From assembly GCA_032209605.1 (NCBI GenBank), contig JASFXZ010000033.1, forward strand, positions 836,001 through 900,000: DNA of 64,000 nucleotides, given 5' to 3'. Position numbers and translations under genes: made by a program. The notes under the pieces were generated by a model. The model had not been told where the DNA came from and did not search any database. It saw nothing but the letters and a program-made list of their open reading frames with translations. This stretch comes from Mactromeris polynyma (lineage: Eukaryota; Mollusca; Bivalvia; Venerida; Mactridae). Positions within the stretch are counted from its first letter, which is position 1. Each line of letters begins with the position of its first letter. This document shows positions 1 to 64,000 of this stretch, one piece after another.

Positions 1-105
1 CAGAGGACATGTTGTATTATAGACATATGTAGGCTGTATAAAATAAATAAATTTGACAAAGAAACTTTCTTGATCGAGTCTGCCTTACAAGACACAAATA
101 CTCAC

Positions 106-3100
106 CAAAAATAAATACTGCAAGCCATATACTATAGAGTTGACTGTTAGGACAGGTTTCCAATCTTCCCTATAAAACAAGACAAAAAGCTTAAGGTTGA
201 ACAATCAAACATATTAAATCAAGAATACAACCTGAGTAACCATTCAATAATTTGAAGCTCATGCAAGACAGAAACATAAAGCAACCAGTTTATTCAGTCT
301 GGTAAGGAACTGCTATACTTGAGGAACTCTCAACATTACCAAAATTTCACACAAATCCTTCATGACTTTTGTGTTCACTGACGATCCAAATGTATCTAAA
401 ATTCTATTTCTTTAACTTTGGACAACACAGACATGGTTTCCTAAACATTCCAACATAAAATACCTTTGATAAAACATTACATGCCATGTATATTTAGAAT
501 ATACATGTTTGTTTTAACAGACCAGCTGATGATTTAATAGATTGAGTTTTCAAAACTGAAACCTGATCATGGACTATATACTATATATATATAAATGTAT
601 AATAAGGAATCCTCAACCTTCAAATCTGAAATCAAGTTCAGCCCTGACAACTTATAGGCCTACTTGAGGCAACTTATGTCTCCCCATTTGTGGGGATACA
701 TATAAATGTTGTCCTGCCCATCTGCCTGTCATGAAGTTTGTTCAGAAAGCTCCAACAACTTAAATCAAACTTGGTGAAATATATATCAGCATCAAGCCAA
801 GTTTGGCATATCGTCGACATTTTCTTGAATAATGACACATATCAGAGTTATAGGCATTTGAATTTTTTAATGACAATAGTGATACATCTGCTTCATGGTT
901 CATACAGAACCTCGGAGACAAAGGACCTGCCAGGCTTACAAGGACTATTTCTCTAACAAATTCACAGTAAAGTTAACAAAAGTCAAGCTTTTAAGGCATA
1001 TGTACATATATTCAGTGTATAAGTCATAATAAAACGCTTGGCAAACAAAGATTAATAAGTGACCTGATATGATTTTCTTCGAACTAGTTCTGTTTTAGAT
1101 GAAATTATGTAACTTTATTCTTCCTACAAGACAAAGTTAGCGATAAAACGCTTTTCAAAAATATTCAGATGAAAACAAGCATTTTATTTTCAAATTCGAA
1201 TACTTTACCACTATGTATTAGGAATTAAGCCATTTTTAAGGAGTTTTCAAGGACGCATGTCAATTCAAGGCCTGTATGAACCATGTGCTTGTACCATAAC
1301 TGATCAGCAGTGTATTTCTTACCTTAAAATATTAAGGCAAACGTTCCCTTCCAGATCTATATTAGGATGATATACCATTGTTTCACATTTCACCTTGGGA
1401 GCATCGTGCGGGTACCCTTGTCCAACCTTGAAGTTAAATATGAACCGTCCTCCTCGATAGAACCCCTGAAATACAACAAGTACAAGCATATGATTATTAC
1501 TGTCAAAATAAACTAGATTTGCATCGTAATAAAGACCTTGCTTTAGTGTAAACATAAAATTTCACATAAGTTGTGATACAAGTTTGCAACTGATGTTAAT
1601 CACTCTCGATGACTGCTTCCTGGATTATTATAAACCAGCAATTGTGCTTAATTTCGAGATTTTGAAATTCACGTTTCAACCTTGCAGGATTCAAGCTTCT
1701 GACGATCATGTGTCAGTTTCTTCCACCTCTTTGCCCTCCCTATATATATAAACAATGTTTGTGAAGAGGATACAAGTCTAAAAGGAAAACAATTATGAAG
1801 ATTTTGAACAGTAGACAGATAGATTTATTTCAGGGGTTGCTGAATCTCAAGGGTCATTTTGATAATTTTTGACAAAATGTTATACCATTTCATAGCCAAA
1901 TACCTACAATTTAAAGAAATCCTGATGGTGAAAATGTGGCTTTTTGGAAATTCCAGGAGTCAAAGAGTCAATCAAGGATCAAATGGAGCCCCTGTTATTT
2001 GTGTATAAAATGCATAAAAATCATGGCAGTATTTCACAACGGTGAACTTAAAATGATATGACACAACTCACGTACTGTTCCTGTATTCCATGTCAAAAAG
2101 GATAACACAAAAAGAAGTTTGAAATCTCTTATTTCCAAAAATGTGGTTATTCAGTAACATTGCATAACCAATGGATAATATAGAGCTATAATACCAGGCC
2201 TTTTTCTGTCCATTTTTGGAAAAAGACCCTGGATAAATTGGGAAAATTTGCGTCGTAAAATTCGTCAATTTGGGAAGAAATTTATTTAATCGCTTCAACT
2301 CCAATTTTGGGAATTTTCATAGTTAAAAGAACAGGCTTTCTTATCTAAGTTTTATATAAAACAAACATTTTAATCTACATTTCTTATATCAACTGTCAAA
2401 AAGACTGCAAAATGTTCACAAACATTTACGACACATGGGACAATAATGGCTAGAATAATTCAAAGAGCTTCAAAATGAGCAGTGGGCAATTAGGTGTACA
2501 CTCATTCCAACAGCTATTCTAAAATATTAGACGTGTACATGCCCATACATTATGTCGCTATTGTACTTTCACTTTGCATGTAACTTATTAACTGGAAAAT
2601 GTAGGGTAGTATTTATAGGTCTATCCAACAGCCAATTATCATTGACAGCAATCTATCAAAAAGTTTGTCTTCAAAATGTAAAACAAACCAACATGATTCA
2701 GAATATAAAAAAACTTTACAAAGCGCACTCCATTGATGATTGAGGAATTTGATCAGTGCGATGTTCATCGCCAGCATAAATAAGTTGAATAACCATCGGA
2801 CTCACAGAGTTCTGACAGAGGCTGTCTCAAACATGGAATTGATCGTTTTCAATCCCTTAGAATCTTTCTTTCTTATTTTGACGCAGTAAAATTTACTATT
2901 TTGAGACATTTTGTTATGAGTCAGTTTCTGTTCACGATGAATGTACACCTACGTAAGCCGACGGTCTTCGGGAATCACGTTATTTATTTGAAATCAACGA
3001 TGAAATCTGAGAATGCCTAATGCAGTTTTCGATGTTTATTTCGCGGCTCAGCGGTAATATGCGGGGCCGCTGGCGTAGACGGGTGCTTCTGATTGGGCTA

Positions 3101-5194
3101 TATTTGGCTTCGGGAATGGGTCTGATAGTCGGACCAGTGGGAACTATAGAAAAAGGCCCGAATACTATTTGATCATTTATCTTTTATACGGAAAATGTAC
3201 ACAAGGTACACAACATTGAAATGCTTATACACAACACTGAATATATATGCTGATATTCATGAACTAGAAGCAGTAATTCATCAATAACTGCACTGTAAAA
3301 TTATTGATCTTGCATTATGTAATTTTAATGTAAACGAACGCATCAAATAGTGCAACATAATGAGTCAAGTTGAAAAATGTTGTCAAATGTACACATACCT
3401 CATCAGGACTGATAACAAGTTTGAAGTTGAGGAGGTCGTCTGGATCAGGAAAATCAACTTGGCATGTTTTTGGTAAATTCAATTCATTAATATCTGAAAT
3501 AAAAATATACTCACAATCATTTGCATGAAATACAAATTAAGTTTTCACATTCCAATATTTTGTGAATCTGATCGCTATATACAATTTGGGATACCATAAT
3601 GTCAATGATGCTTTTCTGATTGATAACACGTTATATTTTACAGCATTATGAGCTATAATTAAATCATACAAGTCGAAGTTTCTGTAGTCAACCCTACATG
3701 ACACACTGGCCTGTATAAAATAGAAGAAACACAGCCCCTTGATACACAACCAATTAAAGTCATACCAGCACCTATTGATGATTTATGGATTTAGATCCGA
3801 ACAATTTGTGTTACAATATTTTGTAGTGTACTGTACTTCTAGTATAGTGTGATATGGGATGTTGGGCCCTGGAATATAGGCATACTTGCAGATGAAATAA
3901 TAACAACAGAATTGTGCAGCCATTTTTTTGAGGGAAATATTTGGAAGTAGTTAAATACTCAAAATTTTACATTTTTTACGAAAAGGTTTGTGTTTTACAT
4001 TTCTTTACTTATCTCCATTTTTGACTGGCTTACACCCTTTTGAACATTCTGCATCCAAGGTCAACATATGTACGGGCGCATAGCAGATATTTTGGTCAGG
4101 CGACCTAGCTTTTGGTATTTTCCCGTACCGGTAGAAATCCGGTTGTATGAGGATATATACAGGTACCAGTCCCCATTATTCAAATAACCTAAATGGAGAT
4201 AGTGTACACAATCTGTCCAGTCTCTTTCCAGGATAAACAGGTACAGGGGTGTATGGAGGATTGGGTAGAGAATAATCCGAGCCTTCTCTGTCCCTAAACC
4301 AGCCCCTTTTACGATTTTTGATATTTCATGTTGCTGGTTAGGGTCAGAGGAACTCGTATATTAAAAACCCGGGGATTTCCTCTCCCGCGCGGGAGAGGAA
4401 CTTTAAATCAATATATCTATGTAAACATTCATTGGATTAACATTTCAAGCATATACATCTGTTATCAATATATTAATTAACCTATCTAAACCGTAACATT
4501 TGTTTTGAAAACCTTTAATACGTTGTAACGGTCAATCCTTTTCAGAGTAAGCTAAAAAAATAATTTTCTTCATGTAAATATGTATTTGGGTCAAAGCACC
4601 TGGCTGTCACGTGATCGATGCAGATTGGTAAATTAAATATCAATTAACCGATTTGTTCGGCTAACTTCTCGTTAAAATGAGACCAAAACGCCACATACAC
4701 CGTTGAAAGTATACGACTACACGACTGTGTGGTTTTCAGTAATCTCCGGGTTTTTACTATAGGAGTTCCTCTGACCCTACGCCGCAAAAAAAAAAGAAAA
4801 AAAAAGGCTATAGGGTCAGAGAAGTCTCGGATTAGGTAGAGAAATGAAAATGAAAATGTTTCCCCTTCACAATTTGTGTAGGCCCAAGTCAGTACTGTGC
4901 TTATTGGACCGGATTACTAACTAGTAACTACACGAGTCTAACATTTGTCTTACATCAATTTATCTGAAAGTCTATATAGGAGTTGATAAAACTGACTCAA
5001 CACCTATAAATAGATCACAAAACTTACCACTAGGAACTGAGTGATGAATTTGGTGACCGACTAACAGATTAATGGAAATACCCCGTACCTTTTTGAATTC
5101 TTAGTTGTGCTGCTGAAGACTTTTTATGGCTTCCCGATTTGTCTGAGTCCACACCATCTTTCTTTTGTTGTTTAAGCGAAAAAAGTTTAATCAT
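106..5194 (-). CDS. UBE2M: NEDD8-conjugating enzyme E2 (UBC12), partial, 4 exons
   Basis: UBE2M accepts NEDD8 from the UBA3-NAE1 E1 and passes it to cullins. Coding exons read on the minus strand are 5194-5089, 3493-3399, 1465-1323 and 169-106, all with AG/GT borders and matching phases. Together they give 135 complete residues in frame. The start at 5194 gives [12 protein letters not shown], the family's N-terminal extension that docks on UBA3. The UBC fold follows, with the HPN motif at residues 100-102 ([15 protein letters not shown]) and the catalytic cysteine at residue 110. The exon at 169-106 reads [20 protein letters not shown], a clear family match. The last roughly 47 residues expected for the family are not in the window, so the gene continues beyond position 1. 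Its first exon faces the MBOAT gene head to head. Introns hold a MITE and otherwise AT-rich DNA. Identification is firm. Confidence 0.96.
4338..4780. mobile_element. MITE with ~38-bp terminal inverted repeats, in UBE2M intron 1
   Basis: The left end (4338 on: GTTAGGGTCAGAGGAACTC, then a run leading into AAAAACCCGGGGATTT) and the right end (4742-4780) are near-perfect reverse complements over about 38 bp. They enclose about 370 bp with no coding potential. This is the structure of a non-autonomous DNA transposon. A third partial copy of the end motif (AGGGTCAGAGAAGTCTCGG) sits just outside at about 4813. The superfamily is not assigned, because no clear target-site duplication was seen. Confidence 0.7.
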
Positions 5195-5551
5195 TTTGGG
5201 AAAATAAATAAATATTACAAGAAATTTGTTAACAAAACGCACTTTCACTTTTCATACAGAGATACCATATTAAATGAGCGTCTCAGTTTCGTATGCATGC
5301 AGCTAGCCATAATCTTTAAAAATCATGTTATTATTTTGTTTGCAAATAAGAGATAGATATACGATGGATAATATATTCCATAAAATAATAAACATTGATA
5401 TAGTTAAACGAATACGAAAATAATCACTGATCTTTTAAGCGAAACGGCAATGAATAACGAACTGGTACATCGATCCTTCCGTTAAGTCGCGCCGGTGCGT
5501 TTATTTATGCCAAGGATACTCAATCTGGAAATCCGTATTTTATAACCAAGA
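5195..5551. promoter_or_regulatory. Shared divergent promoter region UBE2M / MBOAT
   Basis: Only 357 bp separate the start codons of UBE2M (minus) and the MBOAT gene (plus), so both promoters and 5' UTRs must lie here unless upstream non-coding exons exist. The segment near 5478-5510 (TTCCGTTAAGTCGCGCCGGT) is the only CpG-containing, GC-richer patch in otherwise AT-rich DNA. That would fit a compact housekeeping-type promoter. No convincing TATA box was seen on either side. The start sites are inferred, not observed. Confidence 0.6.
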
Positions 5552-8500
5552 ATGCCTCCACAAAGTGAAAGCGGTGATTTCTATCATGGTTCACGGCTGC
5601 TGACACCGCTGGCAACAGTAACTGGATTGTCTATCGATCAGGTAAATAATTTCTCAGCGTCATGTTGATAGTATTTCGGACGTGCATCTTCTCGGATAAC
5701 TGCAAATCATTGTTAATTTATTTTTATTTTTCTAAAATGACAATTTGTGATCTCAGACGACTATTTATGAATAGTCTTAATGATGTGAAGGGTATGAAAT
5801 TTAATTTATACAAGTACATGAGTTATTGAATTAAAACAGAGGCTGGATGTAAGGGTCCCTCCCCACAGGAACTTGACTAATGTCTATATGTGTATAGATA
5901 TGCATATAAAAGAGAAGGTTTGCAACGAAAGATTTCCAATAAACAGCACTCTCCTTGCACGATAGTCGCCCACATGAAAATAAACTGTCACAGATTCAAA
6001 ATCTTTATATTTGTCGACACTACAATGATTTATCTACCATTTAGTATCCATATATCAACTATCCAACTTACCATGCGGCTTCAGTCCTTCATAAAAACTC
6101 TCAGAAACGCTTTTTTTTATAATATTGGGCTAAACCTGTCCAATTCTCAGTGCCAAATTTTGTTTCTATGTTACCTGTTTGTCGCTATCAGAAGGATCCT
6201 GGAATAAAATCAAGCATGGTTGAACATTTAAATATATGTGCAACTGTCTGTATGCATAAGATTATTCAAATTGCAAAACAGATCGAATAACATATCTCAT
6301 TTGCACGCGACTTCCAACAATGGCTGCCGTATAGTGATAGTGAGTTATTTGGTGTCGAAAATAGCAGAATACTCTATCTGTTTTGCAATTTGAAAACCGT
6401 CTCTTTTATATACACATATAGACATTAGTCAAGTACCTGTGTCCCTCCCTGTACTGATTATGTGCATTAGTCTAACTCCCATACCCGTAGCATGCCCAAT
6501 ACAGCCTTTTACATACTCATAGACTCCCAATTCTAGAGGTACAAACTTTCAAGGTGAAGTCAGGTTCTAAAGCTTTGAAATCAGATCTTTATTTCTAACT
6601 TTAATACTGAACAGGTTAGAATAGGATCTAGATATTTATTTTACTTAATAAAATTATATGCATAACATTTTTCCATTTGGTGTCTATTTTGAGTAAGCAG
6701 TTTTTTGTTCTTTAGTTCAAACAGAAATATGGTATAAGATATTTACTAGTTTTAAAAATCACACATGTATGCATATTATGTGTAAATGAATCTCACTGTT
6801 TGAACCTAAAACATACATATATAATTACTTATTCACTTTTTCAAATGTTAATTTGTTAGTTGTTACAGGAAATTTAGGTGCAAATGCATGTGGTGTATAA
6901 TTTTTAAAAGAAACATTGCTTGCAAGGAAATTGTAAGCAATTGTAATTTCCTCAGCATCTTCGAGTCTGTTGGTCAATACCCATTTCTTAAATGTTGGAT
7001 ACCTTTTCTCCTTTTTTATGAATGCTTATCACTGGACATTTATTTCATACATCTGTGCTATTTATTTGTTATTCCAAGCATGCACAAGTGTATATATCTA
7101 TTCTAATTATTCTACATATTCCCGACAGGTGAACTTCCTGGTTTGTCAGCTTGTCGCTGCTGCACTCGGCTATCCATTCCGAAAGTTTCTCAATCCAAGA
7201 ACTACAAGCCCAACTAAGCGTCATGCTGTCGAACTTCTGCTTGGCATAGCTTTAGTGTTGTTCTGTTTTGGAAGGTGGCTTTATAATTATTGTTTCTTAA
7301 CTGTACCTGTTTGACATCAAGGATGCTAAAGTAAATTTCTAAGTATTCAATTTTCAAATTCTTGTGCAGTGTGAAATTGTTCACAACTGTTCAGATAGGA
7401 AGAGAGACATATTTGAATTAATTGAAATATTCTTTGGACTCTTAATACCCAATGTTTGTTAAACGTAGAAAGTTTCAATATTTGTCTGCATCTACCATAT
7501 ATCTAGACTATTTTGAAATTAATATATTTTTATTGTTCTTTCAGTCAAATATTGCATCTGTTTGTTCACGCAACATTGGGTTACGTTTTGCTACAGTTCC
7601 ATGGTAAGGCATGGATGCCAACTGCTGTATTTGTTGTTGGTATGGGTTACCTATCTTGGTGTCATATATACAGAATGATGCTAGATTATGGTGGTTACAC
7701 ACTGGATATTACAGGGTACGTCTTTCTAGTTTCTCATTACTAGAAAAACTTGGACTGTTTCCCAGCTTGACACTCAGTCTTTCTTTTCATCCGTTCATCT
7801 CAGAGTTCATAAGAATAATAAACAAAAGTCATTCTTTGTGTAAATCGCACATTTTTAATGCTGCCATCTTTTAAGTTGATAATCATCCGACCCTTCTTCA
7901 GGTGGTGGTTTTATGATTGAAGTATATTTAACTAATGTATCATTGCTTACATTCTTACAGTCCATTAATGATCTGTGTTCAGAAGATTACATCCCTAGCA
8001 TATGCTCTACATGATGGTACATACAGGAATGAAAAAGACTTAAACGCAAATCAAAAGAGTAAAGCAATCAAGTAAGTTGTATCTGTACTTTCATTCCTGC
8101 AAAGTTATACAATAAAATCATGGGCAAAATTGTTGAGCGTTGTTGACAGACAAAATAGATTTTTTACTTGTCTGACGATTATTTTACTTGTCCCGGGCTT
8201 CGGGGAAGTAGGTTTTCGTGAAGACGTGTATGTTCAATGTCAAGGACTATGACAAGACTCTCCATATCCCCAACATTTATCTCTTACTGGTTCTGTCTGT
8301 TGAATTGTCTTCTGTTAGTTTGAATATATGCAGATTTTATTATGCCCCTGTCCTTTCCAATAAAGTATTACCCCTGTCCGTCCATCTGTACAAAAAAATT
8401 GGTTTCCAATCAATACCTCTTGAAAGGATGGATGGATTCAATTCATTGATAACAATCTGCCAAATTTTGGAGAAGTTATGCCCCTTTTTCGAATTAAAAA

Positions 8501-11500
8501 ATGGTTTTATATGATTTGTATTTCAGAGAGAAACCAGATATTCTGACTTTCTATAGTTATATATTCTGTTTCCATGGTGTTATGTGTGGTCCCCTGCCAT
8601 TCTTTCATGATTACCTCGCATTTATAGATGGAACTTGTTACAATAAACCAGGAAATGTACAGAAGGTATGTATATTGTGATGCCTCATGTTAGTTTTGAT
8701 AGGGATGCAGTGATGATCGTAAATTTGTGCAGTTGCCAACAATCAATTACGGTGGTGAACAATGCATTGTGCCTGTCTTGTACTCTTTTCCTTTATATTT
8801 TCTCTTTCCGGGACTTACTCTTTGTACTACCTGGCTAGTATAACAAGACTTACTGTATTAGGTATGTACAGTAATCTATTTACATCACCAACTGTCCTTT
8901 GTCTCCAAGCAGCTGACAGCTTCCTCCACAGGAGTACAAGTGATGTTACGTAATGATCTCTTGTCTAATTAGGTCAATCTGATGATGTGTTTACTGTCTC
9001 CCTACCTACCTGCCAAATGTTTTTCGCTCCAATTACTGTATTTGCAGGATTGTTTTTCATATTTTGATCGAGGGAAAAATTGCCAAACAATTTCTATTAA
9101 GAAGTTTTGTTTTTAGAATTTTTTTCCCTGTACCTACCTACATACCCAACTTCAGAGTCTAAGTGTTGGCAGACAGTAAACAAACCTTTTGAAAGGTGAC
9201 CTACACATAGAACACCTCTTGTTTGTTTGTGTAAATGTCAAATACTTCCAACAGAGAAAGACGAATGGTAATTTAAATGTCCCCACTATTCAAAGAATGG
9301 CAAAGAATGGCATAAAGTGTTGACCCTGTCCCCTTGAAATTATCAGTAAATGAGTGAAGAAAGCTTAGTTAGAATAATATATGTTTGTTTCATCGGGTTT
9401 AACGCCGTTTCTCAACGATATTTCAGTTATATACGGCGGCCAGTTCACCTAACCAGTTTTTCCTGGACTGAATTCTTACCAGTACTAACTTACCCTTCCA
9501 CAAGGAACCGGCAACTTCTCCACATGTGGAGGAAAATCAACATTTTTGTCAAATTTTCATGGAAGGGTATGACCTGTGGCGACCGGGAATCGAACCCAGA
9601 TCGCTGGGTTACAAGTCCAGCGCACTAACCACTGGACCACGGCTGCGGCTCTAGAATAATATGAATCAACTTGTCTTTCAAAACTATCAAGTTCATAAAA
9701 TAATACATTTTAACTACAGATTGTTCATGGACTAGATATATATCACATGTTTCACATATCATGTTTCCTCTATTCTTTCAGGAACCACCATCTCCTGTGG
9801 TAAGTTTGACTTAAGATTATGACATCATTTTTCTGGCATCTGATTGGTCGTTTATGAGGTCAGTCTTAAAATTATCCAATGGTAAGACTGCATTCTGCGG
9901 CTGTATTAATTGTTTTAAATCCAGGACTGATACTCTTGATACTCTGATACCATTTTCTAATGTTGTCATGAACCAGTGCGCACATAAACGAAAAGTAAAT
10001 GTTACACATTGGTTTAAAAAAATGGAAATACAATGAAATTATTCCTGACAAAAAAATTAAGGTATACTATGTGGCATTTATAAAAAATTACAACTCACTT
10101 TAATTGGCATTAATTGGTAATAGATATTTAATTGAAAATGAAATAATGATAGTAAGCTGTCATACACATGTCTGTTATTTCAGGAAGCTGTGTTGAAGAA
10201 GCTTGTCATTGCTGCCATTCTTGCTGCACTGATGTTGATTGAACCATTAGTTGCCCCGTGGGAAAAATTGAAAGGTAAGTTTATTGGTAGCTGATAGGTC
10301 ATTTTATGAAACACTTTCTAAAATTGATGACAATAATGATACATGTTTACTTACATAGATTTAGCTTAATTCAAAAATATTTATCATACATTGATTGCAA
10401 CACAAGTAACCAACTTATATATGCCTTCCTCATGACTGCCTCCTAGGTTGTGAACCAGTACTTAGACCCATTGTAGGGATGTTGGCTGGTCAGCCCTGCC
10501 CAGCATAGGATTGAAACCCACAACCTTCATAGCAGTAGTCCTATTCTCTAACATCTACCATGCTCTATATATGCCTGCTGCTTTGAGGAAGACAATAGAC
10601 ACAATGTATTGATTTTGTCTTGTTCATCTGTCTGTCTGTCACAAAATTTGTCCAAAGTTTACTCGGAGTCAGATTAAAATTATTAAAAGATAAACATTTT
10701 TGTCACTTCAATTACTGAATTCAGTGTTCATTGTATTACAGAGGATGAATATTTGTATGAATACTCTTGGGGACATAAGATGATATATCTGCTGTGTAGT
10801 ATGTCCATGCATCGGCCTATGTACTATTTTGCTTGGAAGTTAGGTGAGTTCTTTCTGCTAAATATTGTCAGGTTTGGGTCGAAGGTTACTGATTTTAATG
10901 AGTTCTCTCATAATGCAGCCTTGTCATTGGTCAATTTTAAGGCTTTGCTCAGAACCAGCCAATCGGAGGTTTCGGCTTTGAGACTGGTATCCAAGTTGAG
11001 ATCTATCACATCTGACCTTAGACGACCTGCTTAGAGCTTTTGGTGGCTTGCATTGGAGACCATGACAGGAAAGATTTTTCCACTATGCTAGTACTGATAT
11101 GTGATAGAAATATAAGATATTATGGTCGTAAATGAAGGAATTTATTCAACAAGTTTTCTGAAAATGATAAATTATTTAAAATACAATCCTTCTTCTGAAA
11201 AAAAGTTCAGTAATATAGCCAGACCTTGCTTATTCAACAACCGTCTATCTGAATACTCGGTATCATCAGAAATAAATATCAGGTGCGGATGTATCTTCTT
11301 ATGCACATCAAATTGAAATGGGCCATTAAAAAACATGTATTATTCGAAATAAAATTTTGAACCCTATGAATTCAAATGAACAAAGTCTGACTGTATATAC
11401 AGAGGAAACCAATGGTGTGTCTTAGCCTCATAAATCACAGAAGCAAGAAAAATCACCAAATGCCTCCAGTTACATTCGTGTATCTGTATTGTTTAAAAAG

Positions 11501-14500
11501 AGTAAAACTCTCCCGGCGCCGTCCCTCAATGTTTAATTTACAAACCTGTCAAACTTTCTGGATTACTTTATATTATAGTACCGGTAGCTGGTTACCAAAC
11601 ACAGATTTGTAATCTCAGGTTCTACTTTAATGTTAGACAGTTTTATGGTGAATTTAAGGTGTTTGGAAGTTGCATTTTCTCACAAATGTTGCATCAGAAG
11701 GTAGAATTAAGAAAAATGTATTGTGATTTTAATGACTGTTGAAATGTAGGAAGAATGCGTGTCACCTGTTGTTGATCAAGGTTAGAATAACATTAATAGT
11801 CTGGTTACTTCACAGATTTAAATAAAATTTCTTCTAAAGTTTGTCTTATTTAGACAAAGGTTGATTGGAGGTTACAGAGTTAGCAATGTGAGTAAAATTC
11901 ATTAAAATAGCCTGAAGCAGGCGATGTGTGTAATTAACAAGTTATTGTTTCTTGTCTTTCGATTGCTCGGAAAATAAAATCTGACATTTACGGCAATCTG
12001 TAGGAAATATCAGGAGTGAAGTGTGATCCTAAACTTGCTGAACTACGCCTAATGTGTCAGTTGCTGAACTACGCTTAATGTGTCAGTTGCTGTACTACGC
12101 TTAATGTGTCAGTTGCTGTATTTGGAAAGTTGTTGTTTAATTGATTCAATATTGACCTAAAGACAGGCTTGTACTCATGTATTTTGTGATGAATTGTTTG
12201 TTTCATTAGATTTTTTTGTGAAGATGAATACAATAAACTAATTTGATAAAGGGGAAATGCAGAAACCTTTTTTTGGTTAAGTGCTTCATTATTTGATTGT
12301 TTTACTTCATTGGTTGGTTGGTCGGTCACTTGCTCAGTTGATGCATTGATTGGTGTATTGATTTATTGATTATTGATTGATACATTGATTTATTGACTGA
12401 TTTATTGACAAATTGATTGATACATTGATTTATTGACTGATTGATTGATAAATTGATTGATACATTGATTGAATGACATATTGAGTTGTTGACTGATTGA
12501 TTGATTGGCTTACATATTGATCAATTACCTGATTAATTTATAACATATTTTATTGATTGATTTTTAATTTGTTATTTATTGATCAATTGATTAATTTTCA
12601 GGAGAGCTGGTCAATAATTCATGTGGCCTGGGTTTTAGTGGCTATGATGAAGATGGAAATGGAAAATGGGAATCGCTCAATAATGTTAACATTTATAATC
12701 TCGAGGTAAGAGTAATCCATTTATAGGTATATCAGATGCGGGTTATGATTGAACTAAAGTCATTGTCACAGTTATTGTCCTTGTCTTTGTGACTGTAAAA
12801 TGTTAGCCCAATATTTTTAACCAATGAGATTGTTCAGATGCTAGAATTTTCCTTCCTGATGAAGAAATGCTACAATGTAATGGAGAAGCTTCTTCTTGGT
12901 TAAGTAAGATGGTACTTTATAAATGTTGTACTGAGAGTTTCACTTGCTCCATTAGATAACTTATACATGTACCTGTCAAAATCATAAACTTTATATTCAC
13001 CCATTATTTATGTGTATGTCATTTGTCCCTTGTGTATTTATACATGTACCGGTATATTACCATGTATTCTTGTCTTGTGTGTGTCCTCTGTGCATTTTGT
13101 ATGTAGAATTTCCTGGTCGAGTTGTGCATTCATTATTTTTTAACCAGTACACTGTATTTATTTATACCTTAAAAATGTCCTTCAAGTTATGACAGTATAA
13201 GACAGTTAGGCTTGGTGTATGAGAATGAGATTCTATATAAGACAGTTAGGCTTGGTGTATGAGAATGAGATTCTATATAAGACAGTGAGGCTTGGTGTAT
13301 GAGAATAAGATTCTATATAAGACAGTGAGGCTTGGTGTATGAGAATAAGATTCTATACGGGTTAGGGTTAATATTTACGGTTTCAAGTATATTTACAATT
13401 TATGTTTTGGACCTTCAAACATTGTACAAATTTATCTGACTGAAATTCACCACTGTAAAACTCTCTGTGGGTATAAAACTGAGAAGGGAGACAAAACTCA
13501 AATCTCTTGTTTCTGATTGGTTCTTTCTGATCTCCCTATTAAAATTGACTAATGGCAAGGCTTCACTGGGAGGCTAATGCAAACTTGATCCGTGATGTGT
13601 TCCATCCATTCAACCCTTTCCTCCTTGCTAGCAGTCCCCCTAATATTTGTTTTTTTGGTCGGATGGACAATTCCTTGCTCCCCTATTCTCACACATGCCC
13701 CTAATGTGGGGAGGCATTGACGTATGTATGTTGCATTCCCTGTAACAGCTTGACACTGTTTTAATATCTCAGATCATATAAAGTTATAATTTACTTTTAT
13801 TCAGGTTAGCACTAGTTTGAAAGTGAACGTAGAATCGTGGAATGTTATTACAGCTCAGTGGTTGAGATATACACTGTATGAGAGATGTCCACCCTCCATC
13901 GCTACATGGATTGTGTTTCTTGTCAGCGCATTCTGGCATGGTTTCTATCCCGGCTACTATATTGCATTCCTCACTGCTGCTTTGTTTACAACCGCCGCTA
14001 GATTGGTAAGTCTTCTGTCTTCTTCTTGTCTGATAAAACTGTATTTAAAATTTGTAATCAATACTGATACCTATAATTGATATCTATACATACTGATATC
14101 TATAACAATTTTGGGAGGCTTTGTGGTCCGTGGTCTGACTCCTGATCTGATGGTGGTGGGTTTGGCAATGTTGAACCGCAAACTGCACTGTCCCTTAATA
14201 AGGCTTCCAGTACTGGTAAGTCACCCAGGTAGCAGTCATCAGGAGTAACTTATATAAGTTGTAAGAACTTGTTTCACAGTCGATGTAAGATGAATAAGTT
14301 CACACCTTTTTATAACAATTTTGTAGCATTATCTAAACTCATGTTTTGTTTTCTGAAAATGTTATGGTTTTGACTTAAATTTACTGAACATAGTTTCAGC
14401 TATAATGTTAAGAAATGTTTCTCAGAGTTTGCCAAATGAGTCTGACAGACTGACAAATATGGGGGACATTTATTTAGTCTGGTAAACAAATTGCAAATTT

Positions 14501-17500
14501 TAGTGAAACAAAGAAGGAACTACTTTTTTCAGTCTGGTAAATGCTGGCTGTGTTTGGCGAACTCTCTGCTTTCAGATATTTTATGAATGTGTTTTGAATA
14601 TGTATCATGTTTGATTGAAATCTGCTGAATTAACAATTTGTTGTAAGCGTGTGTAATGACTTAAGTCATGCTGAATGTTATATCAAATACAGTCGGACCT
14701 TGTTCATTCACATTCATCGGGTCCAAAATTCATTTCAAATACTACATGGTTTTTCGAATAGCTCATTTCAATACCACGTATTCCATTTATTTCGGATGCT
14801 ACTGAGTATTCGGATAGAAGGTTGTCGTATATACGAGGCCTGACTGTATATTTTACTTGCATATTGTTTATGTTGCGTTTATAAAACATGTAATGTTCTA
14901 TTTTCAGTTTTATTTGATTACTAATTACATAGTTATCGAGAGTTTGGTACTAAAGTATGTAAACTTTTGTTGAAGTACAAGTCGCCATATTTTTGCACCA
15001 AACTCTCGAATGATGGAGTTGCAATCTAACCAATCATCATAACACAAACATAAGACATAGCAGTATGTTGAGAAAAAATGTTCCGACTATTTTATTCATA
15101 TATAAGGCTCAAACTTCGTTGTTGTTTTTCTGGTAATTTTCCGAAACCTTATTCCAAAAATACAAGGCGGCTTTTGTTTTAAGTACTTTTGTCATGGCAT
15201 ATAACTAACTGCAGCTTATAATTTCGTGTTTACATAGAATATTTGTGAAACTAGAGTGTCTATTTTTTCTAACCTTTGATTTATGTTTGTGTATGGTTTT
15301 ATCAGATCAATGTATTCATGTTTCCATGAAAGTATATATTGAATCTTGATTTATCATGTATTGCTAGTATGTATTTAATGTGCATGTGTTTGGTTTCCAT
15401 TATAACTAAACTGTGATTGGAGACCAGTCTCAAAACTCAGGCATCTGATTGGTTGTTTCTGAACTCAGTCAAAAAATCAACCAATGACAAGGCTGCATTC
15501 TGAGACTGGTCTCCATACTCAGTTTTATAACTTTTGGCCATGAAATCAGTTATCTGTGTCAACTTAGTTTAACCATTTAAACTAAGAAGCTCTTACTTTT
15601 CTGCTAAAAGCATGTAAAACTGGTGAAAACTTGTTTGTAATTAGAACTAACTGACAGAAAAGGTCAATAAAAGACTCGTATTTAATGTAAAGAATCATGC
15701 ATATTTACTGGTACATTGCATGTAATAACTCAATCTGTTAACTGTAAGGTTGTCAGGTAGGGATTGTTGTCATACATTTATGTCTGGATCAATACATCTG
15801 ATAGGGCTGCAACGATACAGATGTCTCTATGGTTTCCATTACTCCCCTTTTGGTTTCTCTTATTCGGTTCAGTTATATCAATACATTCATAGATACAATG
15901 CTAATGAATTACAAACAATTCTTAATAACTGAGTGTAATACATGTAATAACTAGACATGAATATTTGACTAGGTAAGTAGATCTAGAACTTTGTGTTATA
16001 ATATAAAATGAAGTAGTGCAATGACCAGAAATAGAAACTTTATGTCAGGTAATAAAAGTGAACAGTTACAATAGCTGTGTAACTAAAAGATAATGAGTAG
16101 TAAACTTATAAGTTCTCTGACTAGAATATTGATTCAGAAAAAAAGTCATCTGACGTACAAAACTGAATATTCCTAAGACAGTACTGAACTGAACCATGAG
16201 AAAAAAGAACCAAAACTAATCTTTGGTTTATCGTTGCAGTCCTAATATCTGACTTCCAGGATTTTTAGAGATAAAAAATGAGGGTTGGTGGTTCAATATA
16301 AGGGTTAATAAGGTTACAGGAACCAGTATGTGTGTTAGGCCTAATGGTAAATCATTCATTATGATATACTAGAGTATGTATACTGCGGTGAAAAAAACAA
16401 CTCCTCACAGACAAATCCCTTCCAGACAAAACTCCTCACAGACAAATCCCTTCCAGATAAAACTCCTCACAGACAAATCCCTTCCAGACAAAACTCCTCA
16501 CAGACAAATCCCTTCCAGACAAAACTCCTCACAGACAAATCCCTTCCAGACAAAACTCCTCACAGACAAATCCCTTCCAGACAAAACTCCTCACAGACAA
16601 ATCCCTTCCAGACAAAACTCCTCACAGACAAATCCCTTCCAGACAAAACTCCTCACAGACAAATCCCTTCCAGACAAAACTCCTCACAGACAAAACCCTT
16701 CCAGATAAATCCCTTCCAGACAAAACTCCTCACAGACAAATCCCTTCCAGACAAAACTCCTCACAGACAAATCCCTTCCAGACAAAACTCCTCACAGACA
16801 AATCCCTTCCAGACAAAACTCCTCACAGACAAATCCCTTCCAGACAAAACTCCTCACAGACAAATCCCTTCCAGACAAAACTCCTCACAGACAAATCCCT
16901 TCCAGACAAAACTCCTCACAGACAAAACCCTTCCAGATAAATCCCTTCCAGACAAAACTCCTCACAGACAAATCCCTTCCAGACAAAACTCCTCACAGAC
17001 AAATCCCTTCCAGGCAAAACTCCTCACAGACAAATCCCTTCCAGACAAAACTCCTCACAGACAAATCCCTTCCAGGCAAAACTCCTCACAGACAAATCCC
17101 TTCCAGACAAAACTCCTTACAGACAAATCCCTTCCAGACAAAACTCCTCACAGACAAATCCCCTTCCAGACAAAACTCCTCACAGACAAAACCCCTTCCA
17201 GACAAAACCCTTCCAGACAAATCCCTTCCAGACAAAACTCCTCACAGACAAAACCCCTTCCAGACAAAACTCCTCACAGACAAATCCCTTCCAGACAAAA
17301 CCCTTCTAGACAAATCCCTTCCAGATAAAACTCCTCACAGACAAAACCCCTTCCAGACAAAACTCCTCACAGACAAATCCCTTCCAGACAAAACTCCTCA
17401 CAGACCAAACCCTTCCAGACAAATCCCTTCCAGACAAAACTCCTCACAGACAAATCCCTTCCAGACAAATCCCTTCCAGACAAAACTCCTCACAGACAAA

Positions 17501-20500
17501 ACTCCTCACAGACAAATCCCTTCCAGACAAAACTCCTCACAGACAAAACTCCTCACAGACAAATCCCTTCCAGACAAATCCCTTCCAGACAAAACCCCTT
17601 CCAGACAAAACCCCTTCCAGACAAAACTCCTCATAGACAAATCCCTTCCAGACAAAACTCCTCACAGACAAATCCCTTCCAGACAAATCTCCTCACAGAC
17701 AAATCCCTTCCAGGCAAAACTCCTCACAGACAAATCCCTTCCAGACAAAACTCCTCACAGACAAATCCCTTCCAGACAAAACCTCTTCCAGACAAAATCC
17801 CTTCCAGACAAAACTCCTCAAAGACAAATCCCTTCCAGACAAAACCTCTTCCAGACAAAATCCCTTCCAGACAAAACTCCTCACAGACAAAACCCCTTCC
17901 AGACAAAACCCCTTCCAGACAAAACCCCTTCCAGACTAAACCCCTTCAATTGATTTATGTTAAAGCAAACAAAACCCTGTTTCTACTGGATGGAAAACTC
18001 ACTCCAGCGAAAAATACTAAGGCGGACAAAAAAATTACCTTACCAAACTGAAACTTTTTTTCCAGGCTAATATGTATGTTAGTATACAAATAACATTGAT
18101 AATGGTTTATAGTGTTTTAGCATGTACATTTTCCCTCAGTCTGACTGGGAAAGTATTCGTACTTCCAGTAGTCACACTTAAGAGAGTGTTTTTGTCCTAC
18201 CTGAAATATTCATTGGGGTTTGTCCCTCTGAGTTTTGTCCTACGTTCTCCAGTAATTGCGTAGTATGTTTATATTGTCTATGTTTTATTTTCTGCTGCGA
18301 TTTTCCTTTTTATTTTGTTCTTGTTTATGTTATTCTATTGTAGGTACGGCGGAATATCAGACCGTATTTTTTGCAATCATCCAGACATATGTATTTCTAC
18401 GACTTTATTACGTTCTGGTTTACCCGATTCGCTAATTGCTATTTTGTTTCCCCATTCACGGTTCTTGAGTTTATGCATGCAATAAGGCTGTATACGTAAG
18501 TATGCAAAGACTTAATATAAATATGTCCAGAGGTATATGGGTGGTGATGAGTAAAATCATATGTTTATAGAAATAGAATGCATGTATCTTGTCGAGCATG
18601 TCTGTCGATCTACTTTATGTAATACAAAATATCCGCCTGTATTAATTTGTCAAAATTGGGTTTGGTGATCTGTTAAGGATATATTATGCTCATTTTTTTT
18701 GTTCATTTGTTTACCTAAACAAGCATGAAAAATATACTTTATCTAGTTAAATCTTCAATAAATATGCATTATCACAGAATACATTTATAATGAATTTCTC
18801 TGTATTTGTCGAAAAAAGACGTTTGTATTATCAGAAAATTAAAAAAAAATCCAGTTTTTTAACAAGCGTGTGTATTTTACTCTTTTCGGTCTGTTAGTTA
18901 TATGAGTAAGCAAGATTGTTTTAAACAGTTTAACATGGCAATGGTTCTTTTCAATGATGTTTAAGACTATGTAACTACATTACTGGATGAAACCCATTAC
19001 AATCACTGTAGGTTTAGATGAGCCAGATACATCTCTTAGTATAACCAAGGAACAAACTGTCTGGTTTCAGAAACCTGTAATTTTTAATGTACTAATCCGA
19101 TCAGTGCTTGTTTAACAGATGTTGATACAAATATAGAGCATGCAATACAGACATTAAAATGTAAAATACACTTGTATAACAGGAACTTATCACCCAAAAA
19201 ATGTTGAAGCTTTAATAGTTTGGACTGAAGGAGGGAAAGAAGTGATTTCTTTATATTTGGTCCAGCATTGTTCATTAGGCCCTAGAGACATTACATGAAT
19301 ACTTATCACTGCCTGTACACTTCATTATGTACATGTCATACTTGTAGGGTTTGCAATGTACTATTTGTATATGTAGTATGTTTCTCCTTTAACAATTATA
19401 TGTTTAGTACTTTCAGTTGGTTAACTAAAGCAAAGTTACTGCTATTTGACATGCTGCAGTTTTAGTTTAAATTGTTGCATGTTGCATTGCCTTTATGTAT
19501 CGTGTCGTGACATTTTGACTTTATATCATCAATGTGACACCTTGCTATGTTGTATCGTGTCGTGACATTTTGACTTTATATCATCAATGTGACACCTTGC
19601 CATGTTGTATCGAGCCGTGACATTTTGACTTTATATCATCAATGTGACACCTTGCCATGTTGTATCGTGTCGTGACATTTTGACTTTATATCATCAATGT
19701 GACACCTTGCCATGTTGTATCGAGCCTGACATTTTGACTTTATATCATCAATGTGACACCTTGCCATGTTGTATCGAGCCTGACATTTTGACTTTATATC
19801 ATCAATGTGACACCTTGCCATGTTGTATCGAGCCGTGACATTTTGACTTTATATCATCAATGCGACACCTTGCCATGTTGTATCGAGTCATGACATTTTG
19901 ACTTTATATCATCAAAGTTACACCTTGGTGTGATCTATTGTGTAGTGACATTTTGACTTTGTATCCTCAAAGTGACACCGTGCACTGTGACATTTAGACT
20001 TGATAACAAGGCGGTAAACTGGCATATTATATATATATAATTGTGCCATGACATTACAACTCAATGACAGAGCGGTCTGTTGCCATATAGTTTTGTGTGC
20101 TGACATAATGTGACAAGATAGCAAAATGGTACATTTCAATCTGTGATGCCATATAACTTAACAGCAATAAGCACTACGCTGGTTGTTAAATAGTACATTT
20201 CAATCTGTGATGCCGTATAACTTAACAGCAATAAGCACTACGCTGGTTGTTAAATAGTACATTTCAATCTGTGATGCCATATAACTTAACAGCAATAAGC
20301 ACTACGCTGGTTGTTAAATAGTACATTTCAATCTGTGATGCCGTATAACTTAACAGCAATAAGCACTACGCTGGTTGTTAAATAGTACATTTCAATCTGT
20401 GATGCCATATAACTTAACAGCAATAAGCACTACGCTGGTTGTTAAATGGTACATTTCAATCTGTGATGCCATATAACTTAACAGCAATAAGCACTACGCT

Positions 20501-23500
20501 GGTTGTTAAATAGTACATTTCAATCTGTGATGCCATATAACTTAACAGCAATAAGCACTACATGGTTGTTAAATAGTACATTTCAATCTGTGATGCCATA
20601 TAACTTAACAGCAATAAGCACTACGCTGGTTATTAATAGTGTTTGATGTGACTGTGCTTGCTTGATAGCATCATAAGCACATTGGGCTGGCTTTGGTGCC
20701 ACATTTGGCTGGTTATGGTGCCATGCCACTTAACAGCAAAATGGCACATAGCAATATTTGTGATACAATGCAACATAACAGCACTATTATATGGCACATA
20801 AATTTTAGCAGATTATATAATTGCAAAATGTCACATTCCTCTGTGTATGGTGTCAATTGTGTTGAAACTTTGTTTTTGTTTTTCCGCTGGTTAACAAAAT
20901 TGTAACATAAGTTTCCAAATTTCCTCTTAATATTCTGATCAACAGCATGAGAAGTCCTCATAAACATATAATCATCTTTTTCTATTCAAATTAATGTCTT
21001 CCAAGTAGCATGATAGTGATTCAGTTATCATTATGATTTAAGAGGTATTGTGATGCACAGATCATTGTGATTTGATCCAAAAATAAGAAGTATTGAGATA
21101 TTCAAGCTGTTGATATCCAAAAATCATAGTGATTAAAGAATTTTGATACAAAAACCATTGTGATTTAAGAAGTATTGTGGGTCAAAAACTGTTGTAATCC
21201 CATGTTATGATATTGGTTTGTTTATCTTGACTCAAGTGTCTGTTTGATTCGGTTTGTGGTGTAAATGTTGTTTTGTGTTCTAACTTCAATGCTAGATTTC
21301 TAACACTAGACCAGTTTCAGAATGCAGGTTTGTGATTGGTCAGTTGTAAGACTGAGATCGGAACCGACCAATCAGAGGCTTGAGTTTTGGGACTGGTCTT
21401 AATATCTCGGGGATGATATGTATGGAATGGTCATATAATGAATTATCAGTTCGACTTACAAATCTCGGCTCTGTTGTTTGGAGACTAGTCATGAAACTCG
21501 CACATCTGATTGGTTGGTTCTTGATGCAGTCTTAAAATTGACCAATGGTAAGGCTGCATTCTGAGACTGGTCTCCAAACTTAGTTGTTTAACCTTTTGGT
21601 CTGATTTTTTGTTGTGTCTTGATAATCTTTGTATTATCAGTTCAATTTTGTGTTGATTCCATGGTAACTTGCAAGCTTAGCTTACAAATTTGCTTACTTC
21701 TATTTTTTCAGACGGTTTTTGCTTTATTTGCACTATTTTTCACTATCACTATTAGATTAGATCAAGATCAAACTCATGCTTTTTCAGCGATTTTAGATGC
21801 GGCGAGCACTGCATATTTGACATTATTCATAAAAATATACTTTTTGCATCGTTTCTTATTTTTATAGGTAAGACGTAATGTTCGGCCATTTTTCATCCAG
21901 TCAAGTCAACTGAAATTCATCTATGACTGTATAACGTTTGTATTTACGAGATATGCTAATTCCCTTATGGTCGTCTCATTTGTACTATTGGACGTTAAGA
22001 GTTGTCTTACATATTTCACGTAAGTGACTGTGTTGTTTACTTAACTGTAAGTAATTAAATGGAGAACCAGCACATTGTTAGCTCCTCGGTTTTGAAACAC
22101 ACAAAGAGTTATTGTCATAGCTTGGTCGTTGCCTGCAACCGAATGTTAAATGTTGTGCTTTGTTCAGTTTCTGAGAAAGGTTAAGTCCTAATGCTAACGT
22201 AACCTGCAGGCAAGTGTCCACATCCGCTTATGGTGCTCTGTTTATATACCAGTGCACCGTGTCCGTCCATCTGTCTGTTGGTATAAACAAAAGTATTAAG
22301 AATAACATGCCTTCACATTGTTAATAATTATCTTCATGTATATTTATTGTTAAAACTAATATTTTGATCAACAATTTCGGTTGGCATACTGAATATGCAC
22401 CAATGAGTTTGAATTTGTCTAGAAAGATTTATTGTTAAATGAATGATAAGGACATCGGTTCAAATTAACTTACTGGCTAGTCAACGCTTAGCTAGCTGCC
22501 TGCCGGTTTATCTCAGTTGATTAAGTATGCACCTACCAATGTGGAGGTTGTTGGTTCAAGCTCCATCAAGGTGTTTATTCTCAATAGATAGTTCCCACAT
22601 CTACAATATTTACCTCCCTTGTTCTAAATCATCAGCCATTTTGATAGGCAAAACTGATAAGCACTAATAGGATCAATTCCAAAATATGTGATAATTGAGA
22701 AAATACCGAGAGAATTTGCATGTGACAACAACTTTTTCTTCAACTTTCTGAGCCATCTACCCACAAGAGCATAACAAATCAGTTATTTTTAAATATCTGA
22801 TTATTCCCTATAAAGTTTAAGATAATTTGCCTGTCAATATGGCCTACTACAGAACAAGGGAGGTAACAATTGTAAATGTGGGAACTATCAATATCTTTAT
22901 CAATATATTCATTGTTGTTTGTCCTCCACTTCTGATTGATATGGGAAAATTGTCAGTTGCTTGCTGAAGAACAGATTAGTTCTGTTTGGTAACCCAGGAA
23001 TACTTGCCAGGTCAACCGTCCCAAGTACATCACTGTTTGGTAACCCAGGAATACTTGTCAGGTCAACCGTCCCCAGTACATCACTGTTTGGTAACCCAGG
23101 AATACTTGTCAGGTCAACCGTCCCCAGTACATCACTGTTTGGTAACCCAGGAATACTTGTCAGGTCAACCGTCCCCAGTACATCACTGTTTGGTAACCCA
23201 GGAATACTTGTCAGGTCAACCGTCCCAAGTACATACTGTTTGGTAACCCAGGAATACTTGTCAGGTCAACCGTCCCCAGTACATCACTGTTTGGTAACCC
23301 AGGAATACTTGCCAGATCAACCGTCCCCAGTACATCACTGTTTGGTAACCCAGGAATACTTGTCAGGTCAACCGTCCCCAGTACATCACTGTTTGGTAAC
23401 CCAGGAATACTTGTCAGGTCAACCGTCCCCAGTACATACTGTTTGGTAACCCAGGAATACTTGTCAGGTCAACCGTCCCCAGTACATACTGTTTGGTAAC

Positions 23501-25465
23501 CCAGGAATACTTGTCAGGTCAACCGTCACCAGTACATCACTGTTTGGTAACCCAGGAATACTTGTCAGGTCAACCGTCCCCAGTACATACTGTTTGGTAA
23601 CCCAGGAATACTTGTCAGGTCAACCGTCCCCAGTACATACTGTTTGGTAACCCAGGAATACTTGTCAGGTCAACCGTCCCCAGTACATACTGTTTGGTAA
23701 CCCAGGAATACTTGTCAGGTCAACTGTCCCCAGTACATACTGTTTGGTAACCCAGGAATACTTGTCAGGTCAACCGTCACCAGTACATCACTGAAATACT
23801 GTTATATTACATGTAACATCAAGTTAACAGCAAACAATTAATGTGAATTCCATTGATGAAATAATTTGATGGTTCATTGTGATAATCATTAGCTTGCCAT
23901 TTCCCATAGAGTTATACATGTTTCCCAGTACCCATGAAATTCTACAGTAGAGTCTAATATCAGGAACAACAAATTGGAACTTTTCCCTATATAACCTTAA
24001 TTCCTTGCCTAATTCTTAATTCCTCTTGCATGGTCCTAAAGCTGGGTCTGAGGTTATGTTTTGAAACCAGTCTCAGAATGCTGCCTTGCCATTGATCAAT
24101 TTAAATTCTGTGCTTGGATCCAACCAATCAGTGGCTTGGGTTTTGTGACTGGTTTCCAAACTTTGACATTATAACCTAAAACCCAGACCATTCACATGTC
24201 TACAAATATGCTCTAGTTTATCCTAATCCATTTTCACTCCCGAGTTATATTCATGAAGCAATTACACAAACCAAATTGGTATTTCTTTTGAAATACAAAT
24301 ATTTCCATTATGTATTTAATTATTCATTTACACGGTTATAGGAATTTTATTGTAATATTAATAATTTAAAGGTTAACTCTTTGATTTTCAATGTAGTATA
24401 AAAGATAAAGTAGCAATGTTATATTTACTGAGTAAAGAATTGTTATTGATAAAAACATTCCTGTCACAGGTACACTTGTATGTAATGTTATTCAATGTTA
24501 TTATTTCAAGCAACTAACGCACAGAGCTTATTTATCATTGTACTCAAGTGCTTCTCAGAAACAGTCTATTTATAGCTCAGTTCATACTCTCTTTTATAAC
24601 TCTGGTACAGGGGGTTGGGGTGGGGGGGGGGGGGGGAGACAGACTTGACGTTGTTCTTTCAGTCAGTCTCTCTGTTATCATTTCTTTATGTATCGAATGT
24701 ATTAGTAAAATATGGTTTTATAATATTAATAATTTAATATTTATTATTTGAATAATTGCCCTGTAAGTACTTTCTCAAAGAAATCAGAGTATGCAGAAAT
24801 AACCAAACAAAGCTACAAAGCAATAAAACTATTTTATATGATCTTCTGTAAGAATTTTGTGATGCCGTGTTCATTTGTTAGAATGAATGCTAGAATGAAT
24901 GCGATAGTAACTGAGATATACCATTAGTAGTTACCTCCCTTTGTCCGCAAGCCATTATCCTTAAATTGTAAGTGAGTTAAACCAAAGGAGACTGTCACGA
25001 GTTCTCTCACTTTATCACTTCTGGAGTTCTCTCCCTTCTACCCTTCTAAAGTTTATGTGTAAGTAGTATTATCAAAGAGCTAAATACCAGTATTGAGGTC
25101 TTCGGTATTATATACAAAATGGAGAGAACTGTAGAAGGGATAAAGGGAGATAACTTGTGACAGTCTCCTGTGAGTTAAACATTCTAAGAGTTTATCACCA
25201 AGGTGATTATTTCTTAGTCAGCTCTCTCCATAAGTCTATTCAACTCTTAAAAATATGATTAATTTTAAACTTTCTAAGCAATATTGATTTGATATTTAAA
25301 TTTCTTAGTAAAATTTGAAAACCGCTCATTATAACTGATTTATTCTATTTTAGCTGTACGTACTGGTGGTTACATATTCTCTCACTCGGAGCGATCATAT
25401 ACTTCAACTTTATTCAGAAAATGATTCGACCAGCCAAGAAAGAGAAGACAGAAAAGACAAATTAA
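5552..25465 (+). CDS. MBOAT1/2-type lysophospholipid acyltransferase
   Basis: This is a membrane-bound O-acyltransferase of the ER that re-acylates lysophospholipids (Lands cycle). It most resembles vertebrate MBOAT1/MBOAT2 (LPLAT). Exons: 5552-5641, 7129-7274, 7545-7715, 7961-8071, 8527-8665, 9782-9799, 10184-10274, 10742-10843, 12602-12705, 13805-14005, then either 18344-18495 or 21868-22019, then 25354-25465. All have AG/GT borders and phases that join. The product is 478 residues with either alternative exon; the vertebrate proteins are about 495-520. Diagnostic stretches include VNFLVCQLVAAALGYPFRKF (residues 31-50), QKITSLAYALHDGTYR, GFSGYDEDGNGKWE and YYFAWKL. The family catalytic pair is Asn337 (ESWNV) and His369 (SAFWHGFYPGYY), both in the 13805-14005 exon. 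Multiple hydrophobic segments fit a polytopic protein. The C-terminus is lysine-rich (KKEKTEKTN) but is not a canonical KKXX signal. Substrate choice (PE, PS or PC) cannot be read from sequence. Confidence 0.95.
5850..6455. mobile_element. MITE-like inverted-repeat element in MBOAT intron 1
   Basis: Outer arms at about 5868-5918 and 6399-6444 are reverse complements (AACTTGACTAATGTCTATAT against its complement). They are flanked on both sides by similar CCCTCC-containing sequence. A second, inner inverted pair (ATTCAAATTGCAAAACAGAT at about 6265 and its complement at about 6377) lies inside the right half, which suggests nesting. The 105-codon open frame at 5890-6207 overlaps this element and is not a gene. 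Confidence 0.6.
9381..9651 (-). mobile_element. tRNA-derived SINE with 11-bp target-site duplication
   Basis: Read on the minus strand, the element starts with a tRNA-like head: an A-box-like GTGGTCCAGTGGTTAGTGCG and a B-box GGGTTCGATTCCCGG, spaced as in a tRNA. A body follows that includes GTTAACGCCG-type core sequence common in molluscan SINEs (family knowledge, from memory). Direct repeats TAGAATAATAT flank it at 9370-9380 and 9652-9662, giving clean insertion borders. It lies in the MBOAT intron just before the 18-bp microexon. The head is part of a SINE rather than a stand-alone tRNA gene, because the sequence continues into the body without a tRNA terminator. Confidence 0.85.
9782..9799 (+). 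CDS. 18-bp microexon of the MBOAT gene (EPPSPV)
   Basis: TTTCAG precedes and GTAAGT follows six codons, GAA CCA CCA TCT CCT GTG. The phase is 0 on both sides, so it can be included or skipped without changing frame. It matches the short variable EPSP-type loop seen in vertebrate MBOAT1/2 at the same place, between the IDGTCYN segment and the next hydrophobic helix. This small exon would be missed by ORF-based gene finding. Confidence 0.8.
10430..10565 (-). mobile_element. tRNA-derived SINE, second family, degenerate
   Basis: On the minus strand it contains a B-box-like GTGGGTTTCAATCCTATG. It shares order and sequence with 14110-14260 (plus strand), including ATGACTGC..CC and CCAGTACT blocks, so the two are copies of one SINE inserted in opposite orientations in the MBOAT introns. 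Confidence 0.5.
10911..11003. mobile_element. MITE, GAGACCAGTCTC family, copy 1
   Basis: Short palindromic element: AATGCAGCCTTGTCATTGGT at one end and CCAATCGGAGG...GAGACTGGTATCC at the other. It lies directly after the exon ending at 10843 and is a diverged member of the family best seen at 15410-15535. Confidence 0.5.
11215..11399. mobile_element. pogo/Tigger-like MITE, copy 1
   Basis: Ends read CAGACCTTG...AAGTCTGACTGTATA, and the interior carries TCTGAATACTCGG and TATTATTCGAAAT blocks. Family ends of the form TA-CAGTCGGACC with a TA target are typical of pogo-like elements (family inference). Confidence 0.5.
12035..12120. repeat. 26-bp tandem repeat, 3.3 copies
   Basis: The unit TTGCTGAACTACGCCTAATG plus TGTCAG occurs three times exactly in register (12035, 12061, 12087) with one or two substitutions, then a partial copy. 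It is intronic in the MBOAT gene. Confidence 0.9.
12335..12600. repeat. TTGAT/ATTGATTGA simple-sequence tract
   Basis: About 265 bp of degenerate TTGAT-type pentamer and tetramer repeats run right up to the acceptor of the MBOAT exon at 12602. The polypyrimidine tract and branch region of that exon therefore come from repeat sequence. Confidence 0.85.
13201..13360. repeat. 40-bp tandem repeat, 4 copies
   Basis: Units begin GACAGTTAGGCTTGGTGTAT at 13201, 13241, 13281 and 13321. Copies 1-2 and copies 3-4 share private differences (TTAGG against TGAGG, AATGAG against AATAAG), so the array grew by duplicating a changed unit. Confidence 0.95.
13590..13755 (-). repeat. Dispersed repeat family G, copy 1 (minus)
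   Basis: Its reverse complement begins near GTTACAGGGAATGCAACATA and includes CAATGCCTCCCCACATTAGG. The same blocks occur at 43600, 46786 (minus), 48535 and 56155. It is non-coding and has no assigned class. Confidence 0.6.
14110..14260 (+). mobile_element. tRNA-derived SINE, second family
   Basis: The plus strand carries GTGGTCCGTGGTCTGACTCC followed by a degenerate B-box, then the CCAGTACTGGTAAGTCACCC block shared in inverted orientation with 10430-10565. Intronic. Confidence 0.5.
14688..14850. mobile_element. pogo/Tigger-like MITE, copy 2
   Basis: The left end TACAGTCGGACCTTGTTCAT and right end GAGGCCTGACTGTA are inverted repeats bounded by TA. The interior has TTCGAATAGCTCATTTCAA and GAGTATTCGGATAG. 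This is the best-preserved copy in the window. Confidence 0.65.
15410..15535. mobile_element. MITE, GAGACCAGTCTC family, copy 2 (best preserved)
   Basis: The left arm GATTGGAGACCAGTCTCAAA and right arm TGAGACTGGTCTCC are inverted repeats. An inner pair (CTGATTGGTTG and CAACCAATGACAAGGCTGCA) surrounds a short AT-rich centre. Total length is near 115 bp. Seven recognisable copies and further degenerate ones lie between 9.8 and 31.1 kb. Confidence 0.7.
16398..17946. repeat. 31-bp dimeric minisatellite, about 1.55 kb
   Basis: About 50 copies of a 31-bp unit, itself two related halves: CAGACAAATCCCTTC (15) and CAGACAAAACTCCTCA (16). The 3' third shows halves deleted, duplicated or mixed (runs of CAGACAAAACCCCTTC), so unequal exchange occurs at the half-unit level. 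All open frames through it are repeat translation, not genes. It lies in the intron just before the first alternative MBOAT exon. Confidence 0.97.
18344..18495 (+). CDS. MBOAT alternative exon 11a (mutually exclusive candidate)
   Basis: Acceptor TATTGTAG and donor GTAAGT bound 152 bp that start in phase 0 and end with two bases of a split Thr codon. The translation begins VRRNIRPYFLQSSRHMYFYD and continues ITFWFTRFANCYFVSPFTV. It aligns without gaps to exon 11b over 51 codons with about 25 identities, densest in the first 31. The second half (LEFMHAIRLYT) departs from the vertebrate MBOAT1/2 sequence. It encodes the segment right after the catalytic His helix, so it probably forms part of the following transmembrane region. 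Confidence 0.88.
19498..19990. repeat. 55-bp minisatellite, about 8 copies
   Basis: The unit carries GTGACATTTTGACTTTATAT, CATCAATGTGACACCTTG and a CATGTTGTATCG block. Some units lack GT after GAGCC (53 bp). The last one or two copies decay before 19990. It lies between the two alternative MBOAT exons. Both-strand open frames are repeat translation. Confidence 0.95.
20129..20650. repeat. 64-bp minisatellite, about 8 copies
   Basis: The unit contains GTACATTTCAATCTGTGATG, CCATATAACTTAACAGCAAT and AAGCACTACGCTGGTTGTTA. Starts are spaced exactly 64 bp (20131, 20195, 20259). CCATA and CCGTA variants alternate in the early copies. Diverged relatives continue to about 20830. This is the second array between the two alternative exons. 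Confidence 0.95.
21306..21400. mobile_element. MITE, GAGACCAGTCTC family, copy 3
   Basis: CTAGACCAGTTTCAGAATGC and TTGGGACTGGTCTTAA are the inverted ends, with GATTGGTCAG and GACCAATCAG inside. It lies between the alternative exons. Confidence 0.6.
21478..21582. mobile_element. MITE, GAGACCAGTCTC family, copy 4
   Basis: Ends GTTTGGAGACTAGTCATG and TGAGACTGGTCTCCAAAC, with CTGATTGGTTGG and GACCAATGGTAAGGCTGC inside. It is about 290 bp upstream of alternative exon 11b and close to copy 3. Confidence 0.65.
21868..22019 (+). CDS. MBOAT alternative exon 11b (mutually exclusive candidate)
   Basis: Acceptor TTTATAG and donor GTAAGT bound 152 bp, the same length and phase as exon 11a. The translation begins VRRNVRPFFIQSSQLKFIYD and continues CITFVFTRYANSLMVVSFV. 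It keeps the QLK..YD.IT and VV.FVLL..K..LT pattern of vertebrate MBOAT1/2, so it is probably the ancestral form. Splicing both 11a and 11b would add 304 bp and shift the last exon out of frame. Skipping both would also shift it, so only one can be used per message. Confidence 0.9.
22499..22575 (+). mobile_element. tRNA-derived SINE head
   Basis: TTATCTCAGTTGATTAAGTA resembles an A box, and TTGTTGGTTCAAGCTCC resembles a B box (GGTTCAANNCC type) about 35 bp later. It abuts the MITE at 22583. No clear tail or target-site duplication was seen. Confidence 0.5.
22583..22893. mobile_element. MITE with ~40-bp terminal inverted repeats
   Basis: The left arm (GATAGTTCCCACATCTACAA, then TATTTACCTCCCTTGTTCT) and right arm (AGAACAAGGGAGGTAACAAT, then TGTAAATGTGGGAACTATC) are reverse complements with few mismatches. 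The interior is about 230 bp and non-coding. It is in the MBOAT intron after exon 11b. Confidence 0.75.
22982..23792. repeat. 50/51-bp minisatellite, about 16 copies
   Basis: The unit contains CTGTTTGGTAACCCAGGAAT, ACTTGTCAGGTCAACCGTCC and CCAGTACATCA. A one-base-shorter variant (ACATACTG instead of ACATCACTG) dominates the 3' part. Because 51 is divisible by 3, long spurious frames of up to 162 codons run through it. Confidence 0.97.
24055..24165. mobile_element. MITE, GAGACCAGTCTC family, copy 5
   Basis: Ends TTGAAACCAGTCTCAGAATG and TTTTGTGACTGGTTTCCAA, with GCCATTGATCAATTT and CCAACCAATCAGTGG inside. Confidence 0.6.
24972..25180. mobile_element. MITE with 10-11 bp target-site duplication (Mutator-like)
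   Basis: Inverted arms AGGAGACTGTCACGAGTTCT (from 24987) and the complement of GTGACAGTCTCCT (to 25169) enclose a short interior. Direct repeats GTGAGTTAAAC flank the element at 24972-24982 and 25170-25180. A 9-11 bp duplication suits a Mutator-type element; the class is inference. It is about 170 bp upstream of the last MBOAT exon. Confidence 0.7.
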
Positions 25466-26401
25466 GACATTTTGTTAATATCTTGGTTATCTAGCAACCA
25501 ATTATATTTAAAATTATGTGCTTAAGTTTTGATATTTGTGAATCTTTTTCTATTCTTTGTGTGACTATAATATATTATAAATGTTTATAACTCAGATTTT
25601 TAACACTGAATAATTTATTCTCAAATCTGTCAAAGTTTTTATGATTTTGCATGTTGAAAGGTTTTTTTTATTAATTTGATTGAGAATGTTCTATAAAGTG
25701 GAAGTTATCATAGAAGAAGAAGAACTTTATTTATTCAACAAGAAACATATCATATAAATGTGTGAAGAGGTCATAAATGACCCATGATCAACAATGCATG
25801 CATATTTATGTTGCATAGCAACATTTTTAAATTGATACCTGAAGCAAAAAAAAGAAAAGTGGTGTTAAATCCCACAGAACAAAAACAGATAATTTACTGT
25901 TGCTTGTTTCAGACTAACAGATAATTTACTGTTGCTTGTTTCAGACTAATTTTGGTGTTTAATTGTAATGTGTTAAAATTTAAAATAATCAGTAGCCATC
26001 CAATATCTCAATATATATTTGTTTTCAGTCTTGTCTTCTAGCCCTGTGTTATTTTGTCATTACCAGTCACTGTATGGGGTAACAAATTAGTTTTAGAATA
26101 ATTCCATCTGCTTGTTTTGTCACCATGGTATCACCTGTTTGTGTAATCAGATAATCTATCTGCTGTTTGTTTAGTGGAAATCGAGAAATATGTTAGGTTA
26201 AAGGCGAACTCTTAAAATTAGACTTGAAGTGTTCACAGCTTTGTCAGACTCTATTTCTGATGTGTTGAGTATTGGATAGGTCCCCAGCTCTTTGTCATGT
26301 TAGTTTCTAGTGATTGTTTCCATGGAAACAACATGGGAGAGATTTATCAGGGTTTTTTTAATTATAGAAATGTTTGAATTATGAATTACAATACGTGAAA
26401 G

Positions 26402-26407
26402 AATAAA
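26402..26407 (+). terminator. Putative polyadenylation signal of the MBOAT gene
   Basis: AATAAA lies about 940 bp after the stop codon and is followed within 30 bp by TGTGTGTATGTTTC, a GT-rich downstream element. The 3' UTR would be 25466 to about 26425. It is the first strong hexamer with a GT-rich partner that I see, but an earlier variant hexamer is possible. Confidence 0.5.
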
Positions 26408-26485
26408 GATAGAAAATTTCTACAAATGTGTGTATGTTTCAAATGTTTGTGATATGTATTTGTAGATAAGGGCCCAGAGTTACTT

Positions 26486-26605
26486 AACTCAGTGTGGAGA
26501 CCAGTCTCAGAATGCTGCCTTTTCATTGGTCTATTTTGAGACATCGGTTAGCAACAACCTATCAGAGAGTTTTGAGACTGGTCTACAATCTCAGATTTAT
26601 AACCT
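26486..26605. mobile_element. MITE, GAGACCAGTCTC family, copy 6
   Basis: Ends CAGTGTGGAGACCAGTCTCA and TTGAGACTGGTCTACAATC, with TTTCATTGGTC and AACCTATCAGAG inside. It is just downstream of the MBOAT 3' UTR. Confidence 0.65.
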
Positions 26606-27209
26606 TAGGCCATAGTCAGGAGTTTAGGAAAACAAATATTGTTATTACATATAACTGTAAAATTATTACTAGAACCTCAGCACGAAGGTTCTTGCATACC
26701 AGACGGGAATTTCCCGCTTCCTGAAGCCAATGAAACATTCTTATAGTCCGTATAAATCACACATATATTTTAACTACTTGTAGTTCAATATAAGATAATA
26801 TCTCAACAATTCTTTCTACAACATAGGTACATCTAATAGGTGTTCACTTGTGTAAATAATTCTACAAAATATTCATATCACATTCCTCATGTGCTTGCTT
26901 TTGTTAAGCTTGTTAACTTTATATTTACATATATGTAGTGGGGTTGTACTGACTTGAGTCAATTATACAAATAATTGTAAGTTTGTTTGTCAAGAGAAAG
27001 AAGTACAGTTGTTTTTGTTTATTATTTAGCTTTTTGTTAAAGTTAAATTTTGTTCAGATTATATTGGGTAGTAATCTTCCCGTGATTTCTCTAAATTTCT
27101 CTGATATCTGGAATGGAATATTGTAATTTTTATACGCTTCAAACTAAAGCTCTTATATTTTCAGAGTGTGGCTTAAGTACTTGTCCATATGTAAGTTTCT
27201 CCATGTATT

Positions 27210-27611
27210 TTTGTGCAAAAACCTGGCAGATTGGCCAACTTATTGTATTTTGTGCAAAAACCTGGCAGATTGGCCAACTTATTGTATTTTGTGCAAAAAC
27301 CTGACAGATTGGGCCAACTTATTGTATTTTTGTGCAAAAACCTGACAGATTGGCCAACTTATTGTATTTTTGTGCAAAAACCTGGCAGATTGGCCAACTT
27401 ATTGTATTTTTGTGCAAAAAACTGGCAGATTGGCCAACTTATTGTATTTTTGTGCAAAAACCTGGCAGATTGGCCAACTTATTGTATTTTTGTGCAAAAA
27501 ACTGGCAGATTGGCCAACTTATTGTATTTTTGTGCAAAAACCTGGCAGATTGGCCAACTTATTGTATTTTTGTGCAAAAAACTGGCAGATTGGCTAACTT
27601 ATTGTATTTTT
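27210..27611. repeat. 40-bp minisatellite, about 10 copies
   Basis: The unit TGTGCAAAAACCTGGCAGAT plus TGGCCAACTTATTGTATTTT repeats at 40-bp spacing (27361, 27401, 27441, 27481). AACCTGG and AAACTGG variants alternate, which points to an 80-bp higher-order unit. Frames through it are not genes. Confidence 0.97.
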
Positions 27612-28904
27612 GGTTGTTTTTGTAAAATAATGTGTGTGTTTTATACTAGAATATATAGATGATGAAACTTATTTCAGCGAGTGAGCAGCGGCCAGAATAT
27701 TTTCGCCAGAATATTTTCACGAGTGGCGCAGTCATCAGTGAAAATTTAGTCAGATGCTCACGAGGTGAAATTTACTCAATCATTCACTGAAACATACAAA
27801 TATTCAATTTATTTCATGCTTCAATTTGGTCTTCCATCAAATTTCCCCCATTGAATGTCTCAATGTTTTGTACGACATCACTGTGAATTATCTGAAAATA
27901 ATTCACCATTTGTCCATGTTTATTACCGGAAAGCATGAAATAAACCTTGAATACTTTATATGTTATAATGTTATCATTTTAGACTAAAGTTCTTTTATAT
28001 TTTGAGTACAATGTTTCATGAAATATGTCTCAGTAGCATTTAGCTTTTCAAAGAACATAAATGTATTATATTATATACATATTTTGTTACTTACATCCAG
28101 ACACTGAATATGTTTTACTGATAAATATGCTAAAATACTCATCTTACTCATCTCATTTTCTTTCAAAATGTCTGAACTTCTATGTTACATCAACATTGCA
28201 GAATAATTCTCAGAGCCAGAAAGTATTCACATCATTTTATTTCATTTAATCGCTTTATTGAAAATTGCTATGCTTAGATATATTTTGTTGAAATGGGCCT
28301 CTAAAGCAAATATAACAAAACAGTATAATGCACTTACCAGTGTTTTGCCCCAGAGGAAGCGGGGGGGGGGGGGGGGAGCGACGGGGACATATAGGATTTT
28401 ACACAGAATGCAATACGCGTAATCCGGAATTCGATAAAAATGGGTTTTTACCAGGTACAAACAAAATTTAATGTTAGACTGTTAAAGTTCAGTCAGATGT
28501 TCCTGTCTTTGTTTCCATTGTGATTGGAGCAGGTTGTTTTTACCGCATGATTAGAGGGAAAACCCCATATTTAAACCAATCCGGAGTATATCTATTTTCG
28601 ACAGGTGGGAATTTGACTTGCCGATTGATCCTGGAAATGTGGAATTAGACTCCAAAAAAAGATAAATTGTCTAGGGGCAAAATATTGATAAGTGTGTAAC
28701 TCTCATATCGAAAATTTAATGCAAAATGTAGTCACTCGCTTTGGATAGAGAAGCAGTTATAGTAACCATATACAAGTGTAGTCATCCTAGCATGGTCGAC
28801 ATTGTTCTCCATTCGTGATCACGTTCTATCAAGTTTATTTATGAATTTGCTTCAATTTCCCCATCATCTACACTAATGGAACAAAACACAAACTCTCATC
28901 GATA
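27612..28904. other. Intergenic, no gene seen
   Basis: AT-rich spacer with a 16-base poly-G run at 28361. No open frame has protein-like composition or splice support. Confidence 0.6.
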
Positions 28905-30987
28905 AATGATAATGTGTTGTCTGATAGAAGCTGCAGTTTTTTAAAAAGTTTTGTTTATCCAGATATTCCTTTGTATTTTTACATTTGGAGTTCAGGGATA
29001 AAAGTCCACCTGACATATCATATATACTGGTATGTTTACTCAACAATTATTAGTGAATTGCCGCTTTGGTGTATTTGCTTTAGCCTTGGCATAATTATTC
29101 AAATGGCCTATTGTATTTAGTTATTACAATAGTTATTACAATCAGTATACGAAGAAACTCAAATGATGTATGAACCTGACTCCCTTCTTCTACAAGAGGA
29201 AAAGTAAATCAATATCAACAAAAATGAATTCAATGGATTGAAACCTGAAAATGTTTATCAGGTAAAATCTGCATTTCTTTTCATACTGATTGTATGTCTT
29301 TTTTCTAGGGCACTTATGTTTGGCTATGTCTGGGATCATTTGTGGGGCCCCATTTCTCTGATTCCACTTATTAGTTTGGGTTGTTCCAAATTTCTTTAAA
29401 CATATTCAGACGCTTGTCACAAAATACTGTTATAGTAGATAGATAGATTTATTTCAGCATATTAAAGATACATATATACATGGTAGATAAGACAAATATG
29501 TTTCATTTATAATAAAAAACGCATGAGTTAATAAAAACCATGCCACACACATCCGTACTAAGGATTACACAAAACAGAGAAAATATCCCTTATTTTCTTT
29601 GTGGTCCTTTTCATGGATGGTGTGACATAGAGAGGCATGAAACTTCTATCGCAGGCAAAACATTGCAATTCTATCACAGACAATAATATTGAAAGACAAT
29701 TATATTTTAAATAACAGTGACTAGCTAATTATAATGCGAAGTAAAAACTAAAAGAGCAGAATTTCAGAATACTGCTGTTGATTTAAGAAATTACTTGGAA
29801 CTAGAACATAAAATGCTTAAAACACAGATACACACCTGTATTGCTATTGCATTATCAATGTTTCTTGTCATAACTGATTAAAATAAACGTTAGAATATTA
29901 ACATCAAAATTTGACTTAAAATTGCCCTTTTCATCTTTGAAGAACACAATGTTCACCCATTGTTATAGATATCGGTCCTGACGACTGCCTTGTTGTTAGT
30001 ATAGAACATGTGTGTACATGACAGTATGACAGCTTCTCGGAACATTTGAGCATAATCGAAACTAGTAGAAAATATGTTTAAAAAACCCACCGCATCATTG
30101 GCATAGTTTCACATTTATAGCATCTAATACATTTGCATGTTGCAATATACGTTCAGTTAAATGAACGATCCTTTGCCTCGGCGCATACGAAATATTCTAA
30201 ATCATGTAAGGACTGTGTCAGTGAAACCTTTCCTGCTTCAACTTCGGTATTTCTCATAGTATATGATAGTTTACCTACAATTATGTGTGTCTGTTTGGAT
30301 CAGGTTTCCATTTGAGCATTTCCAATTAAAAGCGTTATAGGGATCAAGATATGGGTATTCAAAGTTTTATTTTTTACTGATTTTCCTCGGTCGAACAATT
30401 ATATAGTCTCAGGAGCCATTGTCAACAAACACAACATAAATAGCCCCTGAAACATGATGGGCGCATGTGGAATATGACGGGCATACGTGGAACATGATAT
30501 TGCTTGATGTTTGCCACTAGAACCCTGATCTCCTGAAGCATCTCTATATCAGCTAAATTACGTTTCAAATATTTTCTTTTGCTCAGCTGAGATCTGATTT
30601 AAAATCAATGTCACGAAAAAATTGAGATTGGGATTTTCTCAGATATTTGCAGTAGATACAATTGAATTTGTCTCAACTTCTGTCTCTGGCTTGAGTTAAA
30701 ATTCAATATTGAACTGATATTTCTATTTTGAGATGCTTTGGGAGATTGTGCCGTAATCATTTTTCAGCAACATGGGTCTTACTTTGTAATGTTTCTACAT
30801 AAGTCAGTTGATAAATACTCCGAATGCTTGCTGTATTCTCAGGTCCCCATCGTTTGTGTCTACTATACTCTTTATTTACATAATACCTTGCATTCCAACA
30901 CAGTTTATGTACATCGATCACAAGTTATTTAAACTGGTATCAGTAATCTTACTTGAAAAAAATAGTACGCATATTTCCATTACTCAC

Positions 30988-31087
30988 CGAATTTGGAAAC
31001 CAGCCTTTAATTGGTCGGTTCTGAGCGCAGTCTAAACATTTACCAATGGGAAGGCTGCACTGTGAGAATGGTCTCCAAATTAAGTCA
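30988..31087. mobile_element. MITE, GAGACCAGTCTC family, copy 7
   Basis: Ends ATTTGGAAACCAGCCTTTAA and GAGAATGGTCTCCAAAT, with AATTGGTCGG and ACCAATGGGAAGGCTGC inside. It lies within the duplicated flank block and seems absent from the paired block, so it inserted after that duplication. Confidence 0.6.
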
Positions 31088-31876
31088 AATAACAGAACAA
31101 CAATTTTTTGAAATTTCTAGAGAGCAGTAAGGCGGGTTGCCAAGCAACAGCACATTCAGCGGCATGACATGTAACAGTTTATCGCACTGACAAATCTAGT
31201 TCATGCCCGTAGTTGCTGGCATTTGTACAATTGTTGACTTCTCTTATGCATGTCATGTTACTTAAATATGCTTTTAGTTTTGATTGAACATTAGGAATTC
31301 TTATGTTTGGATTATGAAACGTTATATTTTCCCCATCTGAGATCTATGTTATTCAATTTGTTTGTGCATTTCATGATTAGTTTAAAATAGCATTCGTGTT
31401 TGGTTTATATAATTAAAATTTGTTTTAAAAAGCTTCGTTGTTATCACTTTTTTGCAGTAACGTCAATAAGTATACACCATCGTTTACCCGTGCATGTTTC
31501 TACCATGTCTTAAATATTGTATGACACAGTTGGTATATAATATTCAAATGAGCGGAAAACCCGAAATGAAATCCCTGCGCTACCTGTTTACATTTGACAA
31601 AAAAGGGCAATGATAAAATTATCCACATCGCCAACTTTTGATATACATGTATTGAATACTACAGCAGAACACATCGAAATACATAAGATACCATGTATGA
31701 TACCATGTATGGTTAACATGCAAGTTATGACAAATCTACTAAGCATGTCCTGTAAAATTATCCCAACCTACTTAGAGCTATCCAATTCAGCGAGTTTACT
31801 CCATCACAAACGATATCGTGATTCCTTAGATGACATCAACACATTATCAGCGTCACAGGAACTTAAAACGATAGTT

Positions 31877-31882
31877 TTTATT
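31877..31882 (-). terminator. Possible polyadenylation signal of B-box/NHL gene A
   Basis: On the minus strand AATAAA lies about 235 bp after the stop of gene A. The placement is reasonable but no strong downstream element was identified. Confidence 0.35.
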
Positions 31883-32115
31883 AATAGTTTGAGGATAACA
31901 GTGACGTAGTCAATAAAACCACAACACTTAGAACTCAGAAATAGCTGTATCACATAACCACTCTTTCTCTGTGCCTATGGTAAGTATCGGGTAGATTCTT
32001 CACCATAACTAAGCCCATGGCGTTATTAATGGTGCAATGATACAGTCATGCTCGACTGTCGGTACTTAAGTAATATTACCAATGTTTTCAAGTAAACAAT
32101 ATACATGTATGCCTT

Positions 32116-35100
32116 TCACTCTAAATCGAACATTTTTATTTTGTCATTTGTAAACATGCTAACAAATAGTTTGCGTAATTTTCGATGGAAAAACAATGAC
32201 ATTGGTTGCCGAATGCCGTCTTCTTCCTTAACGATCACTCCCATCTTTGTACCATCGTATCTTAATTGTACTATGTTGTTTGAATTCTTACCAGCAACGA
32301 ATACATTCCCTCTCCCATCAATACACACCCCATTTACTCCTTCAATATCTGGGTCTTTGATTGTAGCGATATGATTTCCGTTCTTATCAAGGCACACTAA
32401 CCCATCATAACAACCAACGAACATATAATCTTCACTGTCACATAGTGCGATTTGCTTAGAGCGCTTAAACATATTATTCCCACTTCTGTCTTTAGATAGA
32501 GTTTGTAACAGTGTACCAAACATGTCGTATATGTATACTGAAGAACCATTATCAGATACATAGAGTTTGTTATCCATGTAAGCCACATAATAACATTGAT
32601 GATTCAGTTTTATTTGTCGGGATAGTGTCATAGGTTGTCCTACATATACAAATTGGATCATTTTATCATGGTAATATGTCACAGCAATTTCGTCGTTCTT
32701 CACAAGGCATACACCACTGACAATATAAGGAAGATTAATGTGATCTACTACTGACAACTGTACAATGTCAACTCGTTTCAGTTTTTTATTATCATGATGA
32801 TCGGCAATAATCAATTCGTTATCACCTAAAAGACAACCTCCTCTTATTCTGCATGTGGTAGTATCGCTTGGTAGCCTAACCACAATATCTTGACATTGCT
32901 TAATTCTGTAAGGTGTGTTTTTATCGCTAACTTTCACCTCACCAAGACTTTTAGTATGTTGAAGAAATTCTATTAAAGATTTGTCGGCAACAAACGAAAA
33001 CACATCGTCCTCTGTAAATATTTCTAGCTCTTCTTCAGAATTTTTAATGCCATCTCGTTCGATCGAAAAGAGTTTCGAGCAGACAAACTTTTGCGATTTA
33101 TTGCATTCAGCTCGTCGGATTTTCTCGCCAAGCTCTACAAATATGTTGAGAGTAGATTCTATTCTTTCGTTGGCATTTAATAGTACCGCCTTCATTTTTT
33201 CGTACAGTAATTGAACTTCACCCTTAGCGTCTTCTTCCAGGCGTTATCACCTAAAAGACAACCTCCTCTTATTCTGCATGTGGTAGTATCGCTTGGTAGC
33301 CTAACCACAATATCTTGACATTGCTTAATTCTGTAAGGTGTGTTTTTATCGCTAACTTTCACCTCACCAAGACTTTTAGTATGTTGAAGAAATTCTATTA
33401 AAGATTTGTCGGCAACAAACGAAAACACATCGTCCTCTGTAAATATTTCTAGCTCTTCTTCAGAATTTTTAATGCCATCTCGTTCGATCGAAAAGAGTTT
33501 CGAGCAGACAAACTTTTGCGATTTATTGCATTCAGCTCGTCGGATTTTCTCGCCAAGCTCTACAAATATGTTGAGAGTAGATTCTATTCTTTCGTTGGCA
33601 TTTAATAGTACCGCCTTCATTTTTTCGTACAGTAATTGAACTTCACCCTTAGCGTCTTCTTCCAGGCGATCAAGTATGGAATCGGCTTCCCTTCGGTGTT
33701 CGGTGATTGCAAGCAATGAATTTTGTTTGGCACGTTCTAATTTTTGAAGGTAGAAATTGTTGGAGTTTCGTAGTGTGGACTTTAAACTTTTCGTCTTTGT
33801 CTGCAGGTCTTTGAAAGTTTTCTGTAATTCCCCATCTTTGGTGATCTGATCTACATCATCAGGAATTGAATGTATGTCGGTGCAATTTCTGAAAGTGAAC
33901 ATTTTGTAAGAACTGTAAAAAGATGATTGCAGGTTTTTACAGCAGTTCGTAACTTGGTTGAACTATACATGTTTTTCATAAAACTTCAAGCATATGTCGT
34001 TCTTACACCTTATATTTATATCTGAACACATTATTATAGCTATGAAGCACATTTATAACGATCAAATACGGTTTTGAAGTCCGAAGTAAAGATTGCATTG
34101 TCAATAAAAACTGCATCAATAAGTAATTGGTATTGACGACTAGTTTTTATGTTTCTGTATTATTTATTCATTATTGGTGTGATGGAGAACTAGATAACTT
34201 TGTGGTATAATCAATCATTATAATGGTAAATATTTATTAAATAATATAAAACGTTAATTATACTTATATTTGTGTGCATCGCATTTCACTTTAGCGATTA
34301 CATGCGGTTTCAAGAGCGCCCCCTCCCCCTGGATTTTGTTGTATTATTTCGGTCACAAAAATATTGCACATACATTGTATCTTCTCTTTGTGCTTGCAAA
34401 CCATTATGATATACCATTACTTGTGATATTGAAAATCTACGCACGTTTGACATCTCGTGATATAGCACACATGAACATACACATACTTAAAGACCTAAAT
34501 TCGCGTTGTTTAGACAAAATTCTGCTCAATGAATTAGCACTAGTTTTTGTATTGTAAACACGAACTATGATTTGTCAGTCTGTATTAAACTTGTAGATAA
34601 ATGTGCATAACGCTCGTATCTAATGATAACCGAATAATAAATTTCAAACAAATAAGCGAATAGTTTGTACAATTTAGATTAAATGTTGTAGATATATCGA
34701 GGGGTTACAGCCAGAACGCGCTATCTATGATTTTTTTCAAAAAGTACATCTTTGGCTTAATAAGTCGTATTTTGTCATTTACACATGCTGTTTAATTAAT
34801 TCCGCTATATTGTAATTAATTAACTAGATATTAATTAAAACCAAATTCCACTATCACATATCTACCAATTTTGTTCCTGCCAAATTGAGCTATTCGCCTA
34901 TGGTGTCCTAACACTGTTTGGTATTTAATCATTTATTTGAGGCTAAACACATCAAGTTAAAATACTGTCATAAAGCACGATGGTTTGTGAGACTAAAGGT
35001 ATTATTTTTAAAAACCAGTCTGTTTTAAATGAAACACTGACATTTTGGCTGAAATACTTGTCACTTAATTAGCTCTGTTTATATTGTACCAAAACAAAGC

Positions 35101-38100
35101 AGCGTATGATAAAGTTCTTCAAAACAAATTTCTCTCGAAAATGTAAATGTCAAACCACAGCTTTTGTTTGTATTGCAGAATGGCCGTGATTGTTTTGCTT
35201 TCATTTAGTACTAAACCTTGATAAAAACAGTGTATGTGAATATGTCTCATTTTGGTTGCTCAAAATGAAGCATTCGTGTGTAGCAAAATAATTTAGCAAA
35301 TAGTTTCTTGATTTTAAAGAAACAGTAAATGTCGGATTTTTGCACAATGGAATTATTATCTTTTGAATTTTTATTCAAGAATTTTCGAATGCTAAACTTG
35401 TTCTTTATATCAGTTTAAACATAAATTTTAGTTGCACAGAAAAGTTTTTTTAATGGAGTATTTTATAAAATTATTTTTATAATGACAAAGTTTCAAATGT
35501 CTCTACTTGTTTTCATAAATTAAACATGAAAAATATATTCCCACAATGATTGATTCTCAAAATATTTTCAAAGATAAATTTAAATAATGTTTGCATTTAG
35601 TTGGAATAAAAATAGAATACAGTGTTAATATAATTGTTAAGAACATTTGTATTCTATCTGAATTTCTGGATGGACATCGAACAAAGATGTAAAGAAAACC
35701 AACATATAGACAAATTCTTGTCGATATTATTGACCAGGTCAGAACACAAAGTGAAAAATAAAGTGCAGAACGAAATGAATTGATACAATAACAAACACAT
35801 AAATTACAGACGTTAATAAGCAGTAGAGGTCTGGTCAGAAAAGAAATTTCTGCTCATGAGATTTTTTTTGAAGCAGTGGCATATTTCGAGAAATGTAATA
35901 CACTCGGATAATCCGCTATGTTGTGTAAACATTTATACGAAAACTTCTTCTGAGTTTCTTCATGGACAAGAACTATCCAGAAAAAGAAGAAGAGTTTGTT
36001 TTACAATATTCAATTCAAATCAAGCTGTTGAAAAATGATGGATATTGGTCCTGACGATTTTCTTCCTCTTGTACTCTTTTCTTAAGTGTCGCGTTGAAAT
36101 TTGCACAAGCAGAGTAAACCAGCCTGTTATCAGGATACAGTCAACAATTGGACCTGTGCCATTGTCATCAAGAAGACTGACAATGATATTAAAATAAAAT
36201 TGGAATAAAGTCAAATGGCTGCGCTACAAACAAGACAAACTAGATACATGCTTCTTTAAGTATGACTTTAATGCGGAATTTCAAACAGTAAAAATATTAG
36301 GGTCTAAACGAAAAAATTAACAATTGCCACTGACAACAATTTATCAAAACAATGCACAGGAAAGCTCTTAATATCAAAGGCAAAAACGTAAGACTTGTTA
36401 TCACTATGCCAGTCAGGAGTCATTCCTCGAGAGTATCGTGAATACTTCTAGTCATTGCCGTCCGCACAAGTTGTCAAATTATACTTGACGCTACCGAGTC
36501 TGGCAATACATGAATAGTCACTTTGAATGACTCTATACATTGGCAGTTCTATTTAGCATGTGATTGTTTAAATTATGTGTTCTAAAGATGTTATCAAGTT
36601 AAGAATAGTACTGTTATCGTTCTGTGTAGAAATTGCAAATTCTTATCTAAATCTGTACTCATTTTAATCGAAGTTAAAGTCTTAAGAATAGTTTATGACA
36701 CATATTAACAGTGGACACTAAGGCCACACCAAATTGATTTATAGTTCGTCGGATTTACCGCTCCTTTAAAATGCAAGAGTAGAAAAAAAAAATTTACCCG
36801 CTCGCACCTCCGTCAAAAATCAAATTTTATTTTTTGCTGTGCGCGAAATTCGGCGCTAATAGAGGCTACTTTTCGCATTTAAAGGTACTCTCATTCATTT
36901 AATTACCTTTTGGAACAAATGCTACCGTTTGCTGAAGCGTTCGGGAGATCCCACGATTTCCGAAAATCGTCTGTCCAATATTTAAAGCTTTCAAGAGTAG
37001 TCGTTCTTGAATGTCGTTCGTAACATCTTTTCATTGGCTTCCAAATTCAATAAATAAATCGCTTTGCATTTCACACATGGTGTCGTGATAATATTACAGT
37101 TAGCTCCTCTAAACTGGCCCACAATTAACATCGATGATATAATCTGTCATTAAAATCACATCTGTACATCCTTAAAGACGACAACGATATTAAATATATG
37201 CCTAGCAACCGTAGTTAACACTCCCACAATGCATTGTAAACATGGGAGTACCTACAAGGATCGTAGACAATGTGTAGGGGAAATTTATATTCAATGCATC
37301 AAAACGTTATAGGCTAAATGAACGTTGATACACACACAGACATTTAAAGGTTTGGGATTCTTGTGTAACATGAAATACTTGTGACATGCTTGGAAAATTC
37401 ATGCAGTCGCGAAAACAGATGACAATAGAAAATGTAAACGAATTCGGATAGAATAAAGCGAGCATGGAGCTGTATAATATGTGTTTGGTCAGTCTATAAT
37501 TCTGATCAACACATATGTGTACGATTCGATGCTTCGTTATAAACATCTTGATTGGAAAAATGCATTAATATAGGTTAGAAGAAAAGCCTCACAACTAGAA
37601 ATTAGAAAACAAAATGGTATAGTCCTTTCTCATGGTACAGCGGCTTTCATGGTACCGCGGTAAACAGTTTTCTTGCGATATTTTAACGTTAGGACCGCCT
37701 ACCGCATGTTGACATATTCTCGTGAGTAAACCTGAAGATGCTCTTCGTATCAAACATTTTTTTGCAAAAATGCCGTAATTTCTGACGAATTTATAGCGAT
37801 TTTATACAAAACCAGTTGAAACAAGTTTTTCATCCTATGTTCTCCACCCCATGGGTCATAAAAACCTCTCAATGTCCTGTAAACAATGTTTAAAATTTCG
37901 TATTTGCTGTTGAAATGATCGTCTGGCATTTCGTATGACGTCACCAAACCGGTAGCCATGTTGTTTCTAAATTTAGAAGCTATTCCTAGGAAATGAAAGT
38001 ATGGCAAGCGGTTTAGGTGAACAAAAATCAATTAAAGCAATGGCAAAATTTAGTGATACACAATAAGCCACCAGTCTAAACCTTTGTCTTTGCTATATGG

Positions 38101-41100
38101 TTCTATCATTTGAATATATTGAATGGATACTATTCAAAATAAAGTAAGAGCAGGAAAAAATTGACGATCACCCTTGAGATACGTACACGAGGGAGTGTAA
38201 CAGAACAGCTACAACCAGAGAAACACGTGCGTGCTGGTTCACTGACAATGACAAAGTGAAAACGATTTTGCACATTTACATATTGTTTTGCATTCTTGTT
38301 GTGTTGAATTAACTTTTGAAATTTGTCTGAAATTAGAGACTTCTGACTTATTTGACGAACTGGGAAATAATAACGTTATTGTGTATCAGGCTTTCCATAT
38401 TTGACATTTTTTATGCTTACACCGGTACCATGAGACACGACCTTGACTTGTCAAAATCCAACATGGCTGCACACTAGGCGGGAATTAATAAACAATGACA
38501 AGATATTTCAAGTATTTAAATTTATTGGTATGAAGGGGTAGAATTAATAAATCAGCAAAGCAATAAAATATTGATGTGAATTGTTAAGTACCGCGGTATC
38601 ATGAGAAACCAGGCTAAGCCCCCTTACTCTGAGGCTTTACAAAATAACCATTATTTTGTCCAAAACAGAGGAAATCAGATGGAACTGAAATTCTGAAGTT
38701 GGCTGTTGAAATTCAGCCAAGACTAACATGGTGCTATTGAACATAATACTTTTAAACTTGAAATGCCATAAGAAGACTAGCTATACATTTTTCACATGGT
38801 TAAGAATCGCCCTGTCAGTCGGTGTGTCCAGGTATTTAATATTTAGTTTAAGGCAAGAAATACTCAGTTCTCAAGGAAAAGTAACTTGGCAAACATAGCA
38901 ATCAGATGTGTGGATGTATAAGACATCTAATGCATATTATCCATGAAGGTACTTTTAAGGAGAATTTATGACCCATTAAACAGAAACTAGTTGTGCATCT
39001 CATGGTAACATTCAAGTCAAAGTGGATAGCTCACATACGCACAAGGTACTTAATGCAAGCTTATGTAGTTGCCTGATGTCTAGTTTTAAGTTTGCAACCA
39101 GCATTGCTCAATGTTTTTTGTATTTGCTACTCATTAAAAAGAATAGAATTGGGAAAAAAGCGCCGTCAGTTAAATATTGAGAAATATAAGAAAAATAAAA
39201 TTGTAAAAAAAACCTCGCCGCCTGTGAAATTATGAGAAGTAAAAAATAAAATTAAAAATAATTTTTCGCTCGCTCGCCCCATCTTTTTCTTCAAAAAATC
39301 CGAAGAACTACTGATCAAATTGGTGTGGCCTAAGCTAAACCTTATATACGTTTAATTTAAAACAATCAGTCTGTGTTGCAATCTAGATGTTAATGATTAA
39401 TTTCACAATGTTTCACTTTGATGATATTACTAAATCATCTTAAGCAATCAACGAAATACCCAAAAATGTCTGTGATTTCTTCATTCATGTTATACAAAAA
39501 AATACATAAATTTGACTTAATTATTTGCCATTGTGACCACAAACTTACTTTTTATAAAAAAACATTCTAGCTACTGTGGCATTTGTTAATTTATTAGTAT
39601 TGCATTAGTGGAAACTAACTATAGTTTTCTTATTTTGGCATTACATTTGAAATACACAGAATATAAAATTATAATATGTATATATGTTGACACTTACAGT
39701 ACATGCTTATTTGCAGATGTGATGTTTTTAAGTTCATCACATTGTCAGTAAGATTTAAATATTGAATTAACAGTTGACACTTTTATCAGCATAAAAAATC
39801 ACATTGCATTTTAAGTTAAACAACACTCAAAAGTCAGTAGATCATTTCATCACTCAAATATTTGACATGTTAACACTACATAATAATTTGAAAAAGAAAT
39901 TTTAGGGACTTTCATATCATACAGGATACTTAAGATTAGCAGGCATGCACCCAAGACATGAGCTTGATGTATTATCTTCCCTGTAAAAGTGGCGAGACTG
40001 AACAAAGCTCTTGAACAGTTTGTACCGAATTGATCGGTTCATATATTCATATCCAAATTATCTAATAGTGTTCCGGACATAACGTAATTAACACAACAGC
40101 ATAAAATACATAATGTTGAACAAAATTTGTGTATGTCTTTCTCTCTCTGAGGGAGATATATTGTTTTTTGTCTTTGGTGTCTGTCCGTCCTTCTGTCCGT
40201 CCGTCCACTTTCAGCTTGTCTGCGCTTAATCTCCAATACCGCTGTTTGGACTTCAACCAAACTTCACAGGATTGATTAGCAAAATTACAATTACTAAATA
40301 ATATTACTTATACTCATTGTCATATGTACTTTATACTTATGAACTTACCAATACAATATTTTGTACATGTTAAAGTTCAATTATGCTACATTATAACATG
40401 TTAATGTCTGAAAAAGATGGTGTTTCCGGTACTTTTAGCAACATGAACAAATGGAATAACATGAAAACTGCATTGTATTAAATATGACTAAATGTTCAAA
40501 TGCAATTGAAATTTGACAAGAATAGTTAAATCATTGTTATTACTTAACAACACTTCCACTGTTTATGTGATAGTTATTTTGTCATTTTGTAATAAAACAT
40601 AATAAAACAATGAAGTGTCAACTGTTTACTTATCAATACGATTATCTATAAAACAATTTTGAATCATGAATTTTATTTACAACAAAAACGCCGTGTATTT
40701 CCCGATAACACGTCACGTTTTATCAACTATCATTTCTCATTTCTCGCACTGTTACTATATATAGACAGGAAAACACCCGAGAATCCCTAACAACAATTGT
40801 AAGAAATTTTCTTAGATGAAAATTTTAAACTTAGAAATATTTTAGTAAGACAATTTTAGTTCTTTGCTAAGAAATTTCTAAGTTGGATATCGAATAAGGA
40901 TTTAGGAAAATGTCGTAGCTAAGAAATACAACTTAAACTAAGAAATTTTCTTAGAAAAAAACTAAGAAGTTTATTGAATACGGCCCCTGGATCAATAACG
41001 TTTAAGCATTAACTCATTTTTGTTATTTTTCACGAAATGGCCACCTAGCGATAATGATGTATACAAACCTTTCGACATGATTGGTAATGCTTCAGTGTAT

Positions 41101-41732
41101 TTGAAAGAATCGTGTATTTAGAGTTTAACAATTAGAGAATAAACGCGGCTGCCCAACTGTTGCTCGGCGTATGGTTTGGTCCAAAAATTGTACTACATGT
41201 AGTACTAACTATGGTCTGAATATTCTTTATATCTTCCCAACATCATAGTATCGACCTTGTTATAATATTAGGACAACCACCGACTTATAATGATATATGA
41301 GTGTATAATTATATGTAGAAGACCTAGCATTACACCGATCACCTGTGGCCAACTGTATTCTCGTATACTGAGTCGACGATACATAAAAACTTACTTGTGA
41401 CCAATGGCGATACACGCATAGCAACCAACAGCATCATGATCACCACAATACATATCTATAACTTTTCCTTGATGAATGCTGCATTTTTCAGTAGGAAACG
41501 AGGCTAACTTCAGTGTCTGGTGTCCGTGTTGAGAAATTGATATATCCAGCAAACTATGCTGTGTTAATGCAGGGTATTTCTTGTGGTTAGATACACATAC
41601 CTTACAACAATATCCTTTACATTCAACACAATATTTAATTCCTTCTCTTGTAACATTCTCTACAGCACAAGAAGTACATGTGTAGTCAAATGTCTCTTCA
41701 GACATACCCTTGTCACTCCCACCTGTCGCCAT
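32116..41732 (-). CDS. B-box/NHL (TRIM-like) gene A, frame broken by 425-bp duplication
   Basis: Exon 1 (41732-41395) encodes MATGGSDKG then B-box 1 (CTSC...CVEC...CKVC...H) and most of B-box 2 (CSIHQGK...YCGDHDAVGC). Its donor GTAAGT splits a Lys codon. Exon 2 starts at 33888 after TTTCAG, completes B-box 2 (NCTDIHSIP), then gives a coiled coil and NHL-type blades (GVCIDGRGNVFVAGKNSNN), stopping at 32116. There is no RING. An apparently exact 425-bp tandem duplication (32817-33666) interrupts exon 2. As read, translation ends at 33192 after 344 residues, before the propeller. Removing one unit leaves exactly 562 codons including stop, matching the sibling genes. The gene is therefore either whole and misassembled, or freshly broken. 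A start 30 bases upstream (41762) is open but not shared with gene C. The role is probably adaptor or recognition; ligase activity is doubtful without RING. Confidence 0.75.
32817..33666. repeat. Exact 425-bp tandem duplication inside gene A exon 2
   Basis: Bases 32817-33241 recur at 33242-33666, with no difference found by eye over the whole unit. The junction shows only a 2-bp microhomology (CG). The length is not a multiple of 3, so the reading frame shifts at the junction. Confidence 0.95.
34000..34700. repeat. Intron block repeated in all units
   Basis: Shared motifs TATAGCTATGAAGCACATTT, AAAGACCTAAATTCGCGTT, ATTAGCACTAGTTTTTGTAT and CTCGTATCTAAYGATAA recur in the same order at about 46070-46780, 52185-53540, 61700-62040 and 62210-62700. 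This shows that introns were duplicated with exons, and twice in tandem at the D copy. Confidence 0.8.
36719..39332. mobile_element. 2.6-kb TIR element in gene A intron, non-autonomous
   Basis: The left end TAAGGCCACACCAAATTGAT and the right end (reverse complement TTAGGCCACACCAATTTGAT) match over about 38 bp, through TTCGTCGGATTT and TTCTTCGGATTT. A Gly/Ala-codon-like GCTCGC-rich patch follows on each side. No transposase frame is visible. The unit is absent from the equivalent introns of the other copies, so it inserted into copy A only. It contains a nested element at 37618-38618. Confidence 0.7.
37618..38618. mobile_element. Nested inverted-repeat element
   Basis: The left end TTTCTCATGGTACAGCGGC plus CATGGTACCGCGGTAAAC and the right end GTACCGCGGTATCATGAGAA are inverted. 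A third internal copy (ACCGGTACCATGAGACACG) lies at about 38420. Non-coding. Confidence 0.5.
40780..40990. repeat. TTTCTTAG/CTAAGAAA palindromic repeat
   Basis: Many overlapping inverted motifs (TAAGAAATTTTCTTAG near 40800 and again near 40940), ending in TTATTGAATACGGCCCCTGG. Probably a small MITE; borders are uncertain. Confidence 0.45.
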
Positions 41733-41739
41733 TTTAGAC

Positions 41740-43075
41740 GAGAATATGCAACGGATAAACATATAGATAGATCACGTGACACGACAGAACAAATCAATAT
41801 CGTGCAGCTCGACCTAGTTTGTGGTTTTCTCGTTATCAAATACAAAATGTATGTGACAAATTTCTATTGAAGTCAACAAATCACGTATACATTTATTTAC
41901 TTGCAATATTATTGCAAACACATTTGTTTACAAATCATACAACCTGCCTTTTCTATCTCTCAACCAACCGCTGTATGAACAGAAGGTCGAATTCAGTGGA
42001 GATGCTGCTTTTAAGTAACACTTCTTCAACATATAGCATCATAATGTAATCCCTTTTGTATTAGAAATTTAGTTTTAAATTATTGTTTAGCAATATGTGC
42101 AAAAACGTTCTAAACTGTATTTACATGTAGGTTATTTGGTTTCGCGTTCATCTCCTTCGATATGCACTTAAACGTTTAAGACTTTTAAACTCTGAGCAGA
42201 CGACAAAACATTGTGTCAACTATCAGCGTTATAGTCTAACTACCGACATGACACTGCAGATTTAACGAATTGTTATGCAGGTTGACTTGTTTCGATTTAA
42301 TACCGATTTTAGTATTTAATATAATGTGGATATATGTGCAAACAAAGAGACATTATTTCTTAAACATAGGTAGCTGCAGTAGTTGTCTCCCAAAAACATT
42401 GTAAATCATACTGAGTAAATACGTCTACCTGAGTGAACCTGTGGATTTTGTATTCCTCTTATGTTGCTTTTTTCTCGGTGTTTCATCACATAACGGGTCT
42501 GTTAATACTTACTTATTGTTGAGAATTGGGATGTAAAACGCCTTTCTTGTACCCTTCGGATGATTTTAATGTCTTATTTTTCCGTTTTTGTCGTCTTAAC
42601 TTTGAAACACATATTGACGATATTAATGTCGTATAATGTGCTTATAAAGAAATGTATCAGTGGTATCTAACGTGCTTGACTTCTAACTTCGTTTTATATA
42701 ATGTACATGTGTTTACTAAATCCTGTGATTAAATTGCGTTCAAGCATCACAATTCGTCAGTTCATTCAATTACGATGCTATCAAATGTTTGCTTTGCAAG
42801 CAATGTTTCAATTGTATTCAAGTTACAAGTTTATTTAAGATACACAACTTGCTTCACAAAATGTTTTACCAAGTTAGATATTACACAAAGTACAATAGTG
42901 TAATTTAAGATATTTTTAGAGAAACACGAAGTGAATTTACGCACATTGTATTTTGAAAAACTCTCAAGCTATATACGTCGAATTGAAATGAGCTATTCGA
43001 AACAACGGTATGTATTATTCGAAATAAAATGTTGGCCCCGGTGAATTTAGATGAACGAGGTCCGACTGTATATTC
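41740..43075. repeat. 5'-flank/promoter block of gene A, repeated at 54290 and 63690
   Basis: Blocks such as CAACCAACCGCTGTATGAAC (41962; 54447 with one change), TCTCCTTCGATATGCACT (42151/54658), AAACTCTGAGCAGACGACAA (42188/54697) and CTTGCTTCACAAAATGTTTT line up with 54290-55690, and the distal part with 63690-63960. The duplicated 5' flank implies that each first exon carries its own promoter. Confidence 0.7.
42962..43073. mobile_element. pogo/Tigger-like MITE, copy 3
   Basis: Right end GAACGAGGTCCGACTGTATA, interior GAAATGAGCTATTCGAAACA and TATTATTCGAAATAAAAT. The left end is truncated. Confidence 0.5.
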
Positions 43076-43599
43076 AGAATCTAATTAAATTCCCGTTTGA
43101 GAAGCATAATGTCGCTTTATTTATATAGACATTTTTGAAAACTGTTAAGAGAAAAACTTTCTTTTTTAGAAAGTGAAGCATTACAGGAAAAAATGGCTGA
43201 TTCGGGAAGTTTCTCCTACTGAATTGTTGTTAGATGAGATAAAATTTGGTGATGAAAGTGTTTTTTATTTGCAAACTGTGGACATGTTGGGGGAATTTCG
43301 CGTTTATAAGAAATATCACATTTTATACAATCATTATAAACACAATTTTCATACTATATGTATATGTTCAAAACCCATGTACTATTATCAACGTTATATG
43401 TGTGAACAGATGGAGTATCTGTAGTGGGTAACACTCAGTAAAATGTAGATGAGTCATAATAACACAGGCATAATGATAACATTAATATACAAAATAAATT
43501 TAATAATTTGAACGTAATATTACTAGAATGATCGTTTATGCATCTAACCTGGTAAAAGTTTTAGATGTATGGAATTATTATAAATGAAGAGAGAGAATA

Positions 43600-43760
43600 A
43601 GTTGCTTCAGGGAACGTCACATGCATAAGGCAATGGCTCCCCACAAAGACATCCACAAAACGTTACGCAATTGAGGTTGTGCAAGCGTAATTACGCAAGG
43701 GAAACAGGGACACAGTGAATGGCCTGACCGACCACTGATTCCCGATCAGGAATATGTTAC
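43600..43760 (+). repeat. Dispersed repeat family G, copy 2
   Basis: TTGCTTCAGGGAACGTCACA followed by CAATGGCTCCCCACAAAG and TGAATGGCCTGACCGACCA, matching 56155-56340. It is preceded by GAGAGAATAAGTTGCT, also present at 56650. Confidence 0.55.
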
Positions 43761-44425
43761 TACCGTATATTTAGATTCTTAAACTCAGTTCGAGAAGCAA
43801 ATTTTCTTGTCAACTTATAACACAAATCTATTTGACAAAAAGTTAAATTTTAGATAAAACAACAACAACTGCTTGTATACGAATTTCATGACAAATATTG
43901 CATCATAATACTGTATAAGTGGTAAAGTTGGCAAAATGTGGAAATGTGGAAATTTACCAAATACAAGAAATATAAAATTTATATTATCATTTCACACATA
44001 ATTTTCATATAATATGTTATTTATAAGAATTCCAAAACTCATGTACTATTATGAACAGTATGTTTGAAATGACGGCGTATGTGTAGCGGGTAACATTCAG
44101 TAAAGTTTAGGTTGGGCTCAATAACGGAGGCATAATAATTACATTACAACTAATTAAATAATTTGAAAGGAGTGTTATTAGGGTGTTTGTTCATGTGTCT
44201 AACCTTGTGAATTAACGTTTTAAAGGTATGGAATAAATAAACCCGACACATTACAAATGAAAACAGAATTTAAACAAACTACACAACTCAATTGTTCGAG
44301 TATAACAGTGACATAGTCACTGATTGCTATAAACCCACAACAATGAGAACACAGAAAATACTGCACTACATACACACACTATATCTGTGCCTATGATAAG
44401 TATCTCTTATATTCTTCACCATAAC

Positions 44426-44499
44426 TTGGCCCTTGTAATTGACCAAGGTGCAATGATGATCATTGGCCCTTGTTATTGACCAAGGTGCAATGATGATCA
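44426..44499. repeat. 37-bp direct duplication downstream of exon B
   Basis: TTGGCCCTTGTAATTGACCA through ATGATGATCA is present twice in tandem with one difference. The single-copy counterpart lies downstream of gene C near 49442. Confidence 0.9.
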
Positions 44500-44573
44500 T
44501 AATCGTTTTGGTCAAGTAATTATCGGTACCTAAGTAATAATACCAATGTTTTCAAGGAACCAATATATACCTT

Positions 44574-45936
44574 TCACTCTAAATCGAACATTCGTATTCT
44601 GTCATTTTCATGCATGTAAACAAACAGTTTGCGTAATTTTCGATGGAAAAACAATGACATTGGTTTCAAAATGCCATCTTCTTTCTTCACGATCACTCCC
44701 ATCTTTGTACCATCGTATCTTAATTGCACTACACTGTTTGAATTCTCACCAGCAACAAATACATTCCCTCTCCCATCAATACACACTCCACCTGCTGCAT
44801 CAATATTTGGATCTTTGATTGTAGCGATATGATTTCCTTTCTTATCAAGACACACTAATCGATCATAACCACCAACAAACATATAATCTCTGCTGTCACA
44901 TAGTGCGATTTGCATAGACAACATTAACAGATAATTTCCACTGCTGTCTTTAGATATAGTTTGTAGCAATGTACCAACCATGTTGTATATGTATATTGAT
45001 AAACTATGATCGGAAACATATAGTTTCTTATCCATGTACGCAACACTGTAGCATTCATGCTTCAGTTGTATTTGTCGTGATAGTGTCATTGTTTGTCCTA
45101 TAGTAACCAACTGGATCATTTTACGATTAAAACATGCCACAGCAACCATGTCGTTCTTTACTCGACATACACCACTGGTCTTATAAGGCAGATCAACGTG
45201 ATCTACTACTGACAACTGCACTATGTCTACTAGTTTCAGTTTGTTATTAGCAAAATCTGCAATGATCAATTCGTTATCACCTAAAGGACAACCTCCTCTT
45301 ATCTTGCATGTGCTAGTATCGCTTGGTATCCTAGCCACAATATCTCGACATTGCTTAATTCTGTAAGGTACCGCTGTGGTTTTATTTTCTAGTTTTATCT
45401 GACCAAAATTGTCAATTTCATGTAGAAATTCTAATAGAGATTTTTCTGCAACAAATGAAAACACATTGTCCTCAGTGAATGTTTCAAGCACTTCTTCAGA
45501 ACTGTTAATGTCATCTCGTTCCTTCGTGATGGTTGAAGAAACGAGTTTCGAGCAGACAAACTTTTGTGATTTGTTGCCTTCAGCTCGTCGGATTTTCTCG
45601 CCAAGCTCTACAAATATGTTCAGACTCGATTTTATTGTTTCATTGGCATTTAATAGTTCCGCCTTCATTTTATCGTACAGTAATTGAACTTCACCCTTAG
45701 CTTCTTCTTTCAGGCGATCAAGTATGACATCTGTTGCCCTTCTTTGTTCGGTGATTGCAAGCAATGAATTTTGTTTGGCACGTTCTAAAGTCTGAAGATA
45801 GATATTGTTGGAGTTTTGTAGTGTGGACTTCAAACTTTCCGTCAATTTCTGCAGGTCTTTGAAAGTTTTGTCAAATTCTCCATCTTTGGTGATCTGATCT
45901 ACATCATCTGGGATTGAATGTATGTCGGTGCAAATT
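44574..45936 (-). CDS. B-box/NHL large exon B, intact, no first exon of its own
   Basis: Starts after TTTCAG at 45936 in the same phase as the sibling large exons and runs open for 1363 bp to the stop. It encodes ICTDIHSIPDDVDQITKDGE (end of B-box 2), a coiled coil (ESLKSTLQNSNN..., roughly the first 100 codons) and NHL-type blades (DIVQLSVVDHVDLPY, GVCIDGRGNVFVAGENSNS). No B-box exon was found between it and gene C. Joined to gene C's first exon it is in frame and gives 566 residues, so it may be an alternative last exon of gene C. Otherwise it is a silent duplicate kept open by recency or gene conversion. No methionine near the start of the domain region would give a sensible independent protein. 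Confidence 0.75.
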
Positions 45937-46785
45937 CTGAAAGTAAATATTTTGTATGAACTGAAAAAATACAGCAGTTTGCAACTTGGTTGAAATATAT
46001 TTATATCTTGTATAACTTCAACTAGGTGTCGTTCTTACATTTTATATTTTTTTATCTAAACCCGTTATTATAGCTATGAATCACATTTATAACGATCAAA
46101 CCCGTTTTTGAAGACCAAAGTAAAGATTGCTTTGTCAATAAAAAATGCACCAATTAGCAATCTTTGTCTTCAACCTAGTATATATCTTTGTTTCTGTATC
46201 ATTTATTCATTATGGGTTTAAAGGGGAACAGTCTGATAACTGATAATGTAGAAAGCTAAATATGTCACATTTAAATGATTATTGCGAATGATAACATTTC
46301 TTATCTTGTTGACAAAAGTAAATTTAGATCGGAATATTTGGATATTTATAAAATAAATTCTCTTCTCGCTTGCAAACAATTATTTTATACCATTAATTGT
46401 GATATTTAAAATGTACGTACGTTTGACATCTCATAAACATATACATGATTAAAGACCTAAATTCGCGTTCATTAGACAAAATTCTGCACAAACTATGAAT
46501 AAGCACTAGTTTTTGAATTGTAAAAATGAACTCTCTGTCAGTCTTGATTAAAATTGTAGATATATGTGCATAACGGTCGTATCTAACGATACGCGAATAA
46601 TAGTAGCGTGTGCTACTTTAGTGGTTCAAGCTTTTATTATTTTTGTTTATCTTTTGTTTAAAGCCTTTACAACTATCGAGATATCAGTACTTGTATTGAG
46701 CGTCTATATAAACTATAACAGTGTTAAATTAATGAAAAATCGATTTCAATCCCCAGTTTGTTTCACTTGATATAATATTCTTGTT

Positions 46786-47052
46786 CTTTTCTCCCCCTTT
46801 CGACCTATCATTACTGACTTTCTTGACTGTTCCGTGAAGTATTCTATCCATTAATGTTTTCACATTGTTGTCCCCCTAACTTCTCCGTAGTTGTTTTTAT
46901 GTTCGGACAGTCCCTTCTTTCCACGATTTCCCCCATACATGTTTACCATTGCACCTCGTCAATCCCTAATAGTTTATAGACTGTTGTTTTTCCCTGGGGT
47001 CTGTGTGGGGAGGCATTGTCTTATGTATGTGGCGCTCCCAGTAACAACTTAA
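46786..47052 (-). repeat. Dispersed repeat family G, copy 3 (minus)
   Basis: The reverse complement begins GTTACTGGGAGCGCCACATA, then CAATGCCTCCCCACACAGAC, and ends near a CGAAAGGGGGAG run. Same family as 13590 and 56155. Confidence 0.6.
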
Positions 47053-48534
47053 TCCTTATTACATATCCGGGATTGCGTATGTATGCTTTTACAAAACATA
47101 ATGACTCAGTTGCCACACATAAACCGATTATACACGGGAGCTTATAATGTATTCTGAGGTATCAAACAGATAAATAAATGTCTTCTCTACATTTAAACAC
47201 ATTTTCACATTCGAAATGTTCATGTTTTAAGAAATAAGATAAAACTAGATATGGATAAAGTAGTTGCTTAATTACATTCACGAAATCTCGTCACTTAAAT
47301 TGCGAAATATCGCGGGATTTCATTTATCAACGTGGGTTTGATATTTTTGAATTCACTAGCTTCTCTTCAATTTTTCTGGTTTCTGATAAGTCATTGAGTC
47401 CTTATTTAAATAGACGGATCTATTTTTTTACATATCTATGTTCAACATGCATTATCCTGTGTTAGCTGTCTCTGGTGGGAGAGTGTTGTTCGTCGGGGAC
47501 TTTCTTGTTTCCACCGTTTGTTTCATGTGGTTGATTGTAGGTTGCCAAGAGGTTGTTGCATCTATAAACTAAGATTAAACCTTCAGTGGTTATGTGACAC
47601 TGATCGTTCAATGGCGGTACTCCCATCTTCATCCATCATGTTTGTATCTTGTGTCCATTGATCATGCAATTGTTTACATATGTGTCGTCGCGTCAGATGT
47701 TGGCGTCAGTTTGCGTAACGTTACGTCCAGTTTTTCACAAATTAACGTAGTTGGACAATAGCCAAATGATTTTTCTACTCTTACTCTTTTTATTGATTTT
47801 AAAAGTTTATTGTTATTGACAGTCGATTTTGCAAGTTGACGTCAACATCTGACGCGACATATACATGTATGTATATGCTGCAATGTTTCCTGAGCTTTTG
47901 TTTTTGGAGTGGCTGTGCATTTTGAAGGTGGCATGTACTGCTCGGCTTCTTGATTCATTTTTAATATTTTATGAAGATTTTTTTTATGTAATTTGTGTAT
48001 CCTGGAGTATATGTCAACACTATCGAGTACTAGGTCAAGGAAATTGACTGCAGAACAGACAAACAAGAGTCAAACAAAGAGACGATAAGTTAGAAGTATG
48101 TTTAGTTTCAATCCAGGTTTTACAAATATGCACTATGACAACACTTTTACAAGGCACGACAAACTTATGGCAAACTTTGTATATATACACCAAACAAACT
48201 TTCTAAATGGTCTGTTGTCACGATGCATAGAAATTCAACAATGCAATCACCATCGTATGAATAATTTCCTCATACAACATGGCCGAAAGTATTAATCCAG
48301 TTTGACCCTCAGTTGTTGTTTACGACAACAATACACTAAACATTAACAATGATAGAACAGTAATATACGGTATTCTCTCTTAAATAAAAACAAGGTGACA
48401 AGTATAAATAAGTGTATGTACATAAATTTAAAAACTACAATTTTGAAAGAAATTAATGAAAAGGGACAATTCAAAAAATTCACTCTTACTGCCTTTTTGG
48501 CTAAAAAGACATTAGAAGAAAAAGTAAATATTAA

Positions 48535-48740
48535 TTTGTTACAGGAAACGCCATATACATAATTACAATGCCTCACCACACAGATTGCAAGGAAACACCA
48601 GCCTGCGAAAGAGTAGGGAGTGAGGAGGTGTAAGGACAAACATCTATGGGTATGGGGAAGTAAGGAATTGTCTGGCTGACTATCCAAAACAACCATGGAG
48701 AATAAAACAAAGGGGGTTAAAGGACATTAATAAGAGTTCA
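48535..48740 (+). repeat. Dispersed repeat family G, copy 4
   Basis: GTTACAGGAAACGCCATATA, CAATGCCTCACCACACAG and GTGAGGAGGTGTAAGGAC match copies 2 and 5. The 117-codon minus frame across it is not a gene. Confidence 0.6.
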
Positions 48741-49365
48741 AATAAGATGGTCAAATTGTGGCGTCGAAGTTTTACGTAATGCATTTCTATCAAAGCATAT
48801 ACATTGTTGTTTGTGTCAATTATAAACACATTGCGCAAACGTTGCTATTTTAAATTTTATAATAAGTTCTCTGCGTCGATAAAAGACTTCTGTCAATTCT
48901 CGTCAATCGTATTTGTTTATTTTTTATTATTTATTGCACAAATGAAAAATATTTGATAAATTTGTTCATAAAACCATTTTGATATACATTACTCTTATCA
49001 TCAACCGAAAAAAACAAGACATGTATGCAAATTTTGAATTTCACAATTGGTGTTTTCTTCTATATAACGTATCTTACGCATGAAAGTAAGTGTGTTCTTT
49101 GTCATGTTATGTTACAAAATCTAGGACTTGTTTGGGTCCACTGAGTTTAGATATTTTGTGTTGAAGCATTGATTAATCTCATTAAAATAATAAAACCAGT
49201 GTTTTAGATGGGTCATTTTCAACTTTTGTTATTTCTTAATTTGACAAGTTAACGTAGAATGAATGTTTAAATAAGGCCTTCGAGTGGTTATAATACCAAA
49301 TAGAGTTTACGTGGCTAGTAAAACAAAAATAAAGAACAAACATCAGATTGTGTTGTAAATGGGCT

Positions 49366-49371
49366 TTTATT
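49366..49371 (-). terminator. Putative polyadenylation signal of B-box/NHL gene C
   Basis: On the minus strand AATAAA lies about 175 bp after the stop of gene C and is followed about 25-50 bp on by a T-rich stretch (TTTGTTCTTTATTTTTG). It sits in a perfect 16-bp hairpin (GGCTTTAATAAAAGCC). The same segment is duplicated at 58833-58950. Confidence 0.5.
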
Positions 49372-49543
49372 AAAGCCATTAAAACAATCAAAACATAAAT
49401 AATGTAACTAAATATATACAGTAAAGTAATAGATAATACCTTAACCCATGATATTGACCATGGTGCAATGATAGTCATGATCGCTTTACATCAAGTAATT
49501 GTCCGTAAGTAATATTACCAATGTTTTCAATGAAACAAGATAG

Positions 49544-52500
49544 TTATATATTCCACTCTAAATCGAATATTTTTATTTTATCATTTTCTTTCAAATAAAC
49601 AAACAGCTTGCGTAATTTTCGATGGAAAAACAATGACATTGGTTGCCGAATGCCGTATTCTTCCTTCACGATCACTCCCATTTTTGTACCATCGTATTTT
49701 AATTGCACTACTTTGTTTGATTTCCTACCGGCAACGAATACATTTCCTCTCCCATCAATACACACTCCACATGCTCCATCAATTTCTGGATCTCTGATTG
49801 TAGAGATATGATTTCCTTTCTTATCAAGGTACACTAACCCACCAAAACCACCAACAAACATATAATCTTTACATTCACAAAGTGCAATTTGCCCTGAAAA
49901 CTTAAACAGTTTATTTCCACTGCTGTCTTTAGATATAGTTTGTAACAATGTACCAAACATGTCGTATATGTATACAGAAGAACCATTATCAGATACATAG
50001 AGTTTGTCGTCCATGTAAGCAACTTGGTAGCATGCATGACTCAGTTCCATTTGACGCGATAGTGTCATAGATTGTCCTATAGTAACAAACTGCATCATTT
50101 GTTCAGGACGACATCCCACAGCAACCTCATTGTTCTTCACACAACATACACCACGTATGCCATACGGTATAACAATGTCATCTACAACTGACAACTTCGC
50201 GATGTCTACTCGTTTCAATTTGTTATTACTAATATCCGTAATGATCAATTCGTTATCACCTAAAAGACAACATCCTCTTATCTTGCATGTGGTAGTATCG
50301 CTTGGTATCCTAGCTACAATATCTTGACATTGCTTTATTCTGTAAGGTGTGTTTTTATCGCCAACTTTCACCTGACCAAGATTTTTAGTTTGTTGAAGAA
50401 ATTCTACTAAAGATTTGTCTGCAAACTGAATCGAAAACAAATCGGCCCATGTAAATATTTCGAGCTCTTCTTCAGAACTTTTAATAACATCTCGTTCTTT
50501 CGTGATGGTTGAAGAAACGAGTTTCGAGCAGACAAACATTTGCGATTTATTGCCTTCAGCTCGTCGGATTTTCTCGCCAAGTTCTACAAATCTGTTGAGA
50601 CTCGATTCTATTGTTTCATTGGCATTTAATAAGTCAGATTTCATTTTTTCGTACAGTAATTGAACTTCATTCTTAGCGTCTGCTTCCAAGCGATCAAGTA
50701 TGGCTTCTGTTTCCCTTCTGTGTTCGGTGATTGCAAGCAATGCGTTTTGTTTGGAACGTTCTAAATTCTGAAGATAGCTATTGTTGGAGTTTTGTAGTGT
50801 GGACTTTAAACTTTCCGTCATTGTCTGCAGGTCTCTACAAATTTTGTCAAATTCTCCATCTTTGGTGATCTGATCTAAATCATCTGGAATTGAATGTATG
50901 TCGGTGCAATTTCTGAAAGTAAACATTTTGTAAGAACTGAAAAAAAATGAGTGCAGGTTTTTACAGCACTTTGCAACTTGAAATATAAATATATTTGATA
51001 AAACTTCAACCATGTGTCGTTCTTACACCTTATATTTATATCTGAACACATTATTATAGTAGATATATTTATTTGCGCATTGAACACTGAAAAGTATTTT
51101 TTACAAAGCAGCAATAATCATTTTTACAGTAATAAGCATCGTGACAAATGGCGAGAAAGCATGTAATTAAGGTTTGTGAATTTTAGAAATTTCATTTTTT
51201 TTCGAGATATAAATCATGTTTTTTGTTTATTTATTTTCTAAATAGACATAAAAGATTACAGATATTTACATGCCTTCTTTTACATGCGTTCTCGGGAGAG
51301 ACAGTGTATGCAATATACCGCAAAATTATGGTATAGATTACATGTAACAATTATAAAACAACAATTTCAAGCCAAAATAGTATGCCATAGAATTATTATA
51401 ATGCAATACAACATATTGTTGAGTCATACAATTCATGAGCATATATATTTACTCATACATACACATACATACTCACACATGCATATATAGATATACACGC
51501 ATATACATAATATGCATATACCCCTACACACACACACACACACATACATATACATATAATACATACATGTACAAACAAAAGTAGCACAATCATTAAGGGT
51601 ATACAGAACAACATTGCATTACAACATCAAGAATAAATATGTTTAGACAAAACATGTCTAAGTCACCATTGCATGCATGTTTTGTCTTTCAGTGAAAGTG
51701 TGGTGTACGAAAATGGCTAGGTTTCACTAGTAATTAATTGTAAACATTTGTACATATTTGGATTTTGCCAATAAAAGCGTTTAATTAATTTGTTTCGACT
51801 TCTTTGTAAATAGGACATTGTATGACGAAATGATATTCATGTTCCAACACCTTGCAGGCAATACATAATCGTTCGTTAAAAAGTACCGGTTGAGGTTTTT
51901 TCCATCTTCCTGTTTCAACATGTAAACGATGTGAAGACATTCTTAATTGGGACATAGATATTCTATATTATAGTTGATTACCTCAAGATATTTATTGAAA
52001 GTAAAAGAAATAAAGGATTTAAAGAAAATAGCTCTGGATGAGTTTTCCAGTCTTGAGTTAACGTCCTGAATCCAGATATCGCGTATTTTTGCTTTACTAA
52101 TGATAAAAAATACTTTCGATTGGCTACTCCTTGGTTCCACCAAGCATCATAAAAAACAAGCTTAGACAAAATAGACAAATATAGCTATGAAGCACATTTA
52201 TAACGAGCGAATACACTTTTAAAGCCCGAAGTAAAGATTGCATAGTCAATAAACGCTGCATCAATAAGTAATTGGTGTCGACAACTAGTATATATCTTTG
52301 TTTCTGTATCATTCATTCATTATGGGTTTGATGGGTCAGATATCTGATAACGGAGAACTGGTTTAATATGGCACATGTAAATGATTATTGCTTGGTAGTA
52401 ACTTGATTATAATGGTAAATATTAGATCTGAATATTTATTAAATAAGATAAAAAGTAAATTATACTTATATTTGTATGGTCAGAATATTTATCTCAATAA

Positions 52501-54286
52501 AATGTAGGCTAAGTTCAAAACTGGGTAACCTGGGGTCAAAACGTAGGTCACTAGGTCTAATTATTGTATAATCTTGTTAACACTTAGTCACATTTTATAC
52601 TTGATTTATATGAGACGTGGACAGAATGTTTGCCTTAAAAAGTGAGTTTGAAACTGGGTCATCTGGGGTCAAAAACTAGGTCACTAGGTCCAATTATAGT
52701 AAAACCTTATTAACACTCCAGAGGTTACACGTTTTACTTTCTCTAATTATAGTAAAACAAAGTTCAGACTCCAGAGGTTATACTTTACTTTCTCTACATG
52801 AGACTTGGTCAAATGTTTGCCTGAATAAAATATAGGTAAATATTGATACTGGGTTATCTGAGGTCAAAGACTAGGTCACAGGATCAAATGATGGACAAAT
52901 TATGTGGAGGCTGTATTTTCTACCGGAACTACATACAACTTGATTAGAATGTCTTTATAAAACGCAAGTCCAGTGTGGTATTGGGTCATGTTGGGTAAAA
53001 AATTAGGTCATGAGGTCAAATCATTAAAAATCCTCGTGGAATCTTTTGAGGCCAACATTGCAATGTACTCAGGTGAGCGATATAGGGCCACCATAGCCCT
53101 CTTGTTTATTATTTCGATAACAAAAAGAATTGCACATATCTTCTCTTGGTGCTTGCAAACAATTATATTATACCATTACTTGTGGGTTTGAAAATGTACG
53201 CACGTTTGACATCTCATGATATAGCAAACATGAACATATACATAATTAAAGACCTAAACTCGCATTCACTAAACAAAATTCTGCACAATGAATTAGCGCA
53301 AGCTTTTGTATGGTAAAATCATAAACTATGATATTTCTGTCTGGATCAAACTGGTATATGTGCATAACACTCGTATCTAACGATAAGCGAATAGTAGTAG
53401 TTTGTTTGTGCTACTTTTGTAGTTCAAGCTTTAATTAATTTGGTTTATCTTTTGTAAATCCTTTACAACTATTGACATATCAATACTTGTATTGAACGTC
53501 TACTTCAAATAGAACAATATTAGATTCAATATTTTGTGCTTAAAAAAATATAAAACGATTTTTGATTCTTGGATCGATAACGTTAAGCATAAGTTCAATT
53601 TTGTATTTTTCACGAATTTTACGCCACCTAGCGTTCAGTGATTATGATGTATATACAAACGTTGCAGCATGATTATATTATATTTTATTTATAGTTTTAG
53701 AATAAGAGAACAAATGCGGCTGCCCCACAGGTGCTCGGTGTGTGGTTTGATCCGAAAAATGTACTAGTACTAAATATGGTCTTAATATTCGTAATATCGT
53801 CCAAACATCATAATATTGACCCTGTTATAATATTGGGGAAACACTGACTTATAATATATGAATGTATAATTATGTGTAGAAGACCTATCCTCACACCGAT
53901 CACTTCTGGTCCAACTGTATTATCGTATAGCTATAAATTACAACTTACCTGTGATCAATGACAATACACGTACAGCAACCGACAACATCGTGATCACCAC
54001 AATACACATCAATAACTTTTCCTTGATGAATGCTGCATTTTTCTGTAGGAAACGAGGGTAACTGTCGTGTCTGGTCTCCGTGTTGAGAACTTGATATATC
54101 CAGTAAACTATGCCGTCTTAATGCAGGGTATTTCTTGTGATTAGAGATACAGACCTTACAACAATATCCTTTACATTCAACACAATATCTAATTCCTTCT
54201 TTTATGACATTCTCTTCAGCACAAGACGTACATAAATAGTCAAATGTCTCTTCAGACGGTCCCGTGTCACTACCACCCGACGCCAT
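49544..54286 (-). CDS. B-box/NHL (TRIM-like) gene C, intact, 2 exons
   Basis: Exon 1 (54286-53949) begins MASGGSDTGPSEETF. B-box 1 ligands are C19, C22, C35, C38, C43, C46, H50 and H59. B-box 2 ligands are C84, H87, C96, H99, C104, C107 and H112, with H119 from exon 2. The donor GTAAGT splits Arg113. Exon 2 (50912-49544) follows TTTCAG and gives a coiled coil (about 125-215) and a six-blade NHL-like propeller (about 265-560; for example GVCIDGRGNVFVAGRKSNK), ending FDLEWNI. The product is 568 residues with no RING. Such RING-less TRIM-like proteins are expanded in bivalves. Binding or immune roles are proposed for relatives but nothing here proves one. The splice is supported because B-box 2 is complete only across the junction. 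The start is shared with gene A (MATGG/MASGG). The intron carries a LINE remnant and a complex repeat absent from the siblings. Confidence 0.9.
51055..52185 (-). mobile_element. LINE (non-LTR retrotransposon) 3' fragment in gene C intron
   Basis: Interrupts sequence that is continuous in unit A (ATTATTATAG | CTATGAAGCAC), with a short TATAG repeat at both borders. Minus-strand frames give a typical end of an RT protein: DAWWNQGVANRK, then a frameshift, KIRDIWIQDVNSRLENSSR, LRMSSHRLHVETGRWKKP and a zinc-knuckle-like CIACKVLEHEYHFVIQCPIY. At least one frameshift is present, so it is dead and 5'-truncated. The end toward 51055 includes CA/TA microsatellite (51420-51570). Confidence 0.8.
51420..51570. 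repeat. CA/TA microsatellite
   Basis: Imperfect ACATAC/CATATA tract with a pure CACACACACACACACAC core near 51525-51543, inside the LINE-derived segment. Confidence 0.85.
52490..53105. mobile_element. Complex dispersed repeat with ~160-bp internal units
   Basis: CTGGGTCATCTGGGGTCAAA, ACTAGGTCACTAGGTC and AGAATGTTTGCC recur about every 150-170 bp, ending in ACTCAGGTGAGCGATATAGG and GCCACCATAGCCCTCTTG. This arrangement is common in mollusc genomes (recalled, not searched). It replaces part of the intron that is plain in unit A (34262-34360), so it is an insertion. The class (Helitron-like or other) is not resolved. Confidence 0.65.
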
Positions 54287-54289
54287 TTT

Positions 54290-55690
54290 AGAGCGTGCAG
54301 ATCGACCTAGTTTATGGTTTAATCGATATCAAATACATGCCAATATCAAGTTACCAAATAAAGTATACATACACATACATATTGACTTGCAACATTATTA
54401 TAAACATATTTGTTTACAAATCATATAACTTGTATTTTTGTCTATCAACGAACCGCTGTATGAACAAAAAGTCAGTGAAGACGCTCTTTTTGTAATATTA
54501 ACATCCGCATCTCCTCAATATAGCGCCATAGTGTAATCCCGTTTTTGTATTTGAAAGTTAGTTTTGAATAATGGTTTAGCAATATACACAATGAGGTTCT
54601 ATATTTTCTGTAAAAAATTACAATGTTTTTATATGTGGCTTATTTGATTTTGCGTTCATCTCCTTCGATATGCACTCAAATGATTAAAACTTTTAAACTC
54701 TGAGCAGACGACAAAACAGTGTGTTTACTATCAGCCTAATAGTCTAGCTACCGACATGATACTGCAGATTTAATGAATTGTTATGCAGGTTTACTGGTTT
54801 CGATTTTATAACTTTTTTAATATTGAATATAATGTGAATTTATGTGCTCACTTTTCAATACTTTTAGACTCTGCTAAAGTGTCAACTCTCAGTCTGATAT
54901 TCTGGCTAGCGACCAGATACTATATATTTATCGACTATATAATTCATGTTTACGTATATATTCTACAATATATCTGATTTGGCTCTGACTTCCTTACGTT
55001 ATTCCTTAAAAATAAGTAGCTACATGAGTTGTCTCCCAAAAACATCGTAAATCGTAGTGAGTAAATACGTCTACATGAGTGAACCTGTGGATTTTGTATT
55101 CCTCTTAATATGTTGCTTTTTTCTTGTTGTTTCATTACTTAAACATAACACAAAAAGTTTCAACGTGTCTGTTCATACTTACTTATTGTTGGGAATTGGG
55201 GATGTTTTTAACGTTTTTGTTATAAGCAGTAGAAATCCGGTCTTATTGAATAGAAATTGTATAGACATATTTTTCATGTACATATATACTTCGTGCATGT
55301 GTGTTTGGTGCACCGTTTTCACAGGTAAATGTTGCATTATAACATTTCATTTCCAAATACTAACCAAAAGAGGGAATTTGTGCTTATAAAAACCTGTATC
55401 AGTGGTATTTAACGTGCTTGACTTCTTACTTCGTTTTATACAATGTACACGTGTTTACTAAATCATGTGATTTAATTGCTTTAAAGTGCTGTTATAATAA
55501 ACATTTTAGGCATCGCAGTTCATCAGTTCGTTCAATTACGATATTATTGAACGTCTTATTTGCAAGGAATGTTCCAATTATCAAGCCAGCTGATGTTTAC
55601 AAGTTTATTCAACACAAATTGCTTCACACATTTCGTTACCAAGTTAGATATTACACATAGGTACAAATGTATAATTTAAGTTAATATCAG
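54290..55690. repeat. 5'-flank/promoter block of gene C
   Basis: Counterpart of 41740-43075, with shared blocks in order. The segment 59470-59600 is a further short copy (GTATCAGTGGTATTTAA near 59511). No gene of its own was recognised. Confidence 0.7.
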
Positions 55691-56154
55691 AGAAACAGGA
55701 AGTACATTTACGCCAAGTTATGTTTATGAGAGTTTCTTACTCAAAAGTCTTCAGCTATATATATCAATCATGTGACATACGAACGAACGGGAAATTATGT
55801 GATTCCTCTCCACTGCTTCTCGATTAGGAAGTACGTTAGTCAACGTTACTATATTCAGAATTTTAATTCCCGTTCGGGAAGCAAACGATTGCTTATTTGG
55901 CACTAGACATTTCGGAAAACTTTCTTGTCAAGCTGAAACAAATTCAATGCTAATAGAAATTGATGCACAAGAGGGAAATCGCTGATTCGGGTAATTTCTC
56001 CCACTGACATGTGGTTAGAATTTATGACTAGATATCACATAGATAAATTAAGAAAATATGAAGATAAGAATGATATGATATAACTCTTACAGAGCAATAT
56101 CCTATGCCGACTGCTGTTTTAATCTGTTGAGCAACCTTTTGAAAAAAATATACA

Positions 56155-56445
56155 TTAAATGGTTACAGGGAATGCCACATGCCCAAGGCAATGCCTTCCA
56201 ACACAGAACTCTAAAAACAACAGTCTACAACACATTAGGCACTGAGGAGGTGCAAGTGTAAATCTGTGTGGGAATATGGGTACAAGAGTTAACATGTGTG
56301 GGAATAGATGTAAAATGAATGGTCTGCCCGACCATAAAAAAACAACCAAAGAAAGATTAGGGGGACAAAAATGGGGGAAATCAATCAACGGAACACATCA
56401 CGGAACATGCCAAGAACATCAACAATACTAGGCTAAAGGGGGGGG
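56155..56445 (+). repeat. Dispersed repeat family G, copy 5
   Basis: GGTTACAGGGAATGCCACAT, CAAGGCAATGCCTTCCAACA, GAATGGTCTGCCCGACCAT and AGATTAGGGGGACAAAAATG, then a 14-base poly-G run. This is the longest copy. The fragment near 56650 repeats the GAGAGAATAAGTTGCTACAG border. Confidence 0.6.
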
Positions 56446-56703
56446 GGGGGGAGATAACATATATATGATATCAAGGGAAGGAACTGCAGATGGGGAAATA
56501 GGAACTTAACCTACATCTAAAACACAAATAGAAATAATAACCATACAGCGATTTACAGCCTTGGAAATGTCAATACAAAAACTGGGGGTTTAAATCGATT
56601 TAACAGCTAGATAACATCACACTGCTAAATGGTAATTGATTTCCAAAAAAGAGAGAATAAGTTGCTACAGGGAACAATATATACACATAAATTGAAAAAA
56701 TAA

Positions 56704-56933
56704 TGCCTTATGTCTCTGAATACCGTCTTTTTCCTTCAAAGTCACTCCCATCTTTGTTCTGGACATCGTATCGTAATTGCAATACGCTGTTTGAAATCAT
56801 ACCAGCAACGAATACATTTCCTGTCTCATCAGTACAAACTCCAAACATATATGCATCTTTGGTTGTAGAGATATGATTTACTTTCCTATCATGGTACACT
56901 CACGCATCAAATCCACCAACAAACATATACTCT
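56704..56933 (-). pseudogene. NHL fragment E
   Basis: Encodes two NHL-type blades (GVCTDETGNVFVAGMISNSV, then QLRYD) with a stop before VYHDRKVNHIST and a frameshift after RYD relative to its siblings. The upstream edge joins directly to the duplicated flank block at 56935, so this is a recombination remnant. Confidence 0.8.
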
Positions 56934-56934
56934 T

Positions 56935-58800
56935 TGAATGTGTTACAATGTGTTGTCTGATATAAGCTGCATTTTGGATAGAAAAGTGTTAAAGTTTATC
57001 CAGATATCCTTTTGTATTATTACACTTCGACAATACTTATATGTTTACTTATCAATCATTAGTGATTTGCCCATTTGGTGTATTTGCTTTGGCCTTGGCA
57101 TAATTATTCAAATGGCCTACTGTATCCAACGGTTATTACAATCAGTATAAAAGAAACGCAAATTATTTATTTACACCTTACTCCCTCCACCTCTACAAGA
57201 GGTAAAGTAAATACACAAACAGTCGAAATTAATATTTAATTCGTTGTTCAATACCACGACTTATTCATCGGTATCAATAAAAATGCATTCAATCGATTTA
57301 AACATGAAAATGATTATGAGGTAAAATGTATGTACTGATTGTATTTACAATGTGTTTTGTTTGATCACCATGTTTTTTGTTTTCAAGATGAGTACAATTA
57401 GTCTTTTTTCAGGGCACTTGTTTGGCTATGTCTGGGGCCAGTTATGGGCAACATTCCCCTGGTAAAATAGAATGTTTCGCCTTTTTTCATTGAAAATTCA
57501 ATCGCAAATAAGATGTTTAAAAAATACAATATATGTTATATAGATAGATATATTTGTGTCTCATAAAATGTACAAGCACATGGCATTACAATATAAAAAA
57601 ACATTAAATCGTGTCATGCACATTATACAAAAAGGATATCACAAAAAAGGGATTTTTAATCCCTAATTTCCATTGTGGTTCTTGTCAATATACATGTACT
57701 GACATAGGAAGACTAGATTTGTTTTGGTTCATCCACGTTTCTATAAAGATATTAAGATACTTGTCACAATATATTGTTTCTTGTTATAACTCATTAAAAA
57801 CGAGAATATAAACATGAAGATTTGGCTTAAAATTGCCCTTTTCATTTGTAAAGGACACAAAGTTCACCCATTGTTATAGCTATCAATCCTGAAGGCTGTC
57901 TTGTGCCGTGGTTTCTTAGTATAAAACATACGTGTTATGACTTAAAATCAATGTCACGAAATCATTGAGATTGTGATTTTCTCAGATCATTTTTCAGCAT
58001 CAGATGTCTTACTTTGTAGCATAATGACGTGACACGCGTCAGTTTATCACTGACACATTTAGTGAAATTTGATGCCTGTAGTTGCTGGCATTTGTACAAT
58101 TGTTAACTTCTCTTATGCATGTCATGTTAATAAATATGCTTCTAGAATTGTTGAACTTTAGGAATAGATTATGAAGCGTTTAGTTTTCCATATCTAAGAT
58201 CTAGGTAATTGAATTTTTTTGTGCATTTCGTTATCAGATTTGTTTTGTTAGAAATAGCATTCATGTTTGGTTTTTGATTTAAAATCACCTTTTGCACCAA
58301 CGACAAATACGTAAGGCACCTATAAAACACTATTGTATACCCGTGCATGTTTCTTAGTAAGATGTCATAAATATTAGATGGCACAATATGTATATAATAT
58401 GCAAATGAGCGAAAAAGCCTAATGAAATCCATACGGTACCTGTTTACATTTGACAAAATGGGTAATGATAAAAATATCCACATCGCCAACTTTTGATATA
58501 CATGCATTAAATAAGAACGCTCATGAGCACTACAGCAAAAAACTAAAATGAATATGAAACATTTATGCTTAACATGCAAGTTATGACAAATATATTGAGC
58601 ATTTCCTGTAAAATTATCCCAACCTATATAGAGCTATCCAATTCAGCATGTTTATTCCATCGCAAACAATTCGTGTTTCAGATGGCATCAACACATTATC
58701 AGTATAGATTGGAACTTTAAACGATAGTATTTATAAAACGTTTGATGATAACAGTGGCATAGTCAATAAATGTTACAAAACCACGACAATTAGAACACAG
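56935..58800. repeat. Duplicated 3'-flank block, copy 2 (paired with 28905-32105)
   Basis: See the pairing motifs given for 28905-32105. It is shorter than copy 1 mainly because the middle part (between the counterparts of 30000 and 31150) is missing. The 136-codon minus frame at 58169-58579 lies in this block and has no protein support. Confidence 0.75.
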
Positions 58801-58832
58801 AAATCACTGTATCACATAAACTCTCTTTATGG

Positions 58833-59240
58833 CATTCGAGTGGTTTTAATACCAAATAGAGTTTGCGTGGCTAGAAAAACAAAAATAAAGAACAAACATC
58901 AGATTGTGTTGTAATGGGCTTTTATTAAAGCCATTAAAACAATAAAATTATAGATAATGTAACTAAATATATATACAGTAAAGTAATAGATAAAAACACT
59001 CCGGAACTTCAGTCCTTTGTTTAATAGTTTGAGTATAACAGTGACATAGTCAATAAATGTTATAAATCCACAACAATTAGAACACAGAAATAACTGTATC
59101 ACATAGACTCACTCTCTGTGTGCCTATGGTAAGTATCCCTTAGATTCTTCACCATACCTTAGCCCATGATGTTGACCATGGTGCAATAATAGCCAGGATC
59201 GGTTTACGTCAAGTAATTGTCGGTAAGTAATATCACCGAT
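58833..59240. repeat. 3'-flank segment of gene C duplicated
   Basis: Matches 49255-49530, with shared blocks TAATACCAAATAGAGTTT, ACATCAGATTGTGTTGTAA and GGCTTTTATTAAAGCC. It lies downstream of NHL fragment F, so it belonged to another unit. Confidence 0.8.
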
Positions 59241-59267
59241 GTTTTCAATAAAACAATATATACATTT

Positions 59268-59421
59268 CACTCAAAATCAAGTATTTTCATTTTGTTATTG
59301 CATACATGTTAACAAACAGCTTGCGTAATTTTCGAAAAAAAACAATGACATTGGTTCCCGAATGCCGTGTTCTTCCTTCACGATCACTCACATCTTTGTA
59401 CCATCGTATCTTAATTGTACT
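59268..59421 (-). pseudogene. NHL C-terminal fragment F
   Basis: The minus strand reads VQLRYDGTKM, a stop, VIVKEEHGIREPMSLFF, then a frameshift before the normal RKLRKLF end. Homology stops abruptly at 59421, where an unrelated flank begins. Confidence 0.8.
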
Positions 59422-60155
59422 TGATAATTTGCTCGAAAAACTTCAGTTTATTTCAAGGAATGTTGTGTTTAGATGGCGATATTAATGTCGTATAATGTGC
59501 TTATTAAGAGCTGTATCAGTGGTATTTAATGTGCTCGCAATGTTCGAATTATGACAAGATAATACAACACATCTTGCTTCCCATACTGTTTTAAATTGGA
59601 TATTACACAAAGTACCCTTGTATAACAGGCCCGGATCTACCGGGAGGCAAAGTGGGCTCTGCCCTTCCCCAGTCGGCTGTGGAGTGACATTTTCTTGATA
59701 TAAAATTATTTCCACTGATTAGGCCTTAAGTTACTATTCTTTTAGCTCTTTAAATGCAATAAATTGATTTAAAGTTTTGCAAAATAAACTATTTGTTTTT
59801 TCACAACACGTTTACTTTCATATTTTAACCGTTTTAGTGATTTTCCTTAAAATTTGTTTAAAAAAACAAGGTTTATAATAAAGGTGAAATAAATGATAAT
59901 TTGACATCAGTCGAATGTGCACACACTTTACGGGTAAATCCCATGTGACGATGGTCACTAAAACTAAATGTTAAAAACAGTTTACACTAGAAATATGTCC
60001 ATAGGACACAGATGCCCCAACTTCCAGCCTTTGTCACAATGGCAAATGCTATTATTCTACTCACAGGTTGTGAATGTGAATCAAAATTACCAAGAGAACA
60101 ACTTTATGGCGGTAAGCGATATTATCGATGTATTCAAGGACCCAATATATAAATT

Positions 60156-61222
60156 TCATTCTAAATCGAAAATCTTGATTTGGTCATTTCCGTTCATAAT
60201 ACCAAACAGTATGCGAAATAATGATACTGGTCTCTGAATGCCGTCTTTTTCCTTCATGATAATTCCCATCTTTGAACCATCGTACCATAATTGCACTACT
60301 CTGTTTGAATTATAACCGGCAACAACTATATTCCCTCTCACATCAATACACACTCCAAATGCTGCAAGTATATCAGGATTATTGTTTGATGCCATATGGT
60401 TTCCTTTCTTATCAAGGTACACTAGCCCATCATAACCATCAACAAACATATAATCTTCACTGTCACATAATGCTATGTCCATATAATACAGTTTATGTCC
60501 ACTGTTGCCGTGAGATATAGTTTGTAAACGTGTACCAAGCATATCTTATTTATATACAGAACCACCATCATATTCAGATACAAGCAACTTTGTAACACCT
60601 ATTACTCAGTTTCATTTGTCGTGATAGTGTCTTAGTTTGTCTTACATGTACAACCTGTATCATATTATCACCATAGCATGCCACAACAATCATGTCGTTC
60701 TTCACATGACATACACCATTGGTGCTATAAGGCAGATCAATGTGATCTACTACTGACAACTGGGCTATGTCTACACGCTTCAGTTTTTTATAAGCGAAAT
60801 CCGTAATGACCAATATGTTGTCACCTATTAGACAACATCCTCTTATATGGCATGTGGCAGTATCTCTTGGTAGCCTAACTTACATCTTGACATTTCTTAA
60901 TTATGTAAGGTTTCAATGTATTCTGAATACTTGGTTTTATCTGTTTATCTTTATTTGTTTGTACATTAATCTAACTGCACTCTTAGCGTCTTCTTTCAAA
61001 CGATCAAGTATGTCATCTGTTTCCCATCTGTGTTCGGTGATTGCGAGCAATGCTTTTTGTTTCGCACGTTCTAAATTCTGAAGATAGATATTGTAACGTT
61101 TTGTAGCGTGGACTTTCAAACGTTCCTTCATTGTCTGCAGGTTACTGAAATCCTCGTCAAATTCTCCATCTTTGATGATCTTATCTACATCATCTGGGAA
61201 TGAATGTATGTCGTAGTAATTC
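60156..61222 (-). pseudogene. B-box/NHL large exon D, decayed
   Basis: The acceptor TTCCAG at 61222 and the start NYYDIHSFPDDVDKIIKDGE are preserved. The coiled coil then runs to MYKQIKINR and stops. About 300 bp of the middle, present in siblings, is deleted (60880-60960). The propeller continues as DIAQLSVVDHIDLPY and, after another frame break near 60545-60574, as GVCIDVRGNIVVAGYNSNR to the normal FDLE stop. There are several independent lesions, so it cannot make the full protein. Confidence 0.85.
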
Positions 61223-62884
61223 CTGGAAGTAAACATCTTTAAGAAGATAAAAATTACTAAGGATCGGAAGCAGTCTGCTACTTGGTTTAAATATAGTTTT
61301 TCTTTTACACTAAACAAAATTGTGAAGTATCAACCGTAGAATATTGAAGTTTCACTATTTCATTGCAAGCAACAATGTTTGGTAATTTCATATGTTTAGA
61401 AAAATATGTCGTAATATTTAACGATGAATAAAAAGATAAAAATGAAAGTTAATACTTTGGTCAGTGTTTATTCTTACAACGAACACATTTTTAATCTGAT
61501 GAATGTTTAAGCCACAAACTACAGATTAATTGAATAACAAACAGTTCTACATCAGTAAGCGATTTGTACCTGTAAAGTAGTGTCTGTATCTTTTTTGGTT
61601 TGATGAAGAACAGTTATGAAACCGATATTGACCGACTGGACGGGTAATTGATCACTTCGAATGGTATGCTTAAAAGTTATGATAAAGTTAGTTTTGTTCT
61701 GAATATTTGTAGTGAAATAGAATAAACGTTAATTATACTTACAACATTTCAATTTAGTGATAACATGCGGTTTCAAGGGGCGATCCAAAAGCAGACAAGG
61801 ATAAGTTTTCTTTGCTTTCGATAACTAAAACTTAAACAAATGAACGAATCAATAACAGACCTATATTCGTATTCCCCAAAACAAATTCAGTACAGGCCAT
61901 GAATAAGTACTAGTTTTTGTATTGTAAACATGAACTATAATCTATTTTTAGATTAATATTGTAGATATTTGTGCAAAACACTCGTACCTAACGATAAGCG
62001 AAGGATATGTGCTACTTTTTTGTTCAAGCTTTCCTTTTGGTTTATAAGGTTTGAATCGTTACAACTGTCATTGAGCGTCTATTTCTACTCGGACTGGGTA
62101 TAATCCAATAGTGTGGGACAATGTAAAGCGATTTTGCCAATTGGATCAATAATGTTTAATCACCAAATCATTTGGCCAATCTTCAAGAAAATATTTTTTG
62201 AATGGAATATTTGAATATTTATTAAATAAGATAAAAATAGTTTAATTATACTTATATCTGTTTGCATCACATTTCCATTTGGCGATAACATGCGGTTTTA
62301 AAAGAGTGTACCCAATGCGCCTCCCCCCTCAGACAAGCGTTAAGTTTATTTCACTATAAGCATAACAAATATAAGTCGTCTCTTTTTGCTCGCTAACATG
62401 TCCTTACTTGCGATAGTGAAAATGTGCACGCGTTTGACGTCTCATAATATAGCACACGTGAACGTATAAATAATTAAAGACCTAAATTCGAATTCCCTAA
62501 AACAAAATTCTGTACAGGCCATAAATAAGTACTAGTTTTTGTATTGTAAATATGAACTATGATATGTCAGTCTGGATTAAACACTGTAGATATCTGTGGA
62601 TCACACTCGTATCTAACGATAAGGGAATAGTGTTACTTTATTGGTTCTAGCTTTCATTCCTTTTGTTTAACTGTGTAAGGTTTAATCCACAGTATTTTAT
62701 TAACAGTATCAATGCTGTTAATTGCAGGGTTATTATTTCTATTTATGTTTTAGATGTATGTTAAATTCCCCTTCCTCATGTGCAATTCTTTCACTTGATA
62801 TATAGTTCATGTTAACCCCCCCCCCCTTTCGGCCTATTGTTCAATTTTGTCATTAATTGTATATTGAGCCAGCGATAGACTAAA
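61223..62884. other. Intron region of copy D
   Basis: Carries the shared intron block twice in tandem (about 61700-62040 and 62210-62700; each has AAGTACTAGTTTTTGTATTG and CTCGTA..TAACGATAAG). A poly-C run lies at 62814. No exon was recognised. Confidence 0.65.
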
Positions 62885-63140
62885 GTGGCGACACACGCAT
62901 AGCAACCAACACCATCATGATACCCACAATACATATCAATAACTTTCTCTTGATGAATGCTGCATTCTTAAGTAGGAGTTTTGGTGTCTGGTCTCCGTGA
63001 TGAGAAATTGCTATATCCACTAAACTATGCTCTCTTAATACAGGGTATTTCTTGTGATTACAGACACATATCTTACAGCAGTATCCTTTACAGTCAACGC
63101 AATATCGAATGCCTTCTTGTATAACATTCTCTTCATTCAG
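62885..63140 (-). pseudogene. B-box first exon D, decayed
   Basis: The minus strand reads EENVIQEGIRYCVDCKGYCC and HKKYPVLREHSL, recognisable B-box 1. A deletion in the linker then shifts the frame before CSIH. The 5' part with the start codon and first CxxC is lost, and the splice donor region has diverged (no GTAAG at the expected site). Confidence 0.85.
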
Positions 63141-64000
63141 CCACGTCCAGTCACTTTATATTCACAGCTACGGAAATCTAATACTTATTTAACTCATTAA
63201 CTGTGCCGGAACCCAAGGACTATATAATTTATTAATTCACGTAGGCATTGCCTAATCCTCTAAAGCAATTACCTATTACACCCACAATAACATATACACT
63301 GTGTATAATCCATTACGCAGAAACAACCGGCATGATACTGACCTCTCAGTAACCAAATTATTTACACTTTTTACCGTTGACAACCGCTTACTATGTCCAA
63401 TTGTCATGAACATGTGACATGTTGGCTGTTTTCGTGATGATAATTGAAAGCTATTTATTAGGTACATGTACTATATAAGTGGTTATTTAAAAAGCTCGAT
63501 TTTGTATGTAATGCATTTACTGAATGGTGTGATTAAAGTTAAAGTTAAAACCCCCAGTTGTGATGTTGTCGCTGACCGTTCCTATGCATAACTTCAATAG
63601 TCACCCACTTTTATATGTCTATATTTGGGCATGTTGATTATATCATTGTACACCCGTATGTACATACATATATGTATACTTTGTATGAAGCATTTCTTGC
63701 TTGACTTCTTACTTCGTTGTTACATAATGTGTTTACTAAAATATGTGGTTACAATTGCGTTAATGTGCCGTTATTATATTATGTGTGTACAATTTTAAAC
63801 ATCTGAGTATGACTTTCCATTAAATTTAGATTCCATCGACGTCTGCTTTGCAAGCAATCTTCCAATTATAAAGACAGCTGATGTTTTACCAGTTCAAATT
63901 AACAAAAACACAACTTGCTTCACACAATGTTTTACCATGTTAGATATTACACAAATACGAATTGCATGGCAAAATGTATAAATGGCACAGATTGTATAAG
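63141..64000. other. Upstream flank of copy D
   Basis: From about 63690 it matches the 5'-flank blocks at 42700-42910 and 55410-55680 (for example ACTTGCTTCACACAATGTTT, CATGTTAGATATTACACAAA). No gene was seen. The array probably continues beyond the window. Confidence 0.6.

Follow-up and report, generated by a model that had tools for sequence, protein, structure and literature searches.

Here we describe two alternative exons, 11a and 11b, in a lysophospholipid acyltransferase gene of the clam Mactromeris polynyma, found in a 64,000-nucleotide stretch of its genome (the window). At a probability of about 0.82, we read the pair from its sequence as an old tandem exon duplication whose copies are mutually exclusive and both in use.

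The acyltransferase gene and its alternative exons

The spliced model of the window comprises an intact MBOAT1/2-type gene of 12 exons, with 11a and 11b as alternatives (Table 1). The coding exons span 5552-25465, with consensus sites and a frame unbroken throughout, the start codon being our choice, and the protein has 478 residues with either variant. The MBOAT domain (PF03062) scores 105.7 and 112 bits in the two isoforms, against a curated cut-off of 27. Catalytic motifs Trp368-His369-Gly370 and Trp336-Asn337 are invariant among 62 aligned relatives, and the window protein is identical there. Its closest named matches are lysophospholipid acyltransferase 2- or 6-like, and the fold test, run on models of two relatives, gave LPCAT3 and MBOAT7 as matches. 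Domain, motifs, and fold support an MBOAT1/2-type lysophospholipid acyltransferase as the predicted product, in agreement with the preliminary description of this DNA; the likeness to MBOAT1/2 (LPEAT1/LPCAT4) lies in the sequence family and in the catalytic His/Asn. The second MBOAT1/2-like gene of the genome has one exon 11, which is slightly closer to 11b than to 11a (41.2 vs. 36.2 bits).

Table 1 Exons of the acyltransferase gene, with positions in the window
Feature	Positions	Strand	Basis or counterparts
Exon 1, coding part (ATG at 5552, chosen start)	5552..5641	+	spliced model
Exon 2	7129..7274	+	spliced model
Exon 3	7545..7715	+	spliced model
Exon 4	7961..8071	+	spliced model
Exon 5	8527..8665	+	spliced model
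Exon 6, 18-bp micro-exon, EPPSPV (Mactra relative: APPSPV)	9782..9799	+	spliced model
Exon 7	10184..10274	+	spliced model
Exon 8	10742..10843	+	spliced model
Exon 9	12602..12705	+	spliced model
Exon 10, catalytic histidine His369 in FWHGFYPGYY	13805..14005	+	spliced model
Exon 11a, residues 392-442, Phe425/Tyr424/His406	18344..18495	+	counterparts: Mactra, Ruditapes, Mya
Exon 11b, residues 392-442, Met425/Leu424/Leu406	21868..22019	+	counterpart: Mya isoform X2
Stop codon arising solely on 11a-11b joining	21869..21871	+	
Exon 12, coding part and stop; last membrane helix, tail	25354..25465	+	spliced model

Both exons are open and, as first noted together with their positions, agree in length (152 bp), phase (0), and AG/GT flanks. 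The acceptors read TTGTAG/GTA for 11a and TTATAG/GTA for 11b, and the donors TAC/GTAAGT and CAC/GTAAGT, respectively. The exons are identical at 82 of 152 bases and at 24 of 51 residues, close to the 25 or so originally estimated, and their differences are denser at third codon positions (30/50 vs. 40/102 at first and second positions; Fisher p 0.024). Within the window, a tblastn query of 11a with ten last-exon residues matches 11b at E 2.6e-12, and the tblastn search with 11a gave no third copy better than E 0.13, the gene's own last exon aside. Across the 793-Mb assembly, the best match of each exon is itself, found once, and the second is the other exon; beyond these come the C249 paralogue and weak matches (11a, E 0.19; 11b, E 0.027 and higher, with stops in three of the four).

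Reading frame and the splicing choice

Splice sites were scored in the region 14006-25353, where 16 of 728 GTs reach or exceed the score of the 11a donor and 8 that of the 11b donor; for AGs, the corresponding counts are 9 (11a acceptor) and 10 (11b acceptor) of 578. Most of the gene's other sites (10 donors and 10 acceptors), on which the matrix was trained, outscore the donors and acceptors of the pair. Steric exclusion is ruled out by the 3372 nt that separate the 11a donor from the 11b acceptor, and exclusion through U2/U12 incompatibility is ruled out by the sites themselves, all GT-AG and U2-like in consensus as placed.

The exclusive outcome would instead be kept clean by the reading frame, which penalizes both joint inclusion and joint skipping. 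When 11a is joined to 11b, a stop codon begins at the second base of 11b, 148 nt ahead of the final junction, and nonsense-mediated decay would therefore be expected to remove the joint product. Skipping both exons leaves a 437-residue frame that ends in the last exon and loses one membrane helix, and would give an enzyme without the predicted tenth membrane helix (TM10). The earlier argument that using both or neither breaks the product stands as to the frame, with the correction that joint inclusion stops inside 11b and does not merely shift the last exon. Each working mRNA would then contain either 11a or 11b, with both exons presumably spliced in vivo.

Passages of a study of human mutually exclusive exons (PMC5740500) report that 377 (60%) of 629 clusters have exon lengths not divisible by three. 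Like the human tandem exons in those passages, 11a and 11b are neighboring homologues of equal length and phase with exclusivity attributed to the frame; unlike them, they come from another gene family, and the main text of that study does not mention MBOAT, acyltransferase, or ACSL. The same passages indicate that joint-inclusion reads can occur in humans even where a frameshift enforces exclusive exon use, so reads joining 11a to 11b would not by themselves refute exclusivity. Exon 11b also starts with GTAAGA, and its upstream junctions recreate a donor-like site, TTG/GTAAGA after exon 10 (score 7.8, equal to that of 11b's own donor) and TAC/GTAAGA after 11a (4.6). With such a site rebuilt at the 11a-11b junction, re-splicing could delete 11b, rescue an 11a mRNA, and help enforce the choice, though we consider this recursive route very unlikely.

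The pair among clams and other relatives

The preliminary description took 11b as the conserved form and 11a as diverging in its second half. Comparison with 115 other proteins reverses this: 11a is the closer variant for 94 and 11b for 13 (ties, 8), and over residues 418-442 the counts are 108 for 11a and 3 for 11b, in a set retrieved with the 11a isoform as query, which may carry a small bias. Over the whole exon, the scores against these relatives are 102.8 bits for 11a and 84.2 for 11b; the first half alone favors 11b (64.0 vs. 56.5 bits). No vertebrate-named protein occurs among the 120 matches listed, and the comparison covers those relatives. Tyr424 is found in 4/4 copies of 11a and 111/115 other proteins, with Leu or Ile in 2/2 copies of 11b. 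Residue 425 is Phe in 4/4 copies of 11a and 1/115 others, and Met in 2/2 copies of 11b and 13/115 others.

Among other bivalves, the pair was found in the protein record of a Mya arenaria gene model (P0005), with an 11a-like exon followed by an 11b-like one, in the same order as in the window. This model is the sole holder of two motif copies among the 120 matches listed, each protein record presenting a single isoform. It joins both exons in one protein, with 11a ending after 48 residues, which is formally against exclusivity; it also lacks the exons 6-9 stretch, and for that reason we read it as a poor gene model. Of the annotated proteins, Mya isoform X2 contains 11b, and the Mactra record and Ruditapes isoform X2 contain 11a. 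Searches with residues 388-462 of each isoform (4 proteins each) gave no more clams with 11b, the relatives being 90%-identity cluster representatives (other members: 5 in P0002 and 3 in P0003).

As a measure of constraint, window 11a is identical to Mactra at 42/51 residues of exon 11 (314/391 over residues 1-391), to Ruditapes at 35/51 (282/391), and to Mya at 29/48 (201/287 within residues 1-391), and window 11b is identical to Mya at 30/51 (59%; 271/391, or 69%, over residues 1-391). Mya 11a is about equally close to Mya 11b (28/48) and to window 11a (29/48). In a tree of the exon, the four 11a copies form one group (support 96/80) and the pair of 11b copies a weak one (89/70); 11a and 11b are not sisters, with 11b placed weakly beside P0006 from Sinanodonta and P0012 (92/80). 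A single group of all six clam copies is compatible with the data (AU p 0.429), and the AU test rejects a duplication confined to the window species (p 0.019). On these 51 columns the test does not reject independent origins in Mya and in Venerida (AU p 0.257 and 0.23), and a single origin of the pair is favored, not proven. The pair looks old and appears to be shared with at least one other clam.

Use of one exon alone, the other being a dead or dying duplicate, would fit the score of 11b below 11a against the 115 relatives and its lack of the near-invariant Tyr. Yet the frame is open and the splice sites match consensus in both exons, conservation of 11a in Mactra and Ruditapes roughly equals that of the remaining protein (11b in Mya falls somewhat lower), and each variant appears in public protein records, 11a for two species and 11b for another; we hold this reading to be quite improbable. 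The stop produced by joint inclusion, at its distance from the last junction, would also suit a regulated on/off switch, in which 11a-11b joining is a poison splice that lowers the enzyme through nonsense-mediated decay, any difference between the two proteins being of lesser weight. Such a switch is unlikely, as it would leave unexplained the distinct residues 406, 424, and 425 kept in clams of two orders. An assembly artefact, or the collapse of a second gene copy, is a barely credible source of the duplicate: no evidence for it was found, only 82 of 152 bases are common to the two exons, both lie in one intact gene with a single occurrence each in the assembly, and their order recurs in the Mya model. 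We therefore retain mutually exclusive use of an old exon duplication as the preferred reading.

The helix of exon 11 and the acyl pocket

In the AlphaFold structure of the Mactra 11a form, exon 11 encodes the last part of the helix downstream of the catalytic His, a loop, helix 404-431, and the start of helix 434-443, which matches the position first described for it. The Mya 11b form has a nearly identical layout (mean pLDDT 93.6 for Mactra 11a and 92.8 for Mya 11b). Helix 404-431 corresponds to the predicted TM10. The choice of exon would exchange a segment adjoining the catalytic chamber, made up of this helix and the first part of the one that follows, with TM4/TM5 the same in both forms. 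Residue 425 aligns with MBOAT7 Met410, 422 with MBOAT7 Tyr407, and 426 with LPCAT3 Leu450; LPCAT3 Met446 aligns with 422 in the profile alignment and falls on 421 through a gap in the other alignment. These MBOAT7 and LPCAT3 residues are named as acyl-pocket residues in passages of PMC10267149 and PMC8617236.

The two variants are identical at 418, 422, and 426, three of four aligned pocket positions, and the effect on substrate could therefore be small. We take acyl-CoA preference as the lead mechanism because the fixed Phe/Met425 difference aligns with MBOAT7 Met410, in line with the earlier suggestion of a pocket effect. Phe425 vs. Met425 in the pocket, together with Tyr424 vs. Leu/Ile, may alter the fatty acyl-CoA taken, and one gene would then provide two Lands-cycle activities. 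Given an exclusive pair in use, we put a change in acyl-CoA preference at somewhat under even odds.

The swap may instead be real and act on stability, localization, dimer contacts, or lysolipid preference, an alternative that concerns its effect and not the existence of the pair. Most 11a/11b differences do lie outside the named pocket positions, and part of the headgroup pocket is in conserved stretches of TM9 and TM10, according to passages of the MBOAT7 paper (PMC10267149); those passages also place nearly all variable headgroup determinants of MBOAT1, 5, and 7 in TM4/TM5, untouched by exon 11, and residue 425, where the variants have a fixed difference, coincides with a named residue of the acyl pocket. 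Passages of PMC12979248 contain no information on TM10. On balance, we regard an effect other than acyl-CoA choice as possible but doubtful. The fullest reading, of one clam gene producing two lysophospholipid acyltransferases that differ in acyl-CoA choice through a pocket-helix swap kept since before the Myida/Venerida split, is likewise tentative.

Exclusive tandem exon pairs are already known, and the MBOAT exon-11 pair would add another example. ACSL enzymes are acyl-CoA synthetases, with a fold different from that of MBOAT proteins. In human ACSL6 and ACSL1, an exclusive exon pair swaps a short fatty-acid gate motif with one aromatic changed (Phe/Tyr), as described in PMC1543647. The clam gene would likewise have exclusive exons in a fatty-acyl enzyme; unlike the gate motif, its exon would swap a whole membrane helix. 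We found no papers on an exclusive exon pair in an MBOAT or lysophospholipid acyltransferase in a search that extended to exclusive exons of bivalves, was judged mainly by titles, and covered few subscription papers, and neither MBOAT nor acyltransferase is named in the main text of the Manila clam splicing paper PMC9803972.

For lysophospholipid MBOATs, the evidence on acyl-CoA preference in passages of PMC10267149 and PMC8617236 consists of bound or docked substrate and single mutants. The clam pair would be a natural exchange of a single helix next to the catalytic chamber in an otherwise constant protein, making the role of this helix directly testable. If the two forms differ, this would indicate that clams control the acyl composition of their membranes at the level of splicing, and it would parallel the ACSL6 gate exons one step downstream of them in acyl-CoA use.

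Gene structure and predicted splicing of the exon 11 variants

The MBOAT1/2-type lysophospholipid acyltransferase gene has 12 coding exon positions, placed by similarity and splice consensus, with position 11 present in two copies. Either isoform is 478 amino acids long, and its sole Pfam domain is MBOAT (PF03062; 105.7 bits with 11a and 112 bits with 11b, against a cut-off of 27). The preliminary description had proposed two exons of exactly 152 bp, in the same phase and flanked by AG and GT, with about 25 residues in common. The coordinates and flanks were confirmed (see table), and the count is 24 of 51 residues (82/152 bases). In a tblastn search of the window with 11a, 11b matched at E 2.6e-12 and the next match at E 0.13 (the gene's own last exon set aside); each variant is single-copy in the 793-Mb assembly, of which the window covers C227:836001-900000. 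The gene also has an 18-bp candidate micro-exon with consensus sites, encoding EPPSPV, and APPSPV lies at the same place in the Mactra relative. Its length is divisible by three, so frame by itself is no proof of an exon.

Coordinates of features in the window and on contig C249 of the same assembly
Feature	Sequence	Position	Strand	Remarks
MBOAT1/2-type gene	window	5552-25465	+	
Micro-exon	window	9782-9799		18 bp
Exon 11a	window	18344-18495	+	152 bp, phase 0, AG upstream, GTAAGT downstream
Exon 11b	window	21868-22019	+	152 bp, phase 0, AG upstream, GTAAGT downstream
Minisatellite	window	16399-17947		31-bp unit, ~50 copies
Minisatellite	window	19496-19983		55-bp unit, ~9 copies
Minisatellite	window	20124-20640		64-bp unit, ~8 copies
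Minisatellite	window	22982-23793		51-bp unit, ~16 copies
Long open frame	window	32116-33195	-	no Pfam match at E 0.001
Long open frame	window	33192-33902	-	no Pfam match at E 0.001
Long open frame	window	44574-45845	-	no Pfam match at E 0.001
Long open frame	window	49544-51013	-	no Pfam match at E 0.001
Second MBOAT1/2-like gene	C249	about 1315830-1338129	-	loci L011, L020
Its exon 10	C249	near 1328041-1328247	-	
Its exon 11	C249	1315982-1315830	-	one 51-residue match, same extent

Joining 11a to 11b creates a stop codon at 21869-21871, 148 nt upstream of the end of 11b. A stop in such a position is expected to trigger nonsense-mediated decay, and the joint product should be degraded in this way. 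Skipping both exons gives 437 amino acids, one membrane helix fewer and a shifted tail terminating within the last exon; this product would escape the decay rule. The predicted exclusivity is not explicable by steric hindrance or mixed spliceosomes, since 3372 nt separate the exons and the GT-AG sites follow U2-like consensus. In PMC5740500, a frameshift is the usual case for human exclusive pairs: 377 (60%) of 629 clusters have lengths not divisible by three, and reads joining both exons are tolerated in pairs where the frame is broken.

Exon 11b opens with GTAAGA immediately past its acceptor AG (21862-21876), so the exon 10-11b junction rebuilds a donor-like site. This scores 7.8, the strength of 11b's own donor; a rebuilt donor at the exon start is a feature of recursive-splice exons. 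Long minisatellites are present in all three introns around the pair. Elsewhere in the window, four minus-strand open frames (236-489 amino acids) have no Pfam match at E 0.001.

Counterparts and conservation of the two variants

When 7995 proteins were scored for homology to the 11a isoform, 318 reached E <= 0.001; the best 120 of these were listed, numbered from P0001. The closest among these were from Mactra antiquata (81%), Ruditapes philippinarum (isoform X2, 70%) and Mya arenaria (isoform X2, P0003, 67%); the two "isoform X2" labels mean that alternative isoforms are already on record in these clams. A search for the duplicated exon in other bivalves had been proposed; among these protein records, those of Mactra and Ruditapes have an 11a-like exon and Mya X2 is 11b-like. 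In a further Mya record, P0005, the 11b segment is preceded by one resembling 11a. Ahead of the exon, 284 of 287 aligned residues of P0005 and P0003 are identical. At the level of this protein record, P0005 shows Mya to have both exons in the same order as the window. It is the one record joining the two segments, which we read as an annotation error because the model is without the stretch of exons 6-9 and its 11a stops after 48 residues. Only P0005 among the best 120 of 318 proteins matched the exon's start motif twice, a count uninformative on second exons in other genomes because protein records hold one isoform each.

Exon 11b had been described as the conserved form. Among 115 relatives from the list built with the 11a query, which holds no vertebrate-named match, 94 are nearer 11a and 13 nearer 11b over the whole exon (residues 392-442). 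Over the first half 11b scores slightly higher (64.0 versus 56.5 bits). For these relatives, the proposed divergence of 11a in its second half is not supported: there 11a outscores 11b (46.3 versus 20.2 bits), and over residues 418-442 the same relatives divide 108 to 3 in its favor. Neither variant looks degenerate, because the half-exon scores split between them and Mya 11b (97.6 bits) falls inside the range of the 11a copies (74.7-102.8).

Judging from pairwise identities, constraint on exon 11 is much like that on its surroundings. Window 11a matches Mactra at 42/51 exon residues (314/391 over residues 1-391), Ruditapes at 35/51 (282/391) and Mya 11a at 29/48 (201/287 upstream); 11b matches Mya 11b at 30/51 (271/391). 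Against Mya, either exon is about ten points lower in identity than the rest of the protein. Between 11a and 11b, differences fall at 21/51 first, 19/51 second and 30/50 third codon positions (third versus others, Fisher p 0.024).

Related systems and origin of the duplication

The proposed splicing type, tandem-duplicated exclusive exons held by frame, is an ordinary one. In the literature searched, no MBOAT was found described as having exclusive exons. The closest functional parallel found is the fatty-acid-gate exon pair of ACSL6/ACSL1 with its Phe/Tyr switch (PMC1543647). The second MBOAT1/2-like gene, on C249, is 40-49% identical over the pieces compared, and its exon 11 is 35% identical to 11a and likewise to 11b. 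No second exon 11 copy was detected there at E < 0.1 within the 54 kb examined, and on this evidence the duplication is confined to the window's gene as compared with the C249 gene.

An exon-only tree of 43 rows combined both window variants and Mya 11a with 40 of the best 120 matches (P0001-P0004, P0006-P0041). Window 11a groups with Mactra, Ruditapes and Mya 11a (96/80), and window 11b with Mya X2 (89/70, not starred). The two groups are not sisters, 11b weakly joining P0006 (Sinanodonta) and P0012 (92/80); constraining the six clam copies to one group was not rejected (p 0.429). The AU test rejected a duplication confined to the species of the window (p 0.019) but not independent duplications in Mya and in Venerida (p 0.257 and 0.23, on an alignment of just 51 columns). 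By plain identity Mya 11a is equally close to Mya 11b (28/48) and window 11a (29/48). A single origin of the pair is nevertheless favored in these comparisons, because rare fixed residues sort by variant. Phe425 occurs in 4/4 11a copies and 1/115 other proteins, His406 in 4/4 11a copies and 3/115 others, and Tyr424 is lost in 2/2 11b copies and 4/115 others (P0049, in which the exon is absent, was excluded from these counts). Met425 of 11b is not rare (13/115); the Phe/Met425 assignment is alignment-based, and the structures were modelled on relatives' sequences instead of that of the window protein. Mya belongs to the order Myida, and Mactra and Ruditapes to Venerida; on the single-origin reading, the duplication would therefore be older than the split between these orders.
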